Origin: Williamwhitmania sp.
Lineage (GTDB): Bacteria; Bacteroidota; Bacteroidia; Bacteroidales; Williamwhitmaniaceae
DNA: 39,835 bases
Assembly: GCA_035529935.1 (NCBI GenBank)
Contig: DATKVT010000065.1
Coordinates: 1-39,835 of the forward strand
Reading direction: 5' to 3'
Part shown: positions 1-39,835 of the stretch, in pieces
Numbering within the stretch: the stretch's first letter is position 1
How the letters are laid out: each line of letters starts with the position of its first letter
Made by a program: the position numbers and the translations under genes
The notes under the pieces: model-generated
Told to the model about the DNA's origin: nothing
What the model saw: only the letters and a program-made list of their open reading frames with translations
The model's database searches: none

Positions 1-139
1 AGAGAGGGTATGAGGCGATGCTTGGATACTACGAGAAAATTGCGCCACATCTTAATGAACCGCTGTATACGAGACCCGTACGTACAGTGGTGTGAGAGGC
101 TCTCCCCGTCAGCTTAGCTGGCGGGGCGGTCTACTCGAT
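1..139 (+). mobile_element. 3' end of a group II (IIC-type) intron
   Basis: Positions 60-90 fold as intron domain V: an outer helix, a 2-nt CG bulge at 81-82, an inner 4-bp helix and a 5-nt loop, with a CGC triad at 61-63 as in group IIC introns. Positions 94-136 fold as domain VI: GAGAGGC (94-100) pairs with GTCT and CTC around a single bulged A at 133, capped by a 10-bp GC-rich helix. That A lies 7-8 nt before the likely 3' splice site at 139/140. The rest of the intron and its reverse transcriptase lie outside the window. Bases before 60 may hold the tail of its coding region, but I cannot confirm this. The exact end is uncertain by one base. Confidence 0.75.
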
Positions 140-1122
140 TATGCAACGTTAATTTTATTAATCTGTTTTAAATACCAAGTCCTTGTTTGTCCATCCTCAG
201 CAACATCAGAATAAACTTCGGCAGCAACTATATCTCCTTTATTAACTGACTTATCACTTATTAATTTTCGCCCAGTATCATCAATATCAACCCAAACAAA
301 TAGATTTGTTCCTAATTGTGCATTTGTTCCAAGTTCTGTCAACTCTATTTCTTCTGAATCTAAATCAGTTACTTTAAAGAAATTGTATTTAGTAACTCTT
401 TTTACTCCAGGAGCTTGTACAGTAGAAAATTGCAATAAATGTGAAAACATATTTTTCTGTTTCCACACAATCTCTTCAAAATTTCTCGTGTTTTCTTGTT
501 TGTATAATTCATCCAATAAGTCAGTAAAATCGTTAGGGTCGAGATTAGTTGCAATATTGGTTTTAAGAACAGTTTTTAAGTTATTTAATGACTTTATTGA
601 ATCCGCTTTAATTTCAGAAACTGCCTTTTGTTTAAAATCCTGATTATAATGCAAACAGTCATTTCGTATTCCTCTAATCTCGTCCAATAAATCATAAGTT
701 GCTTGATTTATTATCCCCTCGCTTAATTGCATTTTCAGTCGATTAAACTGACTAACATCATATTGCTGTCCTCGTCGACTCCCACTTGCATGCGTATCTG
801 TGATGTGTAAGGGTTTATTATGCTTGATAGATAAGTATTTTGAAAAATCTTCCGATGATACTCCAACAAGAGCAATACAACTTGTATAAAATCCAAGTTC
901 ATATAGACTTTCTGCTTCTTTAATCAGTTTGATGAAATCACCTATTTCTTTCAAATAATGGATTTCCTCTATTTCCCATTTTCTCTCAACAAAGGAATTT
1001 AAATTTGAATCAAACCAATCCTTTAATACTTTTTTATAAGCTTCTTTATCTCTGTTTTCATGTTGAACTCTCTCAGAGCTATCAACAGTTTGATAATTGA
1101 ATTTGTGAAAGTTTATATACAT
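139..1122 (-). CDS. HEPN-domain protein of unknown role (cassette gene)
   Basis: 327-residue soluble protein with no signal peptide or membrane segment. The middle part (about 60-190) is helical and carries I-R-N-D-C-L-H (R153, N154, H158), a match to the Rx4-6H motif of HEPN domains, which in many families form an RNase site. The surrounding pattern resembles DUF4145-like HEPN proteins. The C-terminal 100 residues look like a small beta-rich domain rich in D, G and T that I do not recognise. It is AT-rich compared with the chromosome-like genes from 2190 on. The ATG at 1122 is the only good start, and the stop is shared with the cassette end. An RNase role in defence, toxin or stress is inference only. 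Confidence 0.65.
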   Translation of the reverse strand: MYINFHKFNYQTVDSSERVQHENRDKEAYKKVLKDWFDSNLNSFVERKWEIEEIHYLKEIGDFIKLIKEAESLYELGFYTSCIALVGVSSEDFSKYLSIKHNKPLHITDTHASGSRRGQQYDVSQFNRLKMQLSEGIINQATYDLLDEIRGIRNDCLHYNQDFKQKAVSEIKADSIKSLNNLKTVLKTNIATNLDPNDFTDLLDELYKQENTRNFEEIVWKQKNMFSHLLQFSTVQAPGVKRVTKYNFFKVTDLDSEEIELTELGTNAQLGTNLFVWVDIDDTGRKLISDKSVNKGDIVAAEVYSDVAEDGQTRTWYLKQINKINVA

Positions 1123-1173
1123 AATCTATGGTTTTATATCCTTGGTGCGGACGTTTTTTTTAATGTTGCATAA
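139..1173 (-). other. Integron-type gene cassette A (HEPN gene)
   Basis: Read on the minus strand, the unit begins TTATGCAACATTAA just after a G (complement of 1174) and ends TTAACGTTGCATAA (complement of 152-139). The two ends are complementary at 13 of 14 positions, as expected when R'' and R' of one circular cassette are split by insertion into an array. The stop codon of the gene lies inside the R''-like end. The remainder of its own attC is missing because the intron joins here. Confidence 0.6.
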
Positions 1174-1300
1174 CGTTTGCTGCTAAAAAACGGCGGGGAG
1201 TTCGAAGCAGCAATCTTGTCCCTCGTTAAAGTTAAAACTTTTATTGTAATTAAAAACTTATCTGCGCATCAGCCCCGATGGGTTTTAGCAGCTGTTAGTG
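1168..1300 (-). repeat. attC-like recombination site between two cassettes
   Basis: On the minus strand it starts with CACTAAC (complement of 1294-1300, R''-like) and ends with GTTATGC (complement of 1168-1174, R'-like, matching GTTRRRY at 6 of 7). Perfect 10-bp inner arms, GCTGCTAAAA at 1179-1188 and TTTTAGCAGC at 1283-1292, make it an imperfect palindrome of 133 bp, within the usual attC size range. The outer R'' and R' do not match each other here, but each matches the far end of its own cassette. No integrase gene is in the window. Confidence 0.6.
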
Positions 1301-1973
1301 GCTGCCCTTTTATCTGAATTCATTTTGCTCTTTCATTCTGGTTGCTTTAAGGGAAATATATAGGTTTTACATCTTTTCTTGAGAAGTTCTCATCAATACT
1401 CAATACCAATAAAACACCCAAACGATATTTTAAATTGTTTCCAAATGAATTATTTGTATTAGTATACGCAGCTAATTTCTTCTTGTCGAATTCAGTATTT
1501 ATTAGCGCTTTTTTTGCCTCAATAATTAATAAATTATGACTGTTTGTTCCTCGTTTATGAACTATAATATCTGGGAAGAAATTTCTATGAAAAATACTGA
1601 TATACATATTTAAATCTTTGTCTTCCATCCAACCGTCATTTGGAATTTTTGTAATTGATTTCTTTCGATATCTCAATTCCTCTGTAACTAATTCATGTAT
1701 TTGCTTCTTAAAATTCCCATCTTCATTTTCATTATCTCTGTCGTATTCGCAATCTACATCATAATCAGGAAACAGTTCTTGTATGTATTCTGCAAGTTTA
1801 TGAGTAATACTTCTTTCATGAACTCCATTTTTCAATAAATACCAATCTCTAACATAAAGCTTATCAAGAGCTTTATTTAGCCTGTCTTTAATTTCTTTGT
1901 TGGATATTATTCCCATTTTATTATCTATTCTTGAAACCTAATACAGTTTCGTGATTTCTAGGGTTGCCACTAA
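1294..1973 (-). other. Integron-type gene cassette B (nuclease-like gene)
   Basis: On the minus strand the unit starts TTAGTGGCAACCC after a G (complement of 1974) and its R'' end reads GGGCAGCCACTAAC (complement of 1307-1294). Start and end are complementary at 12 of 14 positions. One gene fills it, with an attC-like site downstream in the same orientation as cassette A. Confidence 0.55.
1347..1916 (-). CDS. Small PD-(D/E)XK nuclease-like protein (cassette gene)
   Basis: 189 residues, soluble and highly charged. It shows F-P-D at 114-116 and, after a turn, I-I-E-A-K-K at 131-136, so D116, E133 and K135 fit the PD-(D/E)XK nuclease core. An upstream glutamate in H-E-R-S (E34) at the start of a helix could be the extra core acidic residue seen in this fold. 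No DNA-binding or methylase partner is adjacent, so it is not a standard restriction system. AT-rich codon use matches cassette A and differs from the genes after 2190. A defence or DNA-repair role is inferred from fold and context; the substrate is unknown. Confidence 0.65.
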   Translation of the reverse strand: MGIISNKEIKDRLNKALDKLYVRDWYLLKNGVHERSITHKLAEYIQELFPDYDVDCEYDRDNENEDGNFKKQIHELVTEELRYRKKSITKIPNDGWMEDKDLNMYISIFHRNFFPDIIVHKRGTNSHNLLIIEAKKALINTEFDKKKLAAYTNTNNSFGNNLKYRLGVLLVLSIDENFSRKDVKPIYFP

Positions 1974-1980
1974 CTCGTTT

Positions 1981-2050
1981 ATAACCCCACCTTTGGTGGG
2001 GTTATCCCTACCAATTTGGGTGGATAACCACACCTTTTGGTGTGGTTTAT
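1981..2050. repeat. Row of three hairpins, probably bidirectional terminator or REP-like
   Basis: ATAACCCCACC (1981-1991) pairs with GGTGGGGTTAT (1995-2005) around a 3-nt loop. AACCACACC (2026-2034) pairs with GGTGTGGTT (2039-2047) around TTTT. Between them, 2004-2025 forms a weaker, related hairpin. All three share a CCACC/GGTGG-type stem, so they look like diverged copies of one unit. They sit just outside the first cassette. The rest of 1917-2189 shows nothing else I can name. Confidence 0.6.
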
Positions 2051-2189
2051 TTTTTATCGAATGTATAACATATTTCACAGATAGTCAACATAAGTCTCAT
2101 TTTTTCAAGATACTTATCCAGTTAATGTTTGTCTGCCGCAGCAGTTTTACTGCTCCAGTGCCCGCCCAATTCTTGAAAATGGTGCAGCT

Positions 2190-3722
2190 CTACCTCCTAA
2201 ACCCCACCACGGTAATATCGTCCACCTGGGCATAGCTGCCCATCCAGCGGCTTAGGGCATCGTTTAGCAGGGCGTGCTGCTGCTCAATGGGTTTGGTGGC
2301 AATGGAGGCCAGCAGCTGCTTCAGATTTTTCGACATATACTTTCGGCCGTTGTCCCCGCCGGTTTGGTCGGCAAAGCCATCGGAGTAGAGGTAAATGGTG
2401 TCGCTCGGTGCAAGGGCCACGGTGTGGTTGGTGAAGCTGGCCTCCTCGCGTGGGTGTATGCCAATGGGCATCCGGTCGGCCTTCACCTCGAGTATCTCGC
2501 CATTGCGGATAACTACCAGCGAGTTGTAAGCCCCGGCGTAGTGGAGCTCCTCGGTTCCCTCTTTTATTGTAATCAGGGCTATGTCCATACCGTCGCGGGC
2601 GGTAACCTCGCGCTCGTTCTGCCGGAGCGCCAGCTTTACGCGGGTGCGCAGCTCGTTGAGCACCTCGGCGGGTGAGCAGTGGCACGCTTGTCCCACAATT
2701 TCGTTGAGCAGCGTAATACCCAGCAGGCTCATAAAGGCGCCGGGTACGCCATGGCCGGTGCAGTCGGCCACGGCAAGGTAGGTGGTTTGGTCCACCGTTT
2801 TGCACCAGTAAAAGTCGCCGCTCACAATATCCTTGGGGTGGAAAAACACAAAGTGGGAGGGAATCTGCTCCTTCAGCAGCTGCGCCGATGGGAGAAGGGC
2901 GAGCTGTATCTGGCGGGCGTAGTTTATGCTATCCACAATGTCCTTGTTCTGCTTGGCAATCTGGTCGCGCTGGAAGGTAACGGTGTCGCGCTGCGCTTCA
3001 ATCTCCTCCTTTTGGGCGTTCACCTCCTCGTGCAGCTCCTTGAGCTTGGCGTAGCTCTCGGCCAGCTCCCGGTTCTTCTCCTCAATCTGGTGCTCGTAGC
3101 TTTGCCCAATGCGCCGCGCAATAAAGGAGGCGGCAAAGGCGAGTATGAGGCCAAGGATAAGCGAACCCCATATGTAGTTGCGCCGAATCATGGCCAGCTC
3201 GTTTCGCATCAGGTTAATGTTCTGGTGGGCGGCAATGCGCCACGGTGTTCCCTTAACCCGCTCCAGGTAGGCAATGTCGGTGCGCATCTTCCCCTGGGTG
3301 AATATTCCGGCAATGGGGCCCGGCGTTTTCATCTCCACGGCGGCAGCCACGTTTTTTCGGTTATCAATGTCGAAGGTGAAGTCGGACGGAATCATGAGCC
3401 CCACCATTTTGGCGTCGGGGTGGCACACCAGCTTCTCCTTTTGCGTATCGAACATGCAGAGAAAGCCGCGGTCGAACTCCGTTCCCTGAATGGTTTGCTG
3501 GAATCGCTTCTGCACGGTGTCCATGGGCATGCCGTTGGCCAGCTCGCTCTCCAGGAGCCGCGCCGTGCTTTGCGCCTGCCGCTTGTTTACGTCGAGCTGC
3601 AGGTTCACATACTTGTTCTCAATGTAGCGAAGGGAAATATTTATTCCGGTAAATCCGACAATAAACACCACGAATCCTACACCCAGAAAGGTGTAGAGGT
3701 AGAGTAGGGTTTTGCGTTTCAT
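2190..3722 (-). CDS. Membrane sensor with SpoIIE-type (PP2C) serine phosphatase domain
   Basis: About 510 residues from the ATG at 3722, chosen because it places the charged MKRK just before the first membrane helix; an ATG at 3755 would add 11 residues. Order: membrane helix (about 5-27), extracytoplasmic sensor region (28-180), second helix (182-203), long Glu/Lys/Gln coiled coil (205-275), then the phosphatase domain. The phosphatase domain shows D-I-V-S-G-D-F-Y-W, A-D-C-T-G-H-G-V-P-G, D-G-M-D-I-A-L, Y-S-D-G and a final D-D-I-T-V-V, the metal-binding aspartates of PP2C/SpoIIE proteins. Such proteins dephosphorylate partners such as anti-sigma-factor antagonists. No partner gene is adjacent, so its target is unknown. 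Confidence 0.88.
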   Translation of the reverse strand: MKRKTLLYLYTFLGVGFVVFIVGFTGINISLRYIENKYVNLQLDVNKRQAQSTARLLESELANGMPMDTVQKRFQQTIQGTEFDRGFLCMFDTQKEKLVCHPDAKMVGLMIPSDFTFDIDNRKNVAAAVEMKTPGPIAGIFTQGKMRTDIAYLERVKGTPWRIAAHQNINLMRNELAMIRRNYIWGSLILGLILAFAASFIARRIGQSYEHQIEEKNRELAESYAKLKELHEEVNAQKEEIEAQRDTVTFQRDQIAKQNKDIVDSINYARQIQLALLPSAQLLKEQIPSHFVFFHPKDIVSGDFYWCKTVDQTTYLAVADCTGHGVPGAFMSLLGITLLNEIVGQACHCSPAEVLNELRTRVKLALRQNEREVTARDGMDIALITIKEGTEELHYAGAYNSLVVIRNGEILEVKADRMPIGIHPREEASFTNHTVALAPSDTIYLYSDGFADQTGGDNGRKYMSKNLKQLLASIATKPIEQQHALLNDALSRWMGSYAQVDDITVVGFRR

Positions 3723-4010
3723 AGGCCAGTATTTAGTACACCCAATATCCATCAAATATGGGAGAAACGCAACAGCGGCTGCTTTGTTAAGCTGCTTATG
3801 CTCTACACAATGCCAATTGCGGTGTTGGTATTGTTTTTTAAACGCCTATTTTTGGCTCTGATTACCTGCTTTTGATGCTGGTTCTTTGGAGGTGGTCTCT
3901 TTAGCAGTTGCACAATCCGTTGTGTTTAATGTTTATATTGCATTATTCAACAATTTACTTTTCTGCAAGTGGTGGAAAGGTAGTTAAAGTAAGATATAGG
4001 GAAAAGCGGT

Positions 4011-4781
4011 ATGGGAATGAGGAGGCTTATGGGCATAGTGGTAGCATTACTGATTATGTTTTCGGTTGATGCGCGTGCGTCATCGAATACGGCGGTTTTA
4101 TCGAATTATCGCTGCATTCTATACAGCAGCTATGTAAGCGGCAAGGTAACCGATTGGGGCGAGCTGCTGCCAGCAATGGAAAAATCGTTTCAGGCAAACG
4201 GAAGCGACCATTTGCTGCTGGAAATAGCGCGTACCCATTACGGGTTGGTGGCCTTTCTTATTAATAACGATAGGGAGAATGAGTCGGAGGTTTACCTGAA
4301 GCAAGGATTGGCGGAGGTGGAGCAGCTGCTTACCCGCAACCCGTCCAACGCTGAGGCGCTGGCGCTAAAGGCTTCGTTCACCGCATTTCGCATTGCCATA
4401 AGCCCTTACCTTGGACCTTTTCTGGGCCCTCGCAGCTTGGGGTATATCGACGAGGCCATGAAGCTCGATGGCAAGAATCCATACGTGCTCATCGATAAGG
4501 CCAATGCAAAGCAGTTTACCCCGGGAATATTTGGCGGTGACCTAGATGAGGCGGTAGGTTACTACAAGCAATCCATTGCCGCCTTCGAGCGGATGGACCC
4601 TTCGGAGTGTCGATGGGTTTACCTTAATGCGCTGGCAAACCTTGGCACCTGCTACGAAAAGTTGGGACAGTATGTCAACGCGGAGGCCACCTACCGTAAG
4701 GCACTTGCCGTAGCTCCCAACTTCGACTGGGTTAAGAATTTTCTGTTACCCAAGCTGCAAAAGAAGCTGGCAAATAGGTAG
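4011..4781 (+). CDS. Exported tetratricopeptide-repeat protein
   Basis: 256 residues with an N-terminal signal peptide (hydrophobic stretch about 5-18, small residues D-A-R-A-S-S after it), so it is exported, probably to the periplasm. Helical repeats follow. The clearest TPR is near the C-terminus: A-N-L-G-T-C-Y-E-K-L-G-Q-Y then A-E-A-T-Y-R-K-A-L. The start could also be the ATG two codons later. It stands alone, with about 290 bp before it and 120 bp after it, and no catalytic motif is visible. TPRs usually mediate protein contacts; the partner is unknown. Confidence 0.75.
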   Translation: MGMRRLMGIVVALLIMFSVDARASSNTAVLSNYRCILYSSYVSGKVTDWGELLPAMEKSFQANGSDHLLLEIARTHYGLVAFLINNDRENESEVYLKQGLAEVEQLLTRNPSNAEALALKASFTAFRIAISPYLGPFLGPRSLGYIDEAMKLDGKNPYVLIDKANAKQFTPGIFGGDLDEAVGYYKQSIAAFERMDPSECRWVYLNALANLGTCYEKLGQYVNAEATYRKALAVAPNFDWVKNFLLPKLQKKLANR

Positions 4782-4864
4782 AGTCCAATTTGAAATGTGA
4801 AGCCGCACCATGTTAAATATCAGTTAAAAACATATTTATTGGTGTAGTTTAAAGTGAACATTAC

Positions 4865-4872
4865 TACTTTTG
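4865..4872 (+). promoter_or_regulatory. -7 promoter box for the copper efflux operon
   Basis: TACTTTTG matches the Bacteroidota -7 consensus TAnnTTTG, 28 bp before the ATG at 4901. I see no good -33 TTTG at the usual spacing, only a TTG at 4839-4841 that is slightly too far away. Confidence 0.45.
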
Positions 4873-4900
4873 AACCGTTTAAGAGGCATATCAACTTGTT

Positions 4901-5284
4901 ATGGTGATTAAAAGAGTTTTGCTCAGTGTAATGGTTTCGCTGCTGCTGCTGGTTTCGGCAAGCGGGGTTACCGTTGTGCAGCATTACTGCCACGGCAGGC
5001 TTATGGCTGAGTCCTTATATAAAACTCCTCCTCAATGCTGCGGCGATAGCTGTCCTTACTGCAGCGATAAGGTGGTTTCCTTGCGGCTATCCGATTCTTT
5101 CCAACTTTCGGCCAACTATGTTGATTTTGGCAACAGCTGGTTGGTGGCTATTCCTCAATACTTTATTAGCGACGAAGGTCAGCCACTATTTGCATTCAAC
5201 AGCTTAACTATTTCATCCAAGGAGAGCCCCCCGCTGATTGTTTCTCAACCAGCACTTTCTAAAATTCAGGTTTATCGCATTTGA
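4901..5284 (+). CDS. HYC_CC_PP family exported protein linked to metal efflux
   Basis: 127 residues: a signal peptide or membrane anchor (about 5-22), then H-Y-C at 28-30, C-C at 46-47, C-P-Y-C at 51-54 and P-P at 110-111. These are the signatures that name this Bacteroidota family. The clustered Cys and His suggest metal or redox binding outside the cytoplasm. It is the first gene of the copper/silver efflux operon, 168 bp before cusA, consistent with the family's frequent position beside CusA-type pumps. Its biochemical role is not established; capture or delivery of Cu(I) is inference from context. Confidence 0.75.
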   Translation: MVIKRVLLSVMVSLLLLVSASGVTVVQHYCHGRLMAESLYKTPPQCCGDSCPYCSDKVVSLRLSDSFQLSANYVDFGNSWLVAIPQYFISDEGQPLFAFNSLTISSKESPPLIVSQPALSKIQVYRI

Positions 5285-5451
5285 TTTCTTGTTGTAATTC
5301 AGGTGTTGTGGCTTAACGTGCCCTGCTGCCATTTATTGGCGTTGCATGTGCGTTAAGGTTGCTACCCGCTTTTAACTTCCAACTTTCTGCCTGTAGGGCA
5401 GAGCGGTTGCGTCGTTCGTGAAGCTTGGTTTTTACCTTGAAACAACATGAA

Positions 5452-8400
5452 ATGAGATATATTATTGATTTCTTTTTGAAGAACAGGTTGGTGACCTTTC
5501 TGTTGCTGGCGTTGTTTATGGCGTGGGGTGTTTCGGTGGCTCCCTTTAACTGGAACTTTTCGCTCCTGCCACGCAATCCGGTGCCGGTGGATGCCATTCC
5601 CGATATTGGTGAGAACCAACAGATAGTGGCTACCGAGTGGATGGGGCGTTCGCCACGGGATATACAGGAGCAGATAACCTATCCGCTCACCACCTCACTA
5701 CTTGGCATTCCGGGGGTTAAAACCATCCGCAGCACCTCCATGTTTGGCATGTCGTTTATCTACATCATTTTCAACGACGATGTCGAGTTTTACTGGAGCC
5801 GTTCCCGCATTCTGGAGAAGCTGAGCTCGCTTCCGGCAGGAACATTGCCCGATGGGGTTAAACCCAGCCTAGGGCCCGATGCCACAGCGCTAGGGCAGGT
5901 CTACTGGTACACGCTGGAAGGGCGAAACCCCAAGACGGGAAAACCAACGGGCGGCTGGAATCCGGAAGAGCTTAGAACCATTCAGGACTATACCGTAAAG
6001 TATGGCTTAGCCACCGCCGAAGGGGTTTCGGAGGTAGCTTCGGTTGGAGGCTTTGTAAAGGAGTATCAGGTCGACATCAATCCTAATGCGCTCAAGGCTT
6101 ACCAGATTTCGGTAATGGATGTGATGAAGGCGGTGCAGAACTGCAACCTCGACGTTGGTGCCGAAACGGTGGAGCTCAACAGGGTGGAGTATGTGGTACG
6201 GGGCCTTGGGTATATTAAGTCGCTTTCCGACCTAGAGGAGGCGGTGGTGGCGCTGCACAACGGTGTTCCCGTTCGCATAAAGGATGTGGCCCACGTGACG
6301 TTTGGACCTGCTACCCGCCGTGGTGGCTTGGACAAGGGGGGCGTAGAGGCAGTGGGTGGTGTTGTTGTTGCTCGCTATGGTTCCAATCCGCTGGAGGTTA
6401 TCTCCAACGTTAAAAAGAAAATTGCGGAGATGGAGCCGGGATTGCCATCAAAGAAGCTGGCCGATGGTACCATCTCCAAGGTTACCGTGGTTCCCTTTTA
6501 CGACAGAACTGGCCTAATCAAGGAGACCATTGGCACGCTGGAATCGGCCCTCTCACACGAAATTCTCATAAGCATCATAGTTATTATTGTGCTTGTGCTC
6601 AATTTGCGGGCATCCCTCATTATTTCAGGTTTGCTCCCCATTGCGGTGCTGATCACTTTTATTGCCATGCGCTACTTTGGGGTGGATGCCAACATTGTGG
6701 CCCTGTCGGGTATTGCCATTGCCATTGGCGTAATGGTGGATGTGGGCATTGTCTTCGTCGAGAATATTCTGCGGCATCTGGAGATGCCCGAAAATGTAAA
6801 TGCCAAGGGAGACATGCTCCGGCTTATTATTGCCGGAGCCACAAGTGAAGTATCCTCGGCCATCACCACAGCCTTGGCTACCACGGTGGTGAGCTTCCTT
6901 CCCGTTTTTGCCATGCAGGCTGCGGAGGGGAAGATGTTCCGACCGTTGGCTTTCACAAAAACTTTTGCCCTGCTTGCCTCCTTTATGCTCGGAGTGGTGG
7001 TGCTACCTGCGCTAGCGCAGCTGGTCTTCTCAATCCGATTGGATACCAAAAAAGTTAAGATTGTTTGGAATGGCTTTTTACTCCTGCTGGGAGCATTCTT
7101 TACAATTTACTGGGGTAGCTGGGTTGCCCTGGCACTGGTTGCCTTTGGCGTGAATAACCTATTGGAAAACCGTTGGCCCATACGTTACAAAAAAGTTCCC
7201 GAGTGGCTAAACTACGGCATTGTTCTCGCCATTGCCATATACTACCTAACCATTGAATGGTTGCCGCTGGGTGCAAACATCAGCGCGTTTGGAAACTTCC
7301 TGTTTGTGTCGTTGCTGGTGGGCTCAATATTAACCATCCTTATGCTGATGGTTCACTACTACGAGCCCGTGCTTCGCTGGTGCCTTGCCAACAAAAAGAA
7401 GTTTTTGATGATCCCAGTATCTACCGTCATTTTTGGACTACTGATATGGCTCGGTTTTAATAGAATATTTGGCTTTGTTGCCAATGGGACAGAGCATGTT
7501 GGGGTAAATTTGCGAACCACCTGGCTGTGGACCAAAACAGACAAACTTTTTCCGGGCATAGGCAAGGAGTTTATGCCATCATTGGATGAAGGTTCGTTCC
7601 TGCTGATGCCATCGAGCATGCCGCACGCCGGGGTTGAGCAAAACTTACATTACATAGAGAAGTTGGATAAGCGTCTGTCCACAATCCCCGAAGTGGATAT
7701 GGCTGTTGGAAAGTGGGGCCGAGTAAACTCTGCGCTCGATCCGGCCAACATTCAGATGTTCGAGAATGTGATAAACTACAAGCCCGAATATGTCCTCGAT
7801 GAGGATGGCCATCGGATGCGCTTTAAGGTGGATGATAACGGAAGCTTTGTGCTGCGCGACGGCTCAACCTACAACCCTGCCCAAGGCTTTAAAAAGGTTG
7901 ATGCCAGCAAGCTGATTCCCGACCCTCATGGGGAGTATTTCAGGCAGTGGCGATCTACCATTAAGTCACCCGACGATATATGGAAGGAGATAGTGAAGGT
8001 ATCGCAGCTGCCCGGGTTAACCTCGGCACCAAAGCTTCAGCCCATACAAACGCGTCTGGTTATGCTCTCTACGGGAATGAGGGCACCCATGGGCATTAAG
8101 GTTTTTGGACCCGATGTAGAGACCATTGAGAAGGTGGGCATTGAGTTGGGCGATTTGCTGAAGCAGGTTCCTTCGGTAGAACCATCGTCGGTGTTTGCCG
8201 AGCGGGGTGTAGGGGCTCCCTACCTGATAATTAAGTTGAACAGGGCAGCTTTGGCGCGCTATGGTCTTACGGTGAAGGAGGTTCAGAATGTGATTAGCGT
8301 TGCCGTTGGCGGAATGGAGCTAACCAGAACTGTGGAGGGACGGGAGCGCTTTGCAGTGCGTGTGCGCTATGCACGTGAGCAGAGAAGCACTCCCAATGAG

Positions 8401-9294
8401 CTGCAAAATATTTTGGTTCCAACCATGCTTGGCCCGCAGGTTCCGCTGGGTGAGCTGGCCGATATTGAATACCAGCGCGGAGCCCAGATGATTCGGAGCG
8501 AGAACACGTTTCTTACAAGCTATGTAACCTTCGATAAAAAACCGGGCGGTGCCGAAGTAGATGTGGTGGAGGACGCTCAGCGATTTCTTAAGCAGAAAAT
8601 TGCCGACGGAACGCTAGTTCTTCCAGCAGGGGTTTCCTATAAGTTTGCCGGGAACTATGAGCAGGAGCAGCGTGCCTCCAAGCGGCTGGAGCTGGTAATA
8701 CCAATTAGCTTGCTGCTTGTATTCCTACTCCTCTTCTTTCAGTTCAAAACGATTACGGCTTCGGCCATTCACTTCTCTGGCGTATTTGTTGCTTTTGCTG
8801 GAGGGTTTATTATGCTGTGGCTCTACGGGCAGGGGTGGTTTATGAACTTCTCCATCGCGGGCAGTAACATGCGCGATCTGTTCCAGATGCACCCCATCAA
8901 CCTAAGCGTTGCGGTATGGGTTGGTTTTATTGCCCTCTTTGGCATTGCCACCGACGATGGGGTAATCATGGGAACCTACATTCATCAGGTTTTTGAGAAA
9001 CGCAATCCGGCTACTGTCCACGATGTTCGTGAGGCAGTGGTGGAGGCTGGGAAGAAGAGGGTTCGTCCAGCCATGATGACAACGGCGGTTGCGGTTATTG
9101 CCCTTCTTCCGGTGCTAACCTCTACGGGTAAAGGGGCCGATATCATGGTTCCAATGGCCATACCAACTTTTGGGGGCATGGTTATTCAGCTTATGACAAT
9201 GTATGTGGTGCCGGTACTGCAAAGTCTGTGGCGCGAAGGTGCCGTAAAGCGCTCTCTTCGGCAGAATGCAGTGGAGATAGGGAAGCAATCATAA
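5452..9294 (+). CDS. cusA: CusA-type Cu(I)/Ag(I) efflux RND permease
   Basis: 1280 residues from the ATG at 5452, which puts MRYIIDFFLKNR directly before the first helix; an in-frame TTG at 5425 is less likely. It is an HME-family RND inner-membrane pump with two large periplasmic loops and 12 predicted helices. Methionines matching the CusA relay triad are present in L-L-M-P (M719), I-Q-M-F-E (M769) and V-M-L-S-T-G (M871). The first pair is 50 residues apart as in E. coli CusA; an insertion of about 50 residues separates the third. G-I-A-T-D-D-G-V-I-M lies in a late helix. It is about 240 residues longer than E. coli CusA, partly from an extra hydrophobic segment near 540-620. It pairs with the TolC protein and adaptor that follow. 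Confidence 0.93.
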   Translation: MRYIIDFFLKNRLVTFLLLALFMAWGVSVAPFNWNFSLLPRNPVPVDAIPDIGENQQIVATEWMGRSPRDIQEQITYPLTTSLLGIPGVKTIRSTSMFGMSFIYIIFNDDVEFYWSRSRILEKLSSLPAGTLPDGVKPSLGPDATALGQVYWYTLEGRNPKTGKPTGGWNPEELRTIQDYTVKYGLATAEGVSEVASVGGFVKEYQVDINPNALKAYQISVMDVMKAVQNCNLDVGAETVELNRVEYVVRGLGYIKSLSDLEEAVVALHNGVPVRIKDVAHVTFGPATRRGGLDKGGVEAVGGVVVARYGSNPLEVISNVKKKIAEMEPGLPSKKLADGTISKVTVVPFYDRTGLIKETIGTLESALSHEILISIIVIIVLVLNLRASLIISGLLPIAVLITFIAMRYFGVDANIVALSGIAIAIGVMVDVGIVFVENILRHLEMPENVNAKGDMLRLIIAGATSEVSSAITTALATTVVSFLPVFAMQAAEGKMFRPLAFTKTFALLASFMLGVVVLPALAQLVFSIRLDTKKVKIVWNGFLLLLGAFFTIYWGSWVALALVAFGVNNLLENRWPIRYKKVPEWLNYGIVLAIAIYYLTIEWLPLGANISAFGNFLFVSLLVGSILTILMLMVHYYEPVLRWCLANKKKFLMIPVSTVIFGLLIWLGFNRIFGFVANGTEHVGVNLRTTWLWTKTDKLFPGIGKEFMPSLDEGSFLLMPSSMPHAGVEQNLHYIEKLDKRLSTIPEVDMAVGKWGRVNSALDPANIQMFENVINYKPEYVLDEDGHRMRFKVDDNGSFVLRDGSTYNPAQGFKKVDASKLIPDPHGEYFRQWRSTIKSPDDIWKEIVKVSQLPGLTSAPKLQPIQTRLVMLSTGMRAPMGIKVFGPDVETIEKVGIELGDLLKQVPSVEPSSVFAERGVGAPYLIIKLNRAALARYGLTVKEVQNVISVAVGGMELTRTVEGRERFAVRVRYAREQRSTPNELQNILVPTMLGPQVPLGELADIEYQRGAQMIRSENTFLTSYVTFDKKPGGAEVDVVEDAQRFLKQKIADGTLVLPAGVSYKFAGNYEQEQRASKRLELVIPISLLLVFLLLFFQFKTITASAIHFSGVFVAFAGGFIMLWLYGQGWFMNFSIAGSNMRDLFQMHPINLSVAVWVGFIALFGIATDDGVIMGTYIHQVFEKRNPATVHDVREAVVEAGKKRVRPAMMTTAVAVIALLPVLTSTGKGADIMVPMAIPTFGGMVIQLMTMYVVPVLQSLWREGAVKRSLRQNAVEIGKQS

Positions 9295-9305
9295 ATTATT
9301 GAAGT

Positions 9306-10760
9306 ATGAAGACTTTACAGCTTTTCAAACATATGGGCAATAGGGCAGGTGTCCTGTTTCTCCTGCTATTTGGCACTATTTCAGTAGGTGCCAACGCTCA
9401 AGTTTCAGACTCCTTGAGTGCTTACCTACAGCTTGCCGCCCAAAATAACCCGATGTTGAAATCTCGGTTTATGCAGTATTCCGCTGCGCTGGAAAGGGTG
9501 CCGCAGGTGGGGGCGCTTCCCGACCCGCAGCTAACCTTTAGCGCATACGTAAAGCCCATGGAACTAATGGGCGGAAACCAGGTTGCCACCATTCAACTCA
9601 TGCAGATGTTTCCTTGGTTTGGGACGTTGGCTGCGGCGCGCGATGAGATGTCGATGATGGCAAAAGCCAAGCTGCAGCAGGTTGAGTTGGAAAAGCAGCA
9701 GCTGTTCTTTGGGGTAAAGCAGCAGTGGTTTGCCCTCTACCTCAACAAGGAGAATATACGGGTTACCGAACAGAGTATTGCACTTTTAAAGGTGCTTGAA
9801 AATATTGTGCTTGCTCAGTATTCAACGGGTGGCGGAGCTCCAGCTAGCTCCACTTCATCTATGGAAAAAGGCACCGCCTCTTCAAGTGTGGGTGGTACGA
9901 TGAGTGGGGCAATGAATGGTGGTGCACCTAAGGGAAACTCTACAGTTATGGCCGCTTCCGCCGGGGGAGGCATGGGGTCGGGCACAAGCCTAGCCGACCT
10001 ACTTAGCATTAGGATACAGCTGAAGGATTTGGAGAATAGGCTGCTGCTCTACACCGATAGGCAAAATACGCTCACGGTAAAGTTTAACTCCCTCCTCAAT
10101 AGGGAATCGGATACCCCCGTAGCTCTGCCCGATACGGTGCTCGCCATGAGCACAAAGGTGAGCATGGATGCACTGCTCGATACCATTTTAGCCAATAACC
10201 CCATGGTTAGAATGTTTTCTGCCGAAGGGGAGAGCTACGGAGCCATGGCAAAAAAGGCATCACGAATGGGTTACCCCATGGTTGGGCTAGGCTTCAGCTA
10301 CATGGTTATCAATCCTCGTAGCGGTAACGCATCACCCATGAATGGTAACGACATGGTGATGCCCATGGTATCGGTTACCCTTCCCATCTACCGAAAAAAG
10401 TATGGAGCCATGCGCCGCGAGGCCGAGTTGCTGCAGCAGTCTGCTACCGATGCCACCGATGATGCACGAAACAAGCTTACTGCAGAATTTGCCCAGGCAA
10501 AGGAGATGTTCAGTGACGCCAATCGCAGGGTGACGCTGAATGAGGAGCAGGCAACCCTCGCTGGGCAAACGCTCAACCTATTGCTGGCCGGGTATTCTGT
10601 ATCTACCTCTACTCTTAACGATGTGCTTCGTATGGAGCAGCAGCTCCTCGATTACCGGTTTGCCACCGTTCAAGCCGTTGTCGATCAGCAGCTGGCCGTG
10701 GCAATGCTTGAAAAGCTTGCTGCACAGCCGTTTTATGAATCAAAGGATGCTAGTCGCTAG
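9306..10760 (+). CDS. TolC-family outer-membrane channel of the copper efflux pump
   Basis: 484 residues with a signal peptide ending near A-N-A-Q. Two helical-hairpin repeats typical of outer-membrane efflux proteins follow, with P-D-P-Q-L and the matching second-repeat region. It begins 11 bp after cusA and should form the exit duct (CusC role). Unusual for the family is a low-complexity insertion at about 172-228, very rich in Gly, Ser, Ala and Met, between the first long helices. The methionines could bind Cu(I), but that is inference. A second M-P-M-V-G / M-N-G-N-D-M stretch near 325-360 is also Met-rich. Confidence 0.88.
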   Translation: MKTLQLFKHMGNRAGVLFLLLFGTISVGANAQVSDSLSAYLQLAAQNNPMLKSRFMQYSAALERVPQVGALPDPQLTFSAYVKPMELMGGNQVATIQLMQMFPWFGTLAAARDEMSMMAKAKLQQVELEKQQLFFGVKQQWFALYLNKENIRVTEQSIALLKVLENIVLAQYSTGGGAPASSTSSMEKGTASSSVGGTMSGAMNGGAPKGNSTVMAASAGGGMGSGTSLADLLSIRIQLKDLENRLLLYTDRQNTLTVKFNSLLNRESDTPVALPDTVLAMSTKVSMDALLDTILANNPMVRMFSAEGESYGAMAKKASRMGYPMVGLGFSYMVINPRSGNASPMNGNDMVMPMVSVTLPIYRKKYGAMRREAELLQQSATDATDDARNKLTAEFAQAKEMFSDANRRVTLNEEQATLAGQTLNLLLAGYSVSTSTLNDVLRMEQQLLDYRFATVQAVVDQQLAVAMLEKLAAQPFYESKDASR

Positions 10761-10792
10761 CGTTGGATAATGCAACAATTGAAACTACTGTT

Positions 10793-12598
10793 ATGAAGAC
10801 GATTCTTTCAAACAAGTATATTAGAGCAACCCTGCTGGTGGTTGCCGGAATTTTTGCGGGATGGCTGTTCTTTTCAGGCCCTTCGCATGAGCATAAAGCT
10901 GCTGCCGTATCGGCAGTAGATACCGTAAAGAAAACTATCTGGACTTGTGCCATGCACCCTCAGATTAGGGAGGAAAAACCGGGCAAGTGCCCAATTTGTG
11001 GTATGGAGCTTATTCCACTAGAGCAAAACTCCGTGGCTATTGATCCCAACGCAATTAGCCTTTCGGCCGATGCTGCTGCGCTTGCCAATGTGGAAACGTC
11101 GGTTGTTACCAAAGGAGTGGCCACAAAGCAGTTGAGCCTTTACGGTAGCGTTGCTCCCGATGAGCAGCTGCTCCAAACTTTGCCGTCGCACGTTTCGGGA
11201 CGTATTGAGAAGCTTTACGTTAACATTACCGGAGTGGTAATTAAGAAGGGGCAGGCCATTGCAGAGGTATATTCGCCTGAGCTTGTAACGGCCCAGCAAG
11301 AGCTGCTGGAGGCAGCAAAAATGGCATCATCCTACCCGGCTGCACTTCAGGCTGCCAAGGAAAAGCTCCTTCGGTGGAAGCTTACGACAGGCCAGATTGA
11401 CAACATACTAAAAACGGGTTCTGTAAAAACCAACATTACCATTTACGCCTCGGCAGGTGGGGTGGTTGTCTCACGGCGAGTTAGCGAGGGCGACTACGTA
11501 AACGTTGGAAGTCCACTGTTTGATATTGCCGATTTAAGCCGCGTGTGGGCACTCTTCGATGCCTATGAACCCGATATTCCATGGATTCAAAAAGGCGATG
11601 TTGTCACCTTTTCGTTGCAATCCCTACCGGGGAGACAGCTTTCGGGAAAGGTGGACTTTATCGATCCCGTGGTTGACCCAACAACCCGAGTGGCTCATGT
11701 TCGGGTGAATGTGGATAACCGTTCGGGTATGCTTAAGCCGGGTATGTTTCTCAACGGTGAAATTAGTGGACGACTTCCGGGTAATGCCAAGGAAGTAATG
11801 GTTCCCGCATCGGCGGTGCTTTGGACAGGCCAACGCTCGTTGGTGTATGTGAAGCTGCCAGGGACAGAGGAACCCTCGTTTGTAATGCGGGAGGTGGTGT
11901 TGGGGGCCGACCTTGGAGGCGCTTATGTTATTGAGAAGGGCCTTTCGGCTGGAGAAGAGGTGGTTACCAATGGTGTGTTTAGCGTTGATGCTGCGGCTCA
12001 GCTGGCTGGCAAGCCAAGTATGATGAATCCGAAGGGCGGCAAAACGAATACTATGCCCGGAATGGATATGTCAGGTGATGCCAAATCGGATAGCCACTCT
12101 GAAAATCAACCAGTAGGCAATACTAACGAAAAGCCTGCCAAAACCACAGCAAGCATGGATTTTACCATGCAACTCAATACCGTATTTGACCAATATATTG
12201 TGTTAAAAAATGCGTTTGTGCAAAGCGATGTAAAAATGGCAAAACAAGCGGCTCAAAACGTACAGCAAGCCCTTTCGAAAGGCGATATGAAGTTCCTGAC
12301 TGGAGATGCTCATTCTCAATGGATGTATATTTTGGGCAACCTTAATAAACAATTGAAAATCATGGTGTCATCTGGTAAGATTGAAGACCAGCGCATTGCT
12401 TTTTCAAATTTTAGCGACCAGTTCTATAAAGCAATAAAAACCTTTGGCCTAATGGGAAAAACTGCTTATTACCAATTTTGTCCCATGGCTTTCGGAAGTA
12501 AAGGTGCCTTCTGGCTAAGCGAGAAGAAGAGTATTGAAAACCCCTACTTTGGTGATGCCATGCTCACCTGTGGCGAAACGAAGGAGGTTATTAAGTAG
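10793..12598 (+). CDS. cusB: CusB-type adaptor with heavy-metal-binding and DUF3347 domains
   Basis: 601 residues from the ATG at 10793; the upstream in-frame TTG at 10763 is unlikely. Order: membrane anchor (12-30); heavy-metal-binding domain at 49-76 with C52-A-M-H and C66-P-I-C69-G-M; periplasmic adaptor body with biotinyl-lipoyl-like hairpin and barrel (about 100-400); Met/Asp/Ser-rich linker with P-G-M-D-M-S; C-terminal DUF3347 domain (about 455-595) containing Y-Y-Q-F-C-P-M-A-F and D-A-M-L-T-C-G. It links CusA to the TolC channel and may pass Cu(I)/Ag(I) to the pump. The DUF3347 Cys/Met motifs suggest another metal site and are common on Bacteroidota CusB proteins. Confidence 0.92.
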   Translation: MKTILSNKYIRATLLVVAGIFAGWLFFSGPSHEHKAAAVSAVDTVKKTIWTCAMHPQIREEKPGKCPICGMELIPLEQNSVAIDPNAISLSADAAALANVETSVVTKGVATKQLSLYGSVAPDEQLLQTLPSHVSGRIEKLYVNITGVVIKKGQAIAEVYSPELVTAQQELLEAAKMASSYPAALQAAKEKLLRWKLTTGQIDNILKTGSVKTNITIYASAGGVVVSRRVSEGDYVNVGSPLFDIADLSRVWALFDAYEPDIPWIQKGDVVTFSLQSLPGRQLSGKVDFIDPVVDPTTRVAHVRVNVDNRSGMLKPGMFLNGEISGRLPGNAKEVMVPASAVLWTGQRSLVYVKLPGTEEPSFVMREVVLGADLGGAYVIEKGLSAGEEVVTNGVFSVDAAAQLAGKPSMMNPKGGKTNTMPGMDMSGDAKSDSHSENQPVGNTNEKPAKTTASMDFTMQLNTVFDQYIVLKNAFVQSDVKMAKQAAQNVQQALSKGDMKFLTGDAHSQWMYILGNLNKQLKIMVSSGKIEDQRIAFSNFSDQFYKAIKTFGLMGKTAYYQFCPMAFGSKGAFWLSEKKSIENPYFGDAMLTCGETKEVIK

Positions 12599-12657
12599 AT
12601 GAACAGGAATAGTATTTAAGTGTTTATAAATTAATGTTAACCTTTAATTCACAGATT

Positions 12658-13032
12658 ATGAGAACAAAAGTGTTAAGTTTACTTTCATTGTTCGTGTTTG
12701 GAGCAATGACCGTTTTTGCTCAGAGCAAAACCGATAAGTTTAAAGTGTCCGGATCCTGCGATTTGTGCAAGACCCGCATCGAAAAGGCCGCCATGTCTGT
12801 TCCAGGGGTAACAAAGGCAACCTGGGATATGAAGTCCGAAATGATGGATGTTACCTTCGATAGCCAAAAGACTAGTGACGATAATATTCAAAAAGCAATT
12901 GCTGCCGTTGGTCACGACACCCCAAAGTATCGCGCCTCCGATGCAGTGTACGACAAGTTACCTGCCTGCTGTCATTACGATCGCACTCCGATGGAGACAA
13001 AGGCCATGGCCCCAATGAAAAAACATATGTAG
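12658..13032 (+). CDS. Exported heavy-metal-associated (HMA) domain protein
   Basis: 124 residues from the ATG at 12658, giving a clean signal peptide (1-22, cleavage after V-F-A-Q); an ATG at 12634 would add nine residues. One HMA fold follows with the metal motif G-S-C34-D-L-C37-K-T-R-I-E, which binds Cu(I) or similar ions in this family. The C-terminal tail has A-C-C-H-Y and several Met/His residues. It is the last gene of the copper operon. A periplasmic copper chaperone handing ions to the efflux pump, analogous in job to CusF though unrelated in fold, is a reasonable inference. Confidence 0.85.
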   Translation: MRTKVLSLLSLFVFGAMTVFAQSKTDKFKVSGSCDLCKTRIEKAAMSVPGVTKATWDMKSEMMDVTFDSQKTSDDNIQKAIAAVGHDTPKYRASDAVYDKLPACCHYDRTPMETKAMAPMKKHM

Positions 13033-13040
13033 AACCAATG

Positions 13041-13071
13041 GAGGTCTGTCGATAGGCAGACCTCTTTTTTT
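13041..13071 (+). terminator. Rho-independent terminator of the copper operon
   Basis: GAGGTCTG (13041-13048) pairs perfectly with CAGACCTC (13057-13064) around an 8-nt loop and is followed by seven T's. It lies 8 bp after the HMA gene. Confidence 0.92.
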
Positions 13072-13114
13072 GACATTATTCACTATCTTTCTACCTCGTA
13101 AAAAGCATTCCACT

Positions 13115-14065
13115 ATGAAAAAAATAGATACAAAGCAGCTGATATACGGATGTATGGGGCTTGGTGGCGGTTGGAACAGCAACGCCGTTACTGCTGCCGA
13201 TGAGCAGCAGGCAGAGGCAGCCATTGAAGCCGCGCTAAGCGTTGGAATAACCATTTTCGATCATGCCGATATCTACACCAACGGGAAGGCGGAGGAGGTG
13301 TTTGGACGGGTATTGAAGCGCCGTCCCGAGCTGCGCTCAAAAATGGTGCTGCAGTCAAAAACTGGCATTTGCAAGGGCTGTGCTCCCGATGGAACCAACC
13401 TCTATAACCTTAGCCGTAGCTACATTATAGAACAGGTTGGAGTTATTCTCAAGCGCCTTTGCACCGACCATCTCGATACCCTGCTGCTGCACCGACCCGA
13501 TGTGCTGATGAGAGGGGAAGAGGTGGCAGAGGTATTTACCTATCTTAAGGAGCAGGGAATGGTAAAACGGTTTGGCGTAAGCAACATGAGTGTTGGCCAA
13601 GTTACCTACCTGCAGCATTTCTGGACCGAACCGTTGGTGGCTAACCAGCTGCAGCTGAGCCTTGGACATACTATTGTGCTGGATCAGGCCGTTTCGGTGA
13701 ACACCAGCTTGGTTGCGTTCGATGGTGGTATGGAGGGAATGCTGGAGTATGCCCAGCTGCACCACATGGCTATTCAGGCCTGGAGTGCGCTCGACAAGGG
13801 CATCTACACCACCGTTTCGCCTCAGCATACCCCTGTGCAGCGCGCAGCAGCAGAGATGGTTGCACAGCTAGCCCAAAAGTATGGTACTACCCCAACAGCC
13901 ATTGTGCTTGCCTGGCTCATGATGATTCCCGGAAACGTACAACCCATAATTGGCACCACAAAGATTGACCGTATTCTTGCTTGTAATGGGGCAACCACTA
14001 CCCAGCTTACCCGCGAGGAGTGGTATGGCCTTTGGATTGCAGCACGAGGACAGAAGCTACCATAA
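13115..14065 (+). CDS. Aldo/keto reductase (YdhF-like)
   Basis: 316 residues from the ATG at 13115; an in-frame TTG at 13070 lies in the terminator. It is a TIM-barrel NADPH-dependent oxidoreductase. G-C-M-G-L-G-G opens the barrel, and the catalytic tetrad appears as D49 and Y54 (F-D-H-A-D-I-Y), K82 (Q-S-K-T-G-I) and H126 (L-L-L-H-R-P-D). The overall pattern matches the YdhF subgroup. It reduces carbonyl compounds; the substrate is unknown. It lies between the copper terminator and the ars promoter, so it is probably transcribed alone. Confidence 0.88.
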   Translation: MKKIDTKQLIYGCMGLGGGWNSNAVTAADEQQAEAAIEAALSVGITIFDHADIYTNGKAEEVFGRVLKRRPELRSKMVLQSKTGICKGCAPDGTNLYNLSRSYIIEQVGVILKRLCTDHLDTLLLHRPDVLMRGEEVAEVFTYLKEQGMVKRFGVSNMSVGQVTYLQHFWTEPLVANQLQLSLGHTIVLDQAVSVNTSLVAFDGGMEGMLEYAQLHHMAIQAWSALDKGIYTTVSPQHTPVQRAAAEMVAQLAQKYGTTPTAIVLAWLMMIPGNVQPIIGTTKIDRILACNGATTTQLTREEWYGLWIAARGQKLP

Positions 14066-14082
14066 ATTTTTTTGCTTAAAGG

Positions 14083-14128
14083 TTGCCAATGAAAAAAGTT
14101 TGCTACATTTGTTCGTAATTTAACGAAC
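14083..14128 (+). promoter_or_regulatory. Promoter and ArsR operator ahead of the arsEFG-type operon
   Basis: TTG at 14083-14085, an 18-bp spacer and TACATTTG at 14104-14111 form a Bacteroidota-type -33/-7 promoter. The palindrome GTTCGT-N6-ACGAAC (14111-14128) starts on the last base of the -7 box, so a bound repressor would block initiation. The same half-sites recur at 14451-14468. Confidence 0.7.
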
Positions 14129-14133
14129 AGTTG

Positions 14134-14433
14134 GTGGATAAAAAAGATATAATTTCAGCAGAGCAGCAACGACTTGCCCGTTACGCCAAGGCCATGGGAC
14201 ATCCCATTCGCATGTACGTGCTGGAGCTGCTTTCGAAGCAAAACTGCTGCTATAGCGGTGACCTTTCGGAGGAGCTTCCCATTGTAAAGTCCACCCTTTC
14301 TCAACACTTGAAAGAGTTGAGAGATGCTGGCCTTATACAGGGTGAAATTGAGGCGCCGCGTATTCGTTACTGCATCCATAAGGAGAACTGGAAGGATGCT
14401 CAGGGGCTGTTTCGGAAATTCCTAAAGTTGTAA
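14134..14433 (+). CDS. arsR: ArsR/SmtB-family repressor of the organoarsenical operon
   Basis: About 99 residues from GTG at 14134; TTG at 14131 is an alternative, and there is no ATG. The winged-helix domain has G-H-P-I-R at the start and recognition helix S-T-L-S-Q-H-L-K-E-L. C38 and C39 (Q-N-C-C-Y) lie near the helix where ArsR proteins often bind As(III), and C80 (R-Y-C-I) lies in the wing; these could form a three-thiol site. Palindromes before and after the gene are likely operators, so autoregulation with release by trivalent arsenicals is expected. It is the first gene of a run with arsE, arsF, arsG and arsP-like genes. Confidence 0.85.
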   Translation: MDKKDIISAEQQRLARYAKAMGHPIRMYVLELLSKQNCCYSGDLSEELPIVKSTLSQHLKELRDAGLIQGEIEAPRIRYCIHKENWKDAQGLFRKFLKL

Positions 14434-14448
14434 AATTTTTTAACTACC

Positions 14449-14470
14449 TAGTTCGTTGTTTTGCGAACTA
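14449..14470 (+). promoter_or_regulatory. Second ArsR operator
   Basis: TAGTTCG (14449-14455) and CGAACTA (14464-14470) form an inverted repeat with the same GTTCG-N8-CGAAC spacing as the site at 14111-14128. It lies between arsR and the thioredoxin-like gene. No clear -7 box overlaps it. Confidence 0.6.
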
Positions 14471-14486
14471 CGAAAAAAAAGGAGCC

Positions 14487-14726
14487 ATGAACATTAAAGT
14501 ATTGGGAAGCGGCTGTACCAAGTGCAAGGCGCTCGAAAAAGTTACCCGTGAAGCCGTTACCGCGATGGGCGTTAGCGCTGAGGTTGAAAAGGTTGAGGAC
14601 ATTCAGAAGATTATGGGTTACGGAGTGATGCGAACCCCCGCGTTGGTTATCAACGAAAAGGTGGTGCTCAGTGGTCGATTGCCCTCGCTATCGGAGATAA
14701 AGGAGATTATTTCGAAGAATCAGTAA
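14487..14726 (+). CDS. ArsE-like small thioredoxin-fold protein
   Basis: 79 residues matching the redox-active disulfide protein 2 family. G-S-G-C10-T-K-C13 is the CxxC active site after the first strand, and R-T-P-A-L-V supplies the cis-proline loop. The start is supported by AAGGAG a few bases upstream. In Shewanella arsEFG operons a protein of this kind (ArsE) works with ArsF and ArsG in handling nitro- and aminophenyl arsenicals. The order arsR, this gene, arsF, arsG here supports the same assignment. Whether it is a true reductase subunit or a thiol carrier cannot be told from sequence. Confidence 0.78.
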   Translation: MNIKVLGSGCTKCKALEKVTREAVTAMGVSAEVEKVEDIQKIMGYGVMRTPALVINEKVVLSGRLPSLSEIKEIISKNQ

Positions 14727-14830
14727 ATAACCTTGGGCATTTGGAGTGCATTGGTGGCTTCCATTGATGAAGTAATTTCTGGACCATTCAAGAGCAGTTT
14801 CTTTGCCCTAATTTTTAACCCAATTCCAAA

Positions 14831-15247
14831 ATGAAAGCAACTAAATTAGTTCTATTTTTTGCTCTTATTGCCGCAGCTATTTCGAGCAATGGACAAAATG
14901 TAAAGAAGGCAGAACCAGCCAAAACACCTACCGTTGAGGCATACTACTTTCACTTTACAGCACGCTGTGCAACCTGCTTAGCCGTTGAAGCGCAGACCGA
15001 GGGAGACATCAATGCCCTTTACCCTGAATTGGTAAAAAATGGCACCATCACCTTTAAGTCCATCAATCTGGATGATGCTACAAGCAAAGCCTTGGCCAAC
15101 AAGTTGAAGGTTACGGGGCAAACCCTACTTTTTGTGGCTGGAGGTCAGAAGGTGGATCTTACCAACGAAGGGTTTCTCTACGCGAAGTCGAATCCCGATA
15201 AGCTCAAGGAGATTATTAAGCAGAAGTTGGATGGAATGCTGAAATAG
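14831..15247 (+). CDS. arsF: ArsF-family protein (nitrophenyl-arsenical reduction)
   Basis: 138 residues: a signal peptide (about 1-21, ending S-S-N-G-Q), then a thioredoxin-like domain with Y-Y-F-H-F-T-A-R-C-A-T-C (CxxC about 53-56) and a later L-L-F-V-A-G-G strand. This matches the ArsF family named for reduction of nitrophenyl arsenicals such as roxarsone. The signal peptide places it outside the cytoplasm or anchored to the membrane. It lies between the ArsE-like gene and arsG. Activity on arsenicals is known for relatives and inferred here. Confidence 0.8.
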   Translation: MKATKLVLFFALIAAAISSNGQNVKKAEPAKTPTVEAYYFHFTARCATCLAVEAQTEGDINALYPELVKNGTITFKSINLDDATSKALANKLKVTGQTLLFVAGGQKVDLTNEGFLYAKSNPDKLKEIIKQKLDGMLK

Positions 15248-15312
15248 ATTGGATATCCGCTATTAAAATTTTGATTTTCAGATTTATTAATCTTAAAATT
15301 CTCCAATAGCTC

Positions 15313-16023
15313 ATGTCCGACATTCTAAATGGCATTCTGGATGGGAGCACGGCTCCTTGGCTATCGGCGCTGGTGCTTGGGTTGATGACCGCCATTAGCC
15401 CATGCCCGCTGGCAACCAACATAACAGCGGTGGGCTACATTGGTAAGGATTTGGAGAGTCGTAACCGGGTGTTCCTCAATGGGGTGTTTTACACGTTAGG
15501 CCGATCGATAACCTACACGGTTATTCCGCTCCTCATTTTTCTTGGCGCAAATCAGTTCCAATTCTCCGGTTTTTTTCAGCGGTATGGGGAGAAGTTTATT
15601 GGGCCTGTTCTCATCTTCATTGGGTTGCTGATGCTCGATGTTATTCACCTGTCGTTGAGGGGAACGGGACGCTATGCCGAAAAGCTTCAGAATAGAACCG
15701 CTTGGCGTTATTGGGATTCGCTGCTTCTTGGGGTTGTTTTTGCCCTTGCCTTTTGCCCGTATAGCGGGGTGCTCTACTTTGGCATGCTGGTGCCTATGAC
15801 CGTCACCAGTGCCTCAGGACTTTTCCTCCCGCTCATTTTTGCCGTGGCCACAGGTATTCCTGTAATCGTTTTTGCGTGGATTCTCGCTTTTGCGGTTTCT
15901 GAGGTGGGAACGGTTTACCGGCGCATCAAAACTTTTGAGCTCTGGTTTAGACGTGTAGTAGCCCTTCTGTTTTTGGTGGTAGGTGTTTACTATATTTTGC
16001 ATGCGTTCTGGGGTATTGGGTAA
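15313..16023 (+). CDS. arsG: ArsG-family permease for aromatic arsenicals
   Basis: 236 residues with about six or seven membrane helices and the fold of the DsbD/CcdA transporter group. A conserved S-P-C-P-L-A-T-N-I motif lies in the second hydrophobic segment, and F-C-P-Y-S-G-V-L-Y-F repeats the pattern in the second half, so C32 and the later Cys face the pore as in CcdA-like proteins. ArsG relatives export trivalent aminobenzyl arsenicals. It follows arsF at 65 bp and precedes the ArsP-like permease by 30 bp, indicating one operon. Confidence 0.82.
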   Translation: MSDILNGILDGSTAPWLSALVLGLMTAISPCPLATNITAVGYIGKDLESRNRVFLNGVFYTLGRSITYTVIPLLIFLGANQFQFSGFFQRYGEKFIGPVLIFIGLLMLDVIHLSLRGTGRYAEKLQNRTAWRYWDSLLLGVVFALAFCPYSGVLYFGMLVPMTVTSASGLFLPLIFAVATGIPVIVFAWILAFAVSEVGTVYRRIKTFELWFRRVVALLFLVVGVYYILHAFWGIG

Positions 16024-16053
16024 CCTTTGCCCCACATAAAATATTGTGTTGAA

Positions 16054-17067
16054 ATGAAAAAGAGTATTTGGGTTCCGGCTGCGCTGCTGCCGATTTGGTT
16101 TTTGGTCTACCACTATCTTCAGCCCGTAACCGATTGGCTTATCGATTCCGTGTTTGGAATGGAGAAGGGAACCCACCTGACTGAAACGCTTAGGTTTTTC
16201 ATTTTCGAGTTGCCAAAGGTGCTGTTGCTGCTTACGCTCATCATCTTCTTTGTGGGCATTGTTCGTTCCTACTTTTCGGCAGAGCGAACGCGTAAAATTT
16301 TGGAGGGTAAGTCGGAGTTTACGGGAAATGTGCTGGCAGCTCTACTGGGTATTGTTACGCCATTTTGCTCCTGCTCGGCCATTCCGCTCTTTTTAGGTTT
16401 TGTGGAGTCGGGGGTACCGTTGGGTGTAACCTTTTCGTTTCTAATTGCGGCCCCTATGATTAACGAGGTGGCCGTGGTGCTGCTGTTTGGCCTGTTTGGC
16501 TGGAAGGTAGCTTTGATATACGTGGTTACCGGATTGGTAATTGCCATTGCTGCCGGATGGACCATTGGCAAGCTAAAGCTGGAGCGGTGGGTGCAGGATT
16601 GGGTTTTTCAAACTCGACTTGGCGAGATGAACGGGGAGGAGGAGGTAAACGGCCTATCGTCGCGTATTCGCTTTGGTTACGATGCCGTTCGCGAAATTGT
16701 GGGTAAGGTTTGGATATACGTTGCAATTGGCATAGGTGTTGGCGCGGCAGCGCATGGCTATGTGCCGGCCGATTTTATGGCTGCGCTCATGGGTAAGTCG
16801 GCTTGGTATAGCGTGCCGCTCTCCATACTCATTGGGGTGCCGCTCTACTCCAATGCTGCCGGGATAATCCCCATTGTGTCGGTGCTGCTCGAAAAGGGTG
16901 CCTCGCTGGGAACCTCCCTCGCCTTTATGATGTCGGTAATTGCGCTCTCCCTACCGGAGATGATAATCCTACGGAAGGTGCTCAAGCTCCCCTTTATTCT
17001 CACCTTTGCTGGAATTGTGGCCTTTGGCATAATGGTGGTGGGGTATCTGTTTAACTTTATCTTCTGA
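16054..17067 (+). CDS. ArsP-type permease (DUF318/UPF0718)
   Basis: 337 residues from the ATG at 16054; an in-frame TTG at 16027 is unlikely. Around eight membrane helices in two halves. The first half has the family signature T-P-F-C-S-C-S-A-I-P-L-F, with paired cysteines, and A-A-P-M-I-N-E; the second has G-V-P-L-Y-S-N-A-A-G-I-I-P. Relatives (ArsP) export trivalent organoarsenicals such as methylarsenite and trivalent roxarsone, and the operon context with ArsE, ArsF and ArsG fits. The cytoplasmic loop between the halves carries a short E-E-E patch. It is the last gene before a 540-bp gap. Confidence 0.82.
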   Translation: MKKSIWVPAALLPIWFLVYHYLQPVTDWLIDSVFGMEKGTHLTETLRFFIFELPKVLLLLTLIIFFVGIVRSYFSAERTRKILEGKSEFTGNVLAALLGIVTPFCSCSAIPLFLGFVESGVPLGVTFSFLIAAPMINEVAVVLLFGLFGWKVALIYVVTGLVIAIAAGWTIGKLKLERWVQDWVFQTRLGEMNGEEEVNGLSSRIRFGYDAVREIVGKVWIYVAIGIGVGAAAHGYVPADFMAALMGKSAWYSVPLSILIGVPLYSNAAGIIPIVSVLLEKGASLGTSLAFMMSVIALSLPEMIILRKVLKLPFILTFAGIVAFGIMVVGYLFNFIF

Positions 17068-17122
17068 GTGATGGACAAGACAGTGACGAGCCCTATTAAT
17101 TGGGGTTACAAAAAGGTCGGAA

Positions 17123-17150
17123 GTCCGGAGACCGGAGACCGAAGACCGAA
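17123..17150. repeat. Four tandem 7-bp repeats
   Basis: GTCCGGA, GACCGGA, GACCGAA, GACCGAA lie head to tail. They sit at the start of a 541-bp gap (17068-17608) that otherwise holds GTGCAACTCTG-like repeats near 17185-17222, the Cys-rich reading frame described separately and the tetR promoter. Confidence 0.8.
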
Positions 17151-17318
17151 GTTGTGTAGCAGCTATCTACCGCTTTAACACCTCCGTGCAACTCTGCGAA
17201 AACACGGTGTAACTCTGTGCAGCATGGGAAAAGGAACTAGAAATTAGAACCGACCGAAGGGAGCTCAGCGAAGCCAAATCTTGTCACGTCCTGAAAAATG
17301 TCTACACAAAAGATGTAG

Positions 17319-17432
17319 GAATGGTCGCGTAAGGGGCTTCCCCTTAGAGTTCATCCCCACGATCATATTGCTGAGCGGGAGTCAAGTTGCGGTTGTGGCA
17401 GCTGTGGCGATGGTTGCAAAGCATGTGGTTAG
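17319..17432 (+). other. Orphan cysteine-rich reading frame, possibly a gene remnant
   Basis: An open frame with no start codon runs to a stop at 17430-17432. Its last 16 residues are S-S-C-G-C-G-S-C-G-D-G-C-K-A-C-G, five cysteines in 13 residues, preceded by H-P-H-D-H. Such a tail could bind metal. Without a start, a homologous neighbour or an upstream frame it is best seen as a possible remnant of a Cys-rich C-terminus. Confidence 0.25.
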
Positions 17433-17558
17433 AGGTAAATAACTACAATGGTGTGAGTTTGGTTCTCTAAATATTTTGCGTTTATACCATAAGCAAGGAG
17501 AAATATTAGTGCAGAAACTTGCTAATCAATCATTTTACATACATTTCTTAAAATAAAA

Positions 17559-17601
17559 TTGTTTTTTAAAAAAAGTATTACATTTGTAAGCGAATACTTA
17601 C
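17559..17601 (+). promoter_or_regulatory. Promoter and palindromic operator of TetR regulator 1
   Basis: TTG at 17559-17561, a 17-bp spacer and TACATTTG at 17579-17586 form the promoter. GTAAG-N6-CTTAC (17586-17601) starts on the last G of the -7 box, 7 bp before the ATG. The same palindrome occurs at 18213, 30403 (one arm imperfect) and 31042. Confidence 0.72.
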
Positions 17602-17608
17602 ATACAAG

Positions 17609-18196
17609 ATGAAGCAATCAACCGAAGTACGACAGACCCAAATAAAGCGCGCTGTGCTTGACATTATCCATTCCGATGGGTTACGGAATGTGTCAACTCG
17701 AATGCTATCCCAAAGGATTGGTATAAGTGAGGCTACAATATTTAGACATTTTGCATCTAAGCAGGATATCATCCTTTCCATTATTAGCGATGTGCAAAAG
17801 GATTTTATCGGCTCCTTGCGCACCATTGCCAATTCTAACATTGAACCGGAGAAACGCTTGGAGATGTTTATTTCACAAACAGTTAAGTACCTTGTAGACA
17901 ACAGAGGCATCACCATGGTGCTTTTTTCTGGAGCGTTGAATAACAGCGACGCTGAGTTAAAAAGTAACCTACAGCAGATATTCAATAGCCAAAAAAACCT
18001 AGTAAGCAAAATATTTCTCGATGGCATTGCTATAGGCAAGTGGGACGATAGCATTCCTGTCGAGAATTTAGCCATGCTTTATATGGGGTTTCCTGTTTCG
18101 CTTAACATAGGTCTAATTCTAGGCGCTGGGGAATTTTGTGCTGAGAATATCTGCAGTCAGATGATGCAAATGTTGCAGAAAATTCTAACAAAATAA
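17609..18196 (+). CDS. TetR/AcrR-family repressor 1
   Basis: 195 residues. The N-terminal helix-turn-helix (about 8-55) has T-R-M-L-S-Q-R-I-G-I-S-E-A-T-I-F-R-H-F and K-Q-D-I-I-L, typical of TetR. The all-helical remainder is the ligand and dimer domain. It is more than half identical by eye along its full length to the regulator at 30433, with an almost identical recognition helix. Palindromes before and after the gene suggest it represses itself and the CDF/RND genes that follow. The inducer is unknown; a divalent metal or a pump substrate is plausible from context. Confidence 0.88.
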   Translation: MKQSTEVRQTQIKRAVLDIIHSDGLRNVSTRMLSQRIGISEATIFRHFASKQDIILSIISDVQKDFIGSLRTIANSNIEPEKRLEMFISQTVKYLVDNRGITMVLFSGALNNSDAELKSNLQQIFNSQKNLVSKIFLDGIAIGKWDDSIPVENLAMLYMGFPVSLNIGLILGAGEFCAENICSQMMQMLQKILTK

Positions 18197-18212
18197 TTCT
18201 TTTATCGTTGAT

Positions 18213-18228
18213 GTAAGTAATCACTTAC
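18213..18228 (+). promoter_or_regulatory. TetR operator ahead of the CDF transporter
   Basis: GTAAGTAATCACTTAC, a 16-bp palindrome with the same GTAAG-N6-CTTAC spacing as the site before tetR 1, 54 bp before the CDF start codon. An imperfect -7 (TACTATTG, 18226-18233) overlaps its right edge. Confidence 0.65.
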
Positions 18229-18281
18229 TATTGTATTTCAAAATGCTTAACTATTTTCACTTTAAGTAAAATCCTACGACT

Positions 18282-19184
18282 ATGGAATCAAACGAAAAGC
18301 ACCATCACCATCACGATGTAAGCGGCAAAAACCTTGGAATAACCATTGCGCTTAACATAGTGATAGCTGCTGTTGAAGCGGCTGGCGGGTTTATTTCGGG
18401 TAGCATGGCGCTGCTTAGCGATGCAACTCACAACTTCAGCGATGTGATTTCGTTGTTGGTGAGCTATATGGCTAACCGGCTTGCCAAGCGAGATGCAAGC
18501 CAAGCACAAACTTTCGGTTACAGACGCTCCGAGATATTTGCTGCATTTTTGAACTCTGCTACCTTGATTGTACTTGCCATTTTTATACTGGTGGAAGCAG
18601 TGAAACGGTTAATAATCCCAGCACCAATTTCCGCCGATTGGGTAATTTATCTTTCGCTGCTCAGCATTCTTGTTAATGGTGCCAGCGTTCTATTTATTAA
18701 GGGAGATACAGAGGATAATCTCAATATGAAATCGGCCTACCTGCACCTCTTCAGCGACATGCTTACCTCTATTGCTGTATTGGCAGGAGGTTTGGCCATG
18801 AAATACCTTCAGTGGTTTTGGGTCGACTCAGTTTTCTCTATTACAATTGCCATATACCTACTTTATCTCAGCTGGAATATTTTTAAAACTTCACTGAAGA
18901 TGCTGATGCAGTTTACCCCACCTGGAATCAACTTGGAGCAAATTGTGTTGCAATTGGAGCAAATTTCCGGCGTGAAGAATATTCACCATGTCCACGTCTG
19001 GCAGCTCAGTGAGCACGAGATTATGTTTGAGGCGCATGTTGACTTACGAAATGATATATCAATTAGTGGATTCGAGAAGATCTTAGCTGTAATTCAGAAA
19101 ACCCTATTCGGATTTGAAATAACTCATTGCACTATTCAGCCGGAGTTTGGGGTTGAGGACAGTAAGCATATAATTCACAACTAG
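18282..19184 (+). CDS. Cation diffusion facilitator, Zn(II)-type exporter (CzcD/ZitB-like)
   Basis: 300 residues with six membrane helices and a C-terminal cytoplasmic domain. H50-N-F-S-D54 in helix 2 and H-L-F-S-D in helix 5 give the HD-HD quartet usual for zinc-selective CDF proteins. A cytoplasmic run of five histidines at 7-11 precedes helix 1, and the tail has H-H-V-H-V-W and F-E-A-H-V, the regulatory metal-binding domain. It exports Zn(II) and possibly Cd(II) or Co(II) into the periplasm in exchange for protons. It follows the palindromic operator after tetR 1 and precedes an RND pump that could carry ions onward across the outer membrane. Confidence 0.92.
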   Translation: MESNEKHHHHHDVSGKNLGITIALNIVIAAVEAAGGFISGSMALLSDATHNFSDVISLLVSYMANRLAKRDASQAQTFGYRRSEIFAAFLNSATLIVLAIFILVEAVKRLIIPAPISADWVIYLSLLSILVNGASVLFIKGDTEDNLNMKSAYLHLFSDMLTSIAVLAGGLAMKYLQWFWVDSVFSITIAIYLLYLSWNIFKTSLKMLMQFTPPGINLEQIVLQLEQISGVKNIHHVHVWQLSEHEIMFEAHVDLRNDISISGFEKILAVIQKTLFGFEITHCTIQPEFGVEDSKHIIHN

Positions 19185-19214
19185 CATTAATTGTTTTACT
19201 TAAACCTAGAAAAG

Positions 19215-19343
19215 ATGAATAATTTGAAGGATTGGCTAATGGAAGTCGAAAACGCCGATACAAAAATGGCGAGTTCGCTACACACACTCTCTCAACTGAA
19301 TTTCAGCAACTATGTATTGTTTCATACAAGGGAAATCAGTTAA
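19215..19343 (+). CDS. Possible 42-residue small protein
   Basis: A 42-codon frame begins MNNLKDWLMEVENADTK and ends F-H-T-R-E-I-S, with a normal ATG and a stop just before the strong ribosome site of the next gene. It is amphipathic with no membrane segment, metal motif or recognised family. It fills the gap between the CDF and TolC genes on the same strand. It could be a real small operon gene or chance; there is no other support. Confidence 0.35.
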   Translation: MNNLKDWLMEVENADTKMASSLHTLSQLNFSNYVLFHTREIS

Positions 19344-19346
19344 ACT

Positions 19347-19353
19347 AAGGAGG
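19347..19353 (+). promoter_or_regulatory. Strong Shine-Dalgarno site for the RND operon
   Basis: AAGGAGG lies 7 nt before the ATG at 19361. Equivalent strong sites precede the next two genes (GAGGAGG at 20627-20633, AAGGAGG at 21679-21685). Most other genes in this window lack such sites. Confidence 0.75.
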
Positions 19354-19360
19354 AACAACC

Positions 19361-20644
19361 ATGTTTAAAAATGTACTCATTTTTCTATGCTTTCCCATGG
19401 TGTTGCATGCCCAAGACGTGCAGCACATAGCTCAGCTCTTCGATTCGCTCAAAACGCACCCAGCAACACAGGGTGATGAGATACGGATTGAACAGGCCCT
19501 TGCAGGGAAAACAATGGCTTACAGCAAGCTATACCCAAACATTAACCTCTTCGGGAGGTACGATTACGCATCATCTGCCACGGCCATGTTGCCGTTACCG
19601 CTAAATGAACTTTTTGCCTATAAGGCTGATCCAACCAAGGCTCAACCCTTTAGCGAAAACATCTACAGGGTTGGAGCGACGATTTCCATGCCCATTTTTG
19701 TAGCATCCATCTTTCCCATGGCTGCCAAGGCGAAAATGATGGCACGTTCCGCCAAGGACTTGAAAAACATCAATCTACTAAAAAACGAGGCGGTCATTGT
19801 TGGCGCCAACGCTAACCTGTTGTACATGCAGGCCTTGGATTCGGCATTGACGAAAAAAAGGAACTCCCTGCTAAAAACAAAGGAGTTTGTGGTCATCAAA
19901 ACCAACAACGGACGTGCCCCTGAATCGGCGCTCCTGAACATAAACAACGGGATCAGCCAGATCGATATCATGAAAAACGACCTAGCATTGCAACGCGATG
20001 AGGTGGTAGCCGTTATCCAATCGCTGACGGGCGTTGCCTTAAATAGCCCGGTAACTATGGAGCAGGTTGGCACCTATAAAGATGGGAATATTAAAGCGCT
20101 TGATCCGTTACGTGAAAAAGCGGAAGCCGACCGGTTAGGATACAGGGCCGAAAAAGAAAAACTTTTGCCATCCCTAGTGCTGCAAGGCAGCTATAGCAAC
20201 AATACGGCAAAATCGTACAATAATAATCAGCGTGTAAACAACGATTATACTGCCGTTGGGATCGTTTTACGAATCCCCCTGTTTGCCAAAGACCAGTATG
20301 CCCAAATAAAAAAGAGCAGGCTGGATTATGAAGCATCTAAGAACGACCTCGACCGAATGAGTCTGGAACTCTCGTCGCAGGCATCGCAGTTGCAAAGTAG
20401 CTTGCTGCTGCTTGATAATTCCATTCTACTGTACAAAACTAGCATCAAGGACAAGGAACAACTTTTAGGGATAGCGAAGGTCAGTTACCAGTCCGACCGA
20501 TTGTCTATGGAAGATTACCTTAAATATGAGGACGATCTCGTCCTTGAACAATCGAAGCTGTTTAAGGCCCAAGCCCAGAAATGGCAAACACTGATGAAAC
20601 TTAACGTAATTTATGGAAATAATATTGAGGAGGTAGTGAAATGA
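19361..20644 (+). CDS. TolC-family outer-membrane channel of the second RND pump
   Basis: 427 residues with a signal peptide ending near L-H-A-Q, then two repeats of long amphipathic helices and short barrel strands typical of outer-membrane efflux proteins. It forms the exit duct for the adaptor and permease that follow. The stop overlaps the next start (ATGA at 20641-20644), so translation is probably coupled. Strong ribosome site. It is clearly distinct from the copper-operon TolC protein and lacks its Gly/Ser/Met insertion. Confidence 0.86.
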   Translation: MFKNVLIFLCFPMVLHAQDVQHIAQLFDSLKTHPATQGDEIRIEQALAGKTMAYSKLYPNINLFGRYDYASSATAMLPLPLNELFAYKADPTKAQPFSENIYRVGATISMPIFVASIFPMAAKAKMMARSAKDLKNINLLKNEAVIVGANANLLYMQALDSALTKKRNSLLKTKEFVVIKTNNGRAPESALLNINNGISQIDIMKNDLALQRDEVVAVIQSLTGVALNSPVTMEQVGTYKDGNIKALDPLREKAEADRLGYRAEKEKLLPSLVLQGSYSNNTAKSYNNNQRVNNDYTAVGIVLRIPLFAKDQYAQIKKSRLDYEASKNDLDRMSLELSSQASQLQSSLLLLDNSILLYKTSIKDKEQLLGIAKVSYQSDRLSMEDYLKYEDDLVLEQSKLFKAQAQKWQTLMKLNVIYGNNIEEVVK

Positions 20645-21690
20645 AAAAGAAAACGATAATCACCGTTGTCATAGTTGTTTTAATATTGGCAGGCGGTATT
20701 TTGGCCGTAAAAAGAGCCGAAAAGAGAGATGCTTCAGCACCCGTTGCAAAAACGTATGCCATGGTGGTATCCACCATGAAACCGGAACTGAAGGAAGTAA
20801 CCCTTACCTTGCCCTACCTAGCTCTTGTTCAAAATGACGAAGATGTGGTGGTGGCATCCAAAATAGCAGCCCGTATCGAGTCTTTAAAGCCAAGCGGCAC
20901 CGATGTATCCAAAGGTACTGTCATTGTAAGGCTCGATAATACCAGTATCGAAAGTGGGGTACAAAGTATCAAAGCCCAGATTTCTGCTGCTAGTACTGGT
21001 CTTAAAAACCTTCAGGCCACGCATAAGCGGACGCTCGAACTCCTGGCAGTGAAAGGTGCATCTATTGAGCAATCCGAAATGGAAGAGAGTAAAATTGCCG
21101 AAACGGAAGCGAAGATCGAAGCGTTGAACCAAAGCCTGAACGATATCAGAAACACCCAGTCTTACGCAACTATTACTGCACCTGTATCCGGCATAATTTC
21201 AAAAACAATGCTTAACGTTGGTGATATGGCTATGCCAGGTATGCCCATCGCCATTATCAGCTCCAACCGCGGCGCATACCTGAAACTTAGTGTACCGGCC
21301 GATCTGAAAGTTTATGGTGCAACCATCAATGGACAAAGCTATGATGCAATTGCGCTCAATAGCACTTTTAACAGCCTCGCAGAGTATAAAATCCAGGTAA
21401 AGAACCTTAACCTGATGACAGGCGAACGCGTGGAAGTAAATGTGATAGTGTACAACGGCAAAGCAGTGAAGCTACCCTTCGATGCTATTTTAAACCGAAA
21501 TGGTAAGAGTTACGTGTTTGTTAAAAACAACGATAAGGCCGTGGCCACTGAGGTTTCTATCATCCAATCCGGCGAAGATGGCGCTGTGATAAGCAATAAC
21601 GATCTTGCCGGGAAAGAAGTGGTGGTTGAAAAACAGGATATCCTGCTAAAACTTCTTTCAGGCGTTGCACTAAAAAGCAAGGAGGAATAA
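20641..21690 (+). CDS. RND periplasmic adaptor (membrane fusion protein)
   Basis: 349 residues: one N-terminal membrane anchor (about 5-23), a coiled-coil hairpin (about 105-165), flanking lipoyl-like halves with A-S-K-I-A-A-R-I and I-T-A-P-V-S-G-I-I-S, then beta-barrel and membrane-proximal domains. There is no heavy-metal-binding or DUF3347 domain, unlike the CusB protein in this window. It bridges the permease and the TolC channel. It overlaps the upstream gene by 4 bp and is 3 bp from the permease gene. Confidence 0.88.
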   Translation: MKKKTIITVVIVVLILAGGILAVKRAEKRDASAPVAKTYAMVVSTMKPELKEVTLTLPYLALVQNDEDVVVASKIAARIESLKPSGTDVSKGTVIVRLDNTSIESGVQSIKAQISAASTGLKNLQATHKRTLELLAVKGASIEQSEMEESKIAETEAKIEALNQSLNDIRNTQSYATITAPVSGIISKTMLNVGDMAMPGMPIAIISSNRGAYLKLSVPADLKVYGATINGQSYDAIALNSTFNSLAEYKIQVKNLNLMTGERVEVNVIVYNGKAVKLPFDAILNRNGKSYVFVKNNDKAVATEVSIIQSGEDGAVISNNDLAGKEVVVEKQDILLKLLSGVALKSKEE

Positions 21691-21693
21691 GCC

Positions 21694-24600
21694 ATGTTTG
21701 ATTATTTCTACAAGCGGCCATATCTGCTATATTCGCTGATATTTGCCTTCTTTATCATGGGGGTGATGGCGCTCGTCACACTGCCCAAAAATCTGTTCCC
21801 CGATTCTACCCCGCCCCAAGTCATTGTGATTACAAAGGTACCAGGAGCAACTGCACAGGTAGCTGCCAATACGGTTTCAAAACCGATTGAGCAGGAGATT
21901 GCCCGCTTAGGTTTGTTAACCGAGGTTAGCTCGGTGAACGTGGCCAACTTCTCTATCGTGAAGGCTGAGTTCAAGTATGAAAAAGGTCTCGATGCAGCAG
22001 CCGTTGACGTGGCCAACGCCCTTTCCATTGCCAAAGGAAACCTTCCGGCTGATGCCAATCCTGCCATCTATACCGCAGGAGACTTTACGCTACCGGTCGA
22101 TGTGATTTCAGTTTCACCCAAAACTGACAGCGTAAACCTGGGCGACATCCGCAAAATGGTGGATGGCTTTATAAAACCATACCTGTTAAGCAATCCTGAT
22201 ATCGGGAATGTGGAAGTATTTGGGGGCTATGAAAGTTCAATCAATATTGAAGTAGACCCGTTCAAGGCTAAACGCTTCAATGTCGATTTCGATAAAATAG
22301 CCATGGCACTCAAGGTGCTTAACCGCGATATGCCCATTGGGTTCGTAAAAGGAGCCAATAACTTCTACACCATTACTTTTTATGGCGAAAAAGACGAAAT
22401 AGAAAAATTGAAGCAAATTACGATTCTTCCCAATGTAAGGTTAAGTGATGTGGCCAATGTGGAATGGGGTTATAAAAAACGCACCAGCGGATATATTGGT
22501 AACGGAAAGCCTGCTATTGCATTAGCCATTCAGCGTACTCCTGGCGGCAGCGTTTTAAGCGTGAGCAACGCAGCTAGGGCTGAGATGAAGAACCTGCAGG
22601 CGAAATATCCGAACTTTAATTTTGAGATTTCCGATACACAGCGCAACCTGATTCAGCTTGCTAACAATAACATGCTGATTGCCCTTCGCGATGCTATTTT
22701 TTATACGTTGATCGTTATCCTGTTTTTCATTGGAAATTTCAGGGCCATTGCCGCGGCCGCCATCACCATTCCCATGGTTTTCTTTTCAACAATGGCGGTT
22801 ATCTGGCTTACCGGCGGAAGCCTTAACATAGTAATCTATACAGCAATCATCCTTGCCTTGGGGCTGCTAACCGATAACGCGGTGGTGGTGCTCGAAAATA
22901 TTGAACGGCACCTGAATGAGCTGAAGGAAGATTTACAAACAGCCATCCAAAAGGGGACTAAAGAAGTTGTTGGGCCAATATGGTCGGGAACCATTGCTAC
23001 CATTGCCATTGTAGCCCCACTGATGTTTGTTGGCGGATTTCCCGAAAAAATCTTTAAACCATTGATATTTACCTTAATCATTGCGTTGCTGGTCTCGTTT
23101 TTTCTTTCCATTACATTCATTCCCAAACTTTTGGAAATGTTTTATAAAAACGGACACAACAAGAACAAAGTTGAGAAATGGTTCGACCGTTTGTACGAAA
23201 AGTCCGTTGGCCGCTTGGTAGAACCTTACGTGGGCGTCATCCGGTTTTCGAATGGTAAACGTAAAGTTCTGCGCCGTGTGTTGCTTTCGGTGGGAGTATT
23301 GCTGCTGTTGCTGGTGAGTGTTAAAACAATTATGCCTACCATCGGCAAGGATGCCATGCCACCCATGGATACGGGCATTATTAAAGCACAAATACAATTT
23401 AGTTCCAACGAAACAACGAATAGCGCCGAAAAAAAACTGGAACCATTTATAGCCTGGCTGCACAAGCAACCGTGGGCTAACATGAGTTCCGTTGCTTTTG
23501 GGAATGAAATGGGCGTGTTGAGCCTCGGGAGCGGCAACTTACCTTCCGAAGCTACCATTACCGTGAATTGCGTGGACCGTTTCCACCGCAAGATGAACAT
23601 GTGGCAGATTGAAAAAATTATGCGCGATACGCTGTCACACCTGGAAGGCATCAAGAAAAACGACGTATACGATTTTGGCGCCACCGCTCTTTCCACCATC
23701 AAGGCAACGCTCGATGTCAGGATTAAATCGCCATACGTGGACGGTTTGGCCGAAAAGTCACAGGAAGTGAAAGATGCTTTGGCCAATGTAAAAGGATTAA
23801 CTTCTGTCTCCACGAGCTGGGACAAGGACTTCACTGAGATTGCCCTGAACATTGACGAGAACAAGGCGCTGAGCTATGGCATCACACCGTATGAAATTGC
23901 CATGCAGATTCTGGCAAAGGGCCAGGTAGTGGGGCTGAATGCCAACTTGCAGTCGCTCAACACACAGCCTGTTACCCTTTACTTCAAGGGTAAATTTGGC
24001 GAGAACGAGCAGACGCTAAGGCTTTTGCCAATTCATACCGCTATGGGCGAAGTTCCGCTCGAACAACTGGCCAAAATTTCGAAAAACCTGACGTTTGCCA
24101 AGATCGAACGCGACAAAATGATGTACAGTATCGATGTCAACGGCTACCGGTCCAATAGGCCCGTGTCGCATATCACAGCCGATGCCGAAGCAGCACTTAA
24201 AAATGTGAAAAGCAACAACGATGTGGTTATTTCGCAGGAAGGAGATATTGCCCAGATTAACGACAGCTTTCATCGCATGATCAAAGCCATCGCGCTGGGG
24301 ATTTTCATCCTAACCATGGTGCTTATTTCCATCTACCGGTCAGTGAAACTATCCCTCATTATGATTCTGGTATTGCCGCTTTCAATGATCGGTGCGGCTT
24401 GGGGAATGCTCTTGTTCCATAAGCCAAGCTGCATGCCAAGTTTGCTGGGGATACTGCTGCTGTTTGGTATCATCATTAAAAATGCGGTACTGCTCATCGA
24501 TTTCTACCAAAAGCACAGAGACAGTGGTGAATCGCCTTACGATAGCGCTATTGAAAGCGTACGGGTGCGTTTCCGTCCAGTAATGATGACTGCCTTTGGA

Positions 24601-24807
24601 ACAATTGCCGGAATGATCCCTATTGCGCTAGAACAGGCAGTTGGTCTTGAACGCTTAAGCCCGTTGGCCGATGTGGCTATTGGTGGGTTACTTGTAGGTA
24701 CACTGTTAACCCTAATATTTGTGCCAATGTTCGCCTACATCGTAGATACAAAAAAGGAGAAGATAAAACTAGCAAGTAATGAAGATGGTAGGACAGCAAT
24801 AGAGTAG
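21694..24807 (+). CDS. RND efflux permease
   Basis: 1037 residues, the usual size of a tripartite RND pump: membrane helix 1 at about 10-30, periplasmic porter loop, helices 2-6 with G-L-L-T-D-N-A-V-V-V-L-E-N carrying the helix-4 aspartate, a second loop, then helices 7-12 with G-I-I-I-K-N-A-V-L-L-I-D-F. It lacks the three CusA methionines, so it is closer to drug or general pumps than to Cu/Ag pumps. Where AcrB has two aspartates in helix 4, this protein has D-N. The substrate is unknown; location behind a zinc-type CDF and shared TetR control suggest a metal or a compound that accompanies metal stress. Confidence 0.88.
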   Translation: MFDYFYKRPYLLYSLIFAFFIMGVMALVTLPKNLFPDSTPPQVIVITKVPGATAQVAANTVSKPIEQEIARLGLLTEVSSVNVANFSIVKAEFKYEKGLDAAAVDVANALSIAKGNLPADANPAIYTAGDFTLPVDVISVSPKTDSVNLGDIRKMVDGFIKPYLLSNPDIGNVEVFGGYESSINIEVDPFKAKRFNVDFDKIAMALKVLNRDMPIGFVKGANNFYTITFYGEKDEIEKLKQITILPNVRLSDVANVEWGYKKRTSGYIGNGKPAIALAIQRTPGGSVLSVSNAARAEMKNLQAKYPNFNFEISDTQRNLIQLANNNMLIALRDAIFYTLIVILFFIGNFRAIAAAAITIPMVFFSTMAVIWLTGGSLNIVIYTAIILALGLLTDNAVVVLENIERHLNELKEDLQTAIQKGTKEVVGPIWSGTIATIAIVAPLMFVGGFPEKIFKPLIFTLIIALLVSFFLSITFIPKLLEMFYKNGHNKNKVEKWFDRLYEKSVGRLVEPYVGVIRFSNGKRKVLRRVLLSVGVLLLLLVSVKTIMPTIGKDAMPPMDTGIIKAQIQFSSNETTNSAEKKLEPFIAWLHKQPWANMSSVAFGNEMGVLSLGSGNLPSEATITVNCVDRFHRKMNMWQIEKIMRDTLSHLEGIKKNDVYDFGATALSTIKATLDVRIKSPYVDGLAEKSQEVKDALANVKGLTSVSTSWDKDFTEIALNIDENKALSYGITPYEIAMQILAKGQVVGLNANLQSLNTQPVTLYFKGKFGENEQTLRLLPIHTAMGEVPLEQLAKISKNLTFAKIERDKMMYSIDVNGYRSNRPVSHITADAEAALKNVKSNNDVVISQEGDIAQINDSFHRMIKAIALGIFILTMVLISIYRSVKLSLIMILVLPLSMIGAAWGMLLFHKPSCMPSLLGILLLFGIIIKNAVLLIDFYQKHRDSGESPYDSAIESVRVRFRPVMMTAFGTIAGMIPIALEQAVGLERLSPLADVAIGGLLVGTLLTLIFVPMFAYIVDTKKEKIKLASNEDGRTAIE

Positions 24808-24881
24808 ATTTACTGCAACTCTTCAAAAATAGAAGGCTATCTAAAATGAAATTGCGGTAATATTGAATAACCTCTACACAT

Positions 24882-24914
24882 AGAAAAGAGTAGCCTTTTG
24901 TGCTACTCTTTTCT
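24882..24914 (+). terminator. Hairpin terminator after the RND operon
   Basis: AGAAAAGAGTAGC (24882-24894) pairs perfectly with GCTACTCTTTTCT (24902-24914) around a 7-nt loop. The downstream arm is T-rich and so is the opposite strand, so it could end transcription in either direction. No long T run follows. Confidence 0.65.
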
Positions 24915-25002
24915 TATAGAAATACGATCTAATCATTACCACACTTTACGGTGATTAGAATTCCTGCAATTATTTATGATTATTGACTCTAACGTGAGAA
25001 AG

Positions 25003-26391
25003 ATGAGACGGTATTTTTTGATAACTCTAATATTATTGATTGGTGGTAGAATTACGTATGGCCAGTCTTTAAAAGGCGAAAATGGCGAGTTGGTAGTTAA
25101 TCGCCTGATGGATTCCTTGTGGATTCATCCCACCAGCTTTATCAACCATAACGATCCAAACTGGATCAGGCTAAACCAACATTTGCGATACATAGATATC
25201 TTAAAACTAAACGGTATAATACATTCTATTTTTTTTGATGATAACTCCTTTATACTTAATCGATCTCATGCTCATGAGGGATTTATTGGGCTGCTAAATA
25301 AATCGTTAAGCGATGGTAGATTAAAATCTTTTCACAAGGCAATTAGAAATGGATTTCGCGATTCAAAGCAACATCCAAACAACAAAATTGTAATGATTGA
25401 AGGGGATTCCTGGTTCGGTTATCCCATTTTTCTTAGCGACATTTCTGACCATTTGCGAAAGAAGAGCAACCTAGCATTGTACACCATGACAAGCGCTGGT
25501 GATTGGATCTCTAACATGATTTCAAGTCTGCAGTACGAGTATACCTACGTCAAAATAAAGCCCGATGTTTTTATTGTTAGTGGAGGGGGAAACGACATGG
25601 TTGGAGATTATCGTTTGTCGAACTTCGTTCAACGTTATCCTATTTCAACTGATGAACCGTTTTTGAACAGCTATCGTAATTACGTCATATTAAGATTGAT
25701 GAAAAAGCCAGTCAATATTTGCAGTTCAGAAAACTGCGATATTAACTATGCATTTTATAAAGATTCACTGGGGATATATAAGACTCAAGTAGACACAGCA
25801 TTGCTAGAACAGATTGTAACGGGAAGAAGGTATCTTAATAAGAATTTCTACAGATTTGTTGCCACCCTGAAGATAGAGTATAAAATGCTCTTTGAATCGC
25901 TCAAAAAAATTTCGCCGTCACAGTTCGATTCTCTAAAAATAATTACACAAGGGTATGATTACGTAGTACCAAGTTATAAAAAACAGTTTGGAATAAACAA
26001 TGGGGCCTATTTGAAAGAACCGCTCATGTTAAATGGTATAAATGACCCATATATAGAAGAGTCAATTATGAAAACAATCATATTTGAAATTAATGAAATG
26101 TTGATAGAGTTAGGTAAAGAATATAGCAATATATATCATGTAGATTCTCGTGGAATTACAGCATTTTACGAAAAATATCACAAGAAAAAGCCGAGCAGTT
26201 GTTGGCACGATGAGCTACATCCTAAATCGGTTATATTTGGCATAATTTCCGATACCTACTACGATGTAATTGAGAATAATATTCTATCAAAGCAGAAAGT
26301 TATTAGCGTTGTAGATACATACAGGGAAAAGGAGATGGTGAAAAACAGGAACAAAAAAGGGCATAAGCACTCAAAACAAAAATCACAATAA
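25003..26391 (+). CDS. Exported SGNH/GDSL-type hydrolase
   Basis: 462 residues from the ATG at 25003, giving a standard signal peptide ending near T-Y-G-Q; an ATG at 24976 adds nine residues. SGNH blocks are present: E-G-D-S-W-F (nucleophile S136), V-S-G-G-G-N-D-M (block III) and W-H-D-E-L-H-P (the Asp and His of the catalytic triad). Enzymes of this fold are esterases, lipases or sugar deacetylases. The C-terminus is Lys/His-rich and basic. It is flanked by non-coding sequence on both sides and is more AT-rich than its neighbours. The substrate is unknown. Confidence 0.75.
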   Translation: MRRYFLITLILLIGGRITYGQSLKGENGELVVNRLMDSLWIHPTSFINHNDPNWIRLNQHLRYIDILKLNGIIHSIFFDDNSFILNRSHAHEGFIGLLNKSLSDGRLKSFHKAIRNGFRDSKQHPNNKIVMIEGDSWFGYPIFLSDISDHLRKKSNLALYTMTSAGDWISNMISSLQYEYTYVKIKPDVFIVSGGGNDMVGDYRLSNFVQRYPISTDEPFLNSYRNYVILRLMKKPVNICSSENCDINYAFYKDSLGIYKTQVDTALLEQIVTGRRYLNKNFYRFVATLKIEYKMLFESLKKISPSQFDSLKIITQGYDYVVPSYKKQFGINNGAYLKEPLMLNGINDPYIEESIMKTIIFEINEMLIELGKEYSNIYHVDSRGITAFYEKYHKKKPSSCWHDELHPKSVIFGIISDTYYDVIENNILSKQKVISVVDTYREKEMVKNRNKKGHKHSKQKSQ

Positions 26392-26555
26392 TCGCAACAA
26401 TGCAAAAGGAAGCTTACGGTTTTCAAAATTGTGTTGCTGAATGAATTTGGTATACAAAAATTTCAAGAATGGCAAGGTTTTTAGATGTCATCCCAAAAAG
26501 TGTGTAAAGTGAGGTTTTTTCTAAATTTAGGTTGCAACACTTTTAAATTTAGGAT

Positions 26556-26785
26556 ATGAAAAACCTACGTTTTATAAAAGAGCAAGTTTCGAAGGTTTTG
26601 GAAGAAATAGCCCTTCGCTACGGAATGCTTAAGCAACTGGAATTGGGGCTTTTTTTATTGCATATTTATTTACCTTGAAGCCAACAATGGCAAGGGCTAT
26701 AAAGGATTTAGAACTTAGCCACAAGGAACAGGACTTACTCAATGATGCCAATGCAGTAATCGCCGAAATAATGGTTGGAAGGTAA
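26556..26785 (+). pseudogene. Broken reading frame of unknown family
   Basis: A frame starting MKNLRFIKEQVSKVLEEI stops after 40 codons at 26676-26678. An overlapping frame, offset by one base, continues as K-P-T-M-A-R-A-I-K-D-L-E-L and ends at 26783-26785. Together they look like one small helical protein split by a frameshift. Upstream (26490-26512) lies CCAAAAAGTGTGTAAAG, which resembles the end of some insertion sequences, so an IS remnant is possible. Family not recognised. Confidence 0.35.
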
Positions 26786-26825
26786 ACCGTTGAAACGGTT
26801 TTCAGATTCCAACACCCATTTATAA

Positions 26826-26845
26826 CCCACGGTTAAAACTGTGGG
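26826..26845. repeat. REP-like hairpin
   Basis: CCCAC and GTGGG enclose GTT/AAC around an A-rich loop. Similar hairpins are common between Bacteroidota genes. It opens the repeat-rich gap between the SGNH gene and mgtA (26786-27292), for which I see no coding content. Confidence 0.55.
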
Positions 26846-26990
26846 CTATGTAGGTTCTTGGGTTGTTCATTGGGCGAAAAGCATTTCGCCCATACAGTTG
26901 ATGAAATTCTTTTAATTCCTCTAAACCCGCGTTGCGGGATCTCCGCTTCGCTACGGCTTCATTAACTTCCTTTATCAACTTATTGTGATT

Positions 26991-27040
26991 GCGGTGCAGG
27001 GCAACTGTGGTGAATTGAACAGCAATTGTGCGTGCACCGC
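26991..27040. repeat. Interspersed palindromic repeat, copy 1
   Basis: GCGGTGCA (26991-26998) is the exact reverse complement of TGCACCGC (27033-27040). The left flank TGTGATTGC and the right-hand GCGTGC recur at 38634-38690 in a diverged copy. Confidence 0.55.
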
Positions 27041-27062
27041 TCGCGCTTGGTATGTTTCATTT

Positions 27063-27108
27063 CCGGGGTTTCCCCCCCGGCTACAAACATGCAACCCCTC
27101 TGGGGTTG
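27063..27108. repeat. Two adjacent GC-rich hairpins
   Basis: CCGGGG (27063-27068) pairs with CCCCGG (27075-27080). CAACCCC (27092-27098) pairs with GGGGTTG (27102-27108) around TCT. They are likely REP-type elements or decayed terminators; nothing codes here. Confidence 0.55.
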
Positions 27109-27148
27109 GGCTATAGAACGAATTTTTTTTGTCCCTACATTGGTTGAA

Positions 27149-27198
27149 TTCCTCTAACTTCCTCTAACTTCCTCTAACTTCCTCTAACTTCCTCTAAC
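27149..27198. repeat. Five tandem copies of a 10-bp repeat
   Basis: TTCCTCTAAC is repeated five times without error, then continues as degenerate units (CCCGTATAACT, CCCGTTTAACT, TCTGAATAACT) to about 27240. It lies about 90 bp before the mgtA promoter box. Copy number could vary between strains. Confidence 0.9.
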
Positions 27199-27292
27199 TC
27201 CCGTATAACTCCCGTTTAACTTCTGAATAACTTCCGAATCTTTTAACCTTTTTTAAGTAACCAAACAGCAGCACCATATTGTAAAATTAGCC

Positions 27293-27432
27293 TACTTTTG
27301 CCTTGCAAATTAATTCTCACTTCTTATGGACGATGGCCCTTTTAGTAGAAAGAATGCAGTAACAACCACGCATCAATAGGGGGTGAGTAGCGGTTTGCCT
27401 CTCTTTTTGGTGCATTAATAGAGGCATTACCA
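27293..27432 (+). promoter_or_regulatory. mgtA promoter box and leader with short ORF and hairpin
   Basis: TACTTTTG (27293-27300) matches TAnnTTTG, so transcription probably starts near 27307 and leaves a leader of about 125 nt. The leader holds a 17-codon frame starting MDDGPFSRK (27326-27379) and a hairpin, GCCTCT (27397-27402) with AGAGGC (27420-27425), extended by GGT/ACC next to the ATG at 27433. Leader peptides and structured leaders control mgtA in enterobacteria. A similar role here is inference from layout only. Confidence 0.4.
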
Positions 27433-30120
27433 ATGATTAAAGTTGCAAAGAAAATTGGCTCCACCTTTTCCAACGCAGGCGGGCTAAACCAGGGGGCTAC
27501 TGTGCGGTTACGGCAGGCAGCTCAGCTTTCCACTACACATCTCTATGACTTTCTTGAGACCAAACCGGAGGGATTAACTGCCGAGGAGGTTGAGCTAAGG
27601 CAGGAACAGTATGGGCAAAACGATGTGAGGCACGATAGACCTCCAACGTGGTACCGACAGCTGCTCGACGCCTTTATCAATCCCTTTGTGGGCATTCTAG
27701 TGCTCATTGCAGTTGTTTCGTTCATTATTGATGTGTGGCTGGCCCCACCTGAAGAGAAAGAGTATAAAACGGTGGTGGTGGTCTCCATTATGGTGCTCAT
27801 TAGTTCCATGCTCCGCTTTGTGCAGGAGTTCAAGAGTAGTCGGGCTGCGGAACGGTTGAAAAGCATGGTAAAAACCACCGCTACGGTGCATCGCCAGCCT
27901 ACCAGTCGGCAGGAGGTGGAGATTGGCGAGCTGGTCCCTGGTGACATCATATTCCTCTCCGCCGGCGATATGATTCCGGCCGATTGCCGTATTCTCCAGT
28001 CGAAAGACCTCTTTATAAACCAGTCGGTGCTTACCGGTGAAGCGTTACCTGTGGAAAAGCGAGACCATCCGGTGGATGAGGCCAACAGGATGTCGACCTT
28101 GGAACTCACGAACCTCTGCTTCATGGGAACCAATGTGGAGAGTGGAACGGCCACGGCAATTGTTGTGAATAAGGGCAACCTTACCTACTTTGGCAGCATT
28201 ACAAGCACCTTGTCGGGCAAGCGTGCCGAAACCAGTTTCGACAAGGGGATAAAGAAGATTAGCTGGTTGCTCATCCGCTTTATGGTGGTGATGGTGCCGC
28301 TCATCTTTCTCATCAACGGCTTAGTTAAGGGAAACTGGTTCGATGCGCTGCTATTTGCCATTGCGGTGGCCGTGGGCTTAACGCCCGAAATGCTTCCCAT
28401 GATTGTTACAGCAAACCTTGCCAAGGGAGCCGTGAACATGAGCAAGCGTAAGGTGATTGTGAAGCGCCTCAACGCTATTCAAAATCTGGGCGCCATGAAT
28501 GTGCTCTGCACCGACAAGACAGGAACCCTTACCCTCGATAAAATTGTGCTGGAGCGCCACCTGAACGTGATGGGCTACGACGACCATGAGGTGCTGAAAT
28601 GGGCCTACCTTAACAGCTATCACCAAACGGGTCTCAAAAGCTTGCTCGATATGGCAATTCTGCAGCACGTGGAGCTTCACGATACCATGGTGGAGGAGCG
28701 CTACGAAAAGGTGGATGAGATACCATTCGACTTTATGCGGCGGCGTCTCTCCGTTATTCTTCGGCAGAGCAACGGAAAGCACCTGCTCATCTGTAAGGGA
28801 GCCGTGGAGGAGATGCTGGATATGTGCAGCCTTGTGTACGACCCCGGCGACGATAACCAGCTGCAAATTGCCTCCGACGAGGTTGTTCCTCTCGAAGATG
28901 AAATTCGGGATGGGGTTCTTCGGCAGGCCAAAAAGCTCAACGAGGATGGTATGCGGGTTCTCCTGATTGCCGTTAAGTTTTTTGATGACCGTGAGTTGAA
29001 CTACTCGGTAGCCGATGAGAAAGATATGCTTCTTATTGGTCTTATTGGGTTTCTTGACCCTGCTAAACCCACTGCGAAAGATGCCATTGAGTCGCTGCAC
29101 GAGCTTGGAGTGGAGGTAAAGGTGCTCACCGGTGATAACGAGATTGTAACCGGTAAAATTTGCCGGGAGGTGGGCATACCCGTTAGCACCATCATGCTGG
29201 GTAGCGAACTGGAGCAGCTCACCGACAGCGCATTGCGGGATCGCATCAACGACATTAGCATATTCGCCAAGCTGAGCCCAGACCAGAAAATTAGGGTGGT
29301 ACAGAACCTACAAGCCATTGGGCATACCGTTGGCTTTATGGGCGATGGCATAAACGATGCGGGAGCACTCCGCGTGGCCGACGTAGGCATTTCGGTGGAT
29401 ACAGCCACCGACATCTCCAAGGAGAGTGCCGACATCATTTTATTGGAAAAGGATCTTACCGTTCTTCGGAAGGGAATTGTATACGGTAGGCGCACCTTTG
29501 GAAATATTCTGAAGTATATCAAAATGACCGCCAGCAGCAACTTTGGTAACATGTTTAGCATGCTTGGCGCCAGCATCTTTCTACCATTCCTACCCATGCT
29601 ACCGGCCCAGCTACTTATGCAGAACTTGCTTTACGATATGTCCCAAATCGCCATACCGCTCGATACAGTCGACAAGGAGTACATCGATAGGCCAAGGAAG
29701 TGGGACACCTCCGGGATAACCCGGTTTATTCTCTACATCGGGCCCATCAGCTCCATTTTCGACTACGCCACCTTTGCCCTGATGTTTTTCTTCTTCAAGG
29801 CCTCTTCACCTGAGCATCAAAGCCTTTTTCAGAGCGGATGGTTTGTGGAAGGACTGCTCTCCCAAACGCTCATTGTGCATCTAATTCGCACCCGTAGGGT
29901 TCCCTTCTTCCAGAGCTGGGCCACCCCTCCGGTAATTCTGCTTACACTGCTCATTATGACCATTGGCATTGCAATTCCCATGATGCCCTGGGCGGGAGCA
30001 ATGGGACTTCAACCTCTTCCACCACTTTACTTCCTCTTTTTGTTGGTTATACTGGTATCGTATGCCCTGCTAACGCAGGTTGTTAAGGGGTGGTTTATTC
30101 GGAAATTCCACGACTTTTAG
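27433..30120 (+). CDS. mgtA: MgtA-type magnesium-importing P-type ATPase
   Basis: 895 residues, normal for P3B ATPases. Cytoplasmic N-terminus; actuator domain with L-T-G-E-A-L-P-V-E; phosphorylation motif C-T-D361-K-T-G-T-L-T; nucleotide domain with L-L-I-C-K-G-A-V-E-E-M; hinge V-L-T-G-D-N and M-G-D-G-I-N-D-A-G-A-L; C-terminal helices with N-L-L-Y-D-M-S-Q-I-A-I-P typical of Mg-ATPases. It uses ATP to bring Mg(II) into the cytoplasm. It is transcribed alone behind its own promoter box and leader. Other divalent ions such as Ni(II) can be carried by some relatives. Confidence 0.92.
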   Translation: MIKVAKKIGSTFSNAGGLNQGATVRLRQAAQLSTTHLYDFLETKPEGLTAEEVELRQEQYGQNDVRHDRPPTWYRQLLDAFINPFVGILVLIAVVSFIIDVWLAPPEEKEYKTVVVVSIMVLISSMLRFVQEFKSSRAAERLKSMVKTTATVHRQPTSRQEVEIGELVPGDIIFLSAGDMIPADCRILQSKDLFINQSVLTGEALPVEKRDHPVDEANRMSTLELTNLCFMGTNVESGTATAIVVNKGNLTYFGSITSTLSGKRAETSFDKGIKKISWLLIRFMVVMVPLIFLINGLVKGNWFDALLFAIAVAVGLTPEMLPMIVTANLAKGAVNMSKRKVIVKRLNAIQNLGAMNVLCTDKTGTLTLDKIVLERHLNVMGYDDHEVLKWAYLNSYHQTGLKSLLDMAILQHVELHDTMVEERYEKVDEIPFDFMRRRLSVILRQSNGKHLLICKGAVEEMLDMCSLVYDPGDDNQLQIASDEVVPLEDEIRDGVLRQAKKLNEDGMRVLLIAVKFFDDRELNYSVADEKDMLLIGLIGFLDPAKPTAKDAIESLHELGVEVKVLTGDNEIVTGKICREVGIPVSTIMLGSELEQLTDSALRDRINDISIFAKLSPDQKIRVVQNLQAIGHTVGFMGDGINDAGALRVADVGISVDTATDISKESADIILLEKDLTVLRKGIVYGRRTFGNILKYIKMTASSNFGNMFSMLGASIFLPFLPMLPAQLLMQNLLYDMSQIAIPLDTVDKEYIDRPRKWDTSGITRFILYIGPISSIFDYATFALMFFFFKASSPEHQSLFQSGWFVEGLLSQTLIVHLIRTRRVPFFQSWATPPVILLTLLIMTIGIAIPMMPWAGAMGLQPLPPLYFLFLLVILVSYALLTQVVKGWFIRKFHDF

Positions 30121-30395
30121 GGAGTACTCAGCAAAGGATTGGAGCTAGCCAAGCGGTTGTTAAGCTAGTCAAGTAGCAGTTACTTATGCACGGAATAGGG
30201 TAGATGGCAGCGACTATCAGAAATAGTATGTCTCAGTTTTTTGGCATGTATGTTAAACACTCAGTGTTCAATAGATTTTTATCGACTAAATTGTAATTAT
30301 TTGTATTACAGTAGAATAATGATTATTATCCTAGATATGAATTAGTATTTTTGAAAAAAAATTACTTTTTTCTTGCTTTTTGGTAGATGATATAC
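30121..30395. other. Intergenic gap with nothing recognised
   Basis: Between mgtA and the tetR 2 promoter the sequence is AT-rich in its second half. I find no open frame, strong hairpin or repeat. Near 30136-30172 there is a weak GCTAG-containing repeat that does not form a convincing terminator. Confidence 0.6.
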
Positions 30396-30418
30396 TATAT
30401 TTGTAAGTAAATGATTAC
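30396..30418 (+). promoter_or_regulatory. Promoter box and operator of TetR regulator 2
   Basis: TATATTTG (30396-30403) matches the -7 consensus, with TTG at 30373-30375 twenty bases upstream. GTAAG-N6-ATTAC (30403-30418) begins on the last G of that box, the same geometry as at 17586-17601. One arm differs by one base from the other three copies. Confidence 0.7.
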
Positions 30419-30432
30419 ATTCATATCTTAAA

Positions 30433-31023
30433 ATGGAACGACAGAACACAGACGTAAGGCAGGAGCAGATAAAGCAAGCGGTGCTGGACATTATCTACAC
30501 CGACGGGCTTAAGAACTTATCCACGCGGAATCTGGCAAAGCGTATAGGCCTTAGCGAGGGGGCCATTTTTCGGCATTTCTCCACCAAGCAGGATATCATC
30601 CTCTCCATTATTGGCGATGTTCAAAGCGATTTTATAGGCGAGCTTCGGCGGATTGCCACCTCCGAGATTGCCCCGGCCGAGCGGTTGGAGAAGTTTATTT
30701 GCGCTACCATTCGTTACCTTGTCAAGAATAAGGGTATTACAATGTTGCTCTTTTCGGAGGCCTCGCACAACAACGACGCGGAGCTGAAGAGCAGCTTGCA
30801 GCAAATCTTTAATAATCAGAAACAGCTGGTTAGCAAAATTATTCTGGATGGCATTGCTGCTGGGCTGTGGGATGAAGGCATACCCGTTGAGAACGTCGCC
30901 ATGCTTTACATGGGAATACCGATATCGCTCAACATTGAGATGATTTTGGGCGGTGGGGTATTCCATGAGGATAACTTTTGCTCGCGAATGCTGATGCTGT
31001 TGCTTAAGGTGCTTAGGAAGTAA
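30433..31023 (+). CDS. TetR/AcrR-family repressor 2
   Basis: 196 residues, aligned end to end with the regulator at 17609 without internal gaps and more than half identical by eye. Its recognition region S-E-G-A-I-F-R-H-F-S-T-K-Q-D-I-I-L-S-I-I is nearly the same, so both probably read the same GTAAG palindrome. Differences concentrate in the ligand domain (S-E-A-S-H-N here, S-G-A-L-N-N there). It is followed by a perfect palindrome and a permease-porin-FmdE-flavoprotein run it likely controls. Codon use is more GC-rich than in regulator 1, so the duplication is not recent. Confidence 0.88.
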   Translation: MERQNTDVRQEQIKQAVLDIIYTDGLKNLSTRNLAKRIGLSEGAIFRHFSTKQDIILSIIGDVQSDFIGELRRIATSEIAPAERLEKFICATIRYLVKNKGITMLLFSEASHNNDAELKSSLQQIFNNQKQLVSKIILDGIAAGLWDEGIPVENVAMLYMGIPISLNIEMILGGGVFHEDNFCSRMLMLLLKVLRK

Positions 31024-31041
31024 TTTTTTTTTGAACAAATA

Positions 31042-31057
31042 GTAAGTAATTACTTAC
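31042..31057 (+). promoter_or_regulatory. TetR operator ahead of the TSUP operon
   Basis: GTAAGTAATTACTTAC is a perfect 16-bp palindrome, 14 bp before the TSUP start codon. It is the best of the four GTAAG-N6-CTTAC sites and should be the strongest binding site. Confidence 0.72.
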
Positions 31058-31071
31058 ATAAATTTAGCGTT

Positions 31072-31824
31072 ATGGTTTATGGAGTTGTTTTTTTCATAAT
31101 CGCCGTTGCCTCCTTCGTTTTTGCCATGCTAGGGTTGGGAGGAGGAATGGTGTATGTGCCGGTATTGAACTGGGCCGGGTTCGACATGGTTTCTGTCGCA
31201 ATCCCCTTGGGCTTATTGCTTAATGGTTTAAACACGGCACTGGTACTCATCCCTTTTGCCCGCAAGAAGATGGTGGACTGGAAGGGAGGTGCAGTGATGG
31301 CTGCTACCGCGCTAATCGCCTCACCGCTAGGCGCAATGGCAAGCGTGCACATGCCGGTAAAGACTCTTAAAATTCTTTTTGCCGTCATGGTGGTAGCTGC
31401 TGCACTACGGACGCTTTGGATTTCAGCAAGTGCGGAACCCGATGCTATGCTGTCGCTTCGCAAGCGTAGCACGATCGGTTTTTTTGTTGGCTCATTTGCG
31501 GGTTTTATTGGTGGAATGCTGGGCATCGGTGGTGGCTTTATTATTGCTCCAATTCTTATGATGATGGGGTATAAGACTAAGGAGGCCGCTGCTACCACTG
31601 CTTTCGTTGTAACGTTTTCCTCTCTGTCGGGTTACCTCGGGCATGTGTCGCAGGGACACATGAACTGGTGGCTTACGGCAATTGTGGTGGTGGCAGTTAT
31701 CATTGGCTCCCAGCTGGGAGGATCGTATATGACCAAAAAGGCAAAGTCGAAGCAGGTGAAGATTGCCTATGCGGTGGTACTGCTGCTTATTGCTACTAAA
31801 ATGATTTATGGTGTAATTGCTTAG
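31072..31824 (+). CDS. TSUP (TauE/SafE) family membrane permease
   Basis: 250 residues with about eight membrane helices in two repeats. Each repeat starts with a glycine-rich motif: L-G-L-G-G-G-M-V-Y-V-P near 20 and L-G-I-G-G-G-F-I-I-A-P near 155, the hallmark of TSUP transporters. Members export or import sulfur-containing anions (sulfite, sulfoacetate, thiosulfate) or other small organic anions. It is the first gene after the perfect TetR operator and 2 bp before the porin gene. The ion carried is unknown; the redox and Cys-rich partners downstream make a sulfur compound plausible. Confidence 0.85.
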   Translation: MVYGVVFFIIAVASFVFAMLGLGGGMVYVPVLNWAGFDMVSVAIPLGLLLNGLNTALVLIPFARKKMVDWKGGAVMAATALIASPLGAMASVHMPVKTLKILFAVMVVAAALRTLWISASAEPDAMLSLRKRSTIGFFVGSFAGFIGGMLGIGGGFIIAPILMMMGYKTKEAAATTAFVVTFSSLSGYLGHVSQGHMNWWLTAIVVVAVIIGSQLGGSYMTKKAKSKQVKIAYAVVLLLIATKMIYGVIA

Positions 31825-31826
31825 CT

Positions 31827-32831
31827 ATGAAAACAATATTGCTAGCGTTAATGGGGGTAATGACGATGTTTCTTGCCTCAACTACTGCCTACTCACAGGA
31901 GAAGGGCACAATGGAATGGAATGGATACATACAAACTCGGCTGAGCAGCAACTTTGATGAGTCAACCGAGTTTACCATCCGAAGGGCCAAGTTGTGGGTA
32001 AACGGTACCTTGCCCCAAGCCGACTATATTTCCTATAATGTTCAGCTGGTTTACCGGTCGTTTAGTGATGACGCGCTGATGTTTCAGGATGCCTACGCCA
32101 ACCTAAGGCTCGGAAGCTATGGGACTTTACGTGCAGGACGCTTTGTTCCTGACTTTATGCTTGAGCGTAGTCAGCCAGACTATAAGATTCCAGTATTGGA
32201 GAGGGCCGATGTTGTCAATGGCTTAATTCACAACTCAAAGCAGATGGCCCGCGAAATTGGGGCGCAGTATACATTTCAGAGCGATGCATCACCGCTACAC
32301 TTCAGCTTGGGTGTATATAATGCCAACGTAGATAAGCCAGAGCATAGCAAGGATAATTCGTTGCTTGTGACTTCCAGAGCCTCGGTGAAGGTATTTAATG
32401 CTGATAAAAGTTGGCTAACCCTTGGTGCGTCTGCTGCTTATAGGCATCTGGACAATATTGGTCTCCCAACCATTTACAAGGCCGACAGCCTTCTTTCGGG
32501 AGAGGATTTCCGCTGGGGGTTTGAAGCCCTGCTGCACTTGAATAGCCTTGAATTACAGGGCGAATTTGTTCAGGCGAACATCAATAGCGACATCGCAAAT
32601 GGTTACTATGGCTTACTTACTTGGTCGTTTGCCCGCAAGTACCAATCGGTTGTCTTTACCGAAAAGTACGATGACCTCAACCCTGCTACTAGTAACAATG
32701 CATGGTATGGCCTGGGATTCAATTATCAAATTTCAGGGAAGACCAAGCTGATGGCCGATTTCAAGGGGAGGACCGTGATGGGACGCAGCGTGAACGGTGG
32801 TGATATCCAGCTGCAGGTATTTTTCAACTAA
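31827..32831 (+). CDS. Outer-membrane porin (phosphate-selective porin O/P-like)
   Basis: 334 residues: a signal peptide ending near A-Y-S-Q, then alternating beta strands with aromatic girdles, R-R-A-K-L-W-V-N-G and Y-A-N-L-R-L in the early strands, G-R-F-V-P-D-F-M-L-E, and a final strand ending in F-F-N. This is the pattern of the OprO/OprP-type family, common in Bacteroidota. It would let small anions cross the outer membrane, matching an inner-membrane TSUP permease two bases upstream. Specificity cannot be read from sequence. Confidence 0.82.
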   Translation: MKTILLALMGVMTMFLASTTAYSQEKGTMEWNGYIQTRLSSNFDESTEFTIRRAKLWVNGTLPQADYISYNVQLVYRSFSDDALMFQDAYANLRLGSYGTLRAGRFVPDFMLERSQPDYKIPVLERADVVNGLIHNSKQMAREIGAQYTFQSDASPLHFSLGVYNANVDKPEHSKDNSLLVTSRASVKVFNADKSWLTLGASAAYRHLDNIGLPTIYKADSLLSGEDFRWGFEALLHLNSLELQGEFVQANINSDIANGYYGLLTWSFARKYQSVVFTEKYDDLNPATSNNAWYGLGFNYQISGKTKLMADFKGRTVMGRSVNGGDIQLQVFFN

Positions 32832-32922
32832 TGGTCTCATTGTGGAGGTCGAAGCTTAACTAAGAGCGATAGATGTTTAATTCACAGATAGTTCAGTTTG
32901 TTTAACCTAATAAATTAGTGTT

Positions 32923-33525
32923 ATGATTAATCCAAAAGATTGGCTCGAATTCGGGCAAAAATTTCACGGACACAAATGCCCTGCTATGCCCATGGGCTTA
33001 AGGGTAGGTGCTGCCGCAATGAATGCATTGGGTGTTGAACGCGCCAAAGATGGTCAGCTGGTTGCTTTTGTTGACCTAGGCGAGGACCATTGTGCTACCT
33101 GCTACGGAGACGGTTTGCAGGTAATCCTCGGAACTACCTTTGGCAAGGGGAATATTAAGAAAACCCACAAGGGGAAGTGGGCTGTTACCGTTGTTGAGCG
33201 TGCCACCGGCAGGGCCGTAAGAGTAACACCAACTGCAGAAGCCATGCTTAACAATAAGAAGTCTTCTTTCTTTACTGACTACCGTATGGTTGGCAAGCCC
33301 GCTAGCACGGTGCCAGCCGAAGTTGTAGATCCTTTGGTTATCAGTGTAATGAGCGCACCCGATGAGAAGTTATTCTCCGTTTCACCCATTTTTGAATACA
33401 AGCTCGAACCTAAGAAGGACAGCTTCAATGGTTTTGTTTGTGAGGAGTGTGGAGAAATGACCGTTACCGAATATGGCCGCATTAAGGGCGATAAGAAGGT
33501 TTGCATCGATTGCCTAAACAAGTAA
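32923..33525 (+). CDS. FmdE-family protein with C-terminal zinc ribbon
   Basis: 200 residues. The N-terminal FmdE domain shows F-H-G-H17-K-C19-P-A and, further on, G-E-D-H56-C57-A-T-C60-Y-G-D-G, conserved Cys/His that bind a metal, probably zinc, in relatives. A C-terminal ribbon has C173-E-E-C176 and C194-I-D-C197. It is named after subunit E of formylmethanofuran dehydrogenase, but stand-alone members occur widely without methanogenesis genes and their function is unclear. No signal peptide, so cytoplasmic. It lies in the TetR 2 operon between the porin and the flavoprotein. Confidence 0.83.
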   Translation: MINPKDWLEFGQKFHGHKCPAMPMGLRVGAAAMNALGVERAKDGQLVAFVDLGEDHCATCYGDGLQVILGTTFGKGNIKKTHKGKWAVTVVERATGRAVRVTPTAEAMLNNKKSSFFTDYRMVGKPASTVPAEVVDPLVISVMSAPDEKLFSVSPIFEYKLEPKKDSFNGFVCEECGEMTVTEYGRIKGDKKVCIDCLNK

Positions 33526-33593
33526 AGATTCCTTACGTTGTTGTTCTCCTGCTTATTGCAGCTTAATTGATTTACGGTGTGGTTGCCTGGCTG
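33525..33593 (+). pseudogene. Remnant of the 3' end of a second TSUP gene
   Basis: The frame right after the FmdE stop reads K-I-P-Y-V-V-V-L-L-L-I-A-A-stop-L-I-Y-G-V-V-A. The TSUP gene at 31072 ends K-I-A-Y-A-V-V-L-L-L-I-A-T-K-M-I-Y-G-V-I-A. The DNA also matches over about 65 bp, with an in-frame stop and several substitutions. Only the tail is left, so it is a relic of duplication or recombination. Confidence 0.7.
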
Positions 33594-33748
33594 ATAAATA
33601 CGACTCATTCAACAGCTTATCAGAGACTATTGTTGGTGGTAACCGGTAAATAAGATGCTTGCAAATTTTTTTGAAGAACGGAACAATCAGAGAAATCTAT
33701 GAAGAATTGAGCTTGTTCAATTTATGACGTTCCAAAAAAACTAAAGCT

Positions 33749-35149
33749 ATGAACGAAAAATTTGATGTACTCGTCATTGGAGGAGGTCCTGGGGGAACTC
33801 CCGCCGCAATGCAATTGGCTGCAAGTGGAAAGAGGGTTTTACTCGCAGAGGAATCGGGAAAACTTGGAGGTGCATGCCTGTTTGTTGGATGTATCCCTTC
33901 AAAAATAATTAAGCATGGCGCTGATGCGTTTTTCTCGTACGAGAAAAACGCCACCGCCACCTCTGATTCAAAAGCCGCCTTGGCCGAATCGTGGGAATCC
34001 ATTCGTAACAGCATGGACCGTATCCTTAATGGTCGCTCTTCGGCTGCCATACAGCAAGTCAACCGATTGCCAATTACTTTTGTGGCTGGGAAAGCACAGT
34101 TCATCTCCAGCAATGAGGTAGAGATAAACAATACACGGTATGGGTTTGATAAGGCGATTATCGCCACCGGAGCACACTCGTTTGTTCCTCCATTCAAAGG
34201 AGATGGTGCAAAAGAGGTGCTCACCAGTGAGGTGTTGTTTCAACAGCCAACATTGCCATCGTCCATGCTGATTGTTGGTGGTGGGCCAATTGGCATTGAA
34301 TTGGCACAGATGCTAGCAAAACTTCACGTGAAGTGCACCATCGTAGAGATGATGCCGAGCCTGTTATCCGGAGTGGTGGAGCCCGAATTTGCCGAAGGTA
34401 TTACCAAAAAGTTGCAGGAAACAGGAATTGGAGTCTACACTCATTCAAAGGTCGAAGAGATCAACAAGGTTGATGGTAAGTTTCAAACCGTATTTGTGGA
34501 TGCCGATGGAAAAACTCAGCGGCTTCTCACCGAGAAGGTGCTGGTTGTTACGGGCAAGGTGCCTTCTATTGAAGGGCTGAACCTGGAGGCAACGGGCGTA
34601 AGTTTCGAGAGAAATGGCATTGTGGTGAATGAGTTCTTGGAAACCAATGTGGCTGGGATATATGCAACAGGCGATGTGGTGCTGGGCGCTCCCAAATTTG
34701 CTCATACTGCTACCTACGATGCCCATATTGTAGCAACCAATATTTTGCGTGGAAACATTAGCAAGGCTTGTTTTACAAAGAACTCTTGGGTGCTATTCTC
34801 CGACCCTGAAATAGCTGCTGCAGGCTTTACCGAAGCAGAAGCGGTGAAAGCAGGTTTTGATGTGGTAACCGGAACGCACGACTATAAGGTGGATGCCATG
34901 GCGCAAATTAGTGGCGATACGTTTGGTTTCCTGAAGTTTGTTGTCAATAGGAGTAATCAGGAAATTATGGGTGTTCATATCTTTATCAATGGTGCTGCTT
35001 CGCTTAGCGGAGAGGCCGCCTTGATTGTTTCCAGAAAATTGACGCTGATGGATGTGGCACAAGCCATCCATCCACACCCAACCCTCACTGAGGCTTTTGC
35101 ACTGTTGGCAATGAAAATGTTGTCTGGACTGCAGGCCCAAGCGCACTAA
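33749..35149 (+). CDS. Pyridine-nucleotide flavoprotein disulfide reductase (dihydrolipoyl dehydrogenase-like)
   Basis: 466 residues. FAD-binding G-G-G-P-G-G at 11-16; redox disulfide G-G-A-C43-L-F-V-G-C48-I-P-S-K; second dinucleotide site V-G-G-G-P-I-G-I-E; A-T-G-D-V at the FAD ribityl contact; C-terminal dimer domain with H-P-H-P-T-L-T-E, the His-Glu pair that activates thiols. It fits the family of dihydrolipoyl dehydrogenase, mercuric reductase and related enzymes. It lacks the N-terminal HMA domain and C-terminal Cys pair of mercuric reductases. There are no lipoyl-complex genes nearby. In the TetR 2 operon it may reduce a low-molecular-weight disulfide or a sulfur or metal compound. Confidence 0.83.
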   Translation: MNEKFDVLVIGGGPGGTPAAMQLAASGKRVLLAEESGKLGGACLFVGCIPSKIIKHGADAFFSYEKNATATSDSKAALAESWESIRNSMDRILNGRSSAAIQQVNRLPITFVAGKAQFISSNEVEINNTRYGFDKAIIATGAHSFVPPFKGDGAKEVLTSEVLFQQPTLPSSMLIVGGGPIGIELAQMLAKLHVKCTIVEMMPSLLSGVVEPEFAEGITKKLQETGIGVYTHSKVEEINKVDGKFQTVFVDADGKTQRLLTEKVLVVTGKVPSIEGLNLEATGVSFERNGIVVNEFLETNVAGIYATGDVVLGAPKFAHTATYDAHIVATNILRGNISKACFTKNSWVLFSDPEIAAAGFTEAEAVKAGFDVVTGTHDYKVDAMAQISGDTFGFLKFVVNRSNQEIMGVHIFINGAASLSGEAALIVSRKLTLMDVAQAIHPHPTLTEAFALLAMKMLSGLQAQAH

Positions 35150-35310
35150 GTTTAGCTTGATATCGTTGTAAAAATTGGAGACGTGTTTCCGAATGTTAAA
35201 GGAACGTTCAACTGAGTATTGGAGAGATAACAGTATGGAGTAGTGTAAGAATATTGATGGTAACGGGGGTGTCCGCTTGCGCTTCAACGAACCCTGCTCC
35301 AGGAAATTTT

Positions 35311-35350
35311 AACGATGGTCGAGATTTATCTTGGCCATCGTTTGTTTTTA
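35311..35350 (+). terminator. Likely terminator of the TSUP operon
   Basis: AACGATGG (35311-35318) pairs with CCATCGTT (35335-35342), followed by TTGTTTTTA. The loop is 16 nt and can pair a little further. It lies 160 bp after the flavoprotein gene and directly before the arsR promoter. Confidence 0.6.
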
Positions 35351-35385
35351 CATGTTTAATGTCGTATGTTTACGACATTAAACAT
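35341..35385 (+). promoter_or_regulatory. Promoter inside a 34-bp ArsR palindrome
   Basis: TTTG at 35341-35344, a 20-bp spacer and TATGTTTA at 35365-35372 resemble a -33/-7 promoter. The arms ATGTTTAATGTCGTA (35352-35366) and TACGACATTAAACAT (35371-35385) are perfect 15-bp reverse complements around TGTT and cover the -7 region. Its half-site differs from that of the arsR at 14134. Confidence 0.72.
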
Positions 35386-35392
35386 TGTTACA

Positions 35393-35728
35393 GTGACAAA
35401 CAACAAAGCGGAAGAGTTTAGCCTTGAGCAGCAGGAGCTGGCGTTAATAGGAAAGGTGCTGGCGCATCCGGCACGGATAGCCATAATTGAACTTCTTGCC
35501 CAAAAAAAGGAGATACGAACGGGCAACATATCCGATTACCTGCCGCTGGGTAGAACAACGGTGTCGCAGCACCTAAAGGAACTCAAGGAGATGGGAATTA
35601 TTCGGGGAACCATTGATGGACTTAAGGTTCACTACTGCCTCGATGTGGAGCGACTTGCGGCTATGCAGCGCAGGCTGGACGATTTCTTTGGTTCTGCCCA
35701 GAGCGATTTCATCTGCTCGTGCGATTAA
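35393..35728 (+). CDS. arsR: ArsR/SmtB-family repressor of the arsC-acr3 operon
   Basis: 111 residues from GTG at 35393. An in-frame ATG at 35366 lies inside the operator palindrome and before the likely transcription start, so the GTG is preferred. The winged helix has L-A-H-P-A-R-I-A and recognition helix T-T-V-S-Q-H-L-K-E-L. Possible As(III) ligands are C82 (H-Y-C-L in the wing) and C108/C110 in the C-terminal F-I-C-S-C-D, an arrangement unlike the classical C-V-C helix site. It is the first gene of a run with rhodanese-like, arsC and acr3 genes and probably represses its own promoter until As(III) binds. Confidence 0.86.
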   Translation: MTNNKAEEFSLEQQELALIGKVLAHPARIAIIELLAQKKEIRTGNISDYLPLGRTTVSQHLKELKEMGIIRGTIDGLKVHYCLDVERLAAMQRRLDDFFGSAQSDFICSCD

Positions 35729-35740
35729 TGATTGGCAATA

Positions 35741-36157
35741 ATGGAAAGGTTATTCATACAGCAGGGTTTCTACAGCGGTGGGTTTCTGAACTTCACCCCC
35801 AAGGAGGCGCTTCGGGAGGTTATGGAGAGCAGGGCTACCATAGTCGACGTGAGGGAGGTTACCCTCACTGGCTACAAGCGGTTTGGCGTTTCGGCGGTAA
35901 TTTACATACCTTACAGCCAGTTGGGCGAAGCTTGTGAGACCCTTTCACGCACACAACCTCTAATTATTGCCGACTCTGTTGGGCTTCGCAGCCACGAGGC
36001 TATGGTGCTTTTAAAGGAGAAGGGGTTTGCAAATATAGCCAATCTTGCAGGCGGCATTGTGGAGTGGGAGCGCGATGGCTTGCCGCTGAGCATTGATAGC
36101 AGTGAGCAGCTCGATGGCTCCTGCATGTGTCAGCTAAGACCACGAAACAAAAAGTAG
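35741..36157 (+). CDS. Rhodanese-like protein without catalytic cysteine
   Basis: 138 residues from the ATG at 35741. Rhodanese fold: I-V-D-V-R-E near the start, I-A-D-S-V-G-L-R-S where active enzymes have C-x-x-G-x-R-S, then L-A-G-G-I-V-E-W-E-R-D-G-L-P-L. The active-site cysteine is aspartate, so thiosulfate or persulfide transfer by the usual route is not expected. The tail ends S-C-M-C-Q-L, two cysteines that could bind As(III). It starts 12 bp after arsR and is 27 bp before arsC, so it belongs to the ars operon. Its role is unknown; a binding or regulatory function is inference. Confidence 0.82.
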   Translation: MERLFIQQGFYSGGFLNFTPKEALREVMESRATIVDVREVTLTGYKRFGVSAVIYIPYSQLGEACETLSRTQPLIIADSVGLRSHEAMVLLKEKGFANIANLAGGIVEWERDGLPLSIDSSEQLDGSCMCQLRPRNKK

Positions 36158-36184
36158 TAGTAACGCAAAATACAGTAGCACAAA

Positions 36185-36622
36185 ATGAAGATACTTATTC
36201 TTTGCACAGGAAATAGCTGTCGAAGCCAGATGGCGCAAGGTTTCCTGCAATCGTTCGACAAGGATATTACCGTTCGTTCGGCTGGCACGGCAGCCACCGG
36301 AATGCTTAACCCCCAGGCAGTGGCCGTAATGAAGGAGGTTGGCGTAGACATTAGTCACCACACCTCCAACTCGGTGGAAAACTACTTGGGTGAGGAGTGG
36401 GACTACGTGATTACCGTTTGTGGCGGGGCCAATGAAAACTGTCCTGCGTTTATTGGAAAGGTGAAGCACCGTTGGCACATTGGCTTCGACGATCCCTCGC
36501 ACGCCGTTGGCTCTGAGGAGTTTATTTGGAGCGAGTTCCGACGGGTGAGGGACGAGATTCGCGAGGCATTCCTCTCCTTCTACCGCAGCCAGGTGCTGGG
36601 GATACATGAGTGTGGGAATTAA
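36185..36622 (+). CDS. arsC: Arsenate reductase ArsC, thioredoxin-coupled type
   Basis: 145 residues with the low-molecular-weight phosphatase fold. P-loop L-C7-T-G-N-S-C12-R13-S binds arsenate; V-C79-G-G-A-N-E-N-C86-P carries the two relay cysteines; F-D-D-P at 101-104 supplies the general acid. The spacing C7-C79-C86 equals C10-C82-C89 of the Staphylococcus plasmid pI258 ArsC. It reduces As(V) to As(III) using thioredoxin, feeding the Acr3 pump encoded next in the ancestral operon. A four-helix-bundle gene now lies between the two. Confidence 0.93.
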   Translation: MKILILCTGNSCRSQMAQGFLQSFDKDITVRSAGTAATGMLNPQAVAVMKEVGVDISHHTSNSVENYLGEEWDYVITVCGGANENCPAFIGKVKHRWHIGFDDPSHAVGSEEFIWSEFRRVRDEIREAFLSFYRSQVLGIHECGN

Positions 36623-36644
36623 TTTGGAAATTGATTAATTTGAG

Positions 36645-37096
36645 GATTTGAAAATTGCTGCTGATGCAAAGTTGAAGATTATGAGAAGCGATAAAGAGAA
36701 CCTTATAGTTGAAAAGACTTTTCAATTTGCAATTAAGATTGTGCAGTATTGTGAATTGCTTGAGGAGAATAAGAAATTTGTTGTTGCTAGGCAATTGTTA
36801 CGTTCTGGAACTTCAATTGGAGCAAATGTAAGGGAAGCTCAAAACGCAGAGAGTAAGGCAGATTTTATCCATAAATTTAAGATTGCATTAAAGGAAGTGG
36901 AGGAGACAGAGTATTGGCTTTTAATTTGTAAAAACACTCCTTCCTATCCATTTAATGAAGAATTGTTGATGGAAGTAAACACTATTTTAAAAATTCTTTC
37001 TAAAATAGTTAGCACATCAAAACGGACTTAATTGTTTTTGTAGTCAAGATTAATAATATTAATTTACAAATTGTTGTATTTTCAAATTTTCAAATC
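36645..37096. repeat. Inverted repeats bracketing the inserted four-helix-bundle gene
   Basis: GATTTGAAAATT (36645-36656) is the exact reverse complement of AATTTTCAAATC (37085-37096). Both lie in AT-rich flanks with further AATTTG/CAAATT similarity. The bracketed segment contains only the four-helix-bundle gene and separates arsC from acr3. No target-site duplication is obvious. Confidence 0.55.
36681..37031 (+). CDS. Four-helix-bundle protein (S23/rRNA intervening-sequence family)
   Basis: 116 residues from the ATG at 36681; an in-frame TTG at 36648 is weaker. All-helical with the family pattern A-R-Q-L-L-R-S-G-T-S-I-G-A-N-V-R-E-A and K-I-A-L-K-E-V-E-E-T-E-Y-W. Members are found inside 23S rRNA intervening sequences and, in Bacteroidota, scattered between ordinary genes; function unknown. 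Here it sits between arsC and acr3 with distinctly AT-rich codons and inverted repeats at both sides, so it looks inserted. It is in the same direction as the operon and probably does not block acr3 transcription. Confidence 0.85.
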   Translation: MRSDKENLIVEKTFQFAIKIVQYCELLEENKKFVVARQLLRSGTSIGANVREAQNAESKADFIHKFKIALKEVEETEYWLLICKNTPSYPFNEELLMEVNTILKILSKIVSTSKRT

Positions 37097-37100
37097 AGAT

Positions 37101-38159
37101 ATGCGTCCTCGTCTAAAATTCCTCGATCGCTACCTCACGCTGTGGATATTTCTGGCCATGTTTGCTGGGGTTTTTGCCGGATGGGCTAGTCCTTCAATAG
37201 CACAATTCTGGAACAACATGTCCAGCGGAACCACCAACATACCCATTGCCATTGGGCTTATTGTGATGATGTATCCTCCCTTGGCTAAGGTAAAGTATGA
37301 GGAGCTGGGTGATGTTTTCCGGAATACAAAAATACTGAGCCTTTCGCTAGTGCAGAACTGGGTGGTGGGACCACTGCTGATGTTTGGTCTGGCAGTTCTA
37401 TTCTTCAAACTCTTTCCGGGCGAGAATAACGCCAATTTGCCCTATATGTATGGCATCATTCTCATTGGTCTGGCGCGCTGCATTGCCATGGTTATTGTGT
37501 GGAACGATTTGGCTCGCGGCGATACCCAGTATGCCGCTGGGTTGGTGGCCTTCAACTCCATTTTTCAGGTGCTCTTCTTTTCGGTGTATGCCTACATCTT
37601 CATTGCAGTGCTGCCCGGCTGGTTTGGGCTACCCGTGAATGATGCGGTGGCGGCTATTACCATCGGTCAGATTGCCGAGAGCGTTTTTATTTACCTTGGA
37701 ATACCCTTTATTGCTGGATTTTTAACCCGGTTTATTCTTATCAGGGTTAAGAGCAAGGAGTGGTACCACACCAAGTTTGTGCCACGCATAAGTCCGCTTA
37801 CGCTTATTGCCCTCCTCTTTACTATTGTGGTGATGTTTTCGCTTAAGGGCGAGTATATAGTGCGGATTCCACTTGATGTGCTTATCATCGCCATTCCTTT
37901 GCTGATTTACTTTCTGGTTATGTTTTTGACCTCCTTTTTCATGAGTAAGAGGGTGGGGGCCACCTACGAGCAATCGGTAACGCTATCGTTTACCGCTGCA
38001 AGCAATAACTTCGAGCTGGCCATTGCAGTGGCCATTGCCGTGTTCGGCATAGGATCGGGTGAGGCCTTTGCAGCCGTAATTGGACCGCTGGTGGAGGTTC
38101 CAGTAATGATTGGGTTGGTGAATGTGGCCTTTTGGTTTAAGCGGCGATATTTTGCCTAG
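37101..38159 (+). CDS. acr3: Arsenite efflux permease Acr3
   Basis: 352 residues from the ATG at 37101, ten predicted membrane helices. A-R-C127-I-A-M-V-I-V-W-N-D holds the conserved pore cysteine, and S-N-N-F-E305-L-A-I-A-V-A-I the conserved glutamate; both match residues needed for transport in characterised Acr3 proteins. It exports As(III) in exchange for protons, completing the path ArsC (As(V) to As(III)) then efflux. The start lies 5 bp after the right inverted repeat of the inserted unit, so its original ribosome site may have been changed by the insertion. Confidence 0.92.
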
Positions 38160-38830
38160 GGTAGTACATTTACGAACGATTCACGGTTTCTATTCCTTTG
38201 AGAGAGGCAAAAACCCGTAGATACCTTCCTCCAATTACTGTTTTCTTCAGCAATGATGAGGTGACTCTTGGCCACCAATCCACTATTGTGTTGTTGAATA
38301 GGAATGGACAAAACATTAAAAGTATGATAATTCAATACGATTTAACCGACTTTTTTAAAGATGTTGTGGCTGCCAATTTGGGTAATCATTAGTCTTGAAA
38401 CTTATTTTCAAAAAACCTCAAAGTCAACGCTTAGCGATTTCGATTTAAAGAGGTTGTCACTGGGGTTTGTAATTGGGGTTATAAGTGTTTGGCTTCGCCG
38501 ACTTGTCCGGCTACTTGAATTAGTTCGCGCTGCTCGGCTCTAGTTGCACAGAGTTTCACAATGTTTTCACTGGGGTTATACAGGGTAAAGGTTGTATACC
38601 GCACAACATCTATCTTACGATTTTTCAACCCTATGTGATTGCAGTGCATGTGAGGTTTAGTGCCATGAAAACCAAACCAGCGTGCCTCACCCCTTCAACG
38701 AATCACTCTATTCCCTAAACATTGCATCTCGCTTGATAATGTGTGAAACATGTAACTCTTTTATTTTATCGTGTAACACTTTAAGGGATTAATAGCCTCA
38801 CCTTTACATCTAATTTTATTCAAAACTATT
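38160..38830. other. 671-bp gap without a convincing gene
   Basis: Two frames of about 60 codons occur but have no family pattern and poor starts. CACTGGGGTT occurs twice (38458 and 38568 regions), and GGCTTCGCCGACTTGTCCGG-type repeats lie near 38490-38510. The palindromic repeat at 38634 is listed separately. No tRNA or strong terminator seen. Confidence 0.55.
38634..38690. repeat. Interspersed palindromic repeat, copy 2
   Basis: TGTGATTGCAGTGCA (38634-38648) matches 26984-26998 at 14 of 15 bases, and GCGTGC (38680-38685) matches 27030-27035, giving units of nearly equal length. Inside, GTGAGG pairs with CCTCAC and GGTTT with AAACC. Diverged in the middle. Confidence 0.45.
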
Positions 38831-39016
38831 ATGGCAAGAGATAAAGAGGGAAAAGAGATGTTGAGGATGAAGAATGCCACCAAAGGCATGAAAGCCGCGA
38901 TGAAAAGCATGAAGGCTGCTACCAAAAGCATTAAGGCAGCCACCAAAAGTTTGGAGGAGAAAGGCACTTCGAAATCTGCCAAGAACATCGCCGAAATTAA
39001 GGAAAGCGTACTCTAA
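38831..39016 (+). CDS. Small Lys/Met/Ala-rich heptad-repeat protein
   Basis: 61 residues, strongly basic, one long amphipathic helix. Residues 20-40 consist of three seven-residue units, M-K-A-A-M-K-S, M-K-A-A-T-K-S and I-K-A-A-T-K-S, followed by L-E-E-K-G. The regular seven spacing suggests a coiled coil or a nucleic-acid-binding helix. No signal peptide, no family recognised. It has a clean ATG after an AT-rich leader and is not in an operon. Its repeats could also arise from chance slippage, so moderate confidence. Confidence 0.5.
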   Translation: MARDKEGKEMLRMKNATKGMKAAMKSMKAATKSIKAATKSLEEKGTSKSAKNIAEIKESVL

Positions 39017-39041
39017 ACAAGTGTCAATCAGTTTTTTTCAT

Positions 39042-39279
39042 AGCTGTTTTTTGCTAAAAATCATTGGCATGCCTTCCTTACCCCTGTTTTCACCCGAGTA
39101 TTCTTGGGAACTGAAAAGGGGAGGTGAATAATGTGGTTTTTCCTACAGGTACAGCCTTGTTTGGAAGTACCCTGTTTATTTATTACGGTGCAGCAGATTT
39201 GCTCATTTCTTGTGCTGTGGTGAATTTGGATGAACTAGTTGCCAAACTGTTAACTAATACTGCAAAGGATGAAAGATAA
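39042..39279 (+). pseudogene. 3' remnant of a GH130 glycosidase/phosphorylase gene
   Basis: One frame gives K-I-I-G-M-P-S-L-P-L-F-S-P-E-Y-S-W-E-L-K. After a one-base shift near 39113-39121 the next frame gives G-E-V-N-N-V-V-F-P-T-G-T-A-L-F-G and I-Y-Y-G-A-A-D, then L-D-E-L, ending at 39279. These are the C-terminal motifs of GH130 mannoside phosphorylases. The N-terminal three quarters are absent. Its stop overlaps the start of the glycosyltransferase gene, the arrangement expected from an intact operon. Confidence 0.7.
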
Positions 39280-39835
39280 TGGAAGTTTCAAAGGATTTGA
39301 CGAGGATATTCTTGCTCTACCCGACCTGTCTGAAAGAAAAAGGTCAACATATTCTGGGAGCCATCCTAAGCTCAGCATTCAAAAGCTGAACCAGCCCAAA
39401 GCTAAGCAGCTGGCAGAAATTCTATTTGTCACCTCCTATCCCCCCCGGGAGTGCGGCATTGCAACCTATTCGCAAGACTTGATAGCGGCACTCAACAATA
39501 AGTTTAGCAGCTCGCTATCCATACGAATTTGTGCCTTGGAATCGGGAAATGCAAGCTATCGATATCCTTCAGAGGTTAAACTTACCCTCGATACCTCCAA
39601 CGCCGAGGCATTTGGACAAACGGCCAAAGTAATCAATAAGGATCGGCACATTAAAATTGTGCTGGTTCAGCATGAGTTTGGCTTTTTCAGTAAGCAGGAG
39701 ATACCCTTTCTACATTTTTTGAAAGAGGTTTCAAAGCCCGTGGTCATTGTTTTTCATACCGTGCTGCCTCACCCGGATGAGGTGCTTCAGCGAAAAGTTG
39801 TACGAATTGCCGCTGCATGCACATCTATAGTTGTG
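39269..39835 (+). CDS. GT4-type glycosyltransferase, N-terminal part (truncated by window end)
   Basis: 189 codons are open to the window edge. After a variable 50-residue leader come F-V-T-S-Y-P-P-R-E-C-G-I-A-T-Y-S-Q-D-L, V-L-V-Q-H-E-F-G-F-F and V-I-V-F-H-T-V-L-P, the acceptor-domain pattern of GT4 glycosyltransferases. The donor domain lies beyond the window. The start at 39269 overlaps the GH130 remnant by 11 bp. In Bacteroidota this transferase type often neighbours GH130 genes, so it probably acts on a mannose-containing glycan. The substrate is inferred. Confidence 0.8.
   Translation, partial: MKDNGSFKGFDEDILALPDLSERKRSTYSGSHPKLSIQKLNQPKAKQLAEILFVTSYPPRECGIATYSQDLIAALNNKFSSSLSIRICALESGNASYRYPSEVKLTLDTSNAEAFGQTAKVINKDRHIKIVLVQHEFGFFSKQEIPFLHFLKEVSKPVVIVFHTVLPHPDEVLQRKVVRIAAACTSIVV

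Follow-up and report, generated by a model that had tools for sequence, protein, structure and literature searches.

The 39,835-nt contig DATKVT010000065.1 of Williamwhitmania sp. (GCA_035529935.1; assembly of 4.04 Mb, 97.7% complete; a sediment-type member of the Bacteroidales) carries two paralogous tetR genes, each accompanied by palindromes and followed by export genes. The locus raises the question of whether the two repressors, here called TetR1 and TetR2, read one set of operators as a single regulon or whether each serves its own operon. We analyzed this whole stretch, called the window below, together with the rest of the genome and with homologous loci. Our preferred reading, to which we give a probability of about 0.6, is that the window holds two modules, each self-contained and autorepressed, which belong to one TetR family and whose repressors probably cross-bind, and that one of these repressors has an altered or lost sensor site.

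The two modules are laid out alike (Table 1). The initial annotation had placed one palindrome, GTAAG-N6-CTTAC, at four sites. Three of these, starting at 17586, 18213, and 31042, match it exactly; the fourth, GTAAGTAAATGATTAC at 30403, has one mismatch, its right arm reading ATTAC instead of CTTAC, a form common among homologues. The geometry described there was confirmed: in each module the first base of the upstream copy (O1) is the final G of a TAnnTTTG box (boxes at 17579 and 30396), and a further, exact copy (O2) lies just 3′ of each tetR gene. The O2 sites of the two modules are alike at 15 of 16 bases, and no locus-specific divergence between the operators of the two modules was seen. 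A promoter at O2 was considered and rejected, as neither the tetR1-CDF nor the tetR2-TSUP gap has an exact TAnnTTTG. The O1-O2 spacing is 627 and 639 bp in the window modules and 624 to 660 bp in the family; helical phasing of this spacing gave a Rayleigh p of 0.02 at 10.5 bp for sequences that are not independent and was not retained. No Rfam family or tRNA gene was matched in the window.

Table 1. Features of the two tetR modules in the window.
Feature	Coordinates	Strand	Remarks
TAnnTTTG (−7) box, tetR1 promoter	17579..17586	+	TACATTTG
Operator O1, module 1	17586..17601	+	GTAAGCGAATACTTAC; exact GTAAG-N6-CTTAC
tetR1	17609..18196	+	TetR_N repressor, 195 aa; AF2 pLDDT 88
Operator O2, module 1	18213..18228	+	GTAAGTAATCACTTAC; exact; between tetR1 and CDF
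CDF cation efflux protein	18282..19184	+	Pfam PF01545, TIGR01297
TolC-type outer-membrane efflux protein	19361..20644	+	Pfam OEP
RND periplasmic adaptor	20641..21690	+	TIGR01730
RND permease	21694..24807	+	PF00873
TAnnTTTG (−7) box, tetR2 promoter	30396..30403	+	TATATTTG
Operator O1, module 2	30403..30418	+	GTAAGTAAATGATTAC; one mismatch to GTAAG-N6-CTTAC
tetR2	30433..31023	+	TetR_N repressor, 196 aa; AF2 pLDDT 91
Operator O2, module 2	31042..31057	+	GTAAGTAATTACTTAC; perfect 16-bp palindrome; between tetR2 and TSUP
TSUP (TauE/SafE-type) transporter	31072..31824	+	PF01925
Porin_O_P-type outer-membrane porin	31827..32831	+	PF07396
FmdE-domain protein, C4 zinc-finger-like tail	32923..33525	+	PF02663; weak PF01258 match
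Pyridine-nucleotide disulphide oxidoreductase (dihydrolipoyl dehydrogenase/MerA-like)	33749..35149	+	

The genome-wide search that the initial annotation had proposed returned nine exact matches in the whole 4.04-Mb assembly and eight for the reversed control, so the overall frequency of the pattern is at background. Three of the nine fall in the ~400 bp flanking both tetR genes, where the rate elsewhere in the genome (six exact sites in 4.0 Mb) predicts ~0.0006 (p ~4e-11); the palindromes beside the tetR genes are not there by chance. None of the six others was kept as an operator: four are internal to long ORFs, one resembles a terminator hairpin, and the last lacks a convincing operator context. 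The family consensus GYAAGYRHNYRHTTRC picked out the four window sites and six further matches, all of which are in coding sequence (long ORFs) and were rejected. Since only four non-coding consensus sites occur in the genome, the predicted regulon consists of the two window operons, as seen with a strict motif in a 97.7% complete assembly.

Homologues were collected from 84,980 species genomes at 79 loci, of which about 65 are close relatives (41 to 80% identity), mostly from Bacteroidota and also from Ignavibacteriota, Chlorobiota, and Elusimicrobiota. The palindrome precedes 51 of 64 homologous genes and follows 41 of 66, compared with 1.3 and 1.8 expected from dinucleotide shuffles; the predicted double operator, at the promoter and just after tetR, is a trait of the family. 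Alignment of the sites yielded approximately the consensus TTTG-YAAG-YRANTA-CTTAC. In most of the 56 upstream sites aligned, the TAnnTTTG box keeps a fixed register before O1; it is missing before O2. Homologues with only ~50% protein identity still carry the same operator. Because it is conserved at identities far below that of the window pair, both TetRs probably bind all four sites; for the same reason, common descent alone would give shared operators. Between the tetR stop codon and O2, many homologues conserve a T-run that directly follows the stop (window 18196-18212 and 31023-31041; e.g., TAATTTTTTT); lying 5′ rather than 3′ of the palindrome, it does not form a standard terminator.

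Both proteins match the TetR HTH model (PF00440) at 35.5 and 37.2 bits, above the cut-off of 24, and their AF2 models show a confident all-helical TetR fold whose Foldseek and VIA matches are TetR proteins, with Z up to 20. The palindrome at each gene's own promoter, as a predicted operator, agrees at the sequence level with what is expected of the TetR family. Over their full length, TetR1 and TetR2 share 67% identity. They had been described as having almost identical recognition helices and differing ligand domains, a contrast that the alignment contradicts: 37 of 55 HTH-domain residues, 8 of 13 residues around the recognition helix, and 93 of 140 C-terminal-domain residues are identical, so divergence is even along the chain.

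Among solved structures the best relative is SlmA (E 4e-21), which is also the best NCBIfam match for both TetRs, with equivalog scores of 65.0 and 66.3 bits against a cut-off of 120. SlmA is a nucleoid occlusion factor of TetR fold that binds FtsZ and recognizes the 12-bp site GTGAGTACTCAC (PMC3116907). Its half-site GTRAGT resembles that of the family operator, but the SlmA site spans 12 bp rather than 16 bp and occurs at ~50 places chromosome-wide, whereas here four non-coding sites stand beside their own genes, and the present TetRs, unlike SlmA, are linked to efflux genes. The score and the lack of a 12-bp, many-copy site speak against these proteins being SlmA. A related palindrome, AAGTGAGTAATCACTT, with half-sites nearer to the SlmA site, was observed ~58 bp upstream of the TetR gene in three TetR-MFP-RND runs of Desulfofundulus and Desulfovirgula (Bacillota), whose TetRs are 30% identical. 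FadR of the Bacillus type and KstR2-type regulators share the fold of the present TetRs (Z 18-20, TM ~0.75) at ~20% identity, and the FadR equivalog scores are 48.7 and 49.9 bits against a cut-off of 200. These regulators are ligand-induced repressors with acyl-CoA-type ligands, to which no relation of the conserved Cys/Glu/His set described below was found. SczA and ComR are TetR-type regulators of metal export found beside CDF or metal transport genes; they resemble the present TetRs in family and gene neighborhood, and metal sensing here is putative. In the autoregulated TetR/TetA and AcrR/AcrAB systems, the repressor operator overlaps the promoter of repressor and pump genes. The window differs in that tetR and target are co-oriented with a second operator between them, and in that two paralogous repressors with one operator type occur at one locus.

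The targets in the window are split, with CDF-TolC-MFP-RND behind TetR1 and TSUP-porin-FmdE behind TetR2; membership of the oxidoreductase gene in the TSUP operon is uncertain, as a 224-bp gap precedes it. The RND permease scores better on HAE1-type than on CzcA/CusA models, all scores being below the curated cut-offs. Downstream of the family tetR genes, TSUP is present at 34 of 65 loci, FmdE at 28, and the porin at 23, with CDF or RND parts rarer. Five loci carry TetR-TSUP-CDF-FmdE as one run, another has TetR-x-TSUP-FmdE-TolC-MFP-RND, and in a genome of the same order TSUP-porin-CDF-FmdE stands behind one TetR. The target sets that are split in the window thus form one operon in relatives, which supports two operons serving one export function. 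The earlier proposal of one regulon gains indirect support from these one-operon relatives, from the likeness of the operators, and from the four sites being the sole non-coding matches to the consensus.

Five further loci have FmdE-TSUP-porin-FmdE, with two different FmdE genes behind one family TetR. Structures of FmdE proteins are known (PMC2954224). In the literature library searched, no paper combined FmdE, TetR, and TauE, and no regulatory link among them was found. Judged by eye, the window constitutes a region of metal(loid) resistance, with a CusA/B/C-like efflux set at 5425-14065, an ArsR-thioredoxin-like-CcdA-permease run at 14131-17067, and ArsR-rhodanese-ArsC-ACR3 at 35366-38159. 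Arsenic genes (ArsR, ArsC, ACR3) also lie near the tetR modules in some relatives. Between the arsC-like and ACR3-like genes, a small ORF (36648-37031) encodes what we take to resemble a four-helix bundle (S23-type) protein. Proposing Zn, Cd, Cu, or sulfite as the signal is guesswork based on the gene neighbors.

In the 65-member alignment (TetR2 numbering), C90, E109, N167, and C183 are near-invariant, position 169 is Glu in 55 members, and position 112 is mostly His or Tyr. The conserved thiol, carboxylate, and imidazole residues of the ligand domain are C90, E109, H/Y112, E169, and C183, and we infer that the C90/E109/H112/E169 set is a candidate sensor site. TetR2 keeps all the conserved C-domain residues (C90, E109, H112, N167, E169, and C183). 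TetR1 carries C90S, E109G, H112N, and E169G, and S90, G109, and G169 are found in it alone among the 65 members; these altered residues suggest a different or weaker response. It retains C183 and the invariant HTH core IFRHF, and its rare HTH changes N33M, A35S, G43A, and A44T mean that its DNA affinity could differ. Across the family, recognition-helix variants (A44/T44) showed no pattern by eye with the operator spacer, and covariation of the two was discarded. Altogether 12 near-invariant positions are altered in TetR1 and none in TetR2. The count of 12 ties for the family maximum, with TetR1 much nearer the family consensus than the other high scorers; in the C-domain, 7 of 42 near-invariant columns are lost, which is high and not the family's highest. 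We therefore rejected the number of losses as proof of sensor loss, and the argument turns on the kind of residues lost. Of the two-sensor claim, what survives is the loss of conserved residues in TetR1 only, not an overall divergence of the ligand domains; cross-repression with different inducers, as first envisaged, is hypothetical here. TetR1 also has a Cys at position 178 (His in TetR2), five residues before the invariant C183; C90 is lost, and the thiol pair may have shifted position.

Among 46 relative genomes, most have one such TetR gene and seven have two. The pair in G484 (84.5% identical) has one O1 sequence and one O2 sequence in common, and the pair in G473 (57.7%) has a common O1 sequence. 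The second paralogue in G465, G493, G495, and G496 is 44 to 50% identical and has no good palindrome copy nearby; G474, with its second copy cut off, was left out of this comparison. Moderately close pairs therefore share the predicted operator repeatedly and distant pairs do not, and these four genomes indicate that sharing is not the rule for all pairs. In two of them (G493 and G495) a distance of ~12 kb separates the paralogous TetRs, which lie around TSUP-porin-FmdE or TolC-MFP-RND genes. As to origin, strong family matches occur in 10 of 393 genomes of the order, and the only other genus genome searched has neither TetR, nor the FmdE gene, nor a close CDF relative. In the tree, TetR2 falls among TSUP-linked genes from Prolixibacter and other taxa. 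A sister relationship of TetR1 and TetR2 was not rejected (AU p 0.31; TetR1 with the homologue L140, p 0.45), and the branch of TetR1 is longer than that of TetR2 (0.46 versus 0.24).

In our preferred reading of two cross-binding modules, the window would contain two copies of one unit, consisting of a promoter overlapping O1, tetR, O2, and an export operon. Bound at O1, which begins within the −7 box and spans the likely start site, a TetR dimer or pair of dimers would keep tetR and its downstream genes from being transcribed. O2 would act as a second block, as a roadblock or through a loop, before the target genes, and the pump genes would be held more tightly than the repressor gene. Both TetRs would probably bind all four sites, as expected for the same operator type in one cell, and the CDF/RND and TSUP-porin-FmdE operons would behave as one export regulon. 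TetR2 keeps the family's conserved Cys/Glu/His set, the putative sensor; for TetR1, with most of the set lost, a different inducer or a weak or absent response would be expected.

The main competing explanation, which we regard as possible though somewhat unlikely, is that each module was acquired or duplicated as a package, with its repressor acting mainly on its own operon, the palindrome merely inherited, and any cross-binding incidental and unselected. Sharing needs no selection when homologues in other genomes at ~50% identity use the same operator, the patchy occurrence of the family and its absence from the other genus genome point to mobile, self-contained modules, and the two TetRs need not be sisters. 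However, near-identical operators in one cell make cross-binding hard to avoid, no compensating operator divergence is visible, and the target genes concerned form one operon elsewhere. In a variant of the shared-regulon reading that we advance only tentatively and consider improbable, TetR1 would be a sensor-blind paralogue kept by selection, binding the same four operators as an inducible TetR2 and setting a floor or threshold on the shared regulon.

The changes in TetR1 could also reflect a repressor decaying under relaxed selection, with TetR2 in practice controlling the CDF/RND operon. The 12 near-invariant departures in a protein otherwise near the family consensus and the longer branch would fit, but the reading frame is intact, the predicted fold is confident, both module 1 operators are exact, and the IFRHF core and C183 are retained, and we hold this to be quite unlikely. 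It seems very improbable that the palindromes act as RNA hairpins or as terminators of transcription instead of protein operators. Although they are perfect inverted repeats adjoining genes, and one exact site elsewhere in the genome looks like a terminator, O1 sits on a promoter box ahead of the transcript body, the conserved T-run at O2 precedes the palindrome, and the arms are short and A+T-rich, with the same bases conserved across homologues.

These analyses define, from sequence alone, a TetR family of Bacteroidota and neighboring phyla that appears to be undescribed and whose operator is predicted to control metal- and sulfur-linked export genes. With the family come a predicted operator, a constant arrangement of two operators, a conserved candidate sensor site, and recurrent targets (TSUP, FmdE, porin, CDF, and RND), and uncharacterized FmdE and TSUP genes are thereby placed in a regulatory context that can be tested. 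The TetR1/TetR2 pair offers a natural test of how duplicated repressors with one operator either avoid cross-talk or exploit it. Were TetR1 indeed sensor-blind, responsive and unresponsive repressors of one operator type would together tune a metal- or thiol-stress response.
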